From contig NZ_JAOCZP010000001.1 of the NCBI RefSeq assembly GCF_025336525.1, positions 558,001 through 622,000 on the forward strand: 64,000 nt of DNA. The letters are read 5' to 3'. Made by a program: the position numbers and the translations under genes. The notes under the pieces were generated by a model that did no database searches, was not told the origin of the DNA, and saw nothing but the letters and a program-made list of their open reading frames with translations. Below are positions 1 to 64,000 of this stretch, piece by piece. Origin of the DNA: Chelativorans salis (GTDB taxonomy: Bacteria > Pseudomonadota > Alphaproteobacteria > Rhizobiales > Rhizobiaceae). The stretch's first letter is position 1. The number at the start of each line of letters is the position of its first letter.

Positions 1-1
1 G

Positions 2-556
2 GTGCATCACGTGCGTAACGGCAATCTCGACATCGCCCTTCTGACCGACGACGACGTATCGGAGGTGGTGCGGCGGGAGCCGCTGTTGTGGGTTGGCTCG
101 ACCAACCATTCCACCCATGAGCGCGAGATCCTGCCGATGGCCTTCGGCCGGCCGACCTGTTCCTGGCGCCGGGCCGCCTGCGAGGCGCTGTCCGAGATCA
201 ACCGCGAATACCGCGTGCTCTTCACCAGCTTCTCGGCGACGGTAATCACGGCGGCGGTGCTTTCGGGAGTGGCGGTCTCCGTGCTGCCGGAATGTGCGCT
301 TCGGCCCGGCATGCGGGTCCTCGGCGAGCACGAGGGTTTCCCTCCCCTGCCCGACTGCCGCATCGGCATCCTGCGCGGCCGCACCAGCCAGACCGAAGTC
401 GCGGAGGCGCTGGCCCGCCACATCACCGAAAGCCTGGACAACATCACCGTGCCGCTCGCCACGGAGGAGGCGGAGGGTTTCGACTTCGCCACGCTGTCCC
501 ACCGCATGCGGCGCGGCAAGCGGCTGCGGCCGAGCCAAGTGCTGCCAGGGTGGTGA
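2..556 (+). CDS. LysR-family transcriptional regulator, substrate-binding domain (5' truncated by window edge)
   Basis: The visible 184 residues match the effector-binding half of a LysR-type regulator: the segment FTSFSATVITAAVLSGVAVSVLP followed by a basic tail is typical of the second periplasmic-binding-like subdomain in this family (motif given in part: SATVITAAVLSGVAVSVLP). The helix-turn-helix that should precede it lies outside the window, so the GTG at position 2 is only the first codon seen and not a start. The C-terminal ~35 residues are longer and more basic than is usual. Target genes cannot be inferred; the next gene is an AraC regulator after a 100-base gap. Confidence 0.75.
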   Translation: MHHVRNGNLDIALLTDDDVSEVVRREPLLWVGSTNHSTHEREILPMAFGRPTCSWRRAACEALSEINREYRVLFTSFSATVITAAVLSGVAVSVLPECALRPGMRVLGEHEGFPPLPDCRIGILRGRTSQTEVAEALARHITESLDNITVPLATEEAEGFDFATLSHRMRRGKRLRPSQVLPGW

Positions 557-658
557 GACAGACCGCCTTGGCGGCCACCGTTTGAGCAAGATCGATCAAA
601 TGCGGCTCCGAAAACCCCTCCATGATCGCGCCCGTTGGTGAATGGGAGCACGCGAGAA

Positions 659-1501
659 ATGAGCACGGTCGCCAAAACGGTCTGGTTCATCGAGAGCCAA
701 TTCGGCCGGTGTCCGAGCCTCGACGACATCGCCGCGGCCTGCGGCACGAGCCGGTTCCATCTGAGCCGCAGCTTCAGGCTAGCCACCGGCCTGCCGGTGA
801 TGGCTTACGCCAGAGGACGCCGGCTGACCGAGGCTTACAAGGCCCTTTCCAGTGGCGCGCCGGGCATTCTCGCTGTCGCGCTTGAGGCCGGATACAGCTC
901 CCACGAAGCCTTCACCCGCGCCTTTCACGACCAGTTCGGGGCAACTCCCGAAGAGGTTCGCAGAGGGCGGACAGTGGATACGAAACTGCTTGTGGAGCCG
1001 ATCAGAATGGACAACGCGACGAACATCACCCTTAAAGAGCCGCGCCTCGAAAAGCGGGAGGCGATGACAATCGCCGGGCTGGGCAGCCGGTTCCGGCTCG
1101 ATGAGACTCAGAACATCCCGGCGTTGTGGCAGAAGTTCCAGGAGTTCGAGGGCAGCCTCGGCGAAATCCCGGGCCTCTGGTACGGCGTATGCGGGGAATG
1201 GAACGACAGCCGGGAAGACTTCCTGTACATGGCCGGGGTGGGCGTCACCCGCACCGACGGGCTGCCGCCGGAACTCACCGTCTACCGCTTTCCCGCCCAG
1301 ACCTACCTGGTCTTCAGCCACGACCGTCACATCTCGGAGCTGCATCAGACCATGGACGCCATCTTCGGGTGCTATCTGCCCGAGCACGGCTACGATGCCA
1401 TCCGGATGGGAACCTATTTCGAGCTCTACGACGAAAAGTTCAACCCCGTGACAGGGCTCGGTGGGCTTGAATTGTGGATGCCGGTGGCGAAAGACCGCTG
1501 A
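659..1501 (+). CDS. AraC-family regulator with C-terminal GyrI-like effector domain
   Basis: Residues 1-105 hold two helix-turn-helix units of the AraC type (CGTSRFHLSRSFRLATG and AGYSSHEAFTRAFHDQFG), followed by a GyrI-like small-molecule-binding domain at about 125-280. This HTH-first architecture is that of Rob/SoxS-like regulators fused to a GyrI domain, which bind amphiphilic drugs or metabolites. I chose the ATG at 659 because GGGAG lies about ten bases upstream; an in-frame TTG at 635 is possible but has no better ribosome site. The next gene is a stand-alone GyrI-like protein 17 bases downstream, so the pair probably forms an operon. Ligand unknown. Confidence 0.88.
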   Translation: MSTVAKTVWFIESQFGRCPSLDDIAAACGTSRFHLSRSFRLATGLPVMAYARGRRLTEAYKALSSGAPGILAVALEAGYSSHEAFTRAFHDQFGATPEEVRRGRTVDTKLLVEPIRMDNATNITLKEPRLEKREAMTIAGLGSRFRLDETQNIPALWQKFQEFEGSLGEIPGLWYGVCGEWNDSREDFLYMAGVGVTRTDGLPPELTVYRFPAQTYLVFSHDRHISELHQTMDAIFGCYLPEHGYDAIRMGTYFELYDEKFNPVTGLGGLELWMPVAKDR

Positions 1502-1518
1502 GGCTCGGGGAGGAAAGG

Positions 1519-2013
1519 ATGCTGAGCGAGCCCAAGATCATCGAGCGTAAGGCGCAGCCTTACGTGGCGATCCGCAAAATCGTCAAAATCCCCTTCGGAA
1601 CAGCCGCCTCCAAGACACTCGCCGACCTGAAAAGCTGGATGCGCAAGCGCGGCATCGAGGCCGTCGACGCACCGTTCTTCCACTACAACATCATCGACAT
1701 GCCCAGCGCATTGGAGATCGATTTTGGAGCGCCGACCGCCGCAGAGGAAGAAGGCGACGGGACGGTGGTGAGCGGCGTGCTGCCCGCCGGGCGCTATGCA
1801 TCACTCACCCACACGGGACCGTACAAAGACCTGATAGAAGCGAACGGTGCGCTGCTTCGATGGATCCACGCTGAGGGGCTGAAGCTAGACATGTGTAAAT
1901 CTCCGGCCGGCGACGTGTTTGGGTGCCGGCTGGAGATCTATCCGTCCGACCCGAAGGTCGAGAAGGACCGCAGCAAATGGGTCACGGAACTGGCCTTCAA
2001 GCTGGCGGACTAG
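1519..2013 (+). CDS. GyrI-like small-molecule-binding protein
   Basis: A 164-residue protein of the GyrI-like (SOUL/SBP-bacterial effector) family, starting IIERKAQPYVAIRKIVKIPFG and containing the GRYASLTHTGPYKDL segment characteristic of this fold (residues about 96-110). Such stand-alone proteins either sequester or hydrolyse cytotoxic small molecules, or block gyrase inhibitors. The start at 1519 is supported by a strong GGGGAGGAAAGG ribosome site. It follows the AraC-GyrI regulator by 17 bases and is likely co-transcribed, so the two may sense the same ligand. The exact role is inference. Confidence 0.85.
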   Translation: MLSEPKIIERKAQPYVAIRKIVKIPFGTAASKTLADLKSWMRKRGIEAVDAPFFHYNIIDMPSALEIDFGAPTAAEEEGDGTVVSGVLPAGRYASLTHTGPYKDLIEANGALLRWIHAEGLKLDMCKSPAGDVFGCRLEIYPSDPKVEKDRSKWVTELAFKLAD

Positions 2014-2169
2014 CGCATGACGGGTCGACCCGGCGCGAACATATAGGCGGCGTCCTCACCGCATCATTCCGAAGCCGAGGCCCGCAGCGCCAGCCCGTCC
2101 GGGCCTTGTTCCGTGACCTCGCTCGTTCCGGTATGGGTCCCGGACAGTCATCCTTCGCCGTAGCCGACT

Positions 2170-2194
2170 GGAACATAACCCGCAAAGAACGGTT
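2170..2194 (+). promoter_or_regulatory. Candidate EcfG (general stress) promoter upstream of DUF1772 gene
   Basis: GGAAC at 2170-2174 and GGTT at 2191-2194 are separated by 16 bases, which fits the alphaproteobacterial EcfG/RpoE2 consensus GGAAC-N16/17-nGTT. It ends 40 bases before the ATG at 2235. Similar elements occur at three other gene starts in this window. By chance about two such matches would be expected in both strands of 64 kb, so position before a gene is the main support. Confidence 0.45.
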
Positions 2195-2234
2195 GCACGG
2201 CCATGCCGGCTCCCCGCGCAGGAGGAGACCAATT

Positions 2235-2687
2235 ATGGCCATCAAAACTGTTCAGTTCCTGGCGATCATCCTCATAGCCTTGGCGCTCGTGCCGGGCGGC
2301 GCCCACCTGATCGAGCTTCCCAACAAGATCGGCATGGACCGGGAACAGTACCTTACAGTCCAGCAGATCTACAGGGGGTGGGCGCTGGCGGGATTTGTGC
2401 TGATCGGAGCCTTGGCCACGACGCTCGCGCTCGCGATCCTGAGTCGGTCGCAGGGGCCTCCATTCCTGTTCGCCACCGCCTCCTTCCTGCTGCTTCTGAC
2501 GACGCTCGCCACCTTCTTCATCTGGGTGTTTCCAGTCAACCAGGCCACCCACAACTGGACGACCGCACCGAAGAACTGGCAAGCGCTCAGAACGCAGTGG
2601 GAGACCATGCATGCCATCAACGCGGTCATCACATTTGCAGGGCTTGTCTCGGCGGTGATATCGACCATGACATGGTCGGACAGCTGA
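2235..2687 (+). CDS. DUF1772-like four-helix membrane protein
   Basis: 150 residues with four predicted membrane helices (about 5-22, 47-68, 77-100, 128-147). The central loop NQATHNWTTAPKNWQALR followed by QWETMHAINA is the recognisable signature of the DUF1772 / anthrone-oxygenase-like family, whose bacterial members have no settled function. The ATG at 2235 is preceded by AGGAGGAG at an ideal distance. A GGAAC-N16-GGTT element 40 bases upstream suggests expression in the general stress response. Flanking genes do not clarify its role. Confidence 0.8.
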   Translation: MAIKTVQFLAIILIALALVPGGAHLIELPNKIGMDREQYLTVQQIYRGWALAGFVLIGALATTLALAILSRSQGPPFLFATASFLLLLTTLATFFIWVFPVNQATHNWTTAPKNWQALRTQWETMHAINAVITFAGLVSAVISTMTWSDS

Positions 2688-2782
2688 GCCTCCATCGGCC
2701 GACTCTCGGCCTCCAACTCGATCTGTGATAGCAACCTTTTCCTCCAGCCATGGAGGCTTGCCTGCGGAGAGGATAACCTGTG

Positions 2783-3604
2783 ATGCACAGGCACCACGAT
2801 CGGTTTGGCCAGCCGGAGAGTGGACGTGCTCCTCTGGAGGCGCCGCTATCCTGGAAAGCCGAGTTGAGCGGCTACGATTGGACTTTGCAGACAATCGGCC
2901 GCTCGGAGGCCGCGGTGTTCCGGCTCACCGCCGAGGAGCGCCCGACATTATTCGTCAAGGTCGAGGCCGATGGCCCGTTTGCCGAGCTCACGGGTGAGGC
3001 AGCGCGCCTCCGATGGCTTGCAGAAAGGGGTGTCCTTTGCCCGACCATTCTTTCTCAAGCGCGGACAAATGACCGCACCTGGCTTCTGGTGACGGCAATC
3101 CCCGGCCGTGACCTGGCCTCGTCGCCGCATATGGATGCCGAAGAAATCGCCGAAATTGCCGCTGATGCGCTTAGAGAACTGCATCGCCTCGATGTTACGG
3201 ACTGCCCGTTCGACCACACTCTTGACCAGCGGATCGACCTTGCCCGTCTGCGGATGGAAGCAGGGCTGGTGGACGAAGAGGATTTCGATGCGGAACGTCT
3301 CGGCAGCACCGCGCGCCAGCTTTTCCATGAGCTTTTGGAGCGGCGGCCTTCCGGCGAGCGGCTGGCGGTGGCCCATGGTGATGCCTGCCTTCCGAATCTG
3401 TTGGCAGATGCCGGCCGGTTCGCCGGCTTTGTCGACTGCGGTCGCCTCGGCGTGGCGGACGTCCATCAAGACTTGGCGCTGGCAGGCTGGAGCATATCTC
3501 ACAATCTGGGTAGCCGGTGGCTCGAACCGTTCTTCAAGCGCTACGGACTCGAACCCGACATGGACCGCCTGACCTTCTATCGGCTGCTGGACGAGTTCTT
3601 TTAG
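2783..3604 (+). CDS. Aminoglycoside 3'-phosphotransferase, APH(3')-II-like
   Basis: 273 residues with the Brenner-type phosphotransfer motif HGDACLPN near residue 198 and the metal-binding DCGRLGVAD near 218, and ending in YRLLDEFF. These are hallmarks of the APH(3') subgroup that includes NptII, which phosphorylates the 3'-OH of kanamycin and neomycin using ATP. The ATG at 2783 has GGAGAGG upstream; an overlapping GTG at 2780 is less likely. No integron, transposon or other resistance gene is next to it, and it sits 79 bases before xseA, so it appears to be a resident chromosomal enzyme rather than part of a visible mobile cassette. Substrate range is unknown. Confidence 0.9.
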   Translation: MHRHHDRFGQPESGRAPLEAPLSWKAELSGYDWTLQTIGRSEAAVFRLTAEERPTLFVKVEADGPFAELTGEAARLRWLAERGVLCPTILSQARTNDRTWLLVTAIPGRDLASSPHMDAEEIAEIAADALRELHRLDVTDCPFDHTLDQRIDLARLRMEAGLVDEEDFDAERLGSTARQLFHELLERRPSGERLAVAHGDACLPNLLADAGRFAGFVDCGRLGVADVHQDLALAGWSISHNLGSRWLEPFFKRYGLEPDMDRLTFYRLLDEFF

Positions 3605-3683
3605 CTCAGCCGGTTGAGCGGATCTCGGCGCAATGGCCGGCCGCGGGGTTGACCGGGCCCGGCGCGAGGGGCTCAATCGCCGC

Positions 3684-5252
3684 ATGGACAGGGCAAGACA
3701 AGACGATTCGCTCAGCAACATCGCCGAGTTTTCCGTCAGCGAGATCTCGCAGGCGCTCAAGCGCACGGTCGAGGACGCCTTCGGCCATGTGCGCGTGCGC
3801 GGCGAGATATCGGGCTTTCGTGGCCAGCATGCCTCGGGCCACTGCTATTTTTCCTTGAAGGATGAGCGGGCGCGGATCGAGGCAGTCATCTGGCGGGGTA
3901 CATTCTCCAAGCTGAAGTTTCCTCCACAGGAGGGGCTGGAGGTGGTGGCGACCGGCCGCCTGACCACCTATCCCGGCTCGTCGAAATACCAGATCGTCAT
4001 CGACAGCATTGAGCCGGCCGGCGCCGGGGCGCTGATGGCCCTGCTCGAGGAGCGCAAGCGCAAGCTGGCGGCCGAGGGGCTTTTCGCGGAGGAGCGGAAA
4101 AAGCCCCTGCCCTTCCTGCCACGCGTCATCGGCGTCGTCACATCACCCACCGGTGCTGTCATTCGCGACATCATCCACCGCATCACCGACCGTTTTCCCG
4201 TTCACGTGGTCGTCTGGCCGGTCCGGGTGCAAGGCGAGACGACGGGCGGCGAAGTGTCGGCCGCCGTTGCCGGTTTCAATGCGCTTGGTCCAGCCGACGG
4301 CATCCCCCGGCCGGACGTCATTATCGTCGCCCGTGGCGGCGGCAGCCTGGAGGATCTGTGGGGCTTCAACGACGAGGCGGTAGTTCGGGCGGTCGCCGCC
4401 TCTGAAATACCAATCATCTCCGCCGTCGGCCACGAGACCGACTGGACGCTGATCGACCTCGCCGCCGACCGGCGCGCGCCGACACCCACCGGGGCGGCGG
4501 AGATGGCGGTGCCGGTAAAGGCGGAGCTCGAGGCTGGCCTCTCCCGCCTCTCGGCGCGCCTCAAAGGGGCGGTTTCGCGGGATCTGGAGCGGCGGCGGCA
4601 AGGCCTGCGTGCGCTCTCGCGGGCGCTGCCGTCGCCGGACCAGCTCTTCGCCCTGCCGCGCCGGCGCTTCGACGAGGCGGCGGGACGGCTGGTGCGTGCC
4701 TTGGGCGGCGCCACCCAGCGCAAACGACTGCGCTTCGACGGGTTGCGGCTGTCGATCACGGCACTCGACCGACGCCTCGTCGAGGCACGGCGGCGGGCCA
4801 CCCAGTGCGGCGAGCGCCTGCCCATCGTCTATCTCGGCCTGGTGCGAAACCGCCGCGCCCGCTTTGATCGTGATGCCGCACGCGTCAGCCCGCGCGCCAG
4901 CCTGGAGCGCATCGGCCGCCTGAAAGAGAGGCTGGCGGCCACCACCGGCCGCCGGGACCGCGCCGCCCTTCTGCGGCTCGAGCGCGCGAAAGCTGCCTAC
5001 GACCAGGCGGCACGGCTCGCCGAATCGCTATCCTACAAGAAGGTTCTGGAGCGCGGCTTTGCATTGGTGCGCGATGCAGAGGACAAGCCGCTTAAGCGGG
5101 CCAGCGATCTGCGGGTAGGCCAGGAACTGCACCTGCAATTCTCCGACGGCAGCGCCGGCGCCGTCGCCACCGGCAAACCAGCGGGCGCCCCGCGTCCAAG
5201 CAAGTCTTCCCCGCCGGCGAAAGAGCCTGGAAAGCAGGGCTCTCTGTTCTAG
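3684..5252 (+). CDS. xseA: Exodeoxyribonuclease VII large subunit
   Basis: 522 residues. The N-terminal OB-fold (about 10-105) carries [21 protein letters not shown]; the catalytic domain has [16 protein letters not shown] (~150), [17 protein letters not shown] (~215) and [20 protein letters not shown] (~249), followed by a long basic coiled-coil and a C-terminal [13 protein letters not shown] repeat element. Together with XseB it degrades single-stranded DNA in mismatch repair and recombination. The ATG at 3684 gives the standard N-terminus ([16 protein letters not shown]) with GCGAGGGG upstream; an in-frame start at 3633 would add 17 non-family residues. xseB is not adjacent. Confidence 0.97.
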
Positions 5253-5878
5253 GCAGACCAGGTGCGCGTTGGAGACGGTGCCTAACCGGAGAGACCACAT
5301 CGGAGAATGCCGCGCCAGCAGTGCGGCTGCCGACCGCGCCAGCGCCACTCCCCCACTCCGTCTCGGGCTCCACATCGTGGGGTAGAGGAACCGTGGCTGC
5401 AATGACGGGCGCCTTTCCTCTCCCCCATCAAGATGCAGGCTATCCAAGCGGGGGATAAATTTCGACCAAATTTCCCACTAACCTATTGATCCCCCACAAC
5501 CTGCAAACTTTTCTCGCAGGAATTTTCGCCCCCCTGCCCAAGCCGCCCCTATCATAGCCCCATCGCCCTTACGGGAACCGGGTCCGGACCGGGGATCAGG
5601 GAGGGCGGCGGAGACCTCCCCCTTCGGGCTGCCGGTGCCCGGAGGCCTGAGGGCCCGCGACAGGCCGGCGGTGCCGGAGGCGCTACAGACAGCGTCGCCG
5701 GCATTGCGGAGAAGCCGCCAGGCTTCCCGTCCGGCCCGGTAAAGCCCCCAATCGGGTGCAGCCGGGAAGGGCGGGGGGCCGGGTGACCGGCCGACCGCCG
5801 GGACAGACTCCGGCGGGGCGCGTTGGACGCGCCTTAAAAAGAAATAGAGTGGCTCGGACAACGCGCCCCGCTTCCCAC

Positions 5879-5889
5879 GTTCTTTGACA
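5879..5889 (+). promoter_or_regulatory. boxA-like sequence (rRNA-leader type), possibly relic
   Basis: GTTCTTTGACA matches the boxA antitermination element usually found just upstream of 16S rRNA genes in Hyphomicrobiales. It lies downstream of GC-rich inverted repeats, as in an rRNA leader, but no 16S gene follows. Function here is inference. Confidence 0.3.
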
Positions 5890-6062
5890 TAGCCCGGCTT
5901 CGGCAGAAGCGCGGCAACGGATAAGTATGGCTTGGCCTTCGTACCTGCCGAAACCATTTCCCAATGTGGATTCTGGAGAAGCGGTACCGATGGTTCTGCA
6001 TCGGCGCGACACCTTTTGGCCGCTTCGATTTGCCGACAAGGCGGGTGCAATTCCCGCGACCG

Positions 6063-6074
6063 CGATTATAATCG
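6063..6074. promoter_or_regulatory. AT-rich 12-base palindrome upstream of sulfotransferase gene
   Basis: cgattataatcg is a perfect palindrome, extended imperfectly outward by gaccg on the left and gtc on the right. It lies 160 bases before the sulfotransferase start in otherwise GC-rich DNA and could be an operator. Confidence 0.25.
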
Positions 6075-6234
6075 GTCATTCCGGGCCCAACGTGGCCAGC
6101 GCTCGATAGCCGGTCCCGTCAGGCGCCCGGACGAGCCAGTGCAGGCCGGGAAGGGTCGCTGCCGCTGTGCGCGCGGTGTGGGAGGGGCTGCCGAGTCGTG
6201 ACGAGTACCATGCTGAACGCAGGAAGGCGCGCCC

Positions 6235-7077
6235 ATGTCGGAACTTCTCCAACCCTCCATCAGCCATCACACGCGCAGATACGCCAAGGCCGTATTGAAC
6301 CCGCTGCTTGGTTTGTTTCGCCCCGGGAACGTCGCCATGTTTCATGTCGGGCGCGTCGGTAGCACCGTGCTTGTTGGTATGCTGCAGCAGCACCGACGCA
6401 TCTACTGGGCTGGCGAGGTGTTCCAGAGGGAGCATGACCGCTACATGAAAGCCGTCGGGTCCGGCAGCTATTCTCTTCCCCAGGATCCGTTGAAGGTCCT
6501 GCGGATCGAAATGCGCGAGGCGCGCAATCGGATGTTTGGTTTCGAGACGAAGTTTCTCGACGAGCATCATCTGAAGGTGATCGGCCTCGATCTGGAGCGC
6601 TACGTGGACACGCTGTCCGAGCTCGGATTCGAGCGCTGTGTCGTCCTCAAAAGGAAGAACATCCTGCGCCGGCTGATTTCCGGCGTCGTCCTGCGCGATA
6701 CCGGCCAGTTTCACATTCGCGCGGACCAGAAGCAGCAGAAGAGGCGCTTCCGTCTCGACCTGCACAGGATTCCGCTCGGCGCCAGGCATCTCGACCTGGT
6801 CGATGCAATCCGCATGATCGAAGAAGGGCACGAGCGTCTCGACCGACTCCTCGCAGGCAAGCAGGTCTGCGAAATCAATTACGAGGAACACATAAGCGAC
6901 GACCCGTTCGTCGCCTACCGCAAGGTGATGGCGTTTATGGGGCTGGAGCCCGGCAAGCCGGATATCCTTCTGCGCAAGACCAACCCCGATCCGCTTGAAG
7001 ACATGATCGAGAACTACGATGAACTACAGGCGATGATCGGGACGACGCCTTATCGGTGGATGCTCGAGAGCGCATGA
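6235..7077 (+). CDS. Sulfotransferase-family protein, probably acting on surface polysaccharide
   Basis: 280 residues. HVGRVGSTVL at about 38-47 fits the 5'-phosphosulfate-binding loop and CVVLKRKNILRRLISG at about 136-151 fits the 3'-phosphate-binding strand-helix of PAPS-dependent sulfotransferases. A late NYEEHISDDP motif and an acidic C-terminus are also seen in bacterial carbohydrate sulfotransferases. It converges on the polysaccharide gene block that follows on the opposite strand, so the acceptor is plausibly an exopolysaccharide or capsule sugar. It lacks a signal peptide and should be cytoplasmic. AGGAAGG precedes the ATG. Acceptor specificity cannot be read from sequence. Confidence 0.75.
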   Translation: MSELLQPSISHHTRRYAKAVLNPLLGLFRPGNVAMFHVGRVGSTVLVGMLQQHRRIYWAGEVFQREHDRYMKAVGSGSYSLPQDPLKVLRIEMREARNRMFGFETKFLDEHHLKVIGLDLERYVDTLSELGFERCVVLKRKNILRRLISGVVLRDTGQFHIRADQKQQKRRFRLDLHRIPLGARHLDLVDAIRMIEEGHERLDRLLAGKQVCEINYEEHISDDPFVAYRKVMAFMGLEPGKPDILLRKTNPDPLEDMIENYDELQAMIGTTPYRWMLESA

Positions 7078-7079
7078 AG

Positions 7080-7106
7080 GGATCGCTGTTTCCGATGAAG
7101 CGATCC
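7080..7106. terminator. Inverted repeat between convergent genes
   Basis: ggatcgct (7080-7087) and agcgatcc (7099-7106) form a perfect 8-bp stem with an 11-base loop in the 43-base gap between the converging sulfotransferase and glycosyltransferase genes. There is no run of T on either strand, so intrinsic termination is uncertain; position is the main argument. Confidence 0.35.
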
Positions 7107-7120
7107 GTCGTGGGCCGGCC

Positions 7121-8212
7121 TCACGCGGCCTTTCCTGCGCGCCTGTCGGCAGCTGTCGTCAATATCTCCTCCATCCGATCGATCTGCCGCGCACGATCGA
7201 GCTGAGGACGTTTGGCGTAATTCAATGCGGCCTGGGAGAGAGATTCATAGAGGGTCGAGTCGTCCCAGAGAGAACGCAGGGCCGCGGTCCATTCCGATAG
7301 CTCCGCTCGCGGTGGCAGAAGGATACCGCCTGGTCCTACGGCCTCACCCAGCCCGCCGATCTGCGTGGCGAGAACAGGGATGCCGCTGTAATGCGCTTCA
7401 GAGGCAATACGCCCCCAGGTCTCCTCCCATCGGCTGGGAACCAGAACGACGCGGGCTCGGCCGTAGTGCTCGCGCATATCGTCCGTCCGCGAATGCAGCG
7501 TGACGTTTCCAAGTCCAGCAATGCTTTGCATGAGTGCCGATCGCTGGTCCTCCGACAGCGTCCAGCTCTCGACGAAATCGAAGGGGATATCGGGACATGC
7601 CCGTGCAAGCGTGATGGCGAGATCGACCCCCTTCAGCGGATGGGGGTTCACGAACAGGACCCGTTCGCGGCGCGAAGGGACCTGGTAGCGCTCGGGCTGG
7701 AAAAGCGGATTTATCACCGTCGAACGAATCCCGAAGGCGTCTTGATAGCGGTCGGCGGTGAACTGCGAGTTGGCAAGAAAGACGGCGTCGCCGAAATCCT
7801 CGATCGGCTCCCCGTGATCCTCGAACTCGACATTGTGAAGATAGATGACCGTCGGCAGGCCCATGTCCCGGAAGGCCCGCGCAACGCGCAGGATCTTGCC
7901 GGACTGCGCCACGACAACATCGGGCGCCTCCGAACGCGCTACGTCCCCCGCCCCCTCCCAGGCAAACCAGGAACGGTGAACCGGATAGCCCTGGCTGTGG
8001 TCGCAGACGGCTTTGCGCCGCGACAGCTTCATCATCACTCGACCGCGCGCACCGATCCAGCCGTCGCGCGTCAACCCGGCCAGGACGCCGATTTCGTGGC
8101 CGCGCGCAAGAAGTTCCCGCGCCATTTCGTGGGTATTCGACTGACTACCGCCGGCGATCTGCGGGAGATAGGGATGTGCACTCGCGAAAACTATCTTCAA
8201 AGCGGTCCTCAT
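7121..8212 (-). CDS. Family 4 glycosyltransferase
   Basis: 363 residues with the GT-B layout of GT4 enzymes: an N-terminal sugar-acceptor lobe starting KIVFASAHPYLPQIAGGSQ (loop that contacts the acceptor) and a C-terminal donor lobe with VLVPSRWEETWGRIASEAHY at about 250-270, where the E-x7-E motif of retaining GT4 enzymes is seen as ETWGRIASE. It is last in the minus-strand polysaccharide operon, 17 bases after the GT2 gene. It likely adds a nucleotide-sugar residue to the lipid-linked repeat unit at the inner membrane. Donor sugar unknown. Confidence 0.88.
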   Translation of the reverse strand: MRTALKIVFASAHPYLPQIAGGSQSNTHEMARELLARGHEIGVLAGLTRDGWIGARGRVMMKLSRRKAVCDHSQGYPVHRSWFAWEGAGDVARSEAPDVVVAQSGKILRVARAFRDMGLPTVIYLHNVEFEDHGEPIEDFGDAVFLANSQFTADRYQDAFGIRSTVINPLFQPERYQVPSRRERVLFVNPHPLKGVDLAITLARACPDIPFDFVESWTLSEDQRSALMQSIAGLGNVTLHSRTDDMREHYGRARVVLVPSRWEETWGRIASEAHYSGIPVLATQIGGLGEAVGPGGILLPPRAELSEWTAALRSLWDDSTLYESLSQAALNYAKRPQLDRARQIDRMEEILTTAADRRAGKAA

Positions 8213-8229
8213 CCTGTTCGCCCACCGGG

Positions 8230-9240
8230 TCAGGGTTGCGGAATGGCTGCCTGGGTTTTGAACGTGCGATAGTGGGCTGGAACGCGAAGGCAGGTCTTTG
8301 GAAAGTGAAGCCAGAAGGAGGGCAGTTCCCGTGAGATCCTTAGAGCTGCATGCAGGGTGCTAAGCGGCCTGTAGCGCAGGTTCCTGAGGCACAGAAACAC
8401 CAGATGATCACGCGTCTCCTGCGCTTCTTGCTCGCTCAGCCTCCTTTGTGTCGAATCCAGATCGAATATGGTGGCAAGCTTGTCCCTGAAGACAAGCCCG
8501 TCGATCAGGCGGTCGGGCGCGTTGACCGAGTCCCATGCAAGAGCTTCCCGGTAAACGGATACGCCCCGTCCGCGCGCTCCCATGACAGCAGTGGAATAGC
8601 TGACCCTGCTGGACTGCTTTGCGAGCGTGATCCAGAAAAGCTGGTCCTCACCGGTACGGCGCAGTTTGGCGTCGAAGCGCACATCACGGTGGGGCGGAAA
8701 CCCGTACACGACATTGGACGTGTGCGGAATGCAGTGAACCAGAAACTCATTGAACGCCTGATGCCCTGATATGGACCGCGACTCGGGTTCCGCGCCGACG
8801 CGGACATCGTGGTTCTTCGTCATGTAGTCGAAGTAGGAGAACGACGTGACACCGTCGTGCATGCTATTGGCGAAATAAAAGTCCGCTCCTCCGGCAAGCG
8901 CAGCGACCGCGTGACGGAGATGGTCGGGAAACCACACATCATCAGAATCGAGAAAGGCCACATAGTCCGTCTCCGCCGGATCCAGATGGTCGAGCCCCGT
9001 ATTCCGCGCCGCCCCTGGTCCGCCGTTTCCTCGGTTTAACACGACAATGCTGTATGGAGCGGGCGGAGTGAGATCGGAAAGCTCCTTTTTCGCAGGAAGC
9101 GGCGACTCGTCGTCGACGATGACAATCTTCACATCGGTGCCGTCCGGCAGTTCCTGTGCGAATACCGACTCGACTGAACGCCGCAAAATACCGGATTCCC
9201 GTTGGAAATACGGGATGACGACGGCGATCCTGATGTTCAT
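8230..9240 (-). CDS. Family 2 glycosyltransferase
   Basis: 336 residues beginning IRIAVVIPYFQRESGILRRS with KIVIVDDESP and, near residue 95-102, VAFLDSDDVW, the DxD metal and nucleotide-sugar site of inverting GT2 enzymes. The C-terminal half is variable, as usual for acceptor binding. Its start overlaps the stop of the pyruvyl transferase gene by four bases (ATGA), implying translational coupling. Role inferred from context: assembly of the polysaccharide repeat unit. Confidence 0.88.
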   Translation of the reverse strand: MNIRIAVVIPYFQRESGILRRSVESVFAQELPDGTDVKIVIVDDESPLPAKKELSDLTPPAPYSIVVLNRGNGGPGAARNTGLDHLDPAETDYVAFLDSDDVWFPDHLRHAVAALAGGADFYFANSMHDGVTSFSYFDYMTKNHDVRVGAEPESRSISGHQAFNEFLVHCIPHTSNVVYGFPPHRDVRFDAKLRRTGEDQLFWITLAKQSSRVSYSTAVMGARGRGVSVYREALAWDSVNAPDRLIDGLVFRDKLATIFDLDSTQRRLSEQEAQETRDHLVFLCLRNLRYRPLSTLHAALRISRELPSFWLHFPKTCLRVPAHYRTFKTQAAIPQP

Positions 9241-10145
9241 GGCCTGTGCTCCATGACGGAAGCGCGTGATCTAAGAAACTCCTCAACGGCCTGGTGCGCA
9301 CGCTCGCATGCGTCGTTGATACGATCGTCGCGGCTCAGTTGTGGTTCACATCGGCTCAGCTTTCTCAAATGCCGTGCGGCAAGGAGGGTCAAGACCTTGT
9401 TTGCCGGCCTGGCAAGTGTACTTCGACCCAATTGTTTTGCACGGCCTCCATAGTACCGCCGGCCCTTTGTCGCACTGACATAGGCTTCAAGCAGGCTCGA
9501 CGGCTGGAGGGGATGTCGGCTCAAGTCCAATTCGAGGGATTCTGCCCAATCGGACCATTTGGCGGCATTCTGAGCGTGTATCGGGCGGACCGCAAGCCAA
9601 GGCGTTCTCAAGGCATCGGCGACGATGGCGCCATGCATGGCCTCGGTGATCAGCATGCGGGCGCCGCGAATCTTGCTGATGATTTCTTCCACATCATCGC
9701 GAGGATCGATCAGGCGAATGCCCGCCTCCGCGCAGGCTTCCGGCCAATGGCCGCGCGTAAAACTGTGATAGTGCGGCATGAAGGCGATGCCAATGTCTCC
9801 ACCTGCCGGCGGCAAGTCGAGTTTACGGATGAGGACCGCGCTGTCGCAAATGCCTTTGGATAGCGGCAGGTCAAGCCGGGCGGCCGTTCGCGGGCCGCGC
9901 ACGAATATCACATCCCACATGCCGTCGTGGACATCAGGTGCCGGTGCATACCCGCCATATCCCGATCCGAAAACGTATTTGCGCGGTTCCTTCGGATAGT
10001 GCTCCCAGAGTATCGACCCGATGCCGAGGAACAGTTCGCTGTCATCTTCGTCGAGGAAGCCCTGCGGCAAAAGCCGCGGCCACATAAAGGTGTTCAGCTC
10101 GTCACCAAAATTGGGTACGTGACCCCTGAAGTAGGTGAGCTTCAT
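9237..10145 (-). CDS. Polysaccharide pyruvyl transferase family protein
   Basis: 302 residues from the ATG at 10145 (GGGGAGCGG upstream). MKLTYFRGHVPNFGDELNT matches the N-terminus of ExoV/CsaB-type pyruvyl transferases, with the family's later GSGYGGYAPAP, VRGPRTAARL and ITEAMHGAIVADALRTPW segments, the last carrying the conserved HGAI that is typical of the active-site region. These enzymes transfer pyruvate from phosphoenolpyruvate to form ketals on surface polysaccharide sugars, giving negative charge. The gene overlaps by four bases with both neighbours (flippase before, GT2 after), so all are one operon. Confidence 0.88.
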   Translation of the reverse strand: MKLTYFRGHVPNFGDELNTFMWPRLLPQGFLDEDDSELFLGIGSILWEHYPKEPRKYVFGSGYGGYAPAPDVHDGMWDVIFVRGPRTAARLDLPLSKGICDSAVLIRKLDLPPAGGDIGIAFMPHYHSFTRGHWPEACAEAGIRLIDPRDDVEEIISKIRGARMLITEAMHGAIVADALRTPWLAVRPIHAQNAAKWSDWAESLELDLSRHPLQPSSLLEAYVSATKGRRYYGGRAKQLGRSTLARPANKVLTLLAARHLRKLSRCEPQLSRDDRINDACERAHQAVEEFLRSRASVMEHRP

Positions 10146-11647
10146 GCCGACACCGCTCCCCGCTTCAGCACAAGGTCGCGCATTTGAAATATCCGGCGGC
10201 TGTCGAGGATGGCAAGCACCGCGCAGTAGATTACCGCGCCGCATGAGACCTCGCCGGCAAGGCGCAGATATGCCGAATCCTCAGCCATATATTGCCGGAG
10301 GGCGAGCACTCCGACCAACATTGCCAGGCTGGCAATCGCGGGGGCGAGGAAGGGCCGCAGATAGGTCCAGGGGCCGATCTTCAGTATTCTCAGCACCATC
10401 CAGACGGCGGCCGGCCACATGAGGAAGATCTGGACGGCAATGGCGAAGACAAGCGTGGAAACGCCAAAGCGGTAGAAGACCAAGATCACCAGCACGGTCA
10501 CAGCCTGCTTCGCCGCCATATAATAGAACCACCAGTTCGCGTTACCCTGGCTGTTGATCAGCGAAGCCTGGAGGATCCCGATGCAGCTTAGCAGTCCGAT
10601 GACGCAGAAGCTGCGAAGGGCAGGTATGGCCTCGATCCAGTGCGCGCCGAAAAGCACCGGGATGAGATCGCCGGCAACGATGGCGAGCCCGACGAACACG
10701 GGGAATGAGAGCGCCGAGGAAGCGAAGGTCGCGAAAAGGAATGCCTCCTTCAGCTTCTCGTGCTCGCTCTGCAGCGACGAGAGCAGTGTATAGGAAACAG
10801 CGTTGAGCGCACCGGCGATGAGATCGTTGAGGATCTTAAATATCCGCCGCGCGAAACTGTATATGCCGAGCGCCGTCGTGCCCAGAAGGCTGCCGATCAG
10901 TATCTGGTCCAAACTGATCATGCGGAGAATCCGGTGGCCCGAGGCGAACATGCCGTAGTGGGCAAGCTCGCTGAGAGCACGCCGGTCGAAGCGCAGACCA
11001 GGCCGCCAGTCGACCGACAGGAGGGTGCCCACGCATATGGCAACCGACGAGGCCAGCTGCGACAGCGCCAGCGCCCAAAGCCCGTATCCCAAGGCCAGCA
11101 GGCAAAGACAGACGGCTGCTGAAACAAGCGAGGCGATCGTCGTGCGCATGGCCATCTTGCTGAACGCCATGGCGCGCGAAAGAAGCGCATTCGGTACAAC
11201 GCATGAAAGATCGAATATGACGCGCAAGCCGATGACCGGCAGGAGCAGCGCCAAGCCGTCTTCGCCCAGAAAACCGGCGAGCGCAGGGGCCGCCAGAACG
11301 AGCCCAGCATAGATGGCAAGTGCGACGAGGACGCAGAGCCAAAATACGGAATCGAGATGCCGCCGCCCCAAATCCTCGCGCTGAATGAGGGCCTGGCCAA
11401 ACCCCGCCGGGGCGACAGCACTCGCCAGCATAGCGATGCTGGCCGCCAGCGCGACCAGACCGAACTCTGCGGGTGTGAGGAAACGCGAGGTGACAGTGAA
11501 CACACCCGCAGCGACCGCCGCTGGCGCAAAGCCGCTCAGCGCCGACCAGAAGACGCCATGAACGGCTGCACGTGTACGACCGCTGCGCAGACGGCCGTAG
11601 ACAATCTGTTCTTCCTGTTCGAGGCTCTTTTCGCTACGATCCAGCAA
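10142..11647 (-). CDS. Oligosaccharide flippase, Wzx/ExoT type
   Basis: 501 residues with 12-14 hydrophobic segments and no soluble domain, a typical size for the polysaccharide-transport branch of the MOP superfamily. The early segment FWSALSGFAPAAVAAGVFTV with SRFLTPAEFGLVALA is the recognisable N-terminal pattern of Wzx/RfbX proteins. It should move lipid-linked repeat units across the inner membrane. It is the first gene of the 11.6-7.1 kb operon, after a 546-base gap. I see no Wzy polymerase or initiating phosphoglycosyl transferase in the window, so part of the pathway must be encoded elsewhere. Confidence 0.9.
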   Translation of the reverse strand: MLDRSEKSLEQEEQIVYGRLRSGRTRAAVHGVFWSALSGFAPAAVAAGVFTVTSRFLTPAEFGLVALAASIAMLASAVAPAGFGQALIQREDLGRRHLDSVFWLCVLVALAIYAGLVLAAPALAGFLGEDGLALLLPVIGLRVIFDLSCVVPNALLSRAMAFSKMAMRTTIASLVSAAVCLCLLALGYGLWALALSQLASSVAICVGTLLSVDWRPGLRFDRRALSELAHYGMFASGHRILRMISLDQILIGSLLGTTALGIYSFARRIFKILNDLIAGALNAVSYTLLSSLQSEHEKLKEAFLFATFASSALSFPVFVGLAIVAGDLIPVLFGAHWIEAIPALRSFCVIGLLSCIGILQASLINSQGNANWWFYYMAAKQAVTVLVILVFYRFGVSTLVFAIAVQIFLMWPAAVWMVLRILKIGPWTYLRPFLAPAIASLAMLVGVLALRQYMAEDSAYLRLAGEVSCGAVIYCAVLAILDSRRIFQMRDLVLKRGAVSA

Positions 11648-12193
11648 GCTCTGTTCCTTCAGCGGCTCGCTGCCAACACCGGCAGCCGATTGTTCCCGGG
11701 CCGCCGCGCCACGGCGACCTGTGCGCCGTTCTCGGGCTTTCTACCGGCATAGGTATTCACCCTGACCTGCAACATATCCCTGGTCAGAAGCTCAAAGTCA
11801 GGCTTTTGTGCGGTTGCTTTCGAGTTTCGCATTCATGACAGCTCCAGATCTGCCCCCAGCCTCTGCTTCTGTCGGCTTACGGTCGAAGTCGCAGCGAGCG
11901 ACTATAGGCATGACCGCCCTGCGTGGCCCGCGCGCGCCAACCCCGTTCCAGTCAGCGCTCACTTTCAAACGGACGCCTCGACGCCACAATGCTGCAACGC
12001 AACATACGATGCCACCGAACGCGTGGTCAAGCAACTGCGAAAATTAATTCTGAGTCGATCATGACGGTTATTAGAATCTACTGAGAGCGGCATCGTAACG
12101 ACTTTCCAATTTGAGCAATTTTTGTGTAACGCCTGTATAAAAAGTGAAGAATAATGCCATCCACGCAGGCTGCAGCAACATACCTCCCATTGA
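11648..12193. other. 546-base intergenic region, partly AT-rich
   Basis: No protein gene is supported here. Bases 12040-12170 are clearly AT-richer than the neighbours. Being directly upstream of the flippase gene on the minus strand, it probably holds the promoter of the second half of the polysaccharide cluster, but I cannot point to a confident promoter. Confidence 0.4.
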
Positions 12194-13987
12194 TCAATCG
12201 ACCCCTTGGAGCTCATAGAGCTCGTCCATGCTCAGGGACGCCAGATCGGCGAGCGGGGTTTGGCCCTTTACGCGGCCGCCGCTCAGGATCACGACATCGT
12301 CGCAGAACGAAATGGTGCTGCGATGATGGCTGATCACGACCGTCGTGCGGTGGCCGGCTCTCGATCTTAGCGTCTCGACGATTGCCGCTTCGGAGAGACC
12401 ATCCACGGCGTTGGTGGCTTCATCCAGAATCAGGATGTCGGGATCGCGGACCAGCGCTCTTGCCAGCGCGATCCGCTGCCGCTGCCCCGCAGATAGATTG
12501 ACGCCCCGGTAGCCGACCACGGTCTGGTATCCCTGGGGCAGTTTTTCTATGAACTCATGCGCCTCGGCCGATTTTGCAGCACGCTCGGCTTCGGCGGCTG
12601 TGGCCTGCTTTTGGCCGTAGGTGATGTTTTCCAGAATGGTGCCATCGACAAGCTCGAGCTCCTGGCTGGCGAGCGCGATCTGACTTCGCCATTGGGTAGG
12701 ATCGATCTGGCTTAGCGGGAGGCCGTCGACGAGGGTAACGCCCTCATCCGGTTCCACGAACCGGCATAGGAGGTTCACGACCGTTGTCTTGCCAGCGCCG
12801 GAGCGGCCGATGATCGCCGTCGAGCGGCCTTTGCGGATTTCGAAACTCGCGGAATGCAGCACCACCGCGCGGGAGCCTGAATCCGGATACCGGAACGTCA
12901 CGCCATCAAACTTCACACCTTGCCTGAGGCCGTGGAAGGGGATGATGCCCTCGGGCGGCTGGGGTTTGTCCGACGAGTCCAGCAGCCATCTGACTTCTTC
13001 CATCGACCCACTCCAGCCCTGCAACTGACTCCAGGCAGTCTGCAAAGACCGCATGTGCGGCTGCAGCCTGTAGAGGAGGACGACGAACGCCACGATCACC
13101 GGGAAACTCACCCCCACAAACCAGGCGCCCACGACCACACCCAGGAAGAGCATCGCGTGGAGCACTTCCGTCAGCAGCGGCAGCGCACCCTGACGGGTCT
13201 GTAGGACGAAGCCGGCTCGGCGAACAGCGTCCGATGCTCCGTCGAACACTGCCTTTTCACGCTGCTCCTGACCGAAAATGCGGATCAGCTGTCCGGCATG
13301 CACTAGGTGGAGCATTCTCGATGCGAGTGCGCTGTTGTGCGAGGTAACGCTGCGGCTGGGGGCCTTCAGGCTGGCCGACAGAACGGCATGCGCGAGTTGG
13401 ACCGCGGCCAGACCGAACGCGACCAGCAGTGTCATCTGCCAGGAAAGGAGCAGCAGGAAGGCCAAGAGAATGACTGCAGCCGAGGCGTTCACGATCGCCC
13501 CAAGAACAGTTTGAACCGCATCCGAGGCACGCCAGGACTCGTTGGAGATGATATTGAGCAGACGACCAGGATCCTGTTGCAGGAAGAATGGATAGCCTAC
13601 CCTCAAGAGTTGTTCCGACAGGGCGCTTCGGATGGAATGGCTCGCTTTGCCATAGATGAATGTCGTGAGTACGGTATTTGAAAACGCCAGGATGTTCTTC
13701 AGCACGATCAACGCAACGATGATGGCGGAAATTACGATCAGCCGCTCACCATTGTCGAACCCTGATCCGACCTTTTGGAAGAATGCGGAGAAGCTGCTCA
13801 TCTGGGAGCTATCGTCGTGACCGACGATGATGCTTAGCATGGGAATGACCAGGCCGATGCCGACACCTTCAAGCGCGGAGGCGACCAAGCCTAGAACCAC
13901 CACGGCCGGAAGGAGACGCAAATGTCCCCCCAGCGCGTTGCGCAGCACCGGCAATCCCGGCAATACCAATCGCAACATGACGGTCAC
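12194..13987 (-). CDS. ABC exporter, fused permease and ATPase, polysaccharide locus
   Basis: 597 residues: six membrane helices in the first ~320 residues, then an ATPase with Walker A GRSGAGKTT (~390), signature LSAGQRQRIALARAL (~495) and Walker B ILILDEATNAVD (~517), followed by the H-loop ISHHR. This is an MsbA/exporter-type half-transporter that should act as a homodimer. Its start overlaps the stop of the preceding glycosyltransferase gene by four bases, so it belongs to the polysaccharide operon and may export a lipid-linked glycan or a modification precursor. Having both an ABC exporter and a Wzx flippase in one locus is notable. Confidence 0.92.
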   Translation of the reverse strand: MTVMLRLVLPGLPVLRNALGGHLRLLPAVVVLGLVASALEGVGIGLVIPMLSIIVGHDDSSQMSSFSAFFQKVGSGFDNGERLIVISAIIVALIVLKNILAFSNTVLTTFIYGKASHSIRSALSEQLLRVGYPFFLQQDPGRLLNIISNESWRASDAVQTVLGAIVNASAAVILLAFLLLLSWQMTLLVAFGLAAVQLAHAVLSASLKAPSRSVTSHNSALASRMLHLVHAGQLIRIFGQEQREKAVFDGASDAVRRAGFVLQTRQGALPLLTEVLHAMLFLGVVVGAWFVGVSFPVIVAFVVLLYRLQPHMRSLQTAWSQLQGWSGSMEEVRWLLDSSDKPQPPEGIIPFHGLRQGVKFDGVTFRYPDSGSRAVVLHSASFEIRKGRSTAIIGRSGAGKTTVVNLLCRFVEPDEGVTLVDGLPLSQIDPTQWRSQIALASQELELVDGTILENITYGQKQATAAEAERAAKSAEAHEFIEKLPQGYQTVVGYRGVNLSAGQRQRIALARALVRDPDILILDEATNAVDGLSEAAIVETLRSRAGHRTTVVISHHRSTISFCDDVVILSGGRVKGQTPLADLASLSMDELYELQGVD

Positions 13988-15021
13988 CTCACCTCAGCGG
14001 TTGCCTGTTGGACCTGTCGTACCTCTGCGCGCCCTGGCCGTCCTGCGATCAGCAGGCCGACGAATTTTGCGGCGCCGAGCATGTTCATGGACACGATCGA
14101 CCAATGAGACAGGCGCAGTTCGGAATCGAACCGTGGGCCGCCCATAAGTTCTCTGAAAGCCGATCGCACAGTCCAGTAGAAGTGGAGAAGCAGCCAGGGC
14201 GCATCGCGGATGTGCTTCAGGCAAAGTCCTCCATTACCAAGGCTATAGTTTCGGTGAAGCGTCTCGATGGCTTGGCGGGCGTTTCGGCCATGATGATGAA
14301 AAACGGTCATGTCGGGCACATACTCCACCGGGATGCCGAGCAGATATGCTCGCACGAGATAGTCGGTGTCCTCTGCGGAGCGTAGCGGGCCGCCAGCACC
14401 GAAGCGCTCGTCGAAATCTCCCACGAGGGCCGCAACCTCGCGATGCATCGTCATATTACAGCCCAGTACGAAGCCGCCCGGATGAACCTCGCGGGTGAGC
14501 CGAGCGCGCACCGGCGAGCGTTTGATAGTGAATGGCAGGTCCTCCGAATCTCCGAGTTCGACGCGGCCGCCTCGGATAACGCAGCTATCGCCGCTCGCGT
14601 AGTGCCGCTCCAAATCGCGGAGGTAGTCCCGGTGAATTTCGCAATCATCGTCGATGAAGACGAATATGCGACCACGGGCGCTCTTCAGTCCGGCATTGCG
14701 AGCGGCAGCCAGCCCCGGACGCGGCTCCGAAATGATCGTGACTGCGATGTTCGACGTTGCGTCGATGCGGGCCAGATATTCCGAAGTGCCGTCCGTGGAG
14801 CCATTGTCGATCATGACGAGCTCGGCCGTAATGGCAGCATGAGATTGGCACGCTGCCTGAATTGACGCGATGCAGACATCAAGTGACGAGACGCGGTTGC
14901 GGGTGCAGACAATGAAGCTGGCCAGCGGCGTCGGTCCGTCTGTCGTCGCCGGGTAAGCGGCTTCTGGGGCAAACGCCTCTGTGCTGCTCCGTAACGTGGG
15001 TGGGATAGGTCCGGCGGTCAT
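13984..15021 (-). CDS. Family 2 glycosyltransferase
   Basis: 345 residues. Residues ~35-140 show the GT2 fold: SFIVCTRNRVSSLDVCIASI, ELVMIDNGSTDGT, PGLAAARNAGLKSARG and IFVFIDDDCEI with the catalytic acidic cluster. A C-terminal hydrophobic segment (FVGLLIAGRPG) may contact the membrane. It overlaps the ABC exporter gene by four bases and starts one base after the next upstream gene's stop, so translation is coupled. Donor and acceptor sugars unknown. Confidence 0.88.
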   Translation of the reverse strand: MTAGPIPPTLRSSTEAFAPEAAYPATTDGPTPLASFIVCTRNRVSSLDVCIASIQAACQSHAAITAELVMIDNGSTDGTSEYLARIDATSNIAVTIISEPRPGLAAARNAGLKSARGRIFVFIDDDCEIHRDYLRDLERHYASGDSCVIRGGRVELGDSEDLPFTIKRSPVRARLTREVHPGGFVLGCNMTMHREVAALVGDFDERFGAGGPLRSAEDTDYLVRAYLLGIPVEYVPDMTVFHHHGRNARQAIETLHRNYSLGNGGLCLKHIRDAPWLLLHFYWTVRSAFRELMGGPRFDSELRLSHWSIVSMNMLGAAKFVGLLIAGRPGRAEVRQVQQATAEVR

Positions 15022-15022
15022 T

Positions 15023-16126
15023 CTAGCTCATGTGATAGCGGGGAAGGACAGCCGCAGCGGGCACTGATTGCAGGTGTCGCGAGAGCGCGTCCACCCGTCT
15101 GGTGGCCGCGGTCGACACGCGGCTCAACCATGGCGCATAGGCTCCAACCAGCAACCCGTACTTCTCGCGGCGCCGGATGAGCCCCCATTTCTGCGCCCGG
15201 CTCAGGAACTCATGCGTCAGTTCCGGCCGCTGCTCGTCGCTGATGAGTTGGTAGATGAAATAGAAGAGGTTCAGCGTTCCTTGCTCATAGCTCGGTCGCG
15301 TTTCCGCAGGCAGGGTTGCGACCCAGCCTTCAAGCGCGAGGATGGAGTCAGCGGCCCGACGAACAGTGTCCGGCGTCACCGCCTCACCGATGTCGCACAG
15401 AGTGCCGGGGACAACGGCAGTAGCCTCCCGCTCAAGATTTTCGGTGACGATCGCCAGGTGCGTTCTACGCATCTCGCGCCTGTGCCTGCTTGAAACGCTG
15501 CCGTCGTGGATACGGTAGGCGATCAGGCTGTCTTCGATCATCGTCGCCGGAAAGCGATCGGCGATGCGCCTGAAGAGATCGAAGTCTTCCGCGTGCACAT
15601 AGCGCGGGTCATATCTCAATATTTTCTCCGGTATGACCCGCCTGTTGTAGACTACGGTCGAGTGGATGAAGATCGTAAAGAACATCGACAGTATACGCAG
15701 GCTGCAGAGCTGATAGATCGGATCGGCCGTGCCCCTGACAATGCGAGCGCCGACGAGTGTGTCGACGCCCGACCCACAGATTGCGCACTGAGGCTGTTGG
15801 GCAAATGCTGCAACCTGCCGCGAAAGGCGCGAAGGATAGGCTATGTCATCGGCGTCCATCCTGGCGATGAGATCGCCTTGGGCCAGGGCAAGACCCTCGT
15901 TCAGCGTCGCAATCAGACCGCGGTTTTCACGCGAGACGATCGAAATTCGGCCATCGGCCTTTTGGTACTGCCGCAGAATGTATGCTGAACGGTCGGTCGA
16001 GCCGTCATCGATGGCGATGATTTCCAGACGCTCGTAATCCTGGCGCAGGACGCTCTCCAGCGCAGCGGCCAGATAGGGTTCGGCATTGTAGACGGGTAGC
16101 AGAACAGAGACCAATGGGGCGGACAT
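15023..16126 (-). CDS. Family 2 glycosyltransferase
   Basis: 367 residues starting PLVSVLLPVYNAEPYLAAAL, with IIAIDDGSTDRSAY and ARMDADDIAYPSRL (DxD, ~residue 93), a classical GT2 enzyme. HAEDFDLFRRIADRF near residue 185 carries the ED motif that provides the catalytic base in this family. The C-terminal ~150 residues are helical and variable. It lies 19 bases after the acyltransferase gene and one base before the next glycosyltransferase. Confidence 0.88.
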   Translation of the reverse strand: MSAPLVSVLLPVYNAEPYLAAALESVLRQDYERLEIIAIDDGSTDRSAYILRQYQKADGRISIVSRENRGLIATLNEGLALAQGDLIARMDADDIAYPSRLSRQVAAFAQQPQCAICGSGVDTLVGARIVRGTADPIYQLCSLRILSMFFTIFIHSTVVYNRRVIPEKILRYDPRYVHAEDFDLFRRIADRFPATMIEDSLIAYRIHDGSVSSRHRREMRRTHLAIVTENLEREATAVVPGTLCDIGEAVTPDTVRRAADSILALEGWVATLPAETRPSYEQGTLNLFYFIYQLISDEQRPELTHEFLSRAQKWGLIRRREKYGLLVGAYAPWLSRVSTAATRRVDALSRHLQSVPAAAVLPRYHMS

Positions 16127-16145
16127 GGTTCAGCCTTAGATCGGT

Positions 16146-17327
16146 TCATCGAGTATCAGGGTCCGGAACGGCCTTGGTGCGCTCAATCGGACCGTGCGGC
16201 ACAGCCACACTCCTCCGGTCGTGCGCATTGCCTAGCCATCTGGTGAATATCGTCGTGGGATTGCGGTCTCCCTGGGCAACGTAAGGAAAGTGGCGCTTGA
16301 ACGCGTTGATCGGTTTCTCGAAAAAAAGCCAGGAAACGGAAGCGAGCATCAGCGTTCCAGCTCCCGCGATCGCGAATCGGCCGAACCCCTGTTCCGCGAC
16401 GTTGACCGGAAGCCAGGGCTGCGCCTTGACGACCAGCGCCAACACCAGACCGTGATAGAGATATATGCCATAGCTGATGCAGCCGAGAGCGACCAACGGC
16501 CGCGCCTCCAATAGACGGCCGGCGTAGCCTTCGATCCGCGCCGAACAGAGCCCGACGACCATGACCAGCGGCACGAGGGGGAATACCTCCATTCCGATCC
16601 AGCGCATCCAATCCTGCGTCGGCGTAAGCTGGACCGATCTGAACGACAGCAACAGGAGGAAAGCGACCGCAAGGGGTGCCCAGGCCGACCGCATCCATTG
16701 GGGCCAGCCCACGGCATGAGACCGATAAGCCGCCAGCAATGCCCCGGCCCCCAGCGCATCCATCGACGCCGGGGGAAGGACATCGCGCGCAGCCGAAGGC
16801 GTCCCTGTGAAGGGCCAATAGAACCGGTATGCCAACGACAGGACGATGACGGCTATGCAGATCCGCTCGATCCATTGGCGCGGCGCCAGCAGGATGAGCA
16901 AAGGCCAAACGACATAGAACTGCTCTTCGATGGACAGCGTCCAGGTGTGGACCAGGACCCACGGCGTCCAGTCATTCTGGAGAGCGTACCAAAAGTTCGA
17001 AATGTAAAGCGCGTGCCAGAGGAGGACCCATCTGGACTGCTCCAGGCTGAGCAGCCAGACGCACCCCAACATGGCGAAATATGGCGGGAAGATCCGCAGA
17101 GCCCGTCGAATATAGAACGAGCCGAGGGCGGGCAAAGCTTCAAATTCTGCGGCTGAACGCGCGTCCAGGAGGAGGCGGGTGATCAGGAAACCACTGAGGA
17201 TGAAGAACAGGCGCACACCGACGTGGCCCCAATAGGAATCGTTGGTGGAGAAAAAATGCGCGTACAGCACCATCGTGACGGCGATTGCCCTCAGCCCATC
17301 AAGCTGCCGATCGCGCCCATTCGACAT
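16146..17327 (-). CDS. Acyltransferase family 3 (surface polysaccharide O-acyltransferase)
   Basis: 393 residues, about ten membrane helices. QLDGLRAIAVTMVLYAHFF at the N-terminus contains the conserved R and H of acyltransferase-3 proteins, followed by GVRLFFILSGFLITRLLLD and YIRRALRIFPPYF. WTLSIEEQFYVVWPLL (~residue 130) is also diagnostic. These integral inner-membrane enzymes add acetyl or succinyl groups to extracellular polysaccharide sugars. It is the first gene of the operon and has a GGGGAG ribosome site. The C-terminal ~45 residues after FKRHFPYV are a cytoplasmic extension. Confidence 0.92.
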   Translation of the reverse strand: MSNGRDRQLDGLRAIAVTMVLYAHFFSTNDSYWGHVGVRLFFILSGFLITRLLLDARSAAEFEALPALGSFYIRRALRIFPPYFAMLGCVWLLSLEQSRWVLLWHALYISNFWYALQNDWTPWVLVHTWTLSIEEQFYVVWPLLILLAPRQWIERICIAVIVLSLAYRFYWPFTGTPSAARDVLPPASMDALGAGALLAAYRSHAVGWPQWMRSAWAPLAVAFLLLLSFRSVQLTPTQDWMRWIGMEVFPLVPLVMVVGLCSARIEGYAGRLLEARPLVALGCISYGIYLYHGLVLALVVKAQPWLPVNVAEQGFGRFAIAGAGTLMLASVSWLFFEKPINAFKRHFPYVAQGDRNPTTIFTRWLGNAHDRRSVAVPHGPIERTKAVPDPDTR

Positions 17328-17707
17328 TAATTGCTCCCCTCAGCATGCAGAACCTGATCGCATCAGTTCCTGATCTGAACGCGCAGCCGATCACCACCTT
17401 TTCGACAGGCCGACTTCGTAATATTCATAGGTCCGAAGGCAAAATCGAGGATGCGTTGCCAAATAAGCCCGAGCTATGGCAAAGTTGGTCATGTTTTTGG
17501 ACATGGTGAAATAGAGTTTTACTTGACACAATGAATGAAGAATTCGCAATTAAAGCGATGAATTGACTTCAGAAATCTCGCCGATTTTGCTCATAAAAGC
17601 TCAGAAATTTTTCGTTTTAATGTGCGAAATTGGTTCTAACTCTTCATTGAGAAACTGTTTTCCTCTACCGATAGGTGGGCAGTTTGCGGCCCGCGCCTTC
17701 CTGGAGA
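17328..17707. other. AT-rich intergenic region upstream of polysaccharide operon
   Basis: 380 bases between the acyltransferase start and the stop of the demethylase gene, both on the minus strand. Bases 17480-17660 are strikingly AT-rich compared with the ~62-65% GC neighbourhood, a common sign of a regulated or xenogeneic-silenced surface-polysaccharide promoter. TTGACA occurs on the plus strand at 17523-17528 but no plus gene follows. I see no open frame worth calling. Confidence 0.4.
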
Positions 17708-19744
17708 TCAGATATCCTTGAGAAGGCGGTGCGCATCGTAGATTGCTGCATGCGTATTGCGCGCCGAAACGGCATCGCCAATGCGAAAGAGCTGGAACTC
17801 GCCTCGCGGGTTGCGGCCAGTCGACTGCGGAACGCCGGCGATCAGTTGCTCATGCGACATCTCGCCGAGGTTCGTGGAAGCGGGCTTGAGCTCGAAGTAA
17901 ACATCATCCAGCGGAATCGTGCCGTGGTTGACGACCACCTGGTCGAACGTGCGCTGCTTTGCAACGCCGCCATAGTCGCTGCCGACGTGGGCTATCAGCT
18001 GATTGCCGTTCTTCTCAACCGCCTCCAGGCGATAGGTAACCGTGAAGGTGGCGTCCAGCTTTTGGAGAGTACGCATGTAGGGCACCAGGTTCATGGCCAT
18101 GACCTCTGGCGCGAACGAACGGTCGGGCGTCATGATCTCGACCTTCGCCCCGGAATTGGCAAGGATTTCGGCTGCCTGCAGTCCGGCATGGTCGCCCGCA
18201 TCATCATACACGAGGACGTTGCTGCCGGGTTTTACATCGCCCGAGATGATATCCCAGGAGGAAGCGACGAGCTCGTTACCCTTCTTCAGCACCTCTGTGT
18301 GCGGCAGGCCGCCCGTCGCGATGATGACGACATCGGGCTTTTCGGCCCGAACGTTCTCGGCTTCCGCCCAGCTATTGAAGTGGAAGACGACGCCGTGCTT
18401 TTCGCACTGTGCCATGCGCCAGTCGATAATGCTGATCATCTCGCGACGGCGCTCGCTCTGTGCGGTCAGACGGATTTGACCGCCGGGGTCGCTCGCCGCC
18501 TCGAAGACGACCACCTCATGGCCGCGCTCGCCCGCAACCCGCGCCGCCTCCATCCCTGCCGGCCCCGCGCCGACGACGACAATTTTCTTGCGACGGTCGG
18601 CCTTGGTGATCTCATGTGGCATGGTGAGTTCACGGCCGGTGGCCGCATTGTGAATGCAGTAGGCGGCGCCGCCCTGATAGATCCGGTCCAGACAGTAGTT
18701 GGCGCCCACGCAGGGTCGGATCTCGTCCTCCCGCTTCTCCATGATCTTCCGGACGATATGGGGATCCGTCATATGGGCGCGGGTCATGCCGACCATATCG
18801 AGCTTACCAGAGGCGATGGCGTGGCGCGCCGTTGCCACGTCCGGGATCTTCGCGGCATGGAAGGTCGGGAAATTGGTGGCCGCGCGTATTTCACCCGCAA
18901 AGTCCAGATGCGGGGAATTGGCCATCCCCTGAATCGGAATGACGTCGGTCAGGCCGGCATCGGTGTCGATATGCCCCCTGACGACGTTCAGGAAGTCGAC
19001 CATGCCGCTGTCCTTGAGCCGCCTCGAGATTTCCAGGCCGTCCTCCTTGGCCAATCCGCCTTCGAGCATCTCGTCGCCCGTGTAGCGGACACCCACGATG
19101 AAGTTGGGGCCGACGCGCTTGCGGATTTCCCTTAGGACGTCGAAGGTGAAGCGTAGCCTGTTTTCGAGAGAACCGCCGTAAGGTCCGTCGAGTTCGTTCG
19201 TCAGCGGAGACCAGAACTGGTCCATCAGGTGCCCGTAGGCCTGCAGCTCGATGCCGTCCATGCCGCCGGCCTTCATGCGCTCGGCTGCATCGGCGTAGTC
19301 CTTGATGATCCGCTCGATATCCCAGTCTTCCATCTTCTTCGGGAACGCGCGGTGAGACGCCTCGCGATGATGCGATGGTGAGACGACCGGCAGCCAGAAT
19401 TCCTTGTCCCAGCGCGTCCGGCGGCCGAGATGGGTGAGCTGGATCATGACCGCAGCGCCCTCTTCGTGCACGGCATCGGTCATATCCTTCATCCACGGCA
19501 CTACCTCGTCTTTGTAGACGAGGAGATTGTTGAAGACCGGTGGGCTGTCCTTTGAAACGGCCGCGGAACCCGCCGTCATCGTCATGGCAACGCCGCCCTT
19601 GGCGCGCTCCACGTGATAGGCGCGGTAGCGCCCTTTCGGCATCCCGTCCTCCGGATAAGCCGGCTCGTGCGACGTCATGATGATGCGGTTGCGCAGCGTA
19701 AGATGCTTGAGCTGGTAGGGCTGAAGGAGTGGGTCGTTCGACAT
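17708..19744 (-). CDS. NADH:flavin oxidoreductase, DgcA / N-methylproline-demethylase-like
   Basis: 678 residues. Residues 1-370 form an OYE-type FMN barrel (LTLRNRIIMTSHEPAYPEDG near the N-terminus), then a cysteine cluster CVGANYC...C, then an NAD/FAD domain starting VVVGAGPAGMEAARVAGERG (~388). This is the architecture of dimethylglycine demethylase DgcA and N-methylproline demethylases. Where trimethylamine-dehydrogenase relatives have CxxCxxC, the middle cysteine is Ala, so the 4Fe-4S ligation may differ. The ATG at 19744 has GGAG upstream; a longer reading to 19780 lacks support. It is divergent from a TetR gene over a shared operator, and a proline-type reductase gene follows that regulator. 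Substrate assignment is inference. Confidence 0.88.
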   Translation of the reverse strand: MSNDPLLQPYQLKHLTLRNRIIMTSHEPAYPEDGMPKGRYRAYHVERAKGGVAMTMTAGSAAVSKDSPPVFNNLLVYKDEVVPWMKDMTDAVHEEGAAVMIQLTHLGRRTRWDKEFWLPVVSPSHHREASHRAFPKKMEDWDIERIIKDYADAAERMKAGGMDGIELQAYGHLMDQFWSPLTNELDGPYGGSLENRLRFTFDVLREIRKRVGPNFIVGVRYTGDEMLEGGLAKEDGLEISRRLKDSGMVDFLNVVRGHIDTDAGLTDVIPIQGMANSPHLDFAGEIRAATNFPTFHAAKIPDVATARHAIASGKLDMVGMTRAHMTDPHIVRKIMEKREDEIRPCVGANYCLDRIYQGGAAYCIHNAATGRELTMPHEITKADRRKKIVVVGAGPAGMEAARVAGERGHEVVVFEAASDPGGQIRLTAQSERRREMISIIDWRMAQCEKHGVVFHFNSWAEAENVRAEKPDVVIIATGGLPHTEVLKKGNELVASSWDIISGDVKPGSNVLVYDDAGDHAGLQAAEILANSGAKVEIMTPDRSFAPEVMAMNLVPYMRTLQKLDATFTVTYRLEAVEKNGNQLIAHVGSDYGGVAKQRTFDQVVVNHGTIPLDDVYFELKPASTNLGEMSHEQLIAGVPQSTGRNPRGEFQLFRIGDAVSARNTHAAIYDAHRLLKDI

Positions 19745-19776
19745 CTGCCTGGCTCCGACTTGGACATTCTCCGGAA

Positions 19777-19806
19777 GCATAAGTGAGAATGTACATATGT
19801 GTCAAT
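19777..19806 (-). promoter_or_regulatory. Predicted promoter of the DgcA-like gene, overlapping operator arm
   Basis: Reading the minus strand, TTGACA (19805-19800) and TTATGC (19782-19777) are 17 bases apart, giving a plausible housekeeping promoter about 33 bases before the ATG at 19744. The -35 hexamer lies inside the left operator arm, so repressor binding would block it. Confidence 0.5.
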
Positions 19807-19849
19807 TCAGAGTTCATGCGCGAACCTATGATTGACATATATGTACATT
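19788..19849. promoter_or_regulatory. Inverted-repeat operator between divergent demethylase and TetR genes
   Basis: Arm 1 at 19788-19806 (aatgtacatatgtgtcaat) and arm 2 at 19831-19849 (attgacatatatgtacatt) are inverted copies matching at 18 of 19 positions, separated by 24 bases. Each arm also contains a smaller atgtacat palindrome. Arm 1 covers the -35 of the demethylase promoter and arm 2 lies just before the tetR start. The natural reading is two binding sites for the adjacent TetR-family protein controlling both directions. Confidence 0.7.
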
Positions 19850-19868
19850 TCGGGCAGGAGAATATCCC

Positions 19869-20495
19869 ATGGAGCAGACTTCGAACGAAAGTGGCTGGCG
19901 CGGTTCCCCAGATCTTTGGCTGGGGGCGGCATACGAGTCGCTGCTCGAATCGGGCATCGATGCCGTGAAAATCATGCCGCTGGCAAAGAAGCTCAATCTG
20001 TCGCGAACGAGCTTTTATTGGTTCTTCAAGGATCGCGAAGAACTGCTTGATGCCCTCGTTGCGCGTTGGCGCGAAAAAAACACCGGCAACCTCATCGAAC
20101 GAACGGAAGCATATGCCGAGACGATTGCGGAGGCGATGCTGAATGTCTTTGACTGCTGGCTCGACAGCGAGCTCTTCGACTCGAAATTCGAGTTTGCGAT
20201 CAGGAGCTGGGCGCTCCAGTCATCTGGAATACTGGCTGAGGTCCAGAAGGCCGACCAGCAACGCCTCGACGCCCTGGCGCGGATGTTCATTCGCTTTGGA
20301 CAAGACGAGTCACGTGCCGATGTTCGGGCACGCACAATCTATCTGGTGCAGATCGGATACATCTCGATGCAGACGAAGGAAGATCTCTCCGTCCGCATGA
20401 AACGCATCCCTGAATACGTGGAAATCTTCACCAGTCAGGCGCCGGAGCAGAGAGAACTCGACCGCTTCTTCGCGCGGCATGGCTATTCCGGATAG
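19869..20495 (+). CDS. TetR/AcrR-family transcriptional regulator
   Basis: 208 residues with an N-terminal helix-turn-helix: LWLGAAYESLLESGIDAVKI then LAKKLNLSRTSFYWFFKDRE, the canonical TetR recognition helix. The remainder is a variable helical ligand-binding domain. The ATG at 19869 has CAGGAG eight bases upstream. It is divergently arranged with the DgcA-like demethylase across a near-perfect 19-bp inverted repeat, so it most likely represses that gene and itself, with a methylated amine or proline betaine as inducer (inference). Confidence 0.9.
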   Translation: MEQTSNESGWRGSPDLWLGAAYESLLESGIDAVKIMPLAKKLNLSRTSFYWFFKDREELLDALVARWREKNTGNLIERTEAYAETIAEAMLNVFDCWLDSELFDSKFEFAIRSWALQSSGILAEVQKADQQRLDALARMFIRFGQDESRADVRARTIYLVQIGYISMQTKEDLSVRMKRIPEYVEIFTSQAPEQRELDRFFARHGYSG

Positions 20496-20511
20496 CAGCA
20501 GCGAGGCCGGT

Positions 20512-21306
20512 ATGAGCGACGTGTTGAAGATTGGTGTAATTGGTGGAAACGGATGGCTGGGCGGGGCCATCGCCAAGTCGATCATCGACGCGGGGCCGGT
20601 GTCAGCCGAGGAACTCATATTGTCCTACCGGAGCGAACGGCCGAAGCGTTTGCAGGGCGTTCGCTGGACCCGGGACAATCAGGAGCTCGCTGACCGATCG
20701 GATGTGATCATCGTTTCGGTGCGCCCGGCTGACTGGCCCTCCCTCCTAGTCAATGCCGGCGGCAAGCTCGTTATATCGGTTATGGCCGGTATCCGGCTGA
20801 GCCAGCTGGCCGACCAACTCAAGACGAAGCGCGTCGTTCGGGCGCTGCCGAATGCGGCAGCGGAGGTCGCAAAATCCTACACCCCCTGGGTCGCCTCAGC
20901 CGATCTTGACGACCGCGATCGCGCAACCGTGTGCCGCATCTTCGATGCGTGCGGCGCGGCGGACGAGGTGGGCAGCGAAGACGACCTCGACTATCTGACC
21001 GGCCTTTCCGGCTCGGGCCCTGCGTTTCCCGCACTGTTGGCGGCAGCTATGATGAATGACGCCCTCGCGCGTGGCCTTGATCCGGAGATCGCTCGCCGCG
21101 CGGTCAATGCCGTGCTCATCGGCGCTGGCCGCTTGATTGAACGTCACGAAGAATGCCCTACTGACATGGTGGAAGCATTCGTGAGCTACCGCGGCACGAC
21201 GGCGGCGGCCATCGAGGCCGTGCGTGACGCCGGCTTCGATGCCGCCGTCCGCTCCGGCCTTGCTAAGGCTCTCAAGAAATCGGTGGATATGGGACAGAAG
21301 TCCTGA
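20512..21306 (+). CDS. Pyrroline-5-carboxylate reductase-like NAD(P)-dependent oxidoreductase
   Basis: 264 residues. KIGVIGGNGWLGGAIAKSI is the Rossmann dinucleotide loop; RALPNAAAEV near residue 112 and YLTGLSGSGPAFPALLAAAM near 164, followed by VSYRGTTAAAIEAV, are the ProC substrate and dimerisation motifs. It would interconvert pyrroline-5-carboxylate and proline or act on a related cyclic imine. The gene follows the TetR regulator by 16 bases and is close to an N-methylproline-demethylase-like enzyme, so a proline-betaine role is likelier than primary proline synthesis. A start at 20479, inside tetR, is the alternative. Confidence 0.85.
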   Translation: MSDVLKIGVIGGNGWLGGAIAKSIIDAGPVSAEELILSYRSERPKRLQGVRWTRDNQELADRSDVIIVSVRPADWPSLLVNAGGKLVISVMAGIRLSQLADQLKTKRVVRALPNAAAEVAKSYTPWVASADLDDRDRATVCRIFDACGAADEVGSEDDLDYLTGLSGSGPAFPALLAAAMMNDALARGLDPEIARRAVNAVLIGAGRLIERHEECPTDMVEAFVSYRGTTAAAIEAVRDAGFDAAVRSGLAKALKKSVDMGQKS

Positions 21307-21385
21307 TCCTGCCAGCGTTGGCATGCTTCTATCGAACAAAGGGACTTGCTCCGGGTGACCTGGCATACTCGCGACACCTCGACCG

Positions 21386-21502
21386 TCACGCGGGCGATGC
21401 GAGGCTACCTAGAGCAGTGATGACGGCCACACCTGCGACGATGCCGAAGGTCGCCTCTACAAGCGCATAGGCGTCATTGCGCTGATACCGGCGGCGAAGC
21501 AT
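21386..21502 (-). CDS. Small single-helix membrane protein (38 aa)
   Basis: A 38-residue frame, MLRRRYQRNDAYALVEATF continuing with GIVAGVAVITALGSLASPA: a basic N-terminus and one hydrophobic helix. AGGA sits eight bases before the ATG. It lies 91 bases after the FAD-Rieske oxidoreductase gene on the same strand and may be co-transcribed with it. The composition looks like a true small membrane protein but I recognise no family. Confidence 0.4.
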   Translation of the reverse strand: MLRRRYQRNDAYALVEATFGIVAGVAVITALGSLASPA

Positions 21503-21593
21503 TGAACAGTCCTGGAGACGAAGATTCCATCACACCCGCAGTTCGCCTGCGGAAGCCTGGAACGGTCGCCTGCCGCAAATTGCATTGCAAAAT

Positions 21594-23069
21594 CTATTGC
21601 TCGACCGGTGGCAGCGGCTCGCGTGCCGGGCCGTGGATCACCGATCCGTCAGCGGCAAAGATCGAACCATGGCAGGGGCAGTCCCATGTCCGGTCAGCAT
21701 TGTTCCAGGTGAGTGTGCAGCCTTTGTGGGTGCAGCTTGCGGAGAATGTGCGGAGCGCGCCGGTTTCGTCCCGCACCGCCGCGATCTTTTCATCGCCGCG
21801 AACAATTACCCCGCCCTGGCCCGGCTCGATCTCGTCCAGGCTTTGGACATATGACTGGCTGTCCCCACTCTTGTGGAAATCGTCCGGATAAGGCCGCGTC
21901 GGATCGTAAAGTGAGGTCCAGGAGTTCGCGCGACCGGCGATAATATCGGCGATCATCATGCCGACGGCCGTCCCGTTGCTTATGCCCCAGGCATTGAAGC
22001 CGGTAGCGATGTAAAAGCCCGGCGCCTTCTCCACGTCCGGCGCGCCCGCATAGGGCACGCGGTCGGCCGTGTCGTAGTCTTCGTTGCACCAACGCCAAAG
22101 GGTATCACCCACCGGCAGGTGTGCACGTGCCCAGTCTTCCAGCTCCACGAACCGGGCCGCCACGTTGCCATCCTGTCCGGTCCTGAAATGCGGGCCTAGT
22201 ACGATCAGCAGTGGGCCATGGGCATCGCGACCGGTGCGCAGCGAGCGCGTCGGCTCCTCGATGCTGATGAACATGCCGTCGACGACCGCGGGATCATCGA
22301 TACGGAAGGCCATAGCCACGTGGCTACGCGGCTGTGTGCGGTGCGCCATGCCGACCGGGCTCTTCACGGTCATGTTCGTCGCCACCACCACGTTCTCCGC
22401 ATGCACGGTGCCGCCATCGGTGACGACACGCCAGCGGCTCGCCGCATCGGTCATCCGCGCGCGGCTGTTTTCGAAAATCTGCCCGCCGCGCGCCTTCACA
22501 ACAGCCGCCAACCCGATCAGATATCGGGCCGGGTTGAACTGCGCCTGATCCGGGAAACAAAGCCCGCAGGCCGTATCGAACGGCAGCGGCGCTCGATCGA
22601 ACACCTCCGCTTGGAGGCCCAGTTTTTGCGCGGCCTCTGCCTCGGCCTCAATCTTTTCTCGAACTGTCGGATCGCGCGTATAAGACCAGGCGGGCTTGGC
22701 CTCGAGGTCACAGGCGATGCCGTGTTCTGGAATCCAGCTCTTAATTTGTTGTGCACCCGCACTATTCGCCTCCGCATAATCGCGAGCGCGTTCGATCCCG
22801 ATCGTGTCTATCAGATCTCGGTAGATGAGCCGGTGCTGCGTGGTGATCTTGGCTGTCGAACGGCCTGTGACCTGCCGACCCACCCGCAGACCTTCAAGCA
22901 CTATGACGGAGCGCCCCGCTTCGAGGAGCCGCAGAGCTGTGGTGAGGCCAACGATACCGGCGCCTACGACCACCGTCTCGGCATGGATGGAGCCGTCGAG
23001 GGGCGGATAATTCGTCGCTTCGGCATTCTCGATCCAGCAGCACGCTGGTTTTCCCGATAACGCATGCAT
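21594..23069 (-). CDS. FAD-dependent oxidoreductase (DAO type) with C-terminal Rieske domain
   Basis: 491 residues. VVVGAGIVGLTTALRLLEAG near residue 33 is the FAD-binding Rossmann loop of D-amino-acid-oxidase-type enzymes; the family's GFNAWGISNGTAVGMMIADI appears near 365. Residues ~410-491 form a Rieske [2Fe-2S] domain with CTHKGC and CPCHGS. Such two-domain flavoproteins are common in rhizobia and often belong to stress regulons, but their substrate is unsettled. A 35-codon gene is directly upstream, and a GGAAC-N16-TGTT promoter lies 60 bases before that, so it is probably induced with the divergent oxidase operon. Confidence 0.9.
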   Translation of the reverse strand: MHALSGKPACCWIENAEATNYPPLDGSIHAETVVVGAGIVGLTTALRLLEAGRSVIVLEGLRVGRQVTGRSTAKITTQHRLIYRDLIDTIGIERARDYAEANSAGAQQIKSWIPEHGIACDLEAKPAWSYTRDPTVREKIEAEAEAAQKLGLQAEVFDRAPLPFDTACGLCFPDQAQFNPARYLIGLAAVVKARGGQIFENSRARMTDAASRWRVVTDGGTVHAENVVVATNMTVKSPVGMAHRTQPRSHVAMAFRIDDPAVVDGMFISIEEPTRSLRTGRDAHGPLLIVLGPHFRTGQDGNVAARFVELEDWARAHLPVGDTLWRWCNEDYDTADRVPYAGAPDVEKAPGFYIATGFNAWGISNGTAVGMMIADIIAGRANSWTSLYDPTRPYPDDFHKSGDSQSYVQSLDEIEPGQGGVIVRGDEKIAAVRDETGALRTFSASCTHKGCTLTWNNADRTWDCPCHGSIFAADGSVIHGPAREPLPPVEQ

Positions 23070-23072
23070 CGG

Positions 23073-23180
23073 CTATCCACTCTCATGAATTTCGTCGAGA
23101 TCCGTGGCGGCGATCACACGCGACTTTGCCTGTTCGATCATGTCTGCGATCGTGGCTTTGCGGTCAGGGGCGAACGCCAT
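23073..23180 (-). CDS. Small protein (35 aa) upstream of FAD-Rieske gene
   Basis: A 35-residue frame, MAFAPDRKATIADMIEQAKS then RVIAATDLDEIHESG, acidic and probably helical. AGGGAAG precedes the ATG at a good distance and the stop is three bases from the ATG of the oxidoreductase gene, so it could be a coupled small protein or a leader peptide. No family recognised. Confidence 0.4.
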   Translation of the reverse strand: MAFAPDRKATIADMIEQAKSRVIAATDLDEIHESG

Positions 23181-23215
23181 GGGTGCTTCCCTTCCAGAAT
23201 CTGTCCCGTCTCCCG

Positions 23216-23240
23216 AACAACGAATGCCATCGCGAGTTCC
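23216..23240 (-). promoter_or_regulatory. Candidate EcfG promoter for FAD-Rieske transcript
   Basis: On the minus strand GGAAC (23240-23236) is followed after 16 bases by TGTT (23219-23216), matching the EcfG/RpoE2 spacing. It lies 36 bases before the small-protein ATG at 23180. A second element of the same type faces the opposite way at 23412, before the oxidase operon. Confidence 0.45.
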
Positions 23241-23369
23241 ATAACGGTGGCAGGGCACTCCACTTCGATGTCTCAACACGCCATAGGCCAATCGCCACGC
23301 ATTCACGCACCAATGCCGTCTGTTGAGCCCAGAACAGCCTGTAGCAGCGCTTTATGAAGCCGACATTGG

Positions 23370-24002
23370 GTGGTTCACATCGCGCAGTCGCATATCTCTG
23401 CTGTCTTAGAAGGAACATTAGGGTTCGGTTTCTGTTCATTGTTCATGTTGAGCGGCGAACTCACCAGTCATATGACGATGCACATTCTGGCGATGAATCT
23501 ACTGGCGCCGCTTCTGGCGTATACATTGTACCGCATTCACTGGCGCTACCTGCCTCATCTGACCTTTCTCAGCGCCGCCGCAGCCTTGCAGATCGCGCTT
23601 CTTTGGGTGTGGCACGTTCCAGCGATCCTGGCCGCTGCAGCCTCAAGCTCGTCGCTCAGTGTGGTGATGCACATATCGCTGTTGCTCTCGGCGCTCTTTT
23701 TCTGGATCTCCATCATTTACAGCGCGGCACGGTCGCCCTGGGGGTCAATCGGAGCTCTTCTCGTTAGCGGCAAACTGTTCTGCCTGCTCGGCGTTCTCCT
23801 CCTCTTCGCTCCGAGGCCGCTCTATCGACTGACGGGACATGAGCCCACCGCGTCGATGGCTAGCCAGCTCGCCGACCAGCAGATGGCGGGCCTGCTGATG
23901 CTGATCGTCTGTCCCCTCACCTATGTGCTCGGCAGTATCCTTGTTGCCCGCCATTGGCTCATCTCGACCGAACGATCACCAGACTGGCGCTTTGACGGGT
24001 AG
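23370..24002 (+). CDS. ctaG: Cytochrome c oxidase assembly factor, CtaG/caa3 type
   Basis: Up to 210 residues with about five to six membrane helices, matching the caa3_CtaG family: MTMHILAMNLLAPLLAYTLY, LWVWHVPAI near the middle, and a late DQQMAGLLMLIVCPLTYVLG. The family is thought to help copper delivery to heme-copper oxidases. The start is uncertain: GTG at 23370 gives the longest frame, but an EcfG-like promoter ending at 23436 would favour ATG 23445 (leaderless) or ATG 23472. It is the first gene of the oxidase operon and is followed four bases later by the cytochrome c gene. Confidence 0.82.
   Translation: MVHIAQSHISAVLEGTLGFGFCSLFMLSGELTSHMTMHILAMNLLAPLLAYTLYRIHWRYLPHLTFLSAAAALQIALLWVWHVPAILAAAASSSSLSVVMHISLLLSALFFWISIIYSAARSPWGSIGALLVSGKLFCLLGVLLLFAPRPLYRLTGHEPTASMASQLADQQMAGLLMLIVCPLTYVLGSILVARHWLISTERSPDWRFDG
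23412..23436 (+). promoter_or_regulatory. Candidate EcfG promoter for caa3 oxidase operon
   Basis: GGAAC (23412-23416), 16 bases, then TGTT (23433-23436). If used, transcription would start near 23443, so the ctaG product would begin at ATG 23445 or 23472 rather than the GTG at 23370. It faces away from a similar element at 23240. Confidence 0.4.
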
Positions 24003-24006
24003 AGCC

Positions 24007-25125
24007 GTGGTCAGAATAGCTCCACGTGACCTAACTTGGCGTCAGGGGCTTTTCTGGCTGGCGGTCTTCATATTGGCCACGGTCGTCGGTGCTTTCATGT
24101 TTGCCGCTTCCGGCTTCTACAACGTTTCGGCGCTGAAAAGGCATTATGTGGTCGTGGAACGCGCCATCCAGTTCGCGCTGAACCGGTCGATCTCCACGCA
24201 CAGTACCGGCGATGCGCCTAACAATCTCGATGATGAGAACCTCATCCGACTTGGTGCACGGCATTTCCAACTTGGCTGCGCTCCCTGCCACGGAATGCCC
24301 AGCGGCGATGGAAACCCGATCATGCAGGAGATGTATCCCGCGCCGCCGGATCTCAGCCATGCGGCTTCCAAATGGGATGCTGCGGAGCTGGGCTGGATTA
24401 TTCAGAACGGAGTGAAATTCACCGGCATGCCCGCTTGGGCTGGATTGCACAGACAAGATGAAATTTGGCCTCTGGTGGCCTTCCTACAGTACCTGCCGAG
24501 CGAAGAGGTCTACGCTGACACGATCGGCGGTTTGGCGTCGCCCACTGCCGACGAGACTACACCCGCCGATCGCGCTTCGCTTTGCGTGGCCTGCCATGGT
24601 GACGGGCAGCGGCTGCCCGTGTCGGATAAGGTGCCGTCCCTTTCCGGACAGACTGCGGCATACCTGCGGCGATCGCTGTTCGATTATCGCGCCGACCGGC
24701 GCCAGAGCGGGATGATGGAACCCATCGCCGCGGCGCTCGATGACCAGGCGATAGAGCGTCTTGCAGCCCATTTTTCCGCTCAGAAGGTGCCGAAAGATAT
24801 TGCAGGAACGGCGCAAAATGGCATCGAGCGCGGCCGCAGGATTGCCGTTTCGGGACAGCCCGACGCCCATCTGCCGCCTTGCCTTTCGTGCCACGGCAGC
24901 AGCGGGTCCGACCGCTTTCCTCGGCTGGGCGGATTGTCTCGGCAATATATTCTCGGCCAATTGCGCCTCTTCCAATCCGGCGTGCGTAGCGAGAGCGGCT
25001 TTGCCGCAATCATGTCGACGGTCGCCCAACGTCTTACACCGGAGCAGATGGAGGATGTGGCCACATATTTCGCGGCTGCCGATAGGCCCGTTCGCGAGAC
25101 CGCTTCGTCGAGGATGGGTCGATGA
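24007..25125 (+). CDS. Membrane-anchored triheme cytochrome c
   Basis: 372 residues from GTG 24007. One N-terminal membrane anchor (GLFWLAVFILATVVGAFMFA) precedes three class I cytochrome c domains with heme motifs CAPCH, CVACH and CLSCH and matching methionine regions (GMPAWAGL for the first). It should face the periplasm and pass electrons to the caa3 oxidase encoded next. Its stop overlaps the start of the CoxB gene (ATGATGA). The first domain resembles cytochrome c6/cbb3-CcoP-like domains and the other two resemble tandem c4 domains. The first in-frame codon at 23923 would intrude deep into ctaG. Confidence 0.9.
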   Translation: MVRIAPRDLTWRQGLFWLAVFILATVVGAFMFAASGFYNVSALKRHYVVVERAIQFALNRSISTHSTGDAPNNLDDENLIRLGARHFQLGCAPCHGMPSGDGNPIMQEMYPAPPDLSHAASKWDAAELGWIIQNGVKFTGMPAWAGLHRQDEIWPLVAFLQYLPSEEVYADTIGGLASPTADETTPADRASLCVACHGDGQRLPVSDKVPSLSGQTAAYLRRSLFDYRADRRQSGMMEPIAAALDDQAIERLAAHFSAQKVPKDIAGTAQNGIERGRRIAVSGQPDAHLPPCLSCHGSSGSDRFPRLGGLSRQYILGQLRLFQSGVRSESGFAAIMSTVAQRLTPEQMEDVATYFAAADRPVRETASSRMGR

Positions 25126-26123
25126 TGAAACCGGGGCGTATCGCGGCTGTCCATGTACCCTTGCTCGTCATCACCGGATGTTCGGGCATACAGTCGGCCT
25201 TGCAGCCGGAAGGTCGCGAAGCGGTTGAACTGCACGGATTATTGCTCGCTTCAACCGGGTTCAGCGCAGCAATAACGCTGTTGGTGCTGGCGTTGATCAT
25301 CGTCGCCATGTGGGGTCCGCGGAGCTGGCGGCACCGGCTGGCCCACGAATGGCTGATTTTCGGCGGAGGCATCATCCTGCCAGTGGTGCTCCTCACCTGC
25401 CTGCTCGTCTACGGGCTCGTAACCATGGACGCGGGTGCCTCGCGGGCAGCCCGTGCCGAAGGGCCCGGCATCACCATTGTCGGCAAGCGCTGGTGGTGGC
25501 AGGTCGTCTACACCTCGACCGATGGCGAACGCGTGGTCAGCGCCAACGAACTGCGCCTGCCGGTTGGGCGCCCGGTCACGTTGCGGCTTGAGAGCGACAA
25601 CGTGATCCACAGCTTCTGGGCGCCCAAGCTCGCCGGTAAGCTGGACATGATCCCTGGCCGCACCAACACCCTGACCGTGGAGGCGATCGAGCCCAGCATC
25701 AGCCGTGGTCAATGCGCCGAGTATTGCGGCGGCGCGCACGCGCTCATGTCGTTCTATGTGGTGGCGATGCCCGCTCAGGACTTCGATGCCTGGTTGGAGG
25801 CAGAGGCCGGGCCTGCAAGCGATCCGCAAAACACAGCGGCGCGACGCGGCAGCCAGCTTTTCCAAGAGAACGGTTGCGGAGGCTGCCACACCATTCGCGG
25901 GACCGAGGCCACAGGCACAATTGGCCCTGATCTTACTCATGTGGGCTCGCGCCATTCGCTTGCCGCGGCCACTTTGCCCAACGATGCCCAAGCCTTTTCG
26001 CGCTGGATCACGAACAATCAGCACATCAAGCCCGACAATCTCATGCCGGTCTACCAGTATCTCAAACCCGAGGAAGTTGAGGCGATCTCGGTCTATCTGG
26101 AGGGGCTCGATCTAGGTGATTGA
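25122..26123 (+). CDS. coxB: caa3-type cytochrome c oxidase subunit II with fused cytochrome c
   Basis: 333 residues. A lipoprotein signal (LLVITGC), two membrane helices, then a cupredoxin domain carrying the CuA ligands: His in NVIHSFWAPKLAG and the C-A-E-Y-C...H...M set in RGQCAEYCGGAHALM. A C-terminal cytochrome c domain has CGGCH (~residue 253) and a late Met in DNLMPVYQYL. This is the caa3 form of subunit II, which accepts electrons directly from cytochrome c. It overlaps the upstream gene by four bases and the downstream exchanger gene by eight. Confidence 0.95.
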   Translation: MMKPGRIAAVHVPLLVITGCSGIQSALQPEGREAVELHGLLLASTGFSAAITLLVLALIIVAMWGPRSWRHRLAHEWLIFGGGIILPVVLLTCLLVYGLVTMDAGASRAARAEGPGITIVGKRWWWQVVYTSTDGERVVSANELRLPVGRPVTLRLESDNVIHSFWAPKLAGKLDMIPGRTNTLTVEAIEPSISRGQCAEYCGGAHALMSFYVVAMPAQDFDAWLEAEAGPASDPQNTAARRGSQLFQENGCGGCHTIRGTEATGTIGPDLTHVGSRHSLAAATLPNDAQAFSRWITNNQHIKPDNLMPVYQYLKPEEVEAISVYLEGLDLGD

Positions 26124-27186
26124 CTTCACTCAACTGGCATTGCCACTGAACCTGATCTTTTTCGCGACGGCTGCAGCGTTCGTCTGGTTTGCCGGCAGCA
26201 GGTTGACACAGTATGCGAACATGATCAGCAATGTCACCGGCATCGGGCAAGCCATGATCGGCATTGTCCTGCTTGCAGGCGTGACATCGCTCCCCGAGAT
26301 CGGCGTAACGGCAACCGCCTCTGTCGCAGGCAATGCGGAACTTGCTGTCAACAATCTGTTCGGGAGCATTGCGCTGCAGGTTACGCTGCTGGCGATCATC
26401 GATTTCGTCATTGGCAGGAAGGCGCTCACCGCGGTCGTCCCCGAGGCTACCGTCATCCTTCAGGGCAGTCTCAACGTAATCCTCATCTCGGCGGCTGCGG
26501 CCGCAATGGTGGTTGGCGACGTCAACGTTTTCGGAGTCGGCCTGTGGGGCTGGGGAGCGCTGTTCGGCTACCTCGCCTGCGTACGGGTCCTGTCGCGCGC
26601 CGAGGGGCGCCGACCGTGGCTTGCCGCCGAAGGTGGCCGTGTGGTGGAAAGGCTGACTGATCAGAAGGAAAAGCAGTCTGCCGCAAAAATGGAGGACGAT
26701 CATTCGCTGCGGAGCCTGCTGGTCAAAACTGCAATCGTCGCCGCGGTGATTCTGATCGCCGGTTATGTCGTCGCCAAATCCGGCGAGGCGATCGCCCAGA
26801 AAACCGGATTGGGATCGAGCTTCGTCGGCTTCGTCCTTGTAGCCATTGCAACGTCTCTGCCGGAATTAAGTACAGCGATCTCCGCCGCCAGGCGCCAGCT
26901 ATTCACCATGGCGATTTCGGATATCCTCGGCACGAACCTTATAAATGTGGCGTTGCTTTTCCTGGTCGATCTGCTCGACACTGGAGGACCGGTGATGGGG
27001 CGGCTGGGCCCGTTTCCGGTGTTCGGAGCACTCCTCGCCGTAATTCTGACGGCCCTGTTTCAGGCCGGGCTTGCGGAACGGCGGGACAAGTCGATCCTGC
27101 GGATGGGCTACGATTCCATGCTGGTGCTTTGCGTCTATGCCGGCGGTGTGATTCTGCTCTACACACTGCGGAGCAGCGGCTCATGA
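26116..27186 (+). CDS. Sodium/calcium exchanger (CaCA) family membrane protein inside the oxidase operon
   Basis: 356 residues, ten or so helices in two inverted halves. The paired alpha-repeats are visible: VLLAGVTSLPEIGVTATASV near residue 53 and VLVAIATSLPELSTAISAAR near 240, each with the acidic residue of the GxxTSLPE motif that binds Ca2+/Na+. The GTG start overlaps coxB by eight bases and the stop overlaps coxA by four, so it is translated as an integral part of the oxidase operon. Many bacterial members have unproven ion specificity. Its placement between oxidase subunits is unusual. Confidence 0.9.
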   Translation: MIDFTQLALPLNLIFFATAAAFVWFAGSRLTQYANMISNVTGIGQAMIGIVLLAGVTSLPEIGVTATASVAGNAELAVNNLFGSIALQVTLLAIIDFVIGRKALTAVVPEATVILQGSLNVILISAAAAAMVVGDVNVFGVGLWGWGALFGYLACVRVLSRAEGRRPWLAAEGGRVVERLTDQKEKQSAAKMEDDHSLRSLLVKTAIVAAVILIAGYVVAKSGEAIAQKTGLGSSFVGFVLVAIATSLPELSTAISAARRQLFTMAISDILGTNLINVALLFLVDLLDTGGPVMGRLGPFPVFGALLAVILTALFQAGLAERRDKSILRMGYDSMLVLCVYAGGVILLYTLRSSGS

Positions 27187-29720
27187 GCGATTTCCGCCGC
27201 AGCCTTCCCAATCCGGAAACCCGCTCCGAACAGGAGGTGGATGAGCTCCTGCGCATCTGGGCAGTGCCCAAAGGTTTCAGGATCGTGACCGCCGTCAACA
27301 ATACGGTTATCGGCCTGCTCTATATCGGCGCCGCCTTCCTCTTTTTCCTTCTGGCGGGCGTTCTGGCGCTCCTGATGCGCACGCAGCTGGCTGTGCCGGA
27401 TAACGATTTCCTGAGCCAGGATCTCTACAACCAGATCTTCACGGTCCACGGCACGACAATGATGTTCCTCTTCGCCGTGCCGGCGGTGGAGGCGCTGGGG
27501 GTCATGCTCCTGCCGCAGATGCTGGCGGCGCGCGACCTCCCTTTCCCACGCCTGAGCGCCTTTGCGATCTGGGCGTATGTCGTGGGTGGGCTCGTCTTCT
27601 TCTCGACCGTCTTCTACGATCTTGCGCCCAAGGGCGGTTGGTTCATGTACACGCCGCTGACGCTGAAGGAATTCTCGCCCGGCGACAACGCGGATTTCTG
27701 GCTGCTCGGCATCGGTTTCATAGAGATCTCGGCGATTGCCGGCGCCATCGAGATCGTCGTCGGAACGCTGCGGACGCGCCCGCCCGGCATGTCGCTGACC
27801 AAAATGCCGATCTTTGCATGGTCGATGCTGATTTTTGCGGCGATGATCATGTTCGCCTTTCCGGCGGTTATCCTGGGAACGATGCTGCTCGAGATCGAGC
27901 GTTCCTTCGGCTGGCCGTTCTTCACCGCCACCAAGGGCGGAGACCCTCTTCTGTGGCAGCATCTGTTCTGGTTCTTCGGCCACCCGGAGGTCTACATCAT
28001 CTTCCTGCCGGCCGCTGGTCTTGTATCGATGATCGTTCCGACCATGGCGCGCCGGCCGCTGATCGGCTACCGGCTGATCGTGGTGGCGCTGATCGGCACC
28101 GGCTTCTTCTCTTTCGGACTGTGGGTGCACCACATGTTCACCACGGGCATTCCGTCCCTGAGCCTCGCCTTCTTCTCCGCGGCGAGCATGGCGGTCGCCA
28201 TTCCGTCCGGCATCCAGGTGTTTTCGTGGATCGCCACCATGGCGGCCAGCAGAGGCGGCTTCCGTATCACCACGCCGTCGCTGTTCGTCATCGGCTTTCT
28301 CGTTGTCTTCACCATCGGCGGCCTGACGGGTGTGATGGTTGCGCTGGTGCCTGTCGACTACCAGGTGCACGACACCTATTTCGTCGTCGCTCACTTCCAT
28401 TATGTGCTGATTGGCGGAATGGTCTTTCCGCTCATCGCCACTTTCTATTACTGGATGCCGCTAGCAACTGGCAGGCTGCTTTCCGAACGGGTTGGACGAT
28501 GGGTGTTCTGGCTGATGTTCGGCGGCTTCAACATCGCATTCTTCCCCATGCACATCACCGGCCTACGCGGCATGCCGAGACGCGTCTGGACCTACCCAGA
28601 AGGCCTGGGCTGGGATGCGCTCAACATGATTTCAACCGTCGGCGCCTACGTCTTTGCTGCGGGCGTTGCCATCTTCGTGGTCGACCTCATCCGCAGCCAC
28701 CTGCGACCTGCCAACGCGCCGCAAAATCCGTGGGGGGCAGGAACGCTGGAGTGGCTGCCCAATGATGTCTATTCCACTCGTAGCATTCCCTTCGTCACCA
28801 GCAGAGAGCCTTTATGGGATGACCCCACACTGCCCCAGGAGGTGCGCGGCGGACACCACTTCCTTCCGAATGCACCGACCGGCGGCCGCGAGACCATCGT
28901 CACATCGGCGATCGAGGCAAAACCGCAATATATCATTCGTATGCCAGGTCCGGGCTGGGAGCACCTGATCGCGGCAGTCTTCACGGCTGCATTCTTTCTG
29001 CTGCTGACGGTCAAGCTGGTCGTGCCGGCTTTAATATGCGGCGTCATCGCCATAGCCGCCTGCCTCGTCTGGGCCTGGGGGCTTGATCCCGGTCCCTCCA
29101 AAGGTGCGGTAGAGATCGGCGCGGGTATCAGGCTGCCGACTTATGAGAGCGGACCCTCGTCGCATTCCTGGTGGGCGATGGTCGTGCTGATCTTCGTCGC
29201 CGGCTCCCTCTACGTCGCCTATGTCTTCTCCTATCTCTACCTCTGGGTGGTTTCACCGCAGGTCTGGGCGGGCCACGGCTCGCCCGATCTGCCATCTGCT
29301 GTTTGGCCGGTGACGATTGCCCTGCTTGCCATTGCCGGCTCGGCTACGATGCGCGCCGCAGGCCGTCTTCTGCCCGATCCGGGCACGCGCCGCGCCACGC
29401 CGCTATTGCTCATCGCTACCGGCTCACTGGGCCTCATCGCCGCCGTGGCCCTGGAAATGCTGGGCCATTGGCAAAGCGGGCTGCGGCCAACGGAAAGCGC
29501 CTATGGCGCCATGGTCTATATGCAGAGCGCACTCAACGGGCAACTCGCCTTCACCCTTTTTATTATGAGTGGCTTTGCAATCGCTCGTCTGCTTACGGGG
29601 AAGCTCGACCACGTACGCCGGGTAAGTTTCGACAATTTAGCCGTCCTTTATTACTACGTCGCGGCCCAGCTTCTCGTAGGGCTGCTTCTGATCCATGGGT
29701 TTCCGAGAGTGGCCGGATGA
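27183..29720 (+). CDS. coxA: Cytochrome c oxidase subunit I-III fusion (A1-type heme-copper oxidase)
   Basis: 845 residues. Subunit I (about 1-560) shows the low-spin heme ligand in FTVHGTTMMFLF, the CuB/cross-link motif FFGHPEVYIIFLPAAG with the A1-type Glu, the LWVHHMFTTG histidine pair, and HDTYFVVAHFHYVL. Residues ~610-845 are extra helices resembling a shortened subunit III (SWWAMVVLIFVAGSLYVAYV; LEMLGHWQSGL). Together with CoxB it reduces O2 to water and pumps protons. The ATG overlaps the preceding stop; two bases separate its stop from the next start. Confidence 0.95.
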   Translation: MSDFRRSLPNPETRSEQEVDELLRIWAVPKGFRIVTAVNNTVIGLLYIGAAFLFFLLAGVLALLMRTQLAVPDNDFLSQDLYNQIFTVHGTTMMFLFAVPAVEALGVMLLPQMLAARDLPFPRLSAFAIWAYVVGGLVFFSTVFYDLAPKGGWFMYTPLTLKEFSPGDNADFWLLGIGFIEISAIAGAIEIVVGTLRTRPPGMSLTKMPIFAWSMLIFAAMIMFAFPAVILGTMLLEIERSFGWPFFTATKGGDPLLWQHLFWFFGHPEVYIIFLPAAGLVSMIVPTMARRPLIGYRLIVVALIGTGFFSFGLWVHHMFTTGIPSLSLAFFSAASMAVAIPSGIQVFSWIATMAASRGGFRITTPSLFVIGFLVVFTIGGLTGVMVALVPVDYQVHDTYFVVAHFHYVLIGGMVFPLIATFYYWMPLATGRLLSERVGRWVFWLMFGGFNIAFFPMHITGLRGMPRRVWTYPEGLGWDALNMISTVGAYVFAAGVAIFVVDLIRSHLRPANAPQNPWGAGTLEWLPNDVYSTRSIPFVTSREPLWDDPTLPQEVRGGHHFLPNAPTGGRETIVTSAIEAKPQYIIRMPGPGWEHLIAAVFTAAFFLLLTVKLVVPALICGVIAIAACLVWAWGLDPGPSKGAVEIGAGIRLPTYESGPSSHSWWAMVVLIFVAGSLYVAYVFSYLYLWVVSPQVWAGHGSPDLPSAVWPVTIALLAIAGSATMRAAGRLLPDPGTRRATPLLLIATGSLGLIAAVALEMLGHWQSGLRPTESAYGAMVYMQSALNGQLAFTLFIMSGFAIARLLTGKLDHVRRVSFDNLAVLYYYVAAQLLVGLLLIHGFPRVAG

Positions 29721-29721
29721 C

Positions 29722-30105
29722 ATGAACAGGCATGACGATTTCTTTCCGCTCGGGCCGAAGCCTTCGACCACGGGGACCATCTTCTACCTGTTATTCGGCC
29801 CGCTGCTCTGGGCAGGGCAGCTGACGGTTGCATATGGCGGACATACGTTGGCATGCGTGCGCGGCAGCAGTCCGGAGCTTGCCGACGCGATCGTCATCGT
29901 CGTCACGGCCCTGGCCTTAGTGGCATTGACCGGTTTTCTCATATGGCAGGATCGGTGCGCGCGCGCGCTCGGCCAGCCGGCATTGCCCGCACGTGATCGC
30001 GCGACCGACAGTATGGCGCGGCTCCTCGTAGTCCTGTCACTGCCGGCCGTCCTATGGGGCGGGGCGACAGTCGGTCTGGTGGCCGCTTGTGTTGCGGGCC
30101 GCTGA
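29722..30105 (+). CDS. Small membrane protein of the caa3 locus
   Basis: 127 residues with three hydrophobic segments (FYLLFGPLLWAGQLTVAYGG, IVIVVTALALVALTGFLIW, LLVVLSLPAVLWGGATVGLV). It begins one base after the coxA stop and is the last gene of the operon, so it is likely an accessory or assembly factor or a small subunit IV-like component. I recognise no named family. Confidence 0.7.
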   Translation: MNRHDDFFPLGPKPSTTGTIFYLLFGPLLWAGQLTVAYGGHTLACVRGSSPELADAIVIVVTALALVALTGFLIWQDRCARALGQPALPARDRATDSMARLLVVLSLPAVLWGGATVGLVAACVAGR

Positions 30106-30141
30106 CGCCCGTCCGTTCTCGTGATATCGCAGGACTGGCCG

Positions 30142-30264
30142 CTACTGTCTCGGGATTACGCTGATGTTGCCGCTGACCTCGAGCACGGCGAACTCGATCT
30201 GCTCCCGGCGGGAGAACTCCCGCGCGTCCCAGTTCTCAATATTCCCCAAAAGCGGATGCTCGGA
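30142..30264 (-). pseudogene. C-terminal remnant, DUF421/YetF-like protein
   Basis: Forty codons ending at a stop (30144-30142) read NIENWDAREFSRREQIEF then AVLEVSGNISVIPRQ. The ending AVLE-x-(S/D)G-x-ISVIPR is typical of the DUF421 (YetF) membrane proteins. No start codon or upstream part remains. It abuts the stop of the GntR gene and is even in the same frame, so it marks a junction where older sequence was replaced by the 30.3-41.5 kb catabolic block. Confidence 0.5.
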
Positions 30265-30966
30265 TCATCGGGAGCGCGGCGCGAACAGGCGATCGCGCGA
30301 CCCCTGTAGATGGGCGCGCATCAGCTCGCCCGCGCGGGCGGCGTCCCGGTCTAGAATGGATTGATAGACAGCCGTGTGTTCGACGAACACGTGTTCGAGA
30401 CCATCGGCTGTGCTCTTGAGCGAAAGGCCATGAAGCTTCATGCCGACGGCAATGTGGTCTTCGAGCGCCTGCATGGCTGTCGCGAAATAGGGATTTGCCG
30501 AAGCCTGCGCAATTGAGAGGTGGAACATGAAATCGGCATCGGAGCGGTGCAACTGCCGGTTGGTTGCATCACGCAGCAGGCTCAGGGCGGTCCTGATCTT
30601 CTGCAGCGCCTCCTCGGACCTGCGCTCCGCCGCTAACGCCGCAGCTTTCGGCTCAATGGTCAGCCGGAAATCGTAGCAATGCTGCAGGTCGGAAAGGTTC
30701 TCCATCTGTCCGAAGCCCAGCGGCTCGCGGATGCCCTGCTCGCGCACGAAACTGCCCGACCCGCGCCGGGAATAGATGAGCCCCTGGTCGCGCAGCCGCT
30801 GCAATGCATCGCGGATCACCGGCCGGGAGACCTGGAACTCAGCGGCCAAGGCGTGCTCGGTCGGCAGGCGCTCATCAACGCCGTAGGCCCCCGACTTGAT
30901 CGCCTTCTGGATGCGCTCGAATACCGTATCCGAAAGACTGCGCCGAACATTCAGCCCGTTCAACAT
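30265..30966 (-). CDS. GntR-family regulator, FadR (FCD) subfamily
   Basis: About 233 residues: winged helix-turn-helix (SDTVFERIQKAIKSGAYG; LAAEFQVSRPVIRDALQRLR; GLIYSRRGSGSFV) followed by an all-helical FCD effector domain (FRLTIEPKAAALAAERR; HLSIAQASANPYF with metal/ligand-binding Asp and His). FCD regulators usually bind carboxylates such as sugar acids, which suits the neighbouring kinase and dehydrogenase genes. The ATG at 30966 is nine bases from GGTGG; ATG 30972 is the alternative. It probably controls the two divergent operons of this block. Confidence 0.9.
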   Translation of the reverse strand: MLNGLNVRRSLSDTVFERIQKAIKSGAYGVDERLPTEHALAAEFQVSRPVIRDALQRLRDQGLIYSRRGSGSFVREQGIREPLGFGQMENLSDLQHCYDFRLTIEPKAAALAAERRSEEALQKIRTALSLLRDATNRQLHRSDADFMFHLSIAQASANPYFATAMQALEDHIAVGMKLHGLSLKSTADGLEHVFVEHTAVYQSILDRDAARAGELMRAHLQGSRDRLFAPRSR

Positions 30967-30982
30967 GGTCATATTCCACCCG

Positions 30983-31993
30983 TCACCGTTCCACCCCCAG
31001 ACGCTCCAGGACTTTCACAAATGCATCCGGCGCGCCGAATCCTCCCGACTTTGTGATTAACTTCAGGCGGCCGGCATCGGCAAGGGGCATCCCTGGCAGA
31101 ACTTCGCCAACAACTTCAACGATTACGATGCCGATTTGGCCGAGGACAGTCTGTGCTGTCGCCCCACCCGAAACGATCAGCAGCGCACCCTGTGGCGGAT
31201 CGAGCGCCGCCAGCGCGCTAGCCACCGCAGTCGCGTCGGCCCGTTCCGCACCGGGCACTGCCTGAACAATGGTGATGCCACCCTTCGCCCGGACCTCTGG
31301 CAATACGCCATTGGGCGCCGGGATATAGACCGCCGCCGGATAGCGTTGCCGCAAGCGATCGACCTGTTCGAGCGTGATCGGATCGGTCGATCCAATGACG
31401 AGGATAACCGGGCCGCGATGCGAACCCGTCTCGATAGTGCGCGCCCCCCGCCCCATGCTTTCGGCCTGCGCCTCGGCCAGTGCCCGCGCCCCGATCAAAA
31501 GGTCGTAAACACCTCTCGCCAAAGCGGCGCAAATATCGTCCTGCGTCCCAGCATCGGGAATCTCTGCGCGACCAGCATGTGGCCCGAGCCGATCGGCGAT
31601 GTCGATGGGCGTATCCACCCCGAACCCGCCGAGCTTCCCATCGCGCATCCAGCGTCCGAAGGCCGGAATGGCAGGTATAACGAGGGCTTTCTCATAGGAC
31701 AGGGCGTCGAGCTCGGCCACGAGATTACCCTTGAGGCGCGAGTCAATTTTCTTGAAGAGCTTGGTACCGGCGGGGATATATGCCAGCGTACGCGCCACCC
31801 GCTCGCGTGCCGTCTCCGGCCCGATCTCCCGGCTGTCAGTCGAGACCGCGACCACCTCCGCGCCGGTCTCGAGTGCCTTCTCCAAGGCCTCGGGGGAAAG
31901 GGCGACGACGGTGTGGTGGCCCTGCACGGCGAATGGCGCGGCCGAATCGAGCGCGCCCGACAGATCGTCCGCGATGATCGCCAGCCCGGTCAT
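30983..31993 (-). CDS. Four-carbon acid sugar kinase family protein (DUF1537)
   Basis: 336 residues. IIADDLSGALDSAAPF at the N-terminus, KKIDSRLKGNLVAEL near 80, LIVSGGATAQTVLG near 280 and LITKSGGFGAPDAF at the C-terminus are the substrate and ATP-binding motifs of DUF1537 kinases (DtnK, OtnK type). These phosphorylate C4 sugar acids such as D-threonate or erythronate for a PdxA-family dehydrogenase, which is encoded in the same block. The protein is shorter than the ~420 residues common for the family. Its start overlaps the ABC ATPase gene by four bases. Confidence 0.9.
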   Translation of the reverse strand: MTGLAIIADDLSGALDSAAPFAVQGHHTVVALSPEALEKALETGAEVVAVSTDSREIGPETARERVARTLAYIPAGTKLFKKIDSRLKGNLVAELDALSYEKALVIPAIPAFGRWMRDGKLGGFGVDTPIDIADRLGPHAGRAEIPDAGTQDDICAALARGVYDLLIGARALAEAQAESMGRGARTIETGSHRGPVILVIGSTDPITLEQVDRLRQRYPAAVYIPAPNGVLPEVRAKGGITIVQAVPGAERADATAVASALAALDPPQGALLIVSGGATAQTVLGQIGIVIVEVVGEVLPGMPLADAGRLKLITKSGGFGAPDAFVKVLERLGVER

Positions 31994-33609
31994 GATGGCG
32001 CTGTGGCTGCCATCTGCCGCCTCTGGGCCTGGACGTCGGGGTCAGGATCGAGATTGGCGGCCAACAGCCTCCGCGTATAGGGGTGCTCGGGCGCGTTGAA
32101 GACCTTTTCGGTCGGGCCGCCCTCAACGATCTCGCCTGACTTCATGACCAGCACCATGTCGGCGAAATCGCGCACCACGCCCAGATCGTGGGCGATGAAC
32201 AGGTATGAAATGCCGAACTTTTTCCTTAGCCCGTCGAGCAGCGCCATGACCTGCGCCTGCACCGAAACGTCAAGCGCGGAAACTGCCTCGTCGCAGATGA
32301 TGAGTTCCGGCTCGAGCGCCAGCGCGCGGGCAATGGCGATGCGCTGACGCTGGCCGCCCGAGAACTGGTGCGGATAGCGCTCGGCATGCTCAGGCAAAAG
32401 GCCCACCTGTTCGAGCAGCTCGTCCACCCGCCGGCGCCGCGCCTTGCGGTCCGGCATCAGCCGATGGATGTCCCAGCCCTCGGAAATGAGCTGATAGACC
32501 GACATGCGTGGATTGAGCGATTGCGTGGGGTCCTGGAACACCATCTGGATTTCCCGCCGCACGCTTAGCAATTCTCGCGGCGACATGGTGATCAGATCCT
32601 TGCCCTTCCACAGCGCCTTGCCGCTATCGGCCTTCTCGAGCCGCAGAATGGTCCGCGCTAGGGTCGATTTGCCCGACCCGCTTTCGCCCACGACAGCAAG
32701 GCTCTGGCCGCGCGACAGGGTGAACGAGGCATCCTTGAGCGCAGTGAACTTGCCATAGGACTTGGCGAGCTCTCTGACCTCGAGCAGCGCCGGTGCATCT
32801 GTGGCAGGCTGCTTGATCTCCCCTTTGCCCGGAGCCGCGCCGATCAGCTTGCGCGTATAGGGGTGGCGGGGATGGTGATAGACCTCGCGCACCGAGCCTT
32901 CTTCGACGATCTCGCCCTGGCTCATTACCACCACGCGGTCGGCGATCTCGGCGACCACACCCAGATCGTGGGTTATGAGAACCAGTCCCATACCGGTTTC
33001 AGCCTGCAGTTCCTTCAGCAGCGCCAGCACCTCGGCCTGGATGGTGACGTCAAGCGCGGTGGTCGGCTCGTCGGCAATCAGGATGTCGGGCTTGAGCATC
33101 AGCGCCATGGCGATCATAAGCCGCTGGCGCTGGCCACCCGAGAACTCGTGCGGATATTTCTTCAGCGCCTTTTCGGGGTCGGGTATGCCCACCCGGGTCA
33201 CCAGTTCGAGCGCCCGGGCCCGCGCCTTGTTGGCTGGCCGCCCATGCGCCGTCATCATCTCGACGATCTGCCAGCCCACCGTATAGACCGGATTGAGATG
33301 GCCCAGCGGATCCTGGAAGATCATCGCGATCCGCTTGCCGTTGAGCGCGCGGTGCTCCTCATAGCTGACCTTGAGCAGGTCCTTGCCCTCGAACAGGATC
33401 TCCCCGCTCACCACCTCGGCGGGCGGAATGTCGAGCAGGTTCATCACGGCCGAAGCCGAGACGGATTTACCCGACCCGCTCTCTCCAAGGATTGCGAGCG
33501 TCTCGCCCCTGTTGACCGACCAGCTGGCGTTGCGCACTGCATGGACGGTACCGCGCGCCGTATGAAAGTCCACCGAGAGATTGCGGACGGTGAGCAGGGC
33601 TTCAGTCAT
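31990..33609 (-). CDS. Peptide/opine-type ABC transporter, fused double ATPase
   Basis: 539 residues with two complete ATPase domains: Walker A GESGSGKS at about 43 and GESGSGKST at about 305, signatures FSGGQRQRLMIA and FSGGQRQRIAIA, Walker B ILIADEPTTALD and LIICDEAVSALD, and the C-terminal extension HPYTRKLIGAAPG / HPYTRRLLAANLD typical of Dpp/Opp/GsiA ATPases. This is a DppD-DppF fusion that powers the two adjacent permeases. The start overlaps the permease stop by eight bases. Confidence 0.95.
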   Translation of the reverse strand: MTEALLTVRNLSVDFHTARGTVHAVRNASWSVNRGETLAILGESGSGKSVSASAVMNLLDIPPAEVVSGEILFEGKDLLKVSYEEHRALNGKRIAMIFQDPLGHLNPVYTVGWQIVEMMTAHGRPANKARARALELVTRVGIPDPEKALKKYPHEFSGGQRQRLMIAMALMLKPDILIADEPTTALDVTIQAEVLALLKELQAETGMGLVLITHDLGVVAEIADRVVVMSQGEIVEEGSVREVYHHPRHPYTRKLIGAAPGKGEIKQPATDAPALLEVRELAKSYGKFTALKDASFTLSRGQSLAVVGESGSGKSTLARTILRLEKADSGKALWKGKDLITMSPRELLSVRREIQMVFQDPTQSLNPRMSVYQLISEGWDIHRLMPDRKARRRRVDELLEQVGLLPEHAERYPHQFSGGQRQRIAIARALALEPELIICDEAVSALDVSVQAQVMALLDGLRKKFGISYLFIAHDLGVVRDFADMVLVMKSGEIVEGGPTEKVFNAPEHPYTRRLLAANLDPDPDVQAQRRQMAATAPS

Positions 33610-34525
33610 GTCCAGTCTTCCGGCTTTCGAGGCGCCAGCGTTGCGCAGGGTCGAGCGCGACGCGCATCCAGTTGGAAAGAAGATTGAGCGAGAGGGCGGT
33701 GATGACGATCATCAGCCCCGGCCAGAAGGCCAGCCACCACGCCGTGTTCAGATAGGGCCTTCCCTGGCTGACCATCAGGCCCCAGGTGATGTTCGGCGGC
33801 TGGATGCCGATACCCAGGAACGAGAGCGAGGATTCGGCCAGCATTACGAAAGCGAAGTCCAGCGTCGCGATGGTCACCAGCGTCGGCGCGATGATCGGCA
33901 GGATGTGACGGAAGATAATGCGCCAGTGTGAGGCGCCCATCACCACCGCCGCCTGCACGAACATGCGCTCGCGCACTTCGAGCACCTCGGCGCGCGTGGT
34001 GCGCAGATAGATCGGGATGCGGGTGATGGCCAGCACCAGGATCATGTTGGGGACCGACGGCCCCAGAAGATAAAGCACCACTACGGCCAGCAGCAGCGAG
34101 GGAAAGGACATGATGACGTCGGCAAGTCGCATGACGAGCTGCGAGACATTCTTGCCCATATAGCCGGCCACCAGCCCGAACAGCGCGCCCACAGTCATGG
34201 CCGAGAAAACAGCACCAGCGGCGACCATCATCGTGCTCTGCGCCGCCACAATCAGCCGGGCCAGCACGGGACGGCCCAGTGAATCCCCGCCAAGCACGAA
34301 GGCCCAACCGCGCGACAGATCGAACGGCGGGCTGTTGCGTCCCCTCAGGTTCTGGCTAGCCGCCAGATCGCCCAGGAACACCGGCCCAATGAGGGCGCAG
34401 ATGATGATTATGAGCAGCACCACCGCCGAGACGAAGGCGAACTTGTCGCGCCAGAGCATGGCCAGCAGCGCCGGAGCGCCACGGAGTTCGGCGGGAGAAG
34501 CGTTTGTCTGCGAGATGTCGGTCAT
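33602..34525 (-). CDS. ABC transporter permease, DppC type
   Basis: 307 residues, an N-terminal cytoplasmic leader and six helices. GGDSLGRPVLARLIVAAQST and the EAA-type loop RMFVQAAVVMGASHWRIIFR are the DppC/OppC signatures; SLSFLGIGIQPPNITWGLMV near the C-terminus is also diagnostic. It forms the channel with the DppB-type partner, 14 bases upstream. Antisense to it runs a very long open frame that I consider spurious. Confidence 0.93.
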   Translation of the reverse strand: MTDISQTNASPAELRGAPALLAMLWRDKFAFVSAVVLLIIIICALIGPVFLGDLAASQNLRGRNSPPFDLSRGWAFVLGGDSLGRPVLARLIVAAQSTMMVAAGAVFSAMTVGALFGLVAGYMGKNVSQLVMRLADVIMSFPSLLLAVVVLYLLGPSVPNMILVLAITRIPIYLRTTRAEVLEVRERMFVQAAVVMGASHWRIIFRHILPIIAPTLVTIATLDFAFVMLAESSLSFLGIGIQPPNITWGLMVSQGRPYLNTAWWLAFWPGLMIVITALSLNLLSNWMRVALDPAQRWRLESRKTGHD

Positions 34526-34539
34526 CTTCACCCGCCCCC

Positions 34540-35454
34540 TTACTGCCGGATGCGCGGATCGAGGATCGAATAGGCAATATCGATCAGGATATTCATGATG
34601 AAGATGGCGACGGCCGTGACCAGAATGGCGGCCATGACCACGTTGAAGTCGCGCTGCAGGATGGAATCGATCATCAGCTTGCCGATGCCCGGAAAGCCGA
34701 AGATTGTCTCGACGATCACCGCGCCATTGAGCAGGGCCGCGGCCTGGTCGCCGATCACGGTTATGACCGGCAGCATGGCGTTGCGCAGCGTATGGACGAA
34801 GATGATGGGGCGGTTCTTTACCCCCTTTGCCCGCGCCGTCTTGACGTATGGGGCGGCGAGCGCCGAAAGCATGGAACCGCGCACCACCTGCACGATCAGC
34901 CCGAACGGGCGGATGAACAGCACCGCCACCGGCATGATCCAGTGCCAGGGGGTCCCAACCCCCGAGGTGGGCAGCCAGCCCAGATTGATAGCAAAGAGCA
35001 CAATGGCGACGATGGCGATCCAAAAGTCGGGCGCCGAGGCCCCGATCAGCGATACCACGGAAATGCCGCGATCGATGATGCCGCCCACATTGAACGCCGC
35101 GATGGCGCCAAGAACGATGGCTGCGACGACGACAAGGGCCATAGTGATAAGCGCCAGGGGCAGCGTCCAGGCATAGGCTTCCAGCACCACGTCGATCGCT
35201 GGCCGCGCCCGCCTCAGGGATTCCCCGAAATCGAGCCGCAGCACATCCCAAACATACATGACGAACTGCTCGAGGACCGGGCGGTCAAGACCGTGCAGCG
35301 TGCGAAACTGCTGCTTCATTTCCTCGGTCGCATCGATCGGCAGGAACAGTGCCGCGGGGTCGCCCGTCAGCCGCGAGAGGAAGAAGACCATCACCATCAG
35401 GACAACGAGCGAGGCAAGGCTCGCAATCGCCCTCTGTCCGATCAATCCGATCAT
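34540..35454 (-). CDS. ABC transporter permease, DppB type
   Basis: 304 residues, six helices, starting IGLIGQRAIASLASLVVLMV, with FFLSRLTGDPAALFLP and LDFGESLRRARPAIDVV characteristic of DppB/OppB proteins and the cytoplasmic coupling loop APYVKTARAKGVKNR. It lies 75 bases after the binding-protein gene and 14 before the second permease. Confidence 0.93.
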   Translation of the reverse strand: MIGLIGQRAIASLASLVVLMVMVFFLSRLTGDPAALFLPIDATEEMKQQFRTLHGLDRPVLEQFVMYVWDVLRLDFGESLRRARPAIDVVLEAYAWTLPLALITMALVVVAAIVLGAIAAFNVGGIIDRGISVVSLIGASAPDFWIAIVAIVLFAINLGWLPTSGVGTPWHWIMPVAVLFIRPFGLIVQVVRGSMLSALAAPYVKTARAKGVKNRPIIFVHTLRNAMLPVITVIGDQAAALLNGAVIVETIFGFPGIGKLMIDSILQRDFNVVMAAILVTAVAIFIMNILIDIAYSILDPRIRQ

Positions 35455-35529
35455 TGGGGTCCACCGGTGCGTTTCAGAAGGGGCGCCGCCGGCCCAACCG
35501 GCGCCGCCTGTTCCACGATTGGCCAGAGC

Positions 35530-37035
35530 TTACTTGAAGCCAATTTCGGAAAGTTGCAGTTGCGAATTGGTCGCGATGGTGGGCCGGAAATCGAGCCGTT
35601 CGCTGACCCGGCTGTGACCGACCATGTGGAACAGCAGCACGTCGGCTACAACCTCCTCGTGGATATAGGCGAACAGCTCCGACCACAACGCCGCGCGCTC
35701 GTCGCCGGTCGCGGCGGTCGCCCGCTCGATCAGATCGTCCACATGTGGGTCGGAAATGCCCGACTGCGTGCCCTCGCTGTGATACTTGAAGAACATCGAG
35801 AACACCGGGTCACCACGGCTGTTGTCGTGTTGGGCAAGAATCAGGCGCGTGCCTTCGCTTTCCGGATAGGGCTTGGAGTAGTACTGCTCATGCTCTGCCA
35901 CTTCCACCATGCGCAAGCTGGCGTTGAACCCAACTTCGCTGAGCATCTGGGTCAGCGCCTCGGCCACTTCCGTCACGTTGGGGAAGTTCCCGGTGCGCGC
36001 GATGATCTCGATGGGCAGGTTCACATCGACGCCGTCGGCCGCGGCCTTCTCGAGCAATTGGCGGGCCAGGTCCGGATCATAGGCGGGCGGCTCGAGACCG
36101 CCGTTCCAGCCCAGGGTGGTGGGCGGGACGATGGTGACGGCAAGCTCGGTGCCCTCCGAGAGCAGCGTGCCGATGAACGCCTCGCGGTCGATGGCGTGGT
36201 TGAGCGCCTGGCGCACGCGGATGTCGTCGGTCGGCGCATCGGCGCTGTCGATGCGCAGATAGACCGTCTCGGAGTTCGGATAGCTGAAGTCGGTCGCCGG
36301 GTTGGTCGCTTCGAGCTCGGTGATCTGCGGAGCGATATCGGCTTCCCCGGTCTCAACCATCGCCGCGCGCACCGCAGCCTCGCTGCGGAATACGTAGCGG
36401 GCCGAGCTCACCTCGGGCTGCTCGCCCCAATAATCGTCGCGCCGGTCGAGCTGGATATGCTGCCCGGCCTGCCATTCCGAGAGCACATAGGGTCCGGTGC
36501 CGATCGGCTCGCGCACAAATTCCATCGGCGTTTCAGAAGGCACGATGGTCACGAGCGTCATGAGCAGCGGCAGGATGGGCTGCGCCGGCTCGGAGGTGAT
36601 GTCGATAGTTAAATCGTCGACGACCTCGAAGCTCAGCTCCGTATCGGCGAAATAGCGCGCGCTCTCGCAGGTGACGTCCTCACTGAAGACGCGGTCGAAG
36701 GTGTGCTGGACGTCTGCCGCGTCGAACGCGGAGCCATCCGAGAAGGTGACGTTGGGCCGCAGATGGAAGCGCCACACGCCGTCGCCAAGATCTTCCCAGC
36801 TCTCGGCGAGCCGCGGCATCAGGCCTTCATCGCCCCGCACGTCCAGCTCGGTCAGCGTTTCGCTCACATTCTGCATGATGACGCGCCCGATATTGGAACG
36901 CGTAGCCATGCAGGGGTCGACGAGGTCAAGCTCCTCGCTGAGCACCACGGTAATGTCGGTATTGTCCTGCGCCAGCACCGGCGTTACCGCCGCCGACGCA
37001 AAGAGTGCGCCTGCAATCAGGTATCTGAGGGTCAA
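35530..37035 (-). CDS. Family 5 solute-binding protein of peptide-type ABC importer
   Basis: 501 residues from TTG 37035, with an excellent AGGGAGG upstream and a clear Sec signal (LRYLIAGALFASAAVTPVLAQ, cleavage after LAQ). The mature protein follows the SBP family 5 layout: DNTDITVVLSEELDLVDPC, SDGSAFDAADVQHTFDRV, GTGPYVLSEWQAGQHIQL, RQALNHAIDREAFIGTLL. These proteins bind oligopeptides, opines or oligosaccharides. The cluster it belongs to has sugar-acid enzymes, so the ligand is more likely a glycoside or acid than a peptide. Longer frames to 37182 lack a ribosome site. Confidence 0.93.
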   Translation of the reverse strand: MTLRYLIAGALFASAAVTPVLAQDNTDITVVLSEELDLVDPCMATRSNIGRVIMQNVSETLTELDVRGDEGLMPRLAESWEDLGDGVWRFHLRPNVTFSDGSAFDAADVQHTFDRVFSEDVTCESARYFADTELSFEVVDDLTIDITSEPAQPILPLLMTLVTIVPSETPMEFVREPIGTGPYVLSEWQAGQHIQLDRRDDYWGEQPEVSSARYVFRSEAAVRAAMVETGEADIAPQITELEATNPATDFSYPNSETVYLRIDSADAPTDDIRVRQALNHAIDREAFIGTLLSEGTELAVTIVPPTTLGWNGGLEPPAYDPDLARQLLEKAAADGVDVNLPIEIIARTGNFPNVTEVAEALTQMLSEVGFNASLRMVEVAEHEQYYSKPYPESEGTRLILAQHDNSRGDPVFSMFFKYHSEGTQSGISDPHVDDLIERATAATGDERAALWSELFAYIHEEVVADVLLFHMVGHSRVSERLDFRPTIATNSQLQLSEIGFK

Positions 37036-37333
37036 TGCATCCTCCCTTGGCAGCCTCGTCAAGCGGCTGAGCGGCGCTGCCGGACGCCCAGCGGCATGGG
37101 AAACGGCCCCTCTCTTGGTTCCAGAGCCGGCGCCACTATCCATGCCCGCGCCAAATTTGTCAAATCTAAATGAACGGCGCAAGGCTTATCGCTCGCGCTG
37201 CAACCATAACAGATTGTTTTTATTTATAATTTACTTAGTTTGCAAGGAAATCTTACAAATTATAGACACGTAATAACTTGACAACATTCCAGTTCGCGTG
37301 GAGGTATTGCAGCCAAGACGCGAAGGAGGACCC
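37036..37333. promoter_or_regulatory. Divergent promoter region of the acid-sugar block
   Basis: 298 bases between the binding-protein gene (minus) and the BNR protein gene (plus). Bases 37200-37290 are AT-rich, with TTTATTTATAATTTACTTAG-like runs and TTGACA at 37278-37283. It is the only sizeable gap in the block and must carry both operon promoters and presumably the GntR operator; I cannot define a confident palindrome. Confidence 0.45.
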
Positions 37334-38503
37334 ATGTCTCCCAAGGACATCGCCGCCGCCATGACGGGGCAGCTCACCCAGGGGCCGTCCGGAAGGCTCG
37401 AAGCCTTCCTCCCCTCCCCCATGGTCCAGAACCACGCCGCCTTCATCGAGCGGCTGGAGGATGGCACCCTGGTGAGCCTGTGGTTCGGCGGCACGCTGGA
37501 AGGCAAGTCCGACATTTCCATTTTCGGGTCCACACTCGCCCCGGGCGCCGAGGCCTGGAGCGCGCCGGTGCGCCTTTCGGACGATCCTGAACGCTCCGAG
37601 CAGAATCCCCTCCTCGCTCATAACGGGCTGGGCTGGCAGCTCTTCCACACCGCCCAGCCGGCGGGCAACCAGGACGAATGCCTGCTGCGCGCCCGCGAGA
37701 TCACCCTGACCAGTGGACGTATCGGCGGGGGCGAACCGCGCATCCTTGACCTGCCGCACGGCTGTTTCATCCGCGGGCGCTTCGTCCGCCGCAAGGACGG
37801 GGCGTGGATGATGCCGATCTTCCGCTGCGTCTCCCGCCCCGGCCAGCGCTGGACCGGTAGCCACGACACCGCCGCCGTCGGCATCAGCCATGACAATGGG
37901 CAGACCTGGACTCTCGAAGAGATTCCCGGCTCGATCGGCTCGGTTCACATGACCATCGTGCCGCTCGACGGTGACCGGATGGTCGCCTTCTACCGCCGCC
38001 GCCAGTCCGATTTCGTCCACCGCTCGGTGAGCGAGGATGGCGGAGTGACGTGGTCGGCGCCCGAGCCCACTGACGTTCCCAACAACAATTCCTCCATCAA
38101 CGTCGTCCGGCTCACCGACGGGCACCTGGCCATGGTGTGCAACCCCACTTCTGCCGCCACCTCCTCGGACCGCCGCGCCTCGCTCTATGACGAGATCGAG
38201 GAGGGTGACGACCGCCCCGATGCCAGCGGCGGGTGCAAGCCGATCTGGGGTGTCCCCCGCGCGCCGCTGAGCCTGTGTATTTCGACCGACGAGGGCCGCA
38301 CCTTCCCGCTGCGCCGCATCATCGACGACAGCCCCGGCACGTGCCTCTCCAACAATTCGGAGGACGGACGCAACAAGGAGCTATCCTATCCCTACCTGCT
38401 CGAAGGAGATGATGGCGCCATCCATGTCGCCTACACCTACTTCCGGCGTGCAATCAAATATGTCCAGCTGCCCAAGGGCTGGATATACGGAGAAGAGGCG
38501 TGA
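37334..38503 (+). CDS. Sialidase-like BNR/Asp-box repeat protein (predicted neuraminidase family)
   Basis: 389 residues. Repeated Asp-box-like segments ([39 protein letters not shown]) define a six-bladed beta-propeller of the sialidase superfamily. [20 protein letters not shown] and [15 protein letters not shown] are typical of the COG4692-like predicted neuraminidase branch, not classic GH33. There is no signal peptide, so it should act in the cytoplasm on an imported compound. ATG 37334 has AAGGAGG. It overlaps the PdxA-like gene by four bases. The true substrate is unknown; it may be a glycoside hydrolase or lyase for something other than sialic acid. Confidence 0.82.
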
Positions 38504-39450
38504 GCGACATCATCGGCATCACAATGGGCGATCCCGCGGGCGTCGGACCGGAAATCACCGTCCGCGCCATAGCCGAAATGAGCGAAACCGACCGGGCCCG
38601 GACCCGCATCTACGGCCATCGCAATACTCTGGAAAAGGCGCTGGAAGCCTCCAATCTCTCGCTCGATCTCGGCCCCCTGGTCGAGAATATCGAGATCGAA
38701 GGCGGCGTGCTCCCCTGGGGCAAGCTCGACGCCCGCGCGGGCGACGCGGCCTATCGCTTCATTGCTCGCGCCGTCTCGGACGCCCAGGGAAACAAGATCG
38801 GCTGCATCGTCACGGCGCCGATCAACAAGGAAGCGCTCAACCTCGCCGGACACCATTATGACGGCCACACTGGCATGCTGGCCGCACTCACCGGCCAGCG
38901 TTCCGCCTTCATGCTCCTGGCCTCCGACCGGCTCAAGGTGATCCACGTCTCGACCCACGTGTCGCTCAAGACCGCGATCGACCGCGCCACGCCCGAACGG
39001 ATTCTCGCTACAATCCGCGCCGGCAACGACCACCTCAAGCGCATCGGCTACGAGACGCCACGCATCGCTGTGGCCGGCATCAATCCCCATTGCGGCGAGA
39101 ACGGGTTGTTCGGTACCGAGGACGACGAGCAGATCGTCCCAGCCATCGAGATGGCGCGTGCCGAAGGCATCGAGGTTGCCGGTCCCATCTCCGCCGACAC
39201 CGTCTATCACCGCGCCTATAACGGCGCCTTCGACCTGGTGGTCGCGCAATATCACGACCAGGGCCACATCCCGATCAAGCTGGTGGCCTTCGATACTGCC
39301 GTCAACATCTCGCTCGGCCTGCCCATCGACCGCACCTCGGTCGACCATGGCACGGCCTTCGACATTGCCGGCACTGGCAAGGCCAACCACACCAACATGA
39401 ACGCGGCCATCGCCTATGCCCGCAAACTCGCTGCCCGGAGAGCACAATGA
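38500..39450 (+). CDS. PdxA-family 4-phosphate dehydrogenase, probable catabolic PdxA2
   Basis: 316 residues starting [17 protein letters not shown], with [13 protein letters not shown], the metal-binding HTGMLAALT region, [11 protein letters not shown] and [11 protein letters not shown], the complete PdxA active site. PdxA oxidises 4-hydroxythreonine-4-phosphate in vitamin B6 synthesis, but paralogues beside DUF1537 kinases (PdxA2) oxidise and decarboxylate D-threonate- or erythronate-4-phosphate to dihydroxyacetone phosphate. The context here, with kinase and importer, supports the catabolic role. GTG start overlaps the BNR gene; the stop overlaps the lyase gene by four bases. Confidence 0.9.
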
Positions 39451-40376
39451 ACCCCGCCCGCACCCTGCCGATCAGCGGCGTATTCTGTGCCGCCGCCACC
39501 CCGGTTCTTCAGAACGGCGAGCCCGACCACGCCACCTTCGCCGACCATTGCAAGGCCCTGCTCGAAGAAGGCTGCGACGGCATCGCTCTGCTCGGAACCA
39601 CCGGAGAGGCTAATTCCTTTTCCATCTCCCAGCGCCAGGACCTGCTCGACCAGGTGATCGCGGCGGGCATCGACCCTAAGCGCCTGATGCCGGGCACCTC
39701 CCAGAACAACGTCGCCGACAGTGTCACCCTTACCCGTCACGCCGTCGACCGCGGCGTCGCCGCCTGTGTGGTGCTGCCCCCCTTCTACTATAAAGGGGTG
39801 AGCGACGAGGGACTGTTCCAATTCTATTCCGAACTGATCGAGGGCGTGGGGAGCGACGATCTGCGGATTGTTCTTTATCACATTCCCCCTATCGCCCAGG
39901 TGGGGCTCTCCCTGGACCTTGTCGGGCGCCTGCTCGAGAGCTTTCCCGGTATCGTCATCGGCGTCAAGGACAGCTCGGGCAAGCTCGACAGCATGCAGTC
40001 CTTTGCCAGCGCATACCACAATTTCTCGGTCCTCGCCGGGGCCGACCCGTTAATGCTGCCCCTGCTGCGTTCAGGCGGCGCCGGCTGCATCACCTCGAGC
40101 TCGAATCTCATCGCCTCCCATCTGCGCTTCGTTTTCGACAACTGGTTCGACCCGGCGCTCGAAGGCGAGGTGGACCGCGTTCAGCAGCGCATCGACGCCT
40201 GGCGCACTCTTTCCAACGCTTATGTGCAGCTGCCGACCGTCAAGGCCATGCTGGCCCGGCGCAGGAACCACGAGGGCTGGACGCGCGTACGCCCGCCGCT
40301 CGTTGCGCTCACGCCAGACGAGGTCGAGGTGGTGTGGCGGCAGATGGCTGAACTCGAGGCGACTGACAATGGCTAA
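39447..40376 (+). CDS. DapA/NanA-family lyase or dehydratase
   Basis: 309 residues of the (beta/alpha)8 Schiff-base aldolase family: [15 protein letters not shown] (GTTGE, ~48), Tyr of LYHIPPIAQ (~144), Lys of [11 protein letters not shown] (~172, Schiff base) and the later [12 protein letters not shown]. Family members include dihydrodipicolinate synthase, N-acetylneuraminate lyase and 2-keto-3-deoxy-sugar-acid aldolases. Because it is in a catabolic operon, cleavage of a keto-deoxy acid into pyruvate and an aldehyde is the likely activity. It overlaps both neighbours by four and eight bases. Confidence 0.9.
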
Positions 40377-41511
40377 ATCCGCTCTCTCGATGGCCCGACC
40401 GATCACCCTGCTCCAGCCGCCCAGACTGGAGATCGGCGCCGGCGCAATCACTCGCCTCGGGGAATTCTCCAACCGTTTCCGCCGCATCTTCGTCGTCGCC
40501 ATGGCGCCCACCGCGCCCTATGTCGAACGCATCGGGCTGAAGGGCGCCGTTGAATCCTATATCGACCTGCCCCCCGAGCCTGACCTGCCTTCGGTCGAGG
40601 CCGTGCTCGACGCGGCCCGCGCCTTCGAGCCCGATCTCGTGATCGGCCTGGGCGGCGGCTCGGCCATGGACGTCGCGAAGCTGGTGGCTGTCCTCTGGGA
40701 CAGCGAACAGACCATTCCCGAAGTGGTCGGCCCCGGCAAGGTCCAGAGCCGCCGGACCGCCCTCGTTCAGGTCCCCACCACCTCGGGTACCGGCTCGGAA
40801 GCCGGCACGCGCGCGCTCGTGACCAATCCTGCAACCCTCGCCAAACTTGCGGTTGAAAGCGAACACATGCTGGCCGATATGGCCGTGCTCGACCCTGAGC
40901 TGACCTATTCCGTCCCCGCTCCCGTGACAGCCGCGACCGGCGTGGACGCTCTCGCCCATTGCGTGGAGGCCTTTACAAACATCAAGGCCCATCCGCTCAT
41001 TGATGGCTATGCCCGGCTCGGCATCAAGCTGGTTGGCCGCTATCTCAAGCGCGCCGTTGCCGATGGTTCAGATGTGGAGGCCCGCGCCGGCATGATGCTC
41101 GCCTCTTATTACGGCGGGATCTGCCTCGGACCGGTCAACACCGCCGCCGGCCACGCCCTCGCCTACCCGCTCGGCACACGCCTCAAGCTGCCACACGGAC
41201 TGGCCAACGCGATCATTTTTCCCCATGTGCTGGCCTTCAATGCGTCCGCCTGCCGGGAAAAGACCCGCGAGATCACCGAATTGCTCGGGCTTTCCGCCGA
41301 TGGTGACACCATCCTCGATGAGAGCCACAGATATTGCTGCAGCCTCGGGCTCGAGATGGACCTTGCCGGCCACGGAGCCCGGCAGGACCATCTGCAGGAC
41401 TGGGCTCGGGAGGCCCACGGCATTCGGCGCCTAATGGACAACAATCCGCGCGCCATGAACGTTGAGGACATTCTCGCCATATACAGCGCCGCGCTGCACC
41501 CGCGGCCCTGA
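40369..41511 (+). CDS. Iron-containing alcohol dehydrogenase (group III)
   Basis: 380 residues. The NAD-binding loop LVIGLGGGSAMDVAKLVAVL (~residue 90), PTTSGTGSEAGTRA (~140), and metal-binding histidines in DALAHCVEAF, HPLIDGYA, AAGHALAYPLG and LPHGLANAIIF are all in place. It would reduce or oxidise the short aldehyde/alcohol made by the neighbouring lyase. It is the last gene of the operon, overlapping the lyase gene by eight bases. Substrate unknown. Confidence 0.93.
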   Translation: MAKSALSMARPITLLQPPRLEIGAGAITRLGEFSNRFRRIFVVAMAPTAPYVERIGLKGAVESYIDLPPEPDLPSVEAVLDAARAFEPDLVIGLGGGSAMDVAKLVAVLWDSEQTIPEVVGPGKVQSRRTALVQVPTTSGTGSEAGTRALVTNPATLAKLAVESEHMLADMAVLDPELTYSVPAPVTAATGVDALAHCVEAFTNIKAHPLIDGYARLGIKLVGRYLKRAVADGSDVEARAGMMLASYYGGICLGPVNTAAGHALAYPLGTRLKLPHGLANAIIFPHVLAFNASACREKTREITELLGLSADGDTILDESHRYCCSLGLEMDLAGHGARQDHLQDWAREAHGIRRLMDNNPRAMNVEDILAIYSAALHPRP

Positions 41512-41699
41512 TATCGCCGGCTCACAAATCGAAGGTCATCAGGAAGAGAATTATGAAGATTCTTTTACACGGCTCGGCACTACGCACCCTACCGATGGGA
41601 TGGCTGCGGCAAGATATCCGTACGATGCTCGTCCGGTGGCAACGGTGCCGGAGCGGCTGTTCTTAAGTCTTCTCTCGCGCCCCCATTTGCCGGCCAGCT
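41512..41699. other. Right edge of acid-sugar block, no gene
   Basis: No supported gene. This short stretch separates the intact operon from a decayed gene on the minus strand and probably contains the recombination junction of the block; I see no clear direct repeat matching the left edge near 30264. Confidence 0.35.
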
Positions 41700-41858
41700 G
41701 AGCGTCGCAGGCGACCGCCGGGTTGAAATCCGCAAAGGTCCCGTGCGAATTTTCGCGCCAGGCCCACACATGGAGCTCATAGAAGGGATCGAATCCGTAG
41801 CGGCTGCGCGCACCAGACGAAGTGGAAAAGATGTCCCTTCAAAACGGCGGGTCTGGAA
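41700..41858 (-). pseudogene. C-terminal remnant of a conserved protein of unknown function
   Basis: On the minus strand the segment LTFSRPAVLKGHLFHFV continues, after a one-base frameshift near 41820, as RYGFDPFYELHVWAWRENS then HGTFADFNPAVACD. The conserved style of this sequence (HLFHFV...YG-DPFYELHVWAW) indicates a real former gene, of which only the C-terminus is left. I do not recognise a named family. Its decay next to the end of the operon supports an insertion or deletion boundary here. Confidence 0.4.
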
Positions 41859-41861
41859 AAG

Positions 41862-42827
41862 GTGAGCATCTTGGCGGTGCCCGACACCTTCATGTCGTGC
41901 CTGTCCGGCATCTTCGACACGCTCATCGAGGCCCGCGACGCGGTTTCGCGGGATCTCGCATTCGAGCCGGAGATCGTTGCCGCGACACCCCGGATCGAGA
42001 TCGGCAAGAGCCGCATGCCGCTCGACGCGCACCGCACGCTCGACGAGATCGACCGCACCGACATCGTCATCGTAGCCGCATCGGTTATGGACGGCGCGCG
42101 ATGGACGACAGCACGCTATGGCGAGGTGGTGGGCTGGCTTCGCCTGATGCACGATCGCGGCGCGATCCTCTGCTCGGCCTGTTCCGGTGCGTTGCTTCTG
42201 GCGGAAACGGGGCTGCTCGATGGCGAGGAAGCGACGACTCATTGGGCGCTGGAGCGCTATTTCAAGGAGACGTTTCCGAAGGTCAGACTGCGGCTTGAAA
42301 GGGAACTGGTCGTGAGCGGAGCGGATGGCCGTCTGGTAATGTCCGGCGCATCGACGGTCTGGCACGACCTGACGCTCTACCTGATCGCCCGCTTCAACGG
42401 CCCGGCGACCGCCCGCGCCGTGGCGAAATACTTCATGCTGCAATGGCATGCGGACAGTCAGGGCGCCCTTCTTCTCGTTCGAGGAGAGGACCATGGCGAT
42501 GCGGCGGTCCTGGCAGCCCAGAAATGGCTCCAGGAGAACTGGCGCGAACAGGCTCCGTCGAGGGAATGATCGAGAGTTCCGGGCTATCGGAGCGGAACTT
42601 CAAGCGCCGATTTCGCAGCGACCGGCCATTCGCCCATCGGCTATGTGCAAGGCTTGAGGATCGAACGGGCGAAGCACCGGCTCGAGAGGCCCGCCGATCC
42701 GATCGAGCGCATCAGTTGGGATATCGGTTACGAGGATGCGTCATTCTTCCGACGGCTGTTCAAGCGCACGGTCGGCATGAGGCCTGTCGACTATCGAAAG
42801 AGGTTCGACAGCCGCCACCTACGCTGA
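41862..42827 (+). pseudogene. Frameshifted GlxA-type AraC regulator (DJ-1/PfpI domain plus HTH)
   Basis: Residues 1-~200 form a DJ-1/PfpI-like domain (LAVPDTFMSCLSGIFDTL; GAILCSACSGALLLAETGLL with the usual Cys position). After EQAP the frame is lost: EGMIESSGLSERNFKRRFRS continues in another frame, and YVQGLRIERAKHRLER to the end (GYEDASFFRRLFKRTVG) returns to the first. Two compensating frameshifts near 42555 and 42625 therefore break the AraC-type HTH region. An intact version would be a ~320-residue transcription activator. Sequencing error is possible, but neighbouring remnants favour true decay. Confidence 0.75.
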
Positions 42828-43272
42828 CTGTTCAATGTCCGCAGATCGATGCCTTGCGTCATTCGGCTGTCCACCGGCAATGACGCATTTCCACCCAACC
42901 GCGACGAAGGACGCTCCGCGGCTGTACGGCAGAACCGAATCCTTCGGCCGGCTCGGTCCCGCCATTTCTTGACATTCGCAGCGCTTCTCCGAAGCCTACC
43001 TTCGCGTTCCGGCCGGTGTCGACCTCTTGCAGACCCTCGCGCTTCGGGCGCAAGGACAAGAGCCGCGGCTCTAAACGGTCGCTCGGGTTAAACGTGATCC
43101 TTCTCATGCTCGCTCCCGTGCTCGTCGGGGCCGTGCCGGATTGGGAACCCCGATGATGTCCGGGCTCATCCCTTGTCTCGACGAAGTAATGTTCTGGCCT
43201 CGACACTACTTCTGCCGGTGGAGTTTCCCTTCACAGCGGATAGCGCGCCCGATCCGAACCCGGGTGTACGCT
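42828..43272. other. 445-base region without a supported gene
   Basis: The only structure I see is a 9-bp perfect inverted repeat, tgcgtcatt (42855-42863) and aatgacgca (42879-42887), just after the broken AraC gene; it lacks a T-run but may be its terminator. The minus-strand frame over 42859-43206 has implausible composition and no ribosome site. Confidence 0.35.
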
Positions 43273-44490
43273 CTAACTCCCCGCCCTCAGCAATGCCGCC
43301 GTCCGCCTTAGCCAGTCGGCGGAATCGTCGCGGTGATAGACCTGTTCCGACGGCTCGATGTTGTCCAGGAACTGGCGATAGATCACGGCCTGCCTGGCTG
43401 CGGCAATGGGCGCGAGGAGGCCGGCAGCGCGGGCGGGTTCGCAGCCGGGCAGCCGGGCCAGCCATGCGCTAGCCCAGTACTCCTTGATCGTCTCCACGTA
43501 CTCGAATGGGACGCGGTCGAGAAATGCCGGCTGGTCCAGCATCGGGTGGCCGATCCCGCTGTCGCCCCAATCAAGCAACGTAAGGGTTCGTTCTGCCCCG
43601 CGAAAATTGCCGGGATGGAAATCGCCGTGGACCAGCGTGTCAGGCAATCCGCAGGACTCGAGCGCGGCAAAGCGGTCGGCGAGACCGCTGACGAAGCGCT
43701 GGAGCAGCGTAAGCTCGTTCCGAGACAACTCTTCGCTGGCTCGCTCCGCCACATCGCCGATCGCAGCGATTAAAGTCGGGCCGCCCCAGTACGGCAGTCC
43801 TATGGAGCGCAATTGTTCGACGCGGCCGGTCCACGATGACTGCAGTTCAACCAGCAGGGTCACCATCTCGAGCAATCGCGGTAACGACGCCTCATACATG
43901 TCCTCGCCCGCGACTTCTGCGAGCAGCATGCGTCGTCCGCCGTCGTGGCCAAGCAGTTCCGGAACGGGACGGTCGACTAATGCTGTGATGACGCGCGGCT
44001 CGTGCGCGAAGAATGGCGGCACGACCTTTAGCCATACAGCTTGGCGGGCGACCGGAATGCGCCAGATGCTGGATAGATTCCAGCTGCGGATCTGGACAGG
44101 CTTCCCGACGGGCGTCAGGCCATGCCCGGCTAGTATGCGCCTCGCCCAGGCGAGGTCGGCGGCAGGCCCGCCGGGCTCAGCGTAGCTTTGGCGGAGCGGG
44201 TGGGGCTCGAGTCGCCCTGCCCAGACCTCGGCCGGAACGGGCTGTGCGACCTCGGCCAGATACGTGACTTCTCCGCCGTGCGGTCGGTCGCGAACTGCCT
44301 CCAGCAGCCGCAGGATCGTGACATCGATCCCATGGTATTCGCGCACGGCGAGGACTACCGACTGCGCATCCTGCCACCAGGGAAGTTCGACCGGGACCGG
44401 TGCCAGTCTGCCGACCACGGCACCCTCTGGCGAAACGAGCACCAGCCGGGCGACACGCGGCGGCGGCTCCGATTGCTTCTCGCCATTCAT
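43273..44490 (-). CDS. APH-family phosphotransferase with N-terminal NUDIX-like segment
   Basis: 405 residues. The C-terminal two thirds form an aminoglycoside-phosphotransferase-like kinase: VHGDFHPGNF (~292, catalytic Asp) and LLDWGDSGIGHPMLD (~312, metal-binding Asp). The N-terminal ~120 residues (RLVLVSPEGAVVGRLAP; VVLAVREYHGID; GGEVTYLAEV) look like a NUDIX-type fold without a full NUDIX box. Such proteins are usually annotated as phosphotransferases of unknown substrate; homoserine kinase or small-molecule kinase activity are options. Isolated on its strand, with no operon. Confidence 0.8.
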   Translation of the reverse strand: MNGEKQSEPPPRVARLVLVSPEGAVVGRLAPVPVELPWWQDAQSVVLAVREYHGIDVTILRLLEAVRDRPHGGEVTYLAEVAQPVPAEVWAGRLEPHPLRQSYAEPGGPAADLAWARRILAGHGLTPVGKPVQIRSWNLSSIWRIPVARQAVWLKVVPPFFAHEPRVITALVDRPVPELLGHDGGRRMLLAEVAGEDMYEASLPRLLEMVTLLVELQSSWTGRVEQLRSIGLPYWGGPTLIAAIGDVAERASEELSRNELTLLQRFVSGLADRFAALESCGLPDTLVHGDFHPGNFRGAERTLTLLDWGDSGIGHPMLDQPAFLDRVPFEYVETIKEYWASAWLARLPGCEPARAAGLLAPIAAARQAVIYRQFLDNIEPSEQVYHRDDSADWLRRTAALLRAGS

Positions 44491-44790
44491 GCGGTCCCCC
44501 TCGCGTCCTTGACGCGCTCTTCGCGGAGATCATGCCGGCCGAGTCCGCCCGCTTCAAGCGCAAGGCGAATGTCTGCGTCTCACGCTCTCCGCCCGTTCCG
44601 ATTGAAAACAGCAACGGCAAAGTTCCACCGCGACGGATGGGAACCGGCAAGTTCGACCCATTATGGTCCTTGCGCCAAGTAAAATTGAAGGCAGGTCCCG
44701 ATACGTTATCGGACGTTCAGAGCTATCGGGCCTCCGCGAACAGCCTGTTAAGCCGGACAAGCTGCTCTGACCACCGCGTCGCAGACCCAA
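44491..44790. other. 300-base intergenic region, no gene seen
   Basis: Divergent gap between the APH-family gene (minus) and the DUF378 gene (plus), so it should contain both promoters. No convincing frame, repeat or promoter was found. Confidence 0.3.
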
Positions 44791-45021
44791 ATGCACGCAC
44801 GCAACATCATCACCCTGCTGCTCATCATCGTGGGCGGCCTATATTGGGGGCTCGTCGGCCTTTTCCAATTCGACCTTGTTGCTGCGATTTTTGGCGGCCA
44901 AGAGGCCACTCTTTCTCGGATCGTCTATGTCCTCGTCTGGCTCTCGGCGCTTTGGCAGCTCATGGCGTTCGTCAAAAGCTTCAGCGACGGCGAAGTCAGG
45001 GCCGAACGCAACGTGCGCTGA
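44791..45021 (+). CDS. DUF378 family small membrane protein
   Basis: 76 residues, two membrane helices: NIITLLLIIVGGLYWGLVGL and SRIVYVLVWLSALWQLMAFV. The pattern (L-I-IGG-LNWGLVG...D-V..IFG) is that of DUF378 proteins, widespread small inner-membrane proteins of unknown function. No strong ribosome site precedes the ATG. A clean intrinsic terminator starts 20 bases after the stop, supporting a monocistronic transcript. Confidence 0.85.
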   Translation: MHARNIITLLLIIVGGLYWGLVGLFQFDLVAAIFGGQEATLSRIVYVLVWLSALWQLMAFVKSFSDGEVRAERNVR

Positions 45022-45040
45022 CGGGCATACTCAAATGTGA

Positions 45041-45069
45041 GCTGCGGCCCTGCGCGGCCGCAGCCTTTT
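45041..45069 (+). terminator. Intrinsic terminator of the DUF378 gene
   Basis: gctgcggcc (45041-45049) and ggccgcagc (45056-45064) form a perfect 9-bp GC-rich stem with a six-base loop, followed by CTTTT. Confidence 0.75.
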
Positions 45070-45072
45070 GGC

Positions 45073-45306
45073 TCATGCCGCCTCGCTGCCCTCTGCATGA
45101 GTTTCAGCTCCTGGCATCTCCCGGAGCACCAAATAGCGATTGCCGCGGCGTCGGATGCATCTCGCCAGGAGCACAGCCGTATGGTGGCCGGACCTCATAC
45201 GGCAGGACGAGGTAAACAAGACCTCGATCTCCTGGGACGAGACGACGGTGGCGGCACAGCCGGAGAACTGCCGCCGATCATGACCTGATCTACCGCAGTG
45301 CAGCAC
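45073..45306 (-). CDS. Possible small hypothetical protein (77 aa)
   Basis: A GTG-started frame with reasonable codon usage reading ATVVSSQEIEVLFTSSC and HHTAVLLARCIRRRGNRYL. It lacks a clear ribosome site, and no family is recognised. It could be a genuine small protein or a remnant; it is convergent with the DUF378 terminator. Confidence 0.3.
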   Translation of the reverse strand: MLHCGRSGHDRRQFSGCAATVVSSQEIEVLFTSSCRMRSGHHTAVLLARCIRRRGNRYLVLREMPGAETHAEGSEAA

Positions 45307-45381
45307 TGCAGGCGATGGCCGCCCATGGAACAGGCGCTGTAGCCTTGGCGGCTGGCAATCATCGGAGCGCCTTTCCTGCGC

Positions 45382-46647
45382 TCAGGCGCGCCTTCGAGCT
45401 TTGGCTTCCAGATGCTTCCGCGTCTCGGCCGCACCATAGTATCGGGGCAGATAGATCTTTATCGACGTGCCTTGGCCGATCTCGGAGTAGATCTTTATGT
45501 GGCCTCCAGACTGCTTCACAAAGCCGAAAACCTGACTTAGCCCCAGCCCCGTGCCCTTTCCCGGGCCTTTGGTGGTGAAGAACGGATCGAAGGCCTTGGC
45601 CATGACGTCGGATGTCATGCCGGTGCCCGTGTCTGTGACTGCGACCATCACATACTGCCCCGGCTTCACATCGTGCTCGGCGCCATAGGCCTCGTCGAGG
45701 TGGCTATTGGCGGTCTCGATCGTGAGCCTGCCGCCTTGAGGCATAGCGTCACGCGCGTTGATGGCCAGGTTGAAGATGGCATTCTCAAGCGCATTCTTGT
45801 CCGTCAAAACCTGCCAGAGGCCGCCGGCAAGCACCGTCTCCAACCGGACCGTCCCGCCCAAAGTGCGGCGGAGCAGATCGGACATTTCCGCCACCATCTG
45901 GTTCGCGTAGAGCGGCTCGGGAGCGAGCGTCTGCTGGCGTGAGAAGGCGAGCAGGCGCTGCGTGAGTGCCGCGGCACGGGAGGCGCCGTCGTTGGCCGCG
46001 GCGATGTACTGGGAGATGTCCTCCCCCTTCGCGAGGCGACGTTCGAGAAGGTTTAGCGCGGAGAGGATGACCGCCAGCATGTTATTGAAGTCGTGGGCGA
46101 TGCCCCCTGTGAGCTGACCGACGGCTTCCAACTTCTGGGCCTGGCGGAGTGCTGCTTCCGACTTCATCCGCGCCTCGACCGCCTCGGCGATGCGCTCCTC
46201 CAGCGTGCGGTTGAGCTCCTGGAGTTCGGCATTGGCGTTCTCGGCGGAACGGCGGGCCTCAAGCAGTTCGCGCTCGTAGCGGCGGCGGTCGGATGCGTTG
46301 AAGATGGTGATGCGGACGAAGCGCAGCGCACCCTTTTCATCGCGCCGCTCGACGGCATTGACGAGTACAGGAAGCCTGCTGCCGTCAGCGCGCACCAGGT
46401 CGAGGGCCACCTCATTGAAAAAGCCCTGCATGCGCATGAGCGGTGCGAAATGAGTCTCGTAGTAGATTTTTCCGGCGATGTTCAGGAAATCCTGAAAGCG
46501 CCGCCCGACAAATTCGGAGCGCTCGCGGCCGAGCCACGTGGCGAAGGTGCGGTTAGCCTTGGTGATACGCCCGTCGGGTCCCGCCGAGACATAGCCGCAG
46601 GGGGCGTTGTCGAACAAATCCTCGAGGTCGTCGATCCCCTGGCTCAT
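45382..46647 (-). CDS. PAS-domain sensor histidine kinase
   Basis: 421 residues from ATG 46647. PAS domain at about 10-115 (LFDNAPCGYVSAGPDGRITK), coiled-coil linker (~120-170), phosphoacceptor region with GGIAHDFNNMLAVILSALNL (His in AHDFNN, ~190), then ATPase motifs NLAINARDAMPQGG (N box), DTGTGM (G1) and GKGTGLGLSQVFGF (G2). It has no transmembrane helix and no receiver domain, so it senses a cytoplasmic signal and needs a separate response regulator, not present here. Its ATG is four bases after the stop of an RsbQ-like hydrolase gene, suggesting that the hydrolase makes the PAS signal. Confidence 0.92.
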   Translation of the reverse strand: MSQGIDDLEDLFDNAPCGYVSAGPDGRITKANRTFATWLGRERSEFVGRRFQDFLNIAGKIYYETHFAPLMRMQGFFNEVALDLVRADGSRLPVLVNAVERRDEKGALRFVRITIFNASDRRRYERELLEARRSAENANAELQELNRTLEERIAEAVEARMKSEAALRQAQKLEAVGQLTGGIAHDFNNMLAVILSALNLLERRLAKGEDISQYIAAANDGASRAAALTQRLLAFSRQQTLAPEPLYANQMVAEMSDLLRRTLGGTVRLETVLAGGLWQVLTDKNALENAIFNLAINARDAMPQGGRLTIETANSHLDEAYGAEHDVKPGQYVMVAVTDTGTGMTSDVMAKAFDPFFTTKGPGKGTGLGLSQVFGFVKQSGGHIKIYSEIGQGTSIKIYLPRYYGAAETRKHLEAKARRRA

Positions 46648-46651
46648 GGGC

Positions 46652-47467
46652 TCAAATTCGGCGCTCCGGATCCCTCGCCTCAAAGAACGTCTTCATGGCG
46701 GAGATCGTTTCCTCCGGCGCGCTGAGATTGGGGCAATGGCCGGTGGCCTGCAGTAGGACGAAGGCGCTGTCGGGAAGACGCTGGTGGACATATGCGCCCA
46801 CGGCCTGCGGCGCGATCACATCCTCGGAGCATTGAAGCACGAGCGCACGGGCGGTGACGCGCGCGAGATCGGCGCGGTTGTCGGAAAGGAAGGTGACCCG
46901 GGCGAAGCGCTTGGCAATTTCCGGGTCCGTCATGCAGAAGGAGTTGATGAGCTCCTCGCTGAGTTCCGGCCGGTCGGGATTGCCCATGATGACGGTGGCC
47001 ATGGCCTGCGACCATCCCATATGGTTGTCGTCGAGGAAATCGAGCAGTTCGTGGATCTGCGCCTCGCTGAAGCCGCCGGTGTACTCCTGGTCGTCTATGT
47101 AGCGAGGCGACGGACCGATCATGACGAGGTCGTCGAAGAGCTCAGGCGCCTGAATAGAGGCAATGGCTCCGATCATGGCGCTGACCGAATGGCCGACGAA
47201 AATGCCATGGGTGACGTCGAGCTCGCGGCAAATCGCGATGATGTCGTCAGCATAGCCTTCGAGAGAGGTATACTTGCCGACATCGTAGGCCTTCAGATCG
47301 GAGCCGCCGCAACCGACGTGGTCGAACAGGACAATGCGGTACTCCTCGGCAAAGGCAGGCCAGACAAAACGCCACATATTCTGATCGCATCCGAAGCCAT
47401 GGGCGAAAACCATCGCTCGCCGCCCGGAACCCACAACCTTTACATTGTTCCGCCGCAATACACTCAA
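46652..47467 (-). CDS. RsbQ-like alpha/beta hydrolase
   Basis: 271 residues from TTG 47467, which is preceded by AAGGGAG and gives the length of Bacillus RsbQ; the ATG at 47536 would add 23 non-family residues without a ribosome site. NNVKVVGSGRRAMVFAHGFG, FDHVGCGGSDLKAYD, VGHSVSAMIG (catalytic Ser), CSEDVIAP (Asp) and ATGHCPNLS (His) mirror RsbQ and the plant receptors KAI2/D14. In Bacillus, RsbQ is required by the PAS phosphatase RsbP. Here the translationally coupled partner is a PAS histidine kinase instead. Confidence 0.9.
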   Translation of the reverse strand: MSVLRRNNVKVVGSGRRAMVFAHGFGCDQNMWRFVWPAFAEEYRIVLFDHVGCGGSDLKAYDVGKYTSLEGYADDIIAICRELDVTHGIFVGHSVSAMIGAIASIQAPELFDDLVMIGPSPRYIDDQEYTGGFSEAQIHELLDFLDDNHMGWSQAMATVIMGNPDRPELSEELINSFCMTDPEIAKRFARVTFLSDNRADLARVTARALVLQCSEDVIAPQAVGAYVHQRLPDSAFVLLQATGHCPNLSAPEETISAMKTFFEARDPERRI

Positions 47468-47839
47468 GAACAATCTCCCTTTCGTGCCTACTGGAGACCA
47501 GCTGCTCGCACAGGGCGCCAGGATGATCTCGCTCATTGAACGGGAAATAGGGCCAACCGCACGCTGTTCAATCGACGGCCCAGCGCCGGCGTGGCACTCG
47601 GTCGCTCATGTTGCGGTTGTCTGCTCTGGCGAAGTGCCGGGAAGGATAAGGGCGGCTTCGTCCGCTCGAGCAGTTTGCTCGGACTTGCAGCTAGGACCAA
47701 GTGTTGTCGCAGCCGCGGCGAGCGAGGCGAATTTTCGCAATTGGAATGGAACCATTCGCCGCGACAAGGTTGAGCCAATCATCTCGCCATTGCCGCAACG
47801 CTTTGCCGGCCCAGGAGTTAGGGCCAAAAGGTGCATCCC
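47468..47839. other. Divergent intergenic region, no gene
   Basis: About 370 bases between the RsbQ-like gene and the AI-2E-family transporter gene. GGAAC at 47748 and GGTT at 47768 resemble an EcfG promoter, but the spacer is one base short, so I do not call it. No other structure is clear. Confidence 0.3.
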
Positions 47840-49006
47840 ATGCAGGAAACAGAGCGCGACGAAGCGGAGACGCCCTCCCATGAGCGTTCGACCGAACCAC
47901 CGCAGGTCATTGTCGTTGACAAGACCCTGAAGGCGCTGGGAATTGGCACATTCCTGATCATTCTGGTCGTGGCGCTCTATTTCGGGCGTGATTTTCTCCT
48001 GCCCGTAGTGCTTGCCTTCCTCTTCGCCCTCGTTCTTGGCCCGGTAGTTCGATCTCTCGCCAGGCGAGGTGTTCCTGAATGGGCCACCGCGATACTGCTC
48101 GTGGTCATACTCTCTGCGATCATCTCATCCGCGCTCTACTCCCTGAGCGGCCCGGTTTCGCAATGGATCGAGGACGCGCCGCGCATCGGCCGCGAAGTGC
48201 AGGACCGGATCGCCATGCTACGCCGCCCGGTGGATGCGGTGGTGGATGCGTCCCAGCAGGTCGAGCAACTCGCCGAATCCGAGGATCCGGAAGCGCAGCG
48301 CGTCGTCCTGAGCGAGCCGGGTCTCATCAGCCGTGCTGCCAGCGGCGCGCCCGAGGTCGCCGCACAGATCGGGGTCACTCTTATTCTGCTTCTCTTTCTG
48401 CTTTCCTCCGGCGATATGTTCTATGAAAAGCTGGTGAAATCGCTGCCCACGCTCTCGGACAAAAAGCGCGGATTGCGAATCGCGCGAACGGTCGAGCGGG
48501 ATGTTTCGCGCTATCTTTTCACCATCTCGCTCATCAATGTCGGCCTTGGCGCCGCTGTTGCGGCGGGCATGTTTGCGATCGGCATGCCCAATCCCGTGCT
48601 CTGGGGCGTGCTGGCCGCGCTGTTGAACTTCATTCCGTATCTTGGAGCCTTGCTCGGCGTCGTGCTGGTTGGTCTGGTCGCCCTGGTCTCTTTCGATGCG
48701 ATCGGAGTGGCGCTCCTTGCGCCGCTCATCTATCTTGCCTGCACCACGGTCGAGGGACAGTTGGTCACCCCGCTGGTCATCGGGCGCCGGCTTGAAATGA
48801 ACCCCATCGTCATCTTCCTGGCGATCGCATTCTGGGGCTGGCTTTGGGGGATAGTCGGCGCGCTGATCGCCGTTCCACTTCTCGTTATTCTCAAGGTGTT
48901 CGCCGATCATGTTGAAGGCCTCGGGGGTTTGGGCGAATTCCTGGCGGGGCGCGACGTGCCGCAGGCGCAGGAAGACGAGGAGAGCAAGCCAGCCGAATCC
49001 TCCTAG
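47840..49006 (+). CDS. AI-2E family transporter
   Basis: 388 residues with eight helices in the usual pattern: VALYFGRDFLLPVVLAFLFA early, a central amphipathic region (SGPVSQWIEDAPRIGREVQD), then LNFIPYLGALLGVVLVGLVA, GQLVTPLVIGRRLEMNPIVI and FWGWLWGIVGALIAVPLLV. This is the TqsA/PerM family, whose members export autoinducer-2 or act as Na+(Li+)/H+ antiporters; which applies is unknown. Start ATG 47840 lies nine bases after AAAAGG; GTG 47831 is the alternative. Confidence 0.92.
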   Translation: MQETERDEAETPSHERSTEPPQVIVVDKTLKALGIGTFLIILVVALYFGRDFLLPVVLAFLFALVLGPVVRSLARRGVPEWATAILLVVILSAIISSALYSLSGPVSQWIEDAPRIGREVQDRIAMLRRPVDAVVDASQQVEQLAESEDPEAQRVVLSEPGLISRAASGAPEVAAQIGVTLILLLFLLSSGDMFYEKLVKSLPTLSDKKRGLRIARTVERDVSRYLFTISLINVGLGAAVAAGMFAIGMPNPVLWGVLAALLNFIPYLGALLGVVLVGLVALVSFDAIGVALLAPLIYLACTTVEGQLVTPLVIGRRLEMNPIVIFLAIAFWGWLWGIVGALIAVPLLVILKVFADHVEGLGGLGEFLAGRDVPQAQEDEESKPAESS

Positions 49007-49080
49007 GTCCCTCCGGTCAAGCGGTGCTAAGCTTATGATCCATTCAACCTGAAGCGCCCTTCGGAGGATTCTCAAGAGAG

Positions 49081-50136
49081 ATGAAATCCATTCTCTTCGC
49101 TTCCGGATGCCTACTCATCGTCATGACGCTACTGTCATTCGTGAAAAGCGCGAAGTGGTGGATTCGTGGAGCGGACTTTCCGCGCCTGCAGATCGCCGTC
49201 GCGAGCGCCCTTGTGCTGTGCGTGTACCTGTTCCTCTATGAAGAGAGAGGCACATGGGACGCCATTTTCCTGATCACTCTCGCAGGCGCGCTCGGCTACC
49301 AAAGTTTCCGGATATTTCCATATACGATCGTGGCGCCTCGGGAGGTTGCGAAGGCCTCTGGCGATGCAGACACGGCAAACTCTATCCGCCTGCTGATCGC
49401 CAATGTCTTGATGGAGAACCGGGCAGCCCGCAGATTTCTGGCTCTCGTGCAGGAGACCCGACCGGATATCATCCTGGCCGTGGAGACCGATGCCTGGTGG
49501 GACGAGCAGCTGCGCGACCTGAGCGGCGATTATCCGCATTCCATCAAGCAACCGCAAGAAAACCACTACGGCATGCACCTCTTTTCCAAACTGGAACTGG
49601 CTTCCCCCGAAGTTCGGTTCCTGGTGGAAGGCGACGTTCCCTCGGTCCGCGCTTCCGTGCGCTTGCGATCCGGCCAGTGGATCGAATTCTTCGGCGTACA
49701 CCCGCGGCCGCCGGAGCCGCGCACCGATACCGAAGAGCGGGACGCCGAAATCCTGATCGTGGGTAGGCAGGTGAAGGCGCAGAACCGACCAGCGATCGTT
49801 GCGGGCGATCTCAACGACGTAGCATGGTCCCACACCACACGTCTTTTCCAGCGCACCAGTGGTTTGCTGGATCCGCGGCGCGGGCGCGGCATGTTCAGCA
49901 CCTTCCACGCTCGATATCCCCTGTTTAGATGGCCTCTGGACCATATTTTCCACGACGCTTCCTACACGCTTGTCCACCTGCAGCGCCTGCGCGGTTTCGG
50001 ATCAGATCACTTCCCTGTCCTGGCGGAACTGCACTACACTCCCAGCGCGGCCGAAGGCCAGGAAGCGCCAGAATCCGACCAGGACGACCGCGCGGAAGCT
50101 CAAGAAAAGATCGCCGAGGGCAAGGCTGCCGATTAG
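49081..50136 (+). CDS. Membrane-anchored endonuclease/exonuclease/phosphatase family protein
   Basis: 351 residues: three N-terminal helices (about 1-20, 38-55, 62-80) and a periplasm- or cytoplasm-facing EEP domain from ~105. Motifs: LIANVLMENRAARRFLALVQ, PDIILAVETDAWWDEQL (metal-binding Glu), AIVAGDLNDVAWSHTT (GDLND), PLDHIFH and GFGSDHFPVLAEL (SDHFP). This family hydrolyses phosphoesters of DNA, lipids or nucleotides; rhizobial relatives are uncharacterised. The C-terminal 30 residues are charged and low-complexity. Confidence 0.9.
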   Translation: MKSILFASGCLLIVMTLLSFVKSAKWWIRGADFPRLQIAVASALVLCVYLFLYEERGTWDAIFLITLAGALGYQSFRIFPYTIVAPREVAKASGDADTANSIRLLIANVLMENRAARRFLALVQETRPDIILAVETDAWWDEQLRDLSGDYPHSIKQPQENHYGMHLFSKLELASPEVRFLVEGDVPSVRASVRLRSGQWIEFFGVHPRPPEPRTDTEERDAEILIVGRQVKAQNRPAIVAGDLNDVAWSHTTRLFQRTSGLLDPRRGRGMFSTFHARYPLFRWPLDHIFHDASYTLVHLQRLRGFGSDHFPVLAELHYTPSAAEGQEAPESDQDDRAEAQEKIAEGKAAD

Positions 50137-50178
50137 GCGATTGGCGGCTCCCGAACAGTGGCGGCAGTCATCAGCATC

Positions 50179-50203
50179 GGAACCAAACGGCTCACCGGCT
50201 GTT
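50179..50203 (+). promoter_or_regulatory. Candidate EcfG promoter before truncated glucan-branching gene
   Basis: GGAAC (50179-50183), 16 bases, then TGTT (50200-50203), ending 64 bases before ATG 50267. Matches the EcfG/RpoE2 spacing. Trehalose and glycogen genes are common members of this regulon. Confidence 0.4.
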
Positions 50204-50266
50204 CGAATACGCCGCCATGTCCGGACACCGCTCCCGGATATCGCGTCGACGCCACGGAGGTTCCTC

Positions 50267-50602
50267 ATGCTCAAGTCAGCCGCCCGAAACGGCGTTGCAT
50301 TTCGTGTGTGGGCGCCGCATGCCGACGCGATATTTGTCACCGGCTCATTCAATGGCTGGTCGGATGACGAAGTCGCGATGCCGGCGGAGGGGGATGGGAT
50401 CTGGTACGCCGATGTGGCCGGAGCAAAACCCGGCGACGAATACAGGTTCCTGATCCGCAATGGTGAGCAGGTCCTGTCGCGCATCGATCCCTATGCCCGC
50501 GCGGTGACGAGCTCCGTCGGCGACGGAATTGTCGTCGAGCCAGACCACGACTGGCATGATATCGACTTCCAGACGCCGCCCGGGAACGAGCTGGTCATGT
50601 AG
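50267..50602 (+). pseudogene. N-terminal CBM48/E-set domain of a truncated alpha-glucan branching-type enzyme
   Basis: 111 residues with GGAGG upstream of the ATG. NGVAFRVWAPHADAIFVTGS and YRFLIRNGEQVLSRIDPYAR are the isoamylase N-terminal (CBM48) domain of GH13 branching enzymes or trehalohydrolases. The frame stops after PPGNELVM, exactly where the family continues with YEMHIGTF, and the GH13 catalytic barrel is missing. Either a nonsense change plus deletion made this a pseudogene, or it survives as a free glycan-binding module. Confidence 0.7.
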
Positions 50603-50610
50603 GCCATGGC

Positions 50611-50811
50611 CTGCCGGCCACGCCTGCCTTCCTGGTGTGGCAGGAGGCCTATCTCGATCGCTTCGAGGCGGCAATTCTTGGTGCCGACTGGGACAATCCG
50701 GACGCCGCGCGGGCGGGCGTACTGGAGGACATGATGGCCTTCCTGCCAAGCGATGAGCTGCTGTTCTTCCTTGAGCAGTCGATTTTGCCCATGCGGAACG
50801 ACTCGGCATGA
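50611..50811 (+). pseudogene. C-terminal fragment of an unidentified protein
   Basis: Sixty-six codons in a frame shifted from the preceding truncated gene read LPATPAFLVWQEAYLDRFEA then AILGADWDNPDAARAG and end LLFFLEQSILPMRNDSA. Codon usage is gene-like but there is no start. It seems to be the tail of a gene lost by the deletion that truncated the branching enzyme. I do not recognise the family. Confidence 0.4.
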
Positions 50812-51078
50812 CCGAATAGCGATTTCTGACAGCATCAAGGGGCGTCGCCGTTGTGGTGGCAAGGCCTTTGGCTCAAGCCCGATCACAGCGCGAAGCTCAG
50901 CTTCGGACGGGTCTCACGAATGGCAGCTCATTGGCACTGTGCGGTAGTTCCACACGTTCACCTAAACTTCCTCTCTCCACCCGTTGCTGTCACTGGAATC
51001 CCGCTCGAGGAATGCCTCGATTGAGCCCCCAGTGCGGTCATTCGCCTATCGTCATCAGCAACAGGGTGGGGGATACGG
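50812..51078. other. Gene-poor stretch, possible small OtsA-like trace
   Basis: No supported gene. Near 51040-51075 the plus strand encodes SPIVISNRVGDT, reminiscent of the trehalose-6-phosphate synthase N-terminus (VVVSNRV), which would fit the neighbouring glucan-enzyme remnants, but the match is too short to rely on. Confidence 0.25.
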
Positions 51079-51462
51079 TCAATTCGAATGCCGGTTGGTG
51101 ATCCTGATATAATATCCGTCGGGATCAACAAGACGAAAATCGGTTAACCCCCAGGGCTGTAGGGTGAGGTCACCTGAGAGTGGCCAGCCACTCGCCTTTG
51201 CGGCATCATAGGAAGCGTCGATATTGTCGACGCTCAGCACAACTTCTACACCTCGGCCGACTTTCTCACCCGGTCGACATTGCACAGGATGATCGTTCGG
51301 CAATAATCTCCTGAGATTCAATGAAATCGTCGCCGCATCATTCGCCAGCATCGTGTATCCGTCGGTGCCCTCCTGGCAAATTTGAAAACCCAATACTTGA
51401 GTGTAGAAACTGGCTGACCTTTCCAAGTCATCAACGAACAACTCCAAGCGCAAGTTTATCAT
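51079..51462 (-). CDS. VOC (glyoxalase/bleomycin-resistance) family protein
   Basis: 127 residues from ATG 51462. Two beta-alpha-beta-beta-beta modules: LRLELFVDDLERSASFYTQV with LGFQI, and GVEVVLSVDNIDASYDAAKA ending FRLVDPDGYYIRIT. The Glu and His/Asp positions typical of metal-binding members are partly present (E in the DPDGYYIRI region is replaced by I), so it may be a binding protein or antibiotic-sequestering protein rather than an enzyme. GTG 51471 is an alternative start. Confidence 0.85.
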   Translation of the reverse strand: MINLRLELFVDDLERSASFYTQVLGFQICQEGTDGYTMLANDAATISLNLRRLLPNDHPVQCRPGEKVGRGVEVVLSVDNIDASYDAAKASGWPLSGDLTLQPWGLTDFRLVDPDGYYIRITNRHSN

Positions 51463-51814
51463 CGCTGCCACCTCATCTTCTTAACGTAGTGCGTTTCACC
51501 GTAGTAGCCCTGTCAGTTTGCGTGGAATGTCAACTGCGGATCAACTTGATCCGTTTTCGTGCGTCGGTGTCGGATCCACATGCGCGCGTGCCAGTCGCCA
51601 AGGAGGGTTCACTCGGTTCGTTCCCTCAAAGGACGATCCGGTTGCCACCTGGGCCAAACAACTCTGCTTCGCGCCAGAGTCCCCGGGCCCACTCGCGAAT
51701 GCGACGCGGCGTCCTACATTTCCTGCTGCCCAAGGACAAGAATACGCATTTCCTCAAGCTCCTATTTGGAACGCTCCGCAGAAACTTTCCTCTTCAGGCT
51801 CAGCCGGTTGTCGG
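51463..51814. other. 352-base region without a supported gene
   Basis: Lies between the VOC gene start and the stop of the DMT transporter gene, both minus strand. Plus-strand frames here are arginine-rich and lack ribosome sites. The VOC promoter should be within it; nothing else is evident. Confidence 0.3.
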
Positions 51815-52762
51815 TCAGGTTTGCATGGCAGGTGCCTCGCGCGGTGCGTTTGCGGACCGACGCAACATGAGCCCGATCGCGAGCACGACTGCAACGCTGC
51901 CGGGAAGCCACAACCATCCGATCTCGTCAGGCGCAGCGGCAAACAGGATGAGCATGGACACGAAAGGAACGAGATAGGTGTAGGCAGTCACCGCGCCCGG
52001 TGTGAGAACCCCAGTTCCTCGCTGCATCAACCAAAACGTGACGCCGCTGGAAAAGATTCCCAGATAGGCCACCATAAGAAAATCGAAGAATGTCAAACGT
52101 GCGAGCGCTTGCGCCGGCTCGAAGGCCAAGCCCAGTATCCCGATCAGTACGCCACCGGCCAAGAGGCTCCAGAAGGTGCGTAACGCAGCACTGTCGGAAA
52201 GCCATCCACGCTTGAGCCCCCACTTGCTGAGGACCGGGTAAAGAGCGGACGCGACGCACCCCAGGAAGAAAGCAGCCTCGCCGAGGCTGAACTGTAAGCT
52301 GCCATTCCCGCCGCTGTTGCCGGCCCAGGCGAGCCAAAGGGCGCCCGCTGCACCAAGCGCCAATGCGGCCAGCAACCCACCATCCGGCCGCTCGACACGG
52401 ATTATCCGTCCAAGGCCGTAGGCAAGCAACGGTACACTGACATACAGCGTGGCCATCGACAGTGCGGTGACTTGATGTGCGGCCCAGAACATGGCGCCGA
52501 AGAAGCCGGCAAGACACAAGCCCATCACTGCATAAAGGACGAGTCCGGGAGGGCTTGGCCAGTGATCGGGCGTACGCCAGACAAGCGCTCCGATGGCGGC
52601 GGCGGCTATGGCAAAGCGGATCGCCGTCAGGAACAATGGCGGTAGCCCCTCGCTCATTAGTCCCACAGCAGGGAATGACAATCCGACAATCAGCGCCCAC
52701 AGGAACATTCCCGCGTGTGCGCCTCCCGGCGCCGCCATGAAGGCGTTCAATCTGTATTGCAT
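51815..52762 (-). CDS. EamA/DMT-superfamily exporter
   Basis: 315 residues, ten helices in two EamA repeats: GMFLWALIVGLSFPAVGLM then FLTAIRFAIAAAAIGALVW, and GEAAFFLGCVASALYPVLSK then VTFWLMQRGTGVLTPGAVTAY. Such drug/metabolite transporters export amino acids, metabolites or drugs. ATG 52762 has AGGGGAAATCC upstream; extension to 52813 is less likely. It is the last gene of the FMN reductase / DUF6506 / arylamine N-acetyltransferase operon, 57 bases after the acetyltransferase, and so may export the acetylated product (inference). Confidence 0.9.
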   Translation of the reverse strand: MQYRLNAFMAAPGGAHAGMFLWALIVGLSFPAVGLMSEGLPPLFLTAIRFAIAAAAIGALVWRTPDHWPSPPGLVLYAVMGLCLAGFFGAMFWAAHQVTALSMATLYVSVPLLAYGLGRIIRVERPDGGLLAALALGAAGALWLAWAGNSGGNGSLQFSLGEAAFFLGCVASALYPVLSKWGLKRGWLSDSAALRTFWSLLAGGVLIGILGLAFEPAQALARLTFFDFLMVAYLGIFSSGVTFWLMQRGTGVLTPGAVTAYTYLVPFVSMLILFAAAPDEIGWLWLPGSVAVVLAIGLMLRRSANAPREAPAMQT

Positions 52763-52819
52763 CAGGATTTCCCCTGGGTAGTGTCGGACATTCGTCCGAC
52801 CGGGATGAATCAAGTGGTT

Positions 52820-53674
52820 TCAGACAGTTTGAGCCTCCGCGATCGCCGCCGCCAGGATTGGGTCGCTGCCGGCAGGGACGTCGATGAGGAAGTGGTTCTT
52901 AAGGACATCATGCAACTCCGTGATATCGGTCAGCAGCCTTCGCTCCGACGGTCCATCAATGGCGTGGACCGTCAACCGATTGCCGAGAAGCGCGTAGCGG
53001 CCTTCGGCGAATGGCCGTGCGGCAATCAGCGTATGTCGGAAATGGGAGTCCGGATGTGACGAAAGATAGTGGTTGGTGATCTCGTAATCGGCCAGGACCT
53101 GCTCCTGCAGATCGAAGCGGTAAACCGGTCTCCAGTCAGCGCCGATCCGGGCGTCCAGGCGAAACAGGCCATCTTGCTCGACAAGGCGGAAGCGCTCATG
53201 CGGTGTCTCTTGTTCAAGATCGGGCCGCAGGCGCAACGGCGCCGTCAGAGTGAGCGCTCCGAAGCCGACATCAGCAATGCAGTCCTCGCCATCTGCGTGA
53301 ACCCTGAGAAGCATATGGCCGCGGGGCGTCTTCGCTTCTTCGGGCTGGTTCCACAGAATGCGTGCAGCCAGACCTGAAACGCGAAACCCCAGAGCTGACA
53401 GCATATGCCCAAAGAGCAAATTCTGCTCGAAGCAATAGCCGCCACGTCTGCCGCGGACCAGCTTGTCCATCAGCGAGGCCGCATCCAGCCGGACCGGCAG
53501 GCGACCGAGGCGTGGGTCGAGGTTCTCGAAGGCGATTGCCTGAGGATGCAAGCGATGCAGTGAATGCAGCACCGCCAGCGAAGCTTCGCGCGATCCCGAA
53601 TAGCCGATGCGCGCGAGATAAGCGTCCATCTCGATCGCTTCGTCCGTTGCTGCAAACAGGCGGTCAGTTGTCAT
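52820..53674 (-). CDS. Arylamine N-acetyltransferase
   Basis: 284 residues. Catalytic triad: Cys in [15 protein letters not shown] (~81), His in [14 protein letters not shown] (~120), Asp in [16 protein letters not shown] (~136). [18 protein letters not shown] is the conserved N-terminal patch. The enzyme transfers acetyl from acetyl-CoA to aromatic amines, hydrazines or N-hydroxyarylamines, a detoxification step. The start overlaps the DUF6506 stop by four bases. Co-location with an FMN reductase suggests sequential reduction and acetylation of aromatic nitro or azo compounds. Confidence 0.95.
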
Positions 53675-54273
53675 TGCGCCGTTTCCGGATTGAAGCGGGC
53701 CTTGGGCGGCTCGTGCCCGAAGCCACTCACGCCGACGGCAGATCGCCCCGCGACAGCATCGATAATCTCCGCAGCGGTCTCATCGGAAAAGCCGCCATAG
53801 AGTTCGATCAAGCCGACTCCCTGGTCCACCAACCGGCGCGCAACGTCAGGCGCGGCTCGTTCGTCCGCCATGATGAAGGTGGTGTTTTGAGACCCTGCAG
53901 TGCGGACGAAACGGTCGACAGCGGGATTTGCGCCTGGAGCAGACACGATGCAGGCCTCTGCGGGGGGCTTGCCATCCATGAAGGCCCGATTGAATTCGGC
54001 CGCCTGTACGATCGATTCAATGCCGAACGAGACGGAAGCGACTCTGGTATTGCTGGGTACGGCCGCCCTGACTTTGGCACGCACCGCCAGAGGCATGCCG
54101 CCACACAGCTCGACCAATTCGGTTCCTGTGCCTGCCATCTTCTTCGCGACCGCCGGGACCTTGGACGGGTCTCCAACCAGCACTATGGTCACCTCGCCGT
54201 TTGCCGACTTGTAGGTGAACCGGTCGGTGTCGGGATCGGCTTCTGGTAATTCATAGAATATGGCGTGGTGCAT
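53671..54273 (-). CDS. DUF6506-like protein, two tandem domains
   Basis: 200 residues from ATG 54273 (AGGAG eight bases before). The protein contains two related halves: [20 protein letters not shown] followed by a hydrophobic strand ([10 protein letters not shown]), and [20 protein letters not shown] followed by [10 protein letters not shown]. This (L-I-E-L-x-GGF...) pattern is that of DUF6506, normally a single ~100-residue domain, so this appears to be an internal duplication. Function unknown. Its stop overlaps the acetyltransferase start. Confidence 0.75.
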
Positions 54274-54334
54274 CTGCGATCTCCTGGCAGCCTGTGCCTC
54301 TTGCCGACGGTTTGCTGGTTTATGGGTGACCAGC

Positions 54335-54907
54335 TCATGAGCCATAAGGTCGCTCCGCTCGTGCATTGCGGAGCGCTGTGGCCCACCATACAAGCTGGTC
54401 GAGCATCATCTTTGCCGCTGCGTTGGGACCAGACGGCTCCTTGAGCGCGCCTGTTTCATCGAACAACGCATGGCACATGTGCAGGCTGACGCAATCGCGA
54501 AGCGAGACCATGTGCAATTCCGCGCAGACCTGCCGGAGCTGTTCCACCGATCTGAGGCCGCCGGAAATTCCGCCATAGGAGACGAACGAAACCGGTTTGG
54601 CCATCCACTCCTCTCGCGCTGAATCGAGCGCGAACTTCAATGAGGCCGGATAGCCGTGGTTGTATTCGGGGGTAATGACCACGAAGGCGTCCGCCTCGGC
54701 AAAACGCGAGGTCATCGCCTGAACTTCCGCCGGTGGCGTGTCCTCGAGGATTGCCGGTAGGTTTACTTCCGCCAAATCGATGAGATCGATTTTGATTTCG
54801 CTGTTCAGCGCTGCCCGTCCGACGAACCAACCTGCTACCGTATCGCCGAAGCGTCCTTCTCGGGTACTTCCAACAATCACTGCCGTTCGAATTCGAGCTT
54901 CAGTCAT
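54335..54907 (-). CDS. NADPH-dependent FMN reductase family protein
   Basis: 190 residues, flavodoxin-like fold: AVIVGSTREGRFGDTVAGWF binds the FMN phosphate, and ITPEYNHGYPASLKFALD with VSYGGISGGLRSVEQLR completes the FMN site. Members reduce quinones, azo dyes, nitroaromatics or chromate with NAD(P)H. First gene of a four-gene operon with DUF6506, arylamine N-acetyltransferase and a DMT exporter. A truncated copy of this gene's 5' part lies at 56040-56189. Confidence 0.92.
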   Translation of the reverse strand: MTEARIRTAVIVGSTREGRFGDTVAGWFVGRAALNSEIKIDLIDLAEVNLPAILEDTPPAEVQAMTSRFAEADAFVVITPEYNHGYPASLKFALDSAREEWMAKPVSFVSYGGISGGLRSVEQLRQVCAELHMVSLRDCVSLHMCHALFDETGALKEPSGPNAAAKMMLDQLVWWATALRNARAERPYGS

Positions 54908-54952
54908 TTCGTTACCTCCTGATCACGCAGACGGCGTAGCTCGCCCTGGGGA

Positions 54953-55093
54953 AAGCGGCCTTGCGATGAAATGCTAGGTGTGGAAGGCAGCTTGGATATA
55001 GAATATCCAGGAGAGAAACGTTGAACGTTGTTGCTCCTGCAGCTTGCAGCACAATGCCACAATTCCGGGCTTCACCTGCAGGCCGTCACCTGC
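54953..55093. repeat. Dispersed repeat copy R1 (~141 bases)
   Basis: This stretch resembles 57669-57800 along its whole length, both beginning aagcggccttgcga and ending ggccgtcacctgc, with shared internal blocks such as gagagaaacgttgaa and agcttgcagcacaatgcc. Differences are scattered substitutions plus an 8-9 base indel. R1 lies just upstream of the FMN reductase gene. Likely an old local duplication. Confidence 0.75.
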
Positions 55094-55125
55094 GTGCGAT
55101 TGCACGCCTAGTCCGCCTTGCGGCG

Positions 55126-56016
55126 CTAGGAGAAGGAAGTCTCGTTGCGATATTCGCCAGGCGTTACGTTCAAGACACGGCGGAACAGCCGGGTCATATG
55201 GCTCTGGTCGGCGAAGCCACTGTTGGCGGCGACAACCTTCAGCGGGACATTTCCACGGCGCAACTGGCGCTTTGCGTATTCCAATCGTTGCTGGATAACG
55301 TAGGCGTAGGGAGGGCAGCCGAATTCGCGACGGAACTTACGGCTGAAGTGAAAGACGCTCAGCTGTAGTAGGCCTGCCAGTTCCGCCAGCGATATATTCC
55401 GGCCTATATTCTCTTCGATGAACTCAATAATCATCCTGCGCTGGGCTTGCGAGAGGCCGCCGCAAGAACGATGCTCTCGGAAGGCGACGGTCGCGTAGGT
55501 GCGGATGATGTGAACGCATATCTGGCACCGGAGAGCCTCGACATAAAGACGCCCCCCAAGCCCCCCAACCCTTGATTCGGTAGCGAGGCTGTTTGCGGTT
55601 TCCGTCAGAACGGTATCGTCGGCGCCGAGAACATCAAGGAGCTCGATATCCGCGATATCGCGCTCGAACACCTCCGCAGCAACACCGGCAAGCACGTTGT
55701 AGGGCAGATAGACATGAATGGCCTCGAGCGGCTCATTCCATCGCCAGTGTGATTCTTCGGCGCGGGTAAGAACCGATACCACTCCGGGGCCAACGGTGTG
55801 GCTCTGCCAAGGACCGTTCGTGCGCCGATGCAACTCGCCCCGACGCGCGCCATAAGACAGGAGGGCATAGTCGCACATCATGGGAAACTGAAGGTCTTGA
55901 GGCGGAGTCCTGTATCCTTTCAGCTTGAGCCCGTCCCAACCGAGCGGGGAACTGTCGTCCAGAACCTCACACTCCAACAAACGGGGCACGTCCTCCGGCG
56001 TAATCACTTGGTTCAC
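55126..56016 (-). CDS. AraC-family transcriptional regulator
   Basis: 296 residues. The N-terminal ~190 residues form a variable sensor domain; two HTH units follow: ISLAELAGLLQLSVFHFSRK with FRREFGCPPYAYVIQQR, and LKVVAANSGFADQSHMTRLF ending RRVLNVTPGEYR, the canonical AraC C-terminus. It is about 220 bases upstream of, and on the same strand as, the detoxification-like operon, so it is a natural candidate regulator. Effector unknown. Confidence 0.92.
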   Translation of the reverse strand: MNQVITPEDVPRLLECEVLDDSSPLGWDGLKLKGYRTPPQDLQFPMMCDYALLSYGARRGELHRRTNGPWQSHTVGPGVVSVLTRAEESHWRWNEPLEAIHVYLPYNVLAGVAAEVFERDIADIELLDVLGADDTVLTETANSLATESRVGGLGGRLYVEALRCQICVHIIRTYATVAFREHRSCGGLSQAQRRMIIEFIEENIGRNISLAELAGLLQLSVFHFSRKFRREFGCPPYAYVIQQRLEYAKRQLRRGNVPLKVVAANSGFADQSHMTRLFRRVLNVTPGEYRNETSFS

Positions 56017-56039
56017 GTCACCCCTCCCTTAAATGGCGT

Positions 56040-56189
56040 TCATCCGCGGGGCCTGTGTCCCGACTGTCTTTCCCTGTTGATTTCGTCGTGTAATGCCGCC
56101 GTGCGACGAACCGCCACGGTATCCCCGAAAGCGCCTTCGCGGGTGCTTCCAGCAATCACTGCCGTTCGAATTCGATCTTGAGACATCAT
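56040..56189 (-). pseudogene. Truncated 5' copy of NADPH-dependent FMN reductase gene
   Basis: Forty-nine codons beginning MMSQDRIRTAVIAGSTREGA then FGDTVAVRRTAALHDEI closely resemble the first ~40 residues of the FMN reductase at 54907 (RIRTAVIVGSTREGRFGDTVAG), including long identical DNA runs, then end in unrelated sequence and a stop. It is a leftover of a duplicated reductase gene that once stood divergent to the LysR gene at 56315. Confidence 0.75.
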
Positions 56190-56314
56190 CGCTTCGTTTC
56201 AGTTTTCGCGTCGTTTGCGAATGGCACTGGCAACTGTTCTAAGCAATTGCTAAAGTTTCGATGGAATTGTTCTAAGGGATCGATCAGATTCTCGACGCAC
56301 TAACGCTTGACCAG

Positions 56315-57205
56315 TTGCGAACTTTCGTTTCGGTTGCCGAAGCAGGAAGTTTTCGTGGCAGCGCGCGACACCTGTCGCGCGTTCAATCTGCGATAAGTTA
56401 CTCTGTGGGAAACTTGGAGACCCAGCTGGGAGTGGTGCTTTTCGACCGCTCCGGGCATCTGCCAAAGCTCACACCGCAGGGTCAGTCCTTGCTGGCTGAT
56501 GCCCGATCCATTCTCCTGAAGGTCGACGCGATGCGAGCGCGGGCTCGCGGGCTCGGCGAGGGGGTAGAACTCGAATTGTCGATCGTGGTCGACTCGCTCT
56601 ACCCGATGCCCTGGGTCATGACGGCGTTACACACCATCCGTCGCAGCTACGTTGGCGTGAGCATCCAACTGCAGGTCTTGCCACTCGGCGGCCCGCCAGC
56701 CGCAATTCAGGATGGGCGGGTGACGCTTGGCATTCTGGCTGGCGAAGACTTGACGGATTCTCGAATTGAGCTCGAGGCGATGCATTCGCATCCCTTTGTC
56801 GCAGTCGCTGCACGAACCCATCCACTGGCAGCTGCGGCGGAAGATTTGGGCACCTTGGAGGCTGTGGCGCTTGCTGAGCACGTACAAATCGTCTTGTCTG
56901 ATCCGACCCAACTTTCTGAGGGCCGCGATTTCGGCGTCCTTTCGCCAACCACTTGGCGCGTCAATAACCAAGAGACAAAATACGCCATGATCCGGGCCGG
57001 TCACGGCTGGGGGCGGCTACCCTACTGGGTCGTGGCAGAGAACCTCAAATCCGGGGAACTCGTTCGGCTTCCGGTAGTCGCGCTAGGCCCCGGCGGCCAG
57101 ATTGAAGTGCAGTTCTATCTCGCGCGCAGGATCGATCGCCCCTTCGGTCCTGTGGCCCGAGCGTTCAGAGAGGCAATTCTCGCCAACCGCGCTTCCGAGA
57201 CATGA
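56315..57205 (+). CDS. LysR-family transcriptional regulator
   Basis: 296 residues from TTG 56315. HTH at ~10-30 (SFRGSARHLSRVQSAISYSV then GNLETQLGVVLFDRSGH), then a two-lobed effector domain. In-frame codons upstream encode LDALTLDQL, which fits the usual LysR N-terminus (LTLDQLRTFVSVAEAGSF) and suggests the real start is the ATT at 56288, nine bases after AAGGG, or a mutated ATG. It is divergent to the truncated FMN reductase copy, the classic LysR-target layout, so it may still control the intact reductase operon nearby. Confidence 0.9.
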   Translation: MRTFVSVAEAGSFRGSARHLSRVQSAISYSVGNLETQLGVVLFDRSGHLPKLTPQGQSLLADARSILLKVDAMRARARGLGEGVELELSIVVDSLYPMPWVMTALHTIRRSYVGVSIQLQVLPLGGPPAAIQDGRVTLGILAGEDLTDSRIELEAMHSHPFVAVAARTHPLAAAAEDLGTLEAVALAEHVQIVLSDPTQLSEGRDFGVLSPTTWRVNNQETKYAMIRAGHGWGRLPYWVVAENLKSGELVRLPVVALGPGGQIEVQFYLARRIDRPFGPVARAFREAILANRASET

Positions 57206-57328
57206 TAGACGCAGCCTCGTTCATGGTAGCAAGCGAGGCGCGGTCGCGTTGGGGTGTGAGAGATCCGCCGACTAGGGTTGAAGCGCGTTGGCTTTCAGGG
57301 ATCGATGATGTGCGAGCTGATCCAGTAA

Positions 57329-57565
57329 CTATTCACCAGCAGTGAATGATGACGCGCGATCCGTGCCCGGCTTCAACGACTGCCAGAACGGCCTTGCCGC
57401 TTCCCGCTCGACATCGGCTCGCGTAAGCCCGATATCGTCGAGGAGGCGATCTGTGAGATCGCTAAGACGTCGCCGCTCCCGGACGCGGTCGCACCACTGG
57501 CGAGGCAGTGCCAGCAAGGCGCACCATAGCCTGAGTGAGCCTAATCCGGATAAGCTGAAGGACAT
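57329..57565 (-). CDS. DUF1127 small basic protein
   Basis: 78 residues from ATG 57565 (AAGGTGG upstream). WCDRVRERRRLSDLTDRLLD then DIGLTRADVEREAARPFW is the DUF1127 helix pair, an arginine-rich motif common in small rhizobial proteins linked to RNA/phosphate metabolism and stress. Longer upstream frames run through the repeat R2 and are not credible. Monocistronic. Confidence 0.85.
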   Translation of the reverse strand: MSFSLSGLGSLRLWCALLALPRQWCDRVRERRRLSDLTDRLLDDIGLTRADVEREAARPFWQSLKPGTDRASSFTAGE

Positions 57566-57668
57566 GACATCGCCCACCTTGACGGAATTCGCTTCGGTCG
57601 AGCCGCTGGCACGTCGGGGACAGAAGTGCCGGACCAAGTGCTTCTCCTGCCCAGACGCCTGCTGGAGC

Positions 57669-57800
57669 AAGCGGCCTTGCGACGAAATGCTAGGGTGGAA
57701 GGCAGTTCGGGTATAGAATGTCCCGGAGAGAAACGTTGAAAGTTGTTGCTCCAGTAGCTTGCAGCACAATGCCGGGCTTCACCCGCTGGCCGTCACCTGC
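57669..57800. repeat. Dispersed repeat copy R2 (~132 bases)
   Basis: Diverged partner of the repeat at 54953-55093. R2 ends exactly where the IS5-type transposase similarity begins (after cacctgc at 57800), so the insertion or its deletion cut the repeat here. Confidence 0.75.
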
Positions 57801-58245
57801 AGGTCAAGACCGGCGAGAGCGGCGGGCCACGCGGCTATGATGCGGGCAAGAAGATCAACGGCCACAAGTGTCACGCTCTGGTCGACACCGACGGACGGGT
57901 ACTGGTGCTGTTCCCAGCATCCAGGACCGGAATGGCGCCGGTCCGCTCCTGCAAGCATCGCAGCGGCCCTTTCCTTCATTCGCAATGGCCTTCGCCGATG
58001 CCGGCTATCAGGGCCCGCGCGTCGCCGAAGCCACCTCCATCGCCGTCAAGATCGTGAAACGAAAGCCCGATCAGGTCGGCTTCGCGGTGCAACCAAGGCG
58101 CCGGGTGGTTGAGCGCTTCTTCGCGTGGATCGGCCGCAACCGGCGGCTCCAGAAGGACGCGGAAGCAACCATCGAGTCCGCAACCTCCTTCCTCTACGCA
58201 GCAGCCGTCATGATCCTCGTCCGACGCATCGCACGCAACTCATGA
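57801..58245 (+). mobile_element. IS5-family transposase remnant (5'-truncated, frameshifted)
   Basis: VKTGESGGPRGYDAGKKING then HKCHALVDTDGRVLVLF starts in one frame; the rest continues in another from about 57930 as IQDRNGAGPLLQAS, MAFADAGYQGPRVAEA and RRRVVERFFAWIGRNRRLQK to the stop at 58245. These are the DDE-domain blocks of IS5-group transposases (catalytic D in FADAGYQG and E in VVERFFAW). The N-terminal third and at least one end are missing, so it is inactive. It marks recombination next to the duplicated reductase region. Confidence 0.85.
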
Positions 58246-58564
58246 ACAGTTTCGGCACGGACTCTCAGTCAGCGTAAGTGACAATCTTCCTTTGGGCTTG
58301 CCCGACCGCTTCCGTTAGCGCCAATAGGTTCCCCCAACTTTGGCATTGGCGTGCTTTCAGAAAACCCTCTGTGACGTGGCCCGGCGCGAAACGCTAAAAA
58401 ATGCCCATTCTAAGCAATTGGCAGGCTTGCACCAACTTGGGGCCGTTTGCTACCTGTCCGGTTCTGGCCGAGAAAACCGAATAAGCCGCCGTTCGGCTGC
58501 TGACGCCGTTTCAGCCGTTCCGCCGTCGATTTGGGCTCTCAAAAGCAGACGCTGCGCGACGTTG
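58246..58564. other. 319-base region without a supported gene
   Basis: Follows the transposase remnant and precedes the GNAT stop. No credible frame or structured element; it may hold IS flank. Confidence 0.3.
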
Positions 58565-58996
58565 TTACTTCAAGGCGACGAGTCCGGCGTCAGAAGGACT
58601 GAACCCACAAGCGTCGAAATAAAATGGCCGTAGGTGCGGTTCAAAATCCACATGGAGCCACTCGCAGCCGGTTCGTTTCGCCCGATCAACCGCCTCCACT
58701 ATCAGGGCCGTTGCAATGCCCTGGCGTTGGAAAGCAGGCGCCACCATTGTGTCCAGAATAAAAGCGTGAACCCCGCCATCCCACGCGACGTTAACGAACC
58801 CAACCAGCTTCCCCGAACGACGAGTACACACCCAACCGAGGCTGAAGCGGTTGACTTGTGACCACCAATCATCAGCGAAGACTCGATGTTTAAAACACTC
58901 GGCATGAAGAGCATTGACCTCAGCGTTCTCGAAGACTCCACGCCACTCGGTGATGTACTCGGAAGATCCAGACACTTGCGGTGATGTTAGCTTCAT
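58565..58996 (-). CDS. GNAT-family N-acetyltransferase
   Basis: 143 residues from ATG 58996; a TTG at 59077 would extend it by 27 basic residues. FILDTMVAPAFQRQGIATAL (motif A, acetyl-CoA pyrophosphate loop QRQGIA) and LHVDFEPHLRPFYFDACGF (motif B) identify the GNAT fold. Substrate unknown. No ribosome site is obvious for either start. It is isolated between the transposase remnant and tRNA-His. Confidence 0.85.
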   Translation of the reverse strand: MKLTSPQVSGSSEYITEWRGVFENAEVNALHAECFKHRVFADDWWSQVNRFSLGWVCTRRSGKLVGFVNVAWDGGVHAFILDTMVAPAFQRQGIATALIVEAVDRAKRTGCEWLHVDFEPHLRPFYFDACGFSPSDAGLVALK

Positions 58997-59224
58997 GCGC
59001 GCGGTTAGATCGGAGACTTCGTTCCGCGTCAAGGTCCGCTTCTTAACGTGGCGCCGCCACAAGCCGCCCGAGCACAAACCACCCGTTCGTGCCTCTCACG
59101 CCTCGGCGATCGCAGACATAAAGCGGAGATTGATTTCCGGAAGCATCGGGGCCGGAAGTTGACGGTCCGCTTTCGGGGGCCGCTCAGTACAAAGCGGTCG
59201 TTCTGGAACGGACCCGTGATAAAA

Positions 59225-59301
59225 TGGTACGGTTGGGTGGATTCGAACCACCGACCTCAGGAGCCACAATCCTGCGCTCTAACCAACTGAGCTACAACCG
59301 C
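59225..59301 (-). tRNA. tRNA-His (anticodon GTG)
   Basis: Full cloverleaf on the minus strand: acceptor GCGGTTG/CAACCGT, D arm GCTC-AGTTGGTTA-GAGC, anticodon arm CAGGA-TTGTGGC-TCCTG with GTG anticodon, T arm GGTGG-TTCGAAT-CCACC, encoded CCA. Discriminator is A73 and the first pair is G1:U72, with no G-1 pairing to C73; this departure from the usual tRNA-His identity is known from alphaproteobacteria. Confidence 0.97.
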
Positions 59302-59385
59302 ATGGCGTCGTGCGACTGCCGCGTCATTACGAGCAAACGGAGGCTTTTTCAAGAGCCATGCGCGCGTAGGCCGCGAAGGGGGTGC

Positions 59386-59421
59386 AAAAAAGAAAAGACC
59401 GGGGGGAGGACCCGGTCTTTT
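59386..59421 (-). terminator. Intrinsic terminator of the phasin gene
   Basis: aaaagaccggg (59393-59403) and cccggtctttt (59411-59421) pair as a perfect 11-bp stem with a 7-base loop. On the minus strand it is followed by a T-rich run (CTTTTTT, down to 59386), about 100 bases after the phasin stop. Confidence 0.85.
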
Positions 59422-59524
59422 CAGGAAAAGGCTGGCGGGAGGAGGAGGAGATGCCAGCCCGGTGTTCTTGCGAATGCGCCGGATATAGGCCCGCCCGCCA
59501 AAATTTTCAGCGCGACCGTTCGCC

Positions 59525-59974
59525 TCAGGCGGCGGTCTGCTTCAGAGCCTTCTCGAAGGCATCCTTGACCGGCTTGGAGACCTCGGTGGCCGCCTTCTGG
59601 GAGATCGCCTGGAACTCTTTGGCCTGGTTAGCGGCGAGTTCCATCTGCTTGCGCAGGAAAGAGCTCTGCAGCTCGATCACCTCGGAGAAGGAGGAAGCAC
59701 CGACCAGCGCCTCGAACTGGGCGAAATTGGCCTCGGCGCCAACGCGCATGGCGGCGATGGACTTCAGAACCAGCTCGTCGCCTACGGACTTGGCGTTCTC
59801 GAAGGAAGCCTCGAATGCCTTGCGGGCATCCTCAGCGCCGGACTTCATCTTCTCGTAGTTCTCGCGGGTCTGCTCGGCGCTCTTCTCAGCAAAGCTGCGA
59901 AACTGCTCCGTTGCCTTGGAGGCGTCGAAAGTGGGGAATTCGGTGGCTTCCGGCTTGTTGCTGGTCTTGCTCAT
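59525..59974 (-). CDS. Phasin family protein
   Basis: 149 residues, almost wholly amphipathic helix and coiled-coil without cysteine: TEQFRSFAEKSAEQTRENYE, MKSGAEDARKAFEASFENAK, GASSFSEVIELQSSFLRKQM. This is the phasin_2-type family that coats polyhydroxyalkanoate granules. AAGAGG lies before the ATG, a clear promoter is 65 bases upstream and an intrinsic terminator follows, so it is a well-expressed monocistronic gene. Other PHA genes are not in the window. Confidence 0.93.
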   Translation of the reverse strand: MSKTSNKPEATEFPTFDASKATEQFRSFAEKSAEQTRENYEKMKSGAEDARKAFEASFENAKSVGDELVLKSIAAMRVGAEANFAQFEALVGASSFSEVIELQSSFLRKQMELAANQAKEFQAISQKAATEVSKPVKDAFEKALKQTAA

Positions 59975-60038
59975 GTGTCGATCCTCTTGTCTACTGCGGG
60001 CGGCTTTCAAAAAACGGCCCCGAACTGAACTTGGACCT

Positions 60039-60066
60039 AATATAGCATACATTTTGTGCATTGCAA
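60039..60066 (-). promoter_or_regulatory. Housekeeping promoter of the phasin gene
   Basis: On the minus strand TTGCAA (60066-60061), a 16-base spacer, then TATATT (60044-60039), an unusually close match to the sigma-70 consensus for this GC-rich genome, 65 bases before the ATG at 59974. Confidence 0.65.
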
Positions 60067-60180
60067 CATTTTTGTTGCGGCGCAGCAAACGGAGAGCATA
60101 GGCGGGGATTAACCAACGGGCAAATTGAAGCTGTCGACAAATGCAGGGTTTGTGGACGTGCGCTTACCGTGCTCTTATTA

Positions 60181-60195
60181 CTAACGACTGGTTAA
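60181..60195 (+). promoter_or_regulatory. CtrA-like box before the PdhS-like kinase gene
   Basis: CTAA-CGACTGG-TTAA differs by one base from the CtrA site TTAA-N7-TTAA and lies 36 bases before the kinase ATG, where it would overlap a promoter. A role of CtrA would close a loop if the kinase acts on DivK, but this is inference. Confidence 0.4.
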
Positions 60196-60230
60196 TCTTG
60201 GGGCTCACCAGCGGAAATGGTTCGATCTGA

Positions 60231-63200
60231 ATGGCGTCGGCGTACTCGTTCCTCGACATAGCGGTCCTCGACGAGGTGCGTGAGCGCTTCGCCGCCGGCG
60301 ACGCGCTGGCGGTGCTGTCGGTCGACCTGGCGGAGATCGTCTGGGCCAACGGTGCCGGTGCGGCATGGCTCGGCTATCCCGATATAGAGGCAGCGATCGG
60401 CAACGCACCACGGCTTCCGGCCGTGGCACTGCGGCAGGTTGCGGCCGCGCCGGGCTTTCCCGATATCGGCCGCGACCGGCCGCTTGCCCTCAGGCTAGCC
60501 GGCGGGCTGAAGAGCCGGATCGTCTCCTTGCAGGCAACTGCGATCGCTTTGCCGCGCGGGGAGAAGGCGCTGCTTCTAGCCCTTCCCTCACCGGTAACGA
60601 AAGACGCCATGGAGAAGGAACAGGCGGAGCGAATCGTCGCCGGTTTCGACGAACCCGGCCACTTCGCCGCCCTCCTGGACGCGGAAGGCAATGTGGCGGC
60701 GGCATCCGAGGGATTCGAGGCTCTGGGTATCACAGCGGACACGCTGAGGGCGCTGGTCGAGGAGGTGCACGGAGAAGAAGACCGGCTGGTCAAGAAGCCG
60801 ATCGCCGGCGCGCACCCGTTTCCCGCCGGCATCGCCCGCCTTACCGACGCACCTGCCACCCATTTGCTGGTCGTGGTCGACGAGGGCCCCACCGCTGTCG
60901 GATTGGCGGTGGAAGACGAAGACGTCGCCGAGAGCACACCGGAAGCGTTGCAAGCGGAGGAGCCCGAGCCGGTCGCGGCAGAGCCGGAAGAGCCGGTCGC
61001 CGCACCCGTTGCCGAGGAGCCCCGTGCTGCTGCGGAGCACAGCAGCACGGAAAGCCGCCCCGAGAGCGAAACGCACGCCGCACGGACGGTCCGTTTCGCC
61101 TGGCGCACCGACGAGGAAGGGCGCTTCTCGGCCATTTCGGAGGGCTTCGCTGAAGCCATGGGCGCCCCCGCCGCCGATATAATCGGCCGCAGCTTCCGTG
61201 AGGTCTCCAATGCCTTCGGGTTGGACCCGACTGGTTCCATCGCCCGCCTTCTGGAGCGGCGCGACACGTGGTCGGGCCGCACGGTCATGTGGCCGCTCTC
61301 GGGTACCGAACTGAAGGTGCCTGTCGATCTCGCCGCCCTGCCCGTCTACGGACGTGGGCACACCTTCGAAGGTTTCCGCGGCTTCGGCATCGCCCGGCTG
61401 AGCGAGGCGGAGGTCGACCCGGAAAAGATCGGCTTGGCGCTCACGTCTTCCGCCCCGGAAGAGAAACCTGAGGATCTGCCGCCCTCAGCGGAACACGGCG
61501 AGCCACGGGATTTGGCGACGGAGGAAGCGCCTGCTGAGGCCACGACCGACCCTTTCCTGGGCGAGACGCCGGCCATCAGCATCTCCGACGGTCCGGAGCG
61601 GCCCACCACGGACAAGGTCATTCGCCTCGCCGAGCACCGTGAGGATACGCGGGATACGCGCCTTTCGGCCTCCGAACGCACCGCCTTTCGCGAGATCGGT
61701 GAACGGCTGCGGCGAGCCAGTGAGGCGGCCGCCGCGCGGGCTGCGGAAGTGAGCGACGCGGAGGAACCGAAAGCGGCGGAGGAAGCTCCCGCTCCGGAGG
61801 CGATTACCGCGGCGCGGGAGACGAGGCTAGCGCCCGAGGCAACCGCGGACGCCGCGACGGAGGAGGTGCAGAAGCAGGCGGCCGAGCCTGACGAAGAGCA
61901 GAAGACGCCACCGCCCGATTTCATCCCCTCGGCTTTTGCCCACCCTGCCCCCGAGCGCCGGGAGAAAGCCACAGATACTGGCCTTCTGACGCATCTGCCG
62001 CTGCCCATCCTCATCCATTCGGGCGACCGGCTGCACTATGCAAACCGGGAGTTTTTCACCTTCACCGGGTACGAGGATCTTGCCGCACTCGAGGCCGCCG
62101 GTGGCATCGGTGCGCTGTTCGAGGAGCCGCAGGACGGCGCCGAGGAGGCGCCGAGCCGCGCCCTTCGGCTGACCACTGCACAAGGCACGGACGTGCCCGT
62201 GGAGGCGCATCTGCAGTCGATGCCCTGGGAGAATGGAAAGGCGCTGATGCTGGCGCTGCGCCCGGCGCGGGAGGGCGTCGCGTCCCGAGCCGAGGATGCC
62301 GACGAGGTCGAAGCACGCCTCATGGAGATGCGTGCCATCGTCGACACGGCAACGGACGGCATTGCAGTCATCGCCGACGACGGCACCATTCGCTCCATAA
62401 ACCGGCCGGCGGAGGCATTGTTCGGCTTCGATGCCGAGCATGTGACGGGCAAGCCTTTCAGCTCGCTTTTCGCCATCGAGAGCCAACGCACGGTGCAGGA
62501 CTATCTCACCGCCCTTGCAGATAACGGCGTGGCGAGCGTCTTGAATGACGGCCGGCAGGTGATCGGACGGGAGGCGCAGGGTCGCTTCATCCCGCTCTTC
62601 ATCACCATCGGCCGCCTGCCGAACCAAAGCGGCTACTGCGCCGTCTTGCGCGACATCACCCATTGGAAGCGCGCCGAGGAGGAGCTGACCCAGGCGCGCG
62701 CGCAGGCCGAACGCGCCTCTTCGCAGAAGAGCGAGTTTCTCGCCCGCGTCAGCCACGAAATACGCACGCCGCTCAACGCGATCATCGGCTTTTCCGAGCT
62801 GATGATCGACGAGAAATTCGGCCCCATCGGCAATGAGCGCTACCGCGACTACCTGCGCGACATCAACCGTTCGGGCAACCACGTACTCGACCTCGTCAAC
62901 GACCTACTGGATATCTCCAAGATAGAGGCCGGACAGCAGGAGATGCAGTACGAGGCGGTGCCGCTCAACGAGACGCTGGGCGAGGTGGTCGCCATGATGC
63001 AGCCGCAGGCCAACAGCGAGCGCGTCATCATCCGCTCCAGCTTCGCCTCGCGGCTGCCCGACGTCGTCGCCGACTTGAGAAGCGTGCGTCAGATCGCGCT
63101 CAATATTCTGTCGAACGCCGTGCGCTACACGCCGGCGGGCGGCCAGGTGATCGTTTCCACCGCCTACGACACGGACGGTTCTGTTGTCATGCGGGTGCGC

Positions 63201-63425
63201 GATACGGGCGTGGGCATGAGCTCCGCCGAGATCGATGAGGCGCTGAAACCCTTCAAGCAGATCAACACCTTGCGCCGCAAGCGCGGCGACGGCACTGGGC
63301 TTGGCCTGCCGCTGACGAGAGCCATGGTCGAAGCCAACAGGGCACAGTTCACCATTACCTCGAGGCCCGGCGAAGGCACGCTGGTGGAGATCACCTTCCC
63401 GCCCACGCGGGTGCTAGCGGATTGA
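60231..63425 (+). CDS. Large multi-PAS sensor histidine kinase, PdhS-like
   Basis: 1064 residues, no membrane helix. PAS-like folds at ~5-60, ~286-335, ~585-635 (LTHLPLPILIHSGDRLHYAN) and ~700-815 (VDTATDGIAVIADDGTI); Ala/Glu-rich low-complexity linkers at ~225-285 and ~395-570. The kinase core has SQKSEFLARVSHEIRTPLNA (His ~842), IALNILSNAVRYTP (N box), RDTGVGMSS and GDGTGLGLPLTRAMV. GPIGNERYRDYLRDINRSGN after the H box is typical of the PleC/DivJ/PdhS group that controls DivK and CtrA in Hyphomicrobiales, and the size fits Brucella PdhS. The ribosome site is weak. Confidence 0.88.
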   Translation: MASAYSFLDIAVLDEVRERFAAGDALAVLSVDLAEIVWANGAGAAWLGYPDIEAAIGNAPRLPAVALRQVAAAPGFPDIGRDRPLALRLAGGLKSRIVSLQATAIALPRGEKALLLALPSPVTKDAMEKEQAERIVAGFDEPGHFAALLDAEGNVAAASEGFEALGITADTLRALVEEVHGEEDRLVKKPIAGAHPFPAGIARLTDAPATHLLVVVDEGPTAVGLAVEDEDVAESTPEALQAEEPEPVAAEPEEPVAAPVAEEPRAAAEHSSTESRPESETHAARTVRFAWRTDEEGRFSAISEGFAEAMGAPAADIIGRSFREVSNAFGLDPTGSIARLLERRDTWSGRTVMWPLSGTELKVPVDLAALPVYGRGHTFEGFRGFGIARLSEAEVDPEKIGLALTSSAPEEKPEDLPPSAEHGEPRDLATEEAPAEATTDPFLGETPAISISDGPERPTTDKVIRLAEHREDTRDTRLSASERTAFREIGERLRRASEAAAARAAEVSDAEEPKAAEEAPAPEAITAARETRLAPEATADAATEEVQKQAAEPDEEQKTPPPDFIPSAFAHPAPERREKATDTGLLTHLPLPILIHSGDRLHYANREFFTFTGYEDLAALEAAGGIGALFEEPQDGAEEAPSRALRLTTAQGTDVPVEAHLQSMPWENGKALMLALRPAREGVASRAEDADEVEARLMEMRAIVDTATDGIAVIADDGTIRSINRPAEALFGFDAEHVTGKPFSSLFAIESQRTVQDYLTALADNGVASVLNDGRQVIGREAQGRFIPLFITIGRLPNQSGYCAVLRDITHWKRAEEELTQARAQAERASSQKSEFLARVSHEIRTPLNAIIGFSELMIDEKFGPIGNERYRDYLRDINRSGNHVLDLVNDLLDISKIEAGQQEMQYEAVPLNETLGEVVAMMQPQANSERVIIRSSFASRLPDVVADLRSVRQIALNILSNAVRYTPAGGQVIVSTAYDTDGSVVMRVRDTGVGMSSAEIDEALKPFKQINTLRRKRGDGTGLGLPLTRAMVEANRAQFTITSRPGEGTLVEITFPPTRVLAD

Positions 63426-63453
63426 CGTCGGCAGTCGATAACCTGACAATCGC

Positions 63454-63474
63454 AGTTTAGAATTATTCTAAACT
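63454..63474. promoter_or_regulatory. Irr-type iron-control palindrome (ICE-like box)
   Basis: agtttagaat, one central t, attctaaact: a perfect 21-base palindrome containing TTTAGAA...TTCTAAA, the rhizobial Irr recognition sequence. It lies 130 bases before an iron ABC transporter binding-protein gene, so regulation by heme-dependent Irr is very likely. Confidence 0.8.
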
Positions 63475-63603
63475 ACTGATTTTGTTGCCTTTCCCTTGAC
63501 CCAAAAACGGGTTTCCCTCATTAGATGAGCTGCGGAGCGGTAGTCCCTCCGCACGGTTTGAAACCTCTTGCCGGGACCTTGTCTCCCGGTGTTCAGGAGA
63601 ACG

Positions 63604-64000
63604 ATGATGTTTGACACTTCCTCCAAGCTGAAAGCGGGTCTGGCGGCCCTCTCCGTCGCCGCTGGCGCTTCGCTGCTTCCGCTTACGGCACAGGCCGAAG
63701 GGACGGTGAATATCTATTCACAGCGTCAGCCCTTCCTGATCCAGCCGTTGCTGGATGCCTTCACGGAAGAAACCGGAATTGAGGCCGAGGTGCTTCACCT
63801 CGACGAGGGTCTGCCCGAGCGTATCGCCGCCGAGGGCGAGAACTCCCCCGCCGACGTCATCCTGACCGTCGATATCGGCCGGCTCGCCGCCGTGGTCGAT
63901 GCGGGCGTCACCCAGCCGGTCGAGAACGACGTCATCAACGAAGCCATTCCCGCCCAGTACCGGGACCCGGAGGGTCACTGGTTCGGCGTGACGACGCGCG
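63604..64000 (+). CDS. Iron(III) ABC transporter substrate-binding protein, FbpA/FutA type (3' cut by window edge)
   Basis: The 132 visible residues start with a Sec signal (LKAGLAALSVAAGASLLPLTAQA) [19-residue core: AGLAALSVAAGASLLPLTA] and continue GTVNIYSQRQPFLIQPLLDA, then DVILTVDIGRLAAVVDAGV, the pattern of periplasmic ferric-iron binding proteins with an early Tyr ligand region (NIYSQRQ). AGGAG precedes two adjacent ATG codons (63604 and 63607); the second is at the better distance. An Irr-type palindrome upstream supports iron regulation. The rest of the gene and the permease/ATPase genes lie beyond the window. Confidence 0.88.
   Translation, partial: MMFDTSSKLKAGLAALSVAAGASLLPLTAQAEGTVNIYSQRQPFLIQPLLDAFTEETGIEAEVLHLDEGLPERIAAEGENSPADVILTVDIGRLAAVVDAGVTQPVENDVINEAIPAQYRDPEGHWFGVTTR

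Follow-up and report, generated by a model that had tools for sequence, protein, structure and literature searches.

A conserved sialidase-fold, DUF1537 and PdxA2 gene block of Chelativorans salis as a candidate route for breakdown of the pectin sugar acid Dha

Introduction

D-threonate catabolism, reportedly worked out by Zhang et al. in 2016, uses DtnK, a DUF1537 protein, together with PdxA2. Its last two steps, which end in dihydroxyacetone phosphate (DHAP), are like those that we propose below for a gene block of Chelativorans salis; in the block, however, D-threonate would arise inside the cell through a lyase and an iron-containing alcohol dehydrogenase (Fe-ADH) and would not be an imported nutrient. 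Sialic acid catabolism (NanA, YhcH/NanQ) has the same opening logic and resembles the block in its sialidase fold, its NanA/DapA lyase and the YhcH-family gene of the block's relatives, whereas the product of the block would be turned into a C4 acid and then DHAP instead of N-acetylmannosamine. In that pathway, the ring form of Neu5Ac is opened by YhcH before NanA cleaves it (PMC8141875, accessible part).

The GH143 Dha hydrolase of Bacteroides thetaiotaomicron acts on the same sugar that we propose here and, like the BNR protein of the block, is sialidase-like, but the BNR protein aligns with GH33-type sialidases and has a His at the aligned Glu. GH143 enzymes are five-fold propellers with a Tyr-Glu pair (PMC6811678, accessible part), and Dha is a seven-carbon analogue of sialic acid in rhamnogalacturonan II (RG-II) (accessible parts of PMC6811678 and PMC12168206). 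RG-II is found across all plants (PMC12168206, accessible part), and enzymes that release its sugars have been described from Bacteroides (PMC12282258, accessible part). In the accessible portions of the open-access literature we found no described route of Dha use for any organism; PMC13220900 was discarded as a Dha source since its 'Dha' strings belong to the author name Dhar.

A cluster homologous to the block is reported from E. coli, in region GR 6 (nagE..glnS), and from S. meliloti 1021 (PMC12928451, 2026). In the accessible part of that paper the cluster is read as sugar metabolism with a sialidase, dapA, adh, PdxA2, DUF1537 and a possible citrate-type permease, its PdxA2/DUF1537 pair is read as pyridoxal phosphate synthesis, and no substrate is assigned to the cluster, in line with the initial annotation, which took the block as possibly undescribed; the word 'threonate' is absent from the main text.

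Results and discussion

We analysed a window of 64,000 nucleotides of Chelativorans salis DNA, the whole stretch to which all positions refer. Positions 30265-41511 hold ten genes in two divergent operons, and an open reading frame and Pfam check reproduced the coordinates and families of all genes in the initial annotation. The minus-strand operon begins with a family 5 solute-binding protein (SBP) of 501 aa (35530..37035; PF00496, SBP_bac_5), which has a TTG start preceded by GGGAGG and a signal peptide judged by eye. It continues with a DppB-like permease (34540..35454; PF00528) and a DppC-like permease (33602..34525; PF00528 and PF12911; start ATG 34525, MTDISQ, checked), both of the Opp/Dpp type, an Opp/Dpp-type ATPase with two fused ABC domains (31990..33609; PF00005 twice, oligo_HPY), a DUF1537 (four-carbon acid sugar) kinase (30983..31993; PF07005 and PF17042) and a GntR/FCD transcription regulator (30265..30972; PF00392 and PF07729). 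The plus-strand operon encodes a BNR_2 sialidase-fold protein (37334..38503), a PdxA2-type 4-phospho-C4-acid dehydrogenase (38500..39450; PF04166), a DapA/NanA-family Schiff-base lyase of type DapA-A (39447..40376; PF00701, DHDPS) and the Fe-ADH (40369..41511; PF00465 and PF25137), the start of which was corrected to ATG 40369. Given an SBP start at TTG 37035 and a BNR start at ATG 37334, the proposed 298-base promoter region common to both operons lies at 37036..37333. Of the eight within-operon junctions, five overlap by 4 or 8 bases, and at the rest the genes are separated by 10, 14 and 75 bases.

We found 61 loci with BNR peptide patterns and left out the 10 that were shorter than 20 kb. 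Of the 51 that remained, 48 have all ten functions as separate genes (blastp, with presence called at identity thresholds set per gene, from 23% for the SBP to 50% for the ADH); as the search started from BNR, these counts are BNR-anchored and favour close relatives. If fusions are included the count is 49 of 51, as PdxA lies in the BNR frame in L018 (tblastn). Neither DUF1537 nor a matched SBP was found in L067, and L069 has no regulator, DUF1537 or PdxA within its stretch. The lyase is DapA-A in 30 loci and DapA-B in 21, never both and never neither. Because 48 of the 51 loci carry all ten functions, the block is more than a chance arrangement, and its interpretation as one catabolic unit is supported by this conservation.

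Co-occurrence was counted per genome in 199 phylogenetically non-independent genomes of the Chelativorans salis family. BNR at E <= 1e-110 is present in 27 of the 199 (31 were listed, and G361, G369, G375 and G449, with E > 1e-8, were dropped). ADH at E <= 1e-90 is likewise present in 27 genomes, 26 of them with BNR. The corresponding counts are 22 of 23 genomes for DUF1537 (E < 1e-28; the 31 of 54 listed genomes with E above 1e-28 are uncounted), 23 of 25 for PdxA (E <= 1e-120) and 16 of 17 for DapA-B (E <= 1e-80). G468 has a close PdxA, but the cluster there looks unrelated. Within a wider class sample, any BNR match was found in 7 of 289 genomes, two of them close. The initial annotation would have been undermined if BNR, lyase and ADH were not conserved with the kinase, PdxA2 and importer; both the locus counts and the pairing of ADH with BNR indicate that they are.

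Relatives of the block occur in rhizobia, on two Sinorhizobium plasmids, in Devosia, on a Pantoea plasmid where the DUF1537 match is absent, and in many E. coli (1043 of 5426 complete genomes at a query cover of at least 80%). The E. coli version combines BNR, lyase and dehydrogenase genes with a NanQ-family gene, a citrate-type permease that matches CitMHS, and genes annotated in RefSeq as D-threonate kinase and D-threonate 4-phosphate dehydrogenase. The earlier opinion that the substrate is not inferable was thus too pessimistic, since these annotations name D-threonate as the C4 acid. The enzymes of locus L121 also pass the D-threonate models, the kinase with 615.4 (cut-off 450) and the dehydrogenase with 681.5 (cut-off 583); in the examined stretches of L122 and L125 there was no DUF1537 match. 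The gene that comes after BNR in E. coli, L121, L122 and two Pantoea plasmids belongs to the YhcH/NanQ family; by Pfam, the Chelativorans salis block has no such gene. The proteins of L121 and L122 pass the wider YhcH/YjgK/YiaL model TIGR00022 and score 105.1 and 96.3, below the cut-off of 160, with the NanQ anomerase model NF040884. Some versions carry genes for a 2-hydroxyacid dehydrogenase, Ldh2, TerC or an SDR, which fall outside what the pathway proposed below explains.

At 336 aa, the DUF1537 kinase of the block is unusually short: the dtnK-annotated protein of E. coli, with 411 aa, exceeds it by 75 residues, and the eight PDB chains closest to it are 393-420 residues long. Its membership of the DUF1537 family is indicated by SBD_N and NBD_C scores over the Pfam cut-off and by a two-domain fold. 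At E <= 0.001 the AF2 model (pLDDT 94.8) matches eight chains of the PDB, of which six are titled DUF1537 and two (3dqq) putative tRNA synthase, a structure that we take to belong to the same family. Residues D9, D10, R55, K81, K82, D84, G276, G277 and K315 are common to the block kinase and the dtnK-annotated protein. The PdxA2-type protein belongs to the PdxA/PdxA2 family (PF04166, 336 bits; H123, H153, H197, H252 and H256 in 4/4 sequences), and its nearest solved chains are 2hi1 (PdxA 2; 292 bits), 4jqp (287.2; named only as 4-hydroxythreonine-4-phosphate dehydrogenase) and 6e85 (283.6; D-threonate 4-phosphate dehydrogenase), against 170.3 (1yxo) and 166.4 (1r8k) for chains named PdxA 1. 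With the D-threonate models, the kinase scores 85.8 (NF047819; cut-off 450) and PdxA2 323.7 (NF002891; cut-off 583), and the two are about 30% and 50% identical to the D-threonate enzymes of the relatives. Since both scores lie under the cut-offs, we take the identity of the C4 acid as D-threonate from the versions in gammaproteobacteria.

The least probable reading that we considered is that the DUF1537-PdxA2 pair belongs to vitamin B6 salvage through phosphorylation of 4-hydroxythreonine, with the other genes as mere neighbours. It would agree with the interpretation of the pair in the accessible part of PMC12928451 and with the generic pdxA equivalog, which the block PdxA2 passes (344.9; cut-off 290.35), as does that of L121 (365.2); some DUF1537 proteins are also described as having such a side activity (PMC7954711, accessible part). 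However, it leaves unexplained a lyase, ADH, BNR and importer that are conserved with the pair, and a second PdxA gene is located elsewhere in the Chelativorans salis genome.

The lyase keeps Lys174, Tyr144 and Thr51, and the Schiff-base K174 and catalytic Y144, present in 5/5 sequences (one DapA-A and four DapA-B), place it in the DapA/NanA superfamily; it scores below the cut-offs of both DapA (TIGR00674, 135.0; cut-off 206.15) and NanA (TIGR00683, 82.2; cut-off 382). The Fe-ADH residues D193, H197, H262 and H276 and the GGGS motif are found in 4/4 sequences. Its best NCBIfam scores are for sulfoacetaldehyde reductase, ErcA and 4-hydroxybutyrate dehydrogenase, and that of L121 is for lactaldehyde reductase (218.0), narrowly above ErcA and 4-hydroxybutyrate dehydrogenase, all far below cut-off. 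We propose that the Fe-ADH is a C4-semialdehyde-acid reductase. Conservation and family membership support three earlier suggestions, namely a sialic-acid-like (ulosonic) substrate type, pyruvate release by the lyase, and a C4 acid that is phosphorylated and oxidised.

A sialidase fold, a NanA-superfamily lyase and a YhcH/NanQ-family gene in the relatives would also suit a block that acts on Kdo or on a nonulosonic acid of the sialic-acid type, which we regard as quite improbable. Kdo gives pyruvate and D-arabinose and sialic acids give a C6 amino sugar, and neither product route reaches a C4-acid kinase and PdxA2. By Pfam, moreover, no ManNAc kinase, epimerase or arabinose enzyme, and no nanEK-type gene, is found among the ten proteins.

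The BNR open reading frame has 401 aa and most likely starts at ATG 37334, which gives 389 aa; its homologues (120 listed) mostly have 389-390 aa, with a range of 380-406. No signal peptide was seen by eye. The sialidase beta-propeller fold extends over the whole chain, and 49 of the best 50 folds listed bear sialidase or neuraminidase in their titles. His205, which is His in 10/10 members, aligns in two alignments with a Glu of Neuraminidase C that we take to be the catalytic Glu. As to the GH33 arginine triad with its RIP-motif Arg, R221 or R222, depending on the alignment, aligns with one Arg, and R309, and QNH34 in place of RIP, were judged by eye. The GH33 Tyr-Glu pair was not found in BNR, with Tyr352 matched to the nucleophile by position only. 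We rejected a canonical sialidase given the His where the aligned sialidase has Glu, and because of this His205 hydrolysis of a ketoside by BNR is unproven. We do not claim BNR as a GH143 member either: 5mqr, presumably the GH143 enzyme BT1020, is a weak sequence match only (E 0.11), and the lack of GH143 among the best 50 matches listed carries no weight either way.

It is possible, though rather doubtful, that BNR is instead a cytoplasmic mutarotase or lactonase that opens a cyclic or lactonised acid, the imported compound then being the free acid; this would replace only the BNR step and is compatible with Dha breakdown. The conserved His at the sialidase Glu is consistent with such a role, as are the TRAP-TAXI, SSF and CitMHS importer genes that BNR adjoins in relatives. 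NanM is a beta-propeller. It is also an anomerase that stimulates NanA (PMC8141875, accessible part). However, a mutarotase would be redundant in gammaproteobacterial versions, where a YhcH-family gene already lies beside BNR, and the titles of the listed folds favour a sialidase-type protein.

The suggested import of a larger glycoside finds no support in the importer genes of the relatives, since the related enzymes adjoin CitMHS/SLC13, sodium:solute symporter, TRAP-TAXI and, without BNR, TctC/TctA genes (TctC and TctA in L112; a 25% TctC match in L119). These varied importer types favour a small carboxylic acid as the ligand instead. An Opp-type importer alone would hint at a larger ligand, which we counted against Dha.

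On the basis of sequence comparison, we give an about even chance to the reading that the block breaks down Dha, a rare C7 pectin sugar acid, to pyruvate and a glycolysis intermediate. The Opp-type importer would bring the sugar acid in, and BNR would supply the 2-oxo acid in free or open-chain form. Hydrolysis of a short ketoside is the most likely mechanism for this weakest step, and a mutarotase or lactonase role is less likely. The DapA-family lyase, given its family and the obligatory presence of either A or B, would cut C3-C4 to yield pyruvate and a four-carbon semialdehyde acid, which the Fe-ADH would reduce to D-threonate. The last two steps would be known family reactions, in which the DUF1537 kinase forms D-threonate 4-phosphate and PdxA2 oxidises and decarboxylates it to DHAP. 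In favour of Dha, seven carbons equal pyruvate plus a C4 acid, and the D-lyxo isomer is one of two, out of eight, that lead to D-threonate.

The same downstream chemistry could serve another parent compound, a different C7 2-keto-3-deoxy diacid or a conjugate, with the lyase product ending as D-threonate or, in the alphaproteobacterial version, D-erythronate. We consider this unlikely: D-threonate is what the versions of E. coli and L121 indicate, and to our knowledge there is no natural compound of this kind besides Dha. It would nonetheless accommodate the several importer types, the short and diverged block kinase under the D-threonate cut-off, and the other isomers, as D-threonate would likewise come from D-xylo, and D-erythronate from L-arabino and L-ribo.

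Returning to Dha, we advance with less than even confidence the wider proposal that this is the first Dha catabolic route, a hybrid of sialic-acid-style opening, by a sialidase-fold enzyme and a NanA-superfamily lyase, and the D-threonate pathway, in which BNR would be a new cytoplasmic ulosaric-acid-processing enzyme with a Tyr-His pair in place of Tyr-Glu. Horizontal transfer would have carried the route into rhizobia, Devosia, Pantoea and, among complete E. coli genomes, about one in five. If so, a widely mis-annotated 'exo-alpha-sialidase' family would gain a function, the D-threonate kinase-annotated gene beside a sialidase-like gene would be accounted for, and it would become testable what happens to a rare sugar of the diet and of root walls. 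Given such spread, this pectin sugar would be scavenged by bacteria of the gut and of roots.

A GntR/FCD relative is present in 50 of the 51 loci retained above (blastp). In the promoter region, the conserved AACTTGACAAC at 37275-37285 and TTGTCAA at 37157-37163 are candidate regulator sites. Of the 61 loci, 51 have CTTGACAAC in the 150 nt that precede BNR, against 0.035 loci expected from mononucleotide shuffling; the other 10 lack the core of AACTTGACAAC, and the site was kept as a candidate anyway. A palindrome, TTGCAAG-N5-CTTACAA, was dropped, its form being present in the Chelativorans salis block alone among the upstream regions scanned. Since a genome search with the 13-base site gave three sites (one exact and two with one mismatch) against four for the reversed control, no further regulon members can be claimed. 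The GntR/FCD regulator probably controls both operons through the conserved TTGWCAA sites. The AACTTGACAAC/CTTGACAAC site also resembles a -35 box.

Layout of the block in the window

The Chelativorans salis genome (5.66 Mb, 19 contigs), of which the window is part, carries a divergent operon pair at 30265-41511 with a 298-base spacer (37036-37333). Across the window, GC content in 2-kb steps ranges from 0.575 to 0.684. The initial annotation had described divergent operons here, and the genes that it named and the spacer are indeed present. From the promoter outward, the minus-strand operon encodes a solute-binding protein, two permeases, a fused ATPase, a DUF1537 kinase, and a GntR/FCD regulator, while the plus-strand operon encodes a BNR_2 sialidase-fold protein (BNR), PdxA, a DapA-family lyase, and an iron-containing alcohol dehydrogenase (Fe-ADH). 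Five of the eight intra-operon junctions overlap, by 4 or 8 bases. The neighbors, namely a cytochrome oxidase subunit gene (27129-29720), a DJ-1/PfpI-family ORF starting at 41862, and an APH-family gene (43273-44490), are not obviously connected to the block. After the DJ-1/PfpI-family ORF, a second ORF in a different frame (both within 41862-42883) resembles, by eye, the remainder of a GlxA/AraC-type regulator, and the two may represent an interrupted gene.

Conservation as a unit

Our data indicate that 30265-41511 is a real, conserved catabolic block. A BNR peptide-pattern scan of the species-genome collection yielded 61 named loci, hosted by Devosia, Pelagibacterium, Sinorhizobium, Ensifer, Rhizobium, Shinella, Mesorhizobium, Aureimonas, Paracoccus, Limimaricola, and others. 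We found all ten functions, each in its own reading frame, in 48 of the 51 BNR-anchored loci of at least 20 kb, with the gene order rearranged in several ways. The complete set rises to 49 of 51 if Devosia psychrophila (locus L018) is counted, where BNR and PdxA2 share a single 711-aa reading frame (10001-12133) that may reflect either a genuine gene fusion or a sequencing error where the two genes overlap. Two lyase types with approximately 21-25% identity occur at these loci: DapA-A, as in the window, in 30 and DapA-B in 21, with none of the 51 containing both or neither. Since such distant lyases are mutually exclusive across loci, the lyase step appears to be needed.

We also counted same-genome co-occurrence over 199 genomes of the window's family, 27 of which contain BNR (four weak rows excluded). 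BNR accompanies ADH in 26 of 27 genomes, DUF1537 (E below 1e-28) in 22 of 23, PdxA in 23 of 25, and DapA-B in 16 of 17. Outside the block, C. salis encodes a second PdxA and six further DapA-family genes, so neither family is represented solely by its copy in the block. The window BNR shares 87% identity with a Pelagibacterium protein, compared to 49-66% with BNR from the 26 other BNR-containing genomes in the family sample, and BNR was not found in the two other genomes of the window's genus within that sample. Taken together, these observations suggest horizontal transfer. In the plasmid collection, BNR relatives (E ≤ 1e-5) are found on 310 records, including 128 from Rhizobium, 78 from Sinorhizobium, and 27 from Pantoea. 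In the laboratory strain Sinorhizobium meliloti Rm41, the complete set of ten functions, with a lyase of the DapA-B type, is located on pSymB (L127).

Related clusters

Gammaproteobacterial-type versions are found at loci L120, L121, and L122, whose genomes belong to a single other family of the phylum, and at L125, on a Pantoea plasmid. All four contain PdxA2, Fe-ADH, DapA-B, and BNR (BNR at 45-48%). DUF1537 is present in L120 and L121 and was not found in the fetched stretch of L122 or L125. A sodium:solute symporter gene stands in the cluster row of L121 and L125, and a YhcH/YjgK/YiaL-family gene in that of L121, L122, and L125. The L121 kinase scores 615.4 against the D-threonate kinase model (cut-off 450), and its PdxA2 scores 681.5 against the D-threonate 4-phosphate dehydrogenase model (cut-off 583). 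On Pantoea piersonii plasmid pGABEKP28_1 (L126), symporter, BNR, YhcH-family, and SDR genes are grouped, and lyase, ADH, and kinase are not annotated within 8 kb; given this arrangement, the four genes may form a sub-module.

In Escherichia coli E2348/69, the cluster lies between glnS and nagE (L123:2868-11847; NZ_CP059840.2 3526278-3535257). One arm is annotated as DeoR, D-threonate 4-phosphate dehydrogenase, and dtnK. The facing arm encodes Fe-ADH, a DapA-family lyase, TerC, a sialidase family protein, a NanQ/TabA/YiaL-family protein, and an SLC13 permease for which Pfam ranks CitMHS, the citrate transporter family, highest. Of the 5426 complete E. coli genomes searched, 1044 match the cluster, and in 1043 the match covers at least 80% of the query. 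The TerC-family membrane protein gene lies inside the operon (L123:8123-8881), and TerC-like ORFs were seen, by eye only, at related loci L058, L059, L069, L070, and L114. Passages of a 2026 paper (PMC12928451) present the E. coli genes as an uncharacterized sugar region, point out a similar cluster in S. meliloti 1021, and interpret the kinase and PdxA2 as a pair with a role related to vitamin B6.

Other clusters differ in their importers. Genome G429 (L112), which gave no BNR match, has a regulator, DUF1537, and ADH facing TctC, TctA, DapA-B, a D-2-hydroxyacid dehydrogenase, and PdxA. In G563 (L119), BNR was not found within the 19.9 kb fetched; Ldh2, a 2-hydroxyacid dehydrogenase, DapA-B, a TctC match (25% identity), and ADH face PdxA and, by eye, a DUF1537-like ORF. 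G349 (L114-L115) combines BNR and an Opp-type importer with relatives of TctC (67%), TctA (79%), 2-hydroxyacid dehydrogenase, and Ldh2, and G340 (L116) has BNR alongside a TRAP-TAXI importer. Tct transporters are di- and tricarboxylate carriers. In the Tct-importer clusters, DapA-B adjoins a D-2-hydroxyacid dehydrogenase in L112 (13032-13997) and both a D-2-hydroxyacid dehydrogenase and Ldh2 in L114 (17979-19900) and L119 (7425-9475), which would fit a 2-hydroxy acid feeding into the lyase as well.

Proposed pathway and substrate

We arrived at a candidate substrate by running the family reactions in reverse. In the D-threonate pathway, Zhang et al. 2016 reportedly describe conversion of D-threonate by the kinase and PdxA2 to DHAP and CO2. 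Lyases of the DapA/NanA superfamily produce pyruvate and an aldehyde. The D-threonate names come from annotations and models of relatives (the PdxA2 chain match, the L121 scores, and E. coli RefSeq). The nearest models to the window Fe-ADH include reductases of anionic aldehydes, and a lactaldehyde reductase model is marginally top for the L121 Fe-ADH, with all scores under cut-off in both cases. The window kinase (336 aa) is 75 residues shorter than its E. coli counterpart (411 aa) and retains the Asp-Asp, Lys-Lys-x-Asp, and Gly-Gly motifs. At E ≤ 0.001, its structure model (pLDDT 94.8) matches eight PDB chains, of which six carry DUF1537 in the title and two (3dqq) are titled putative tRNA synthase.

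A C7 acid delivered by the importer would be cleaved by the lyase into pyruvate and a C4 semialdehyde acid, which Fe-ADH would reduce to D-threonate; the DUF1537 kinase and PdxA2 would then yield DHAP and CO2. BNR may hydrolyze a ketoside or open the ring. This predicted pathway logic, the BNR reaction aside, is well supported by family membership and gene neighborhood. With pyruvate and a C4 acid as products, the substrate would be a C7 2-keto-3-deoxy dicarboxylic acid. A polycarboxylate fits the CitMHS and Tct genes of related clusters, and a cyclic ulosonic acid fits their YhcH-family gene, whose products score under the NanQ cut-off. YhcH is described as providing open-form Neu5Ac to NanA lyase (PMC8141875).

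The best candidate, with about an even chance of being correct, is Dha, a seven-carbon sialic-acid analogue (D-lyxo) found in the pectin rhamnogalacturonan II (RG-II). By Fischer projection, its lyase product once reduced is D-threonate, an outcome shared by two of the eight stereoisomers (D-lyxo and D-xylo). Since chance would give this match one time in four, it is support rather than proof. Among the open-access matches listed, the portions of text available assign no substrate to the cluster and contain no description of Dha catabolism; Zhang et al. 2016, Thiaville et al. 2016, and an RG-II paper from 2017 may comment on clusters of this kind. None of the top-ranked open-access matches combined '3-deoxy-D-lyxo' with 'threonate' and 'pathway'.

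Regulatory region

The spacer between the operons contains TTGTCAA (37157-37163). A palindromic TTGWCAA core is compatible with a GntR-type operator. Since the core also overlaps a -35-like hexamer, we offer TTGWCAA as a proposal for a candidate GntR/FCD regulator site. Closer to BNR, AACTTGACAAC lies at 37275-37285, its first base 59 bases before the BNR start. In 51 of the 61 loci, CTTGACAAC occurs in the 150 bases preceding BNR, compared to 0.035 expected from shuffling.
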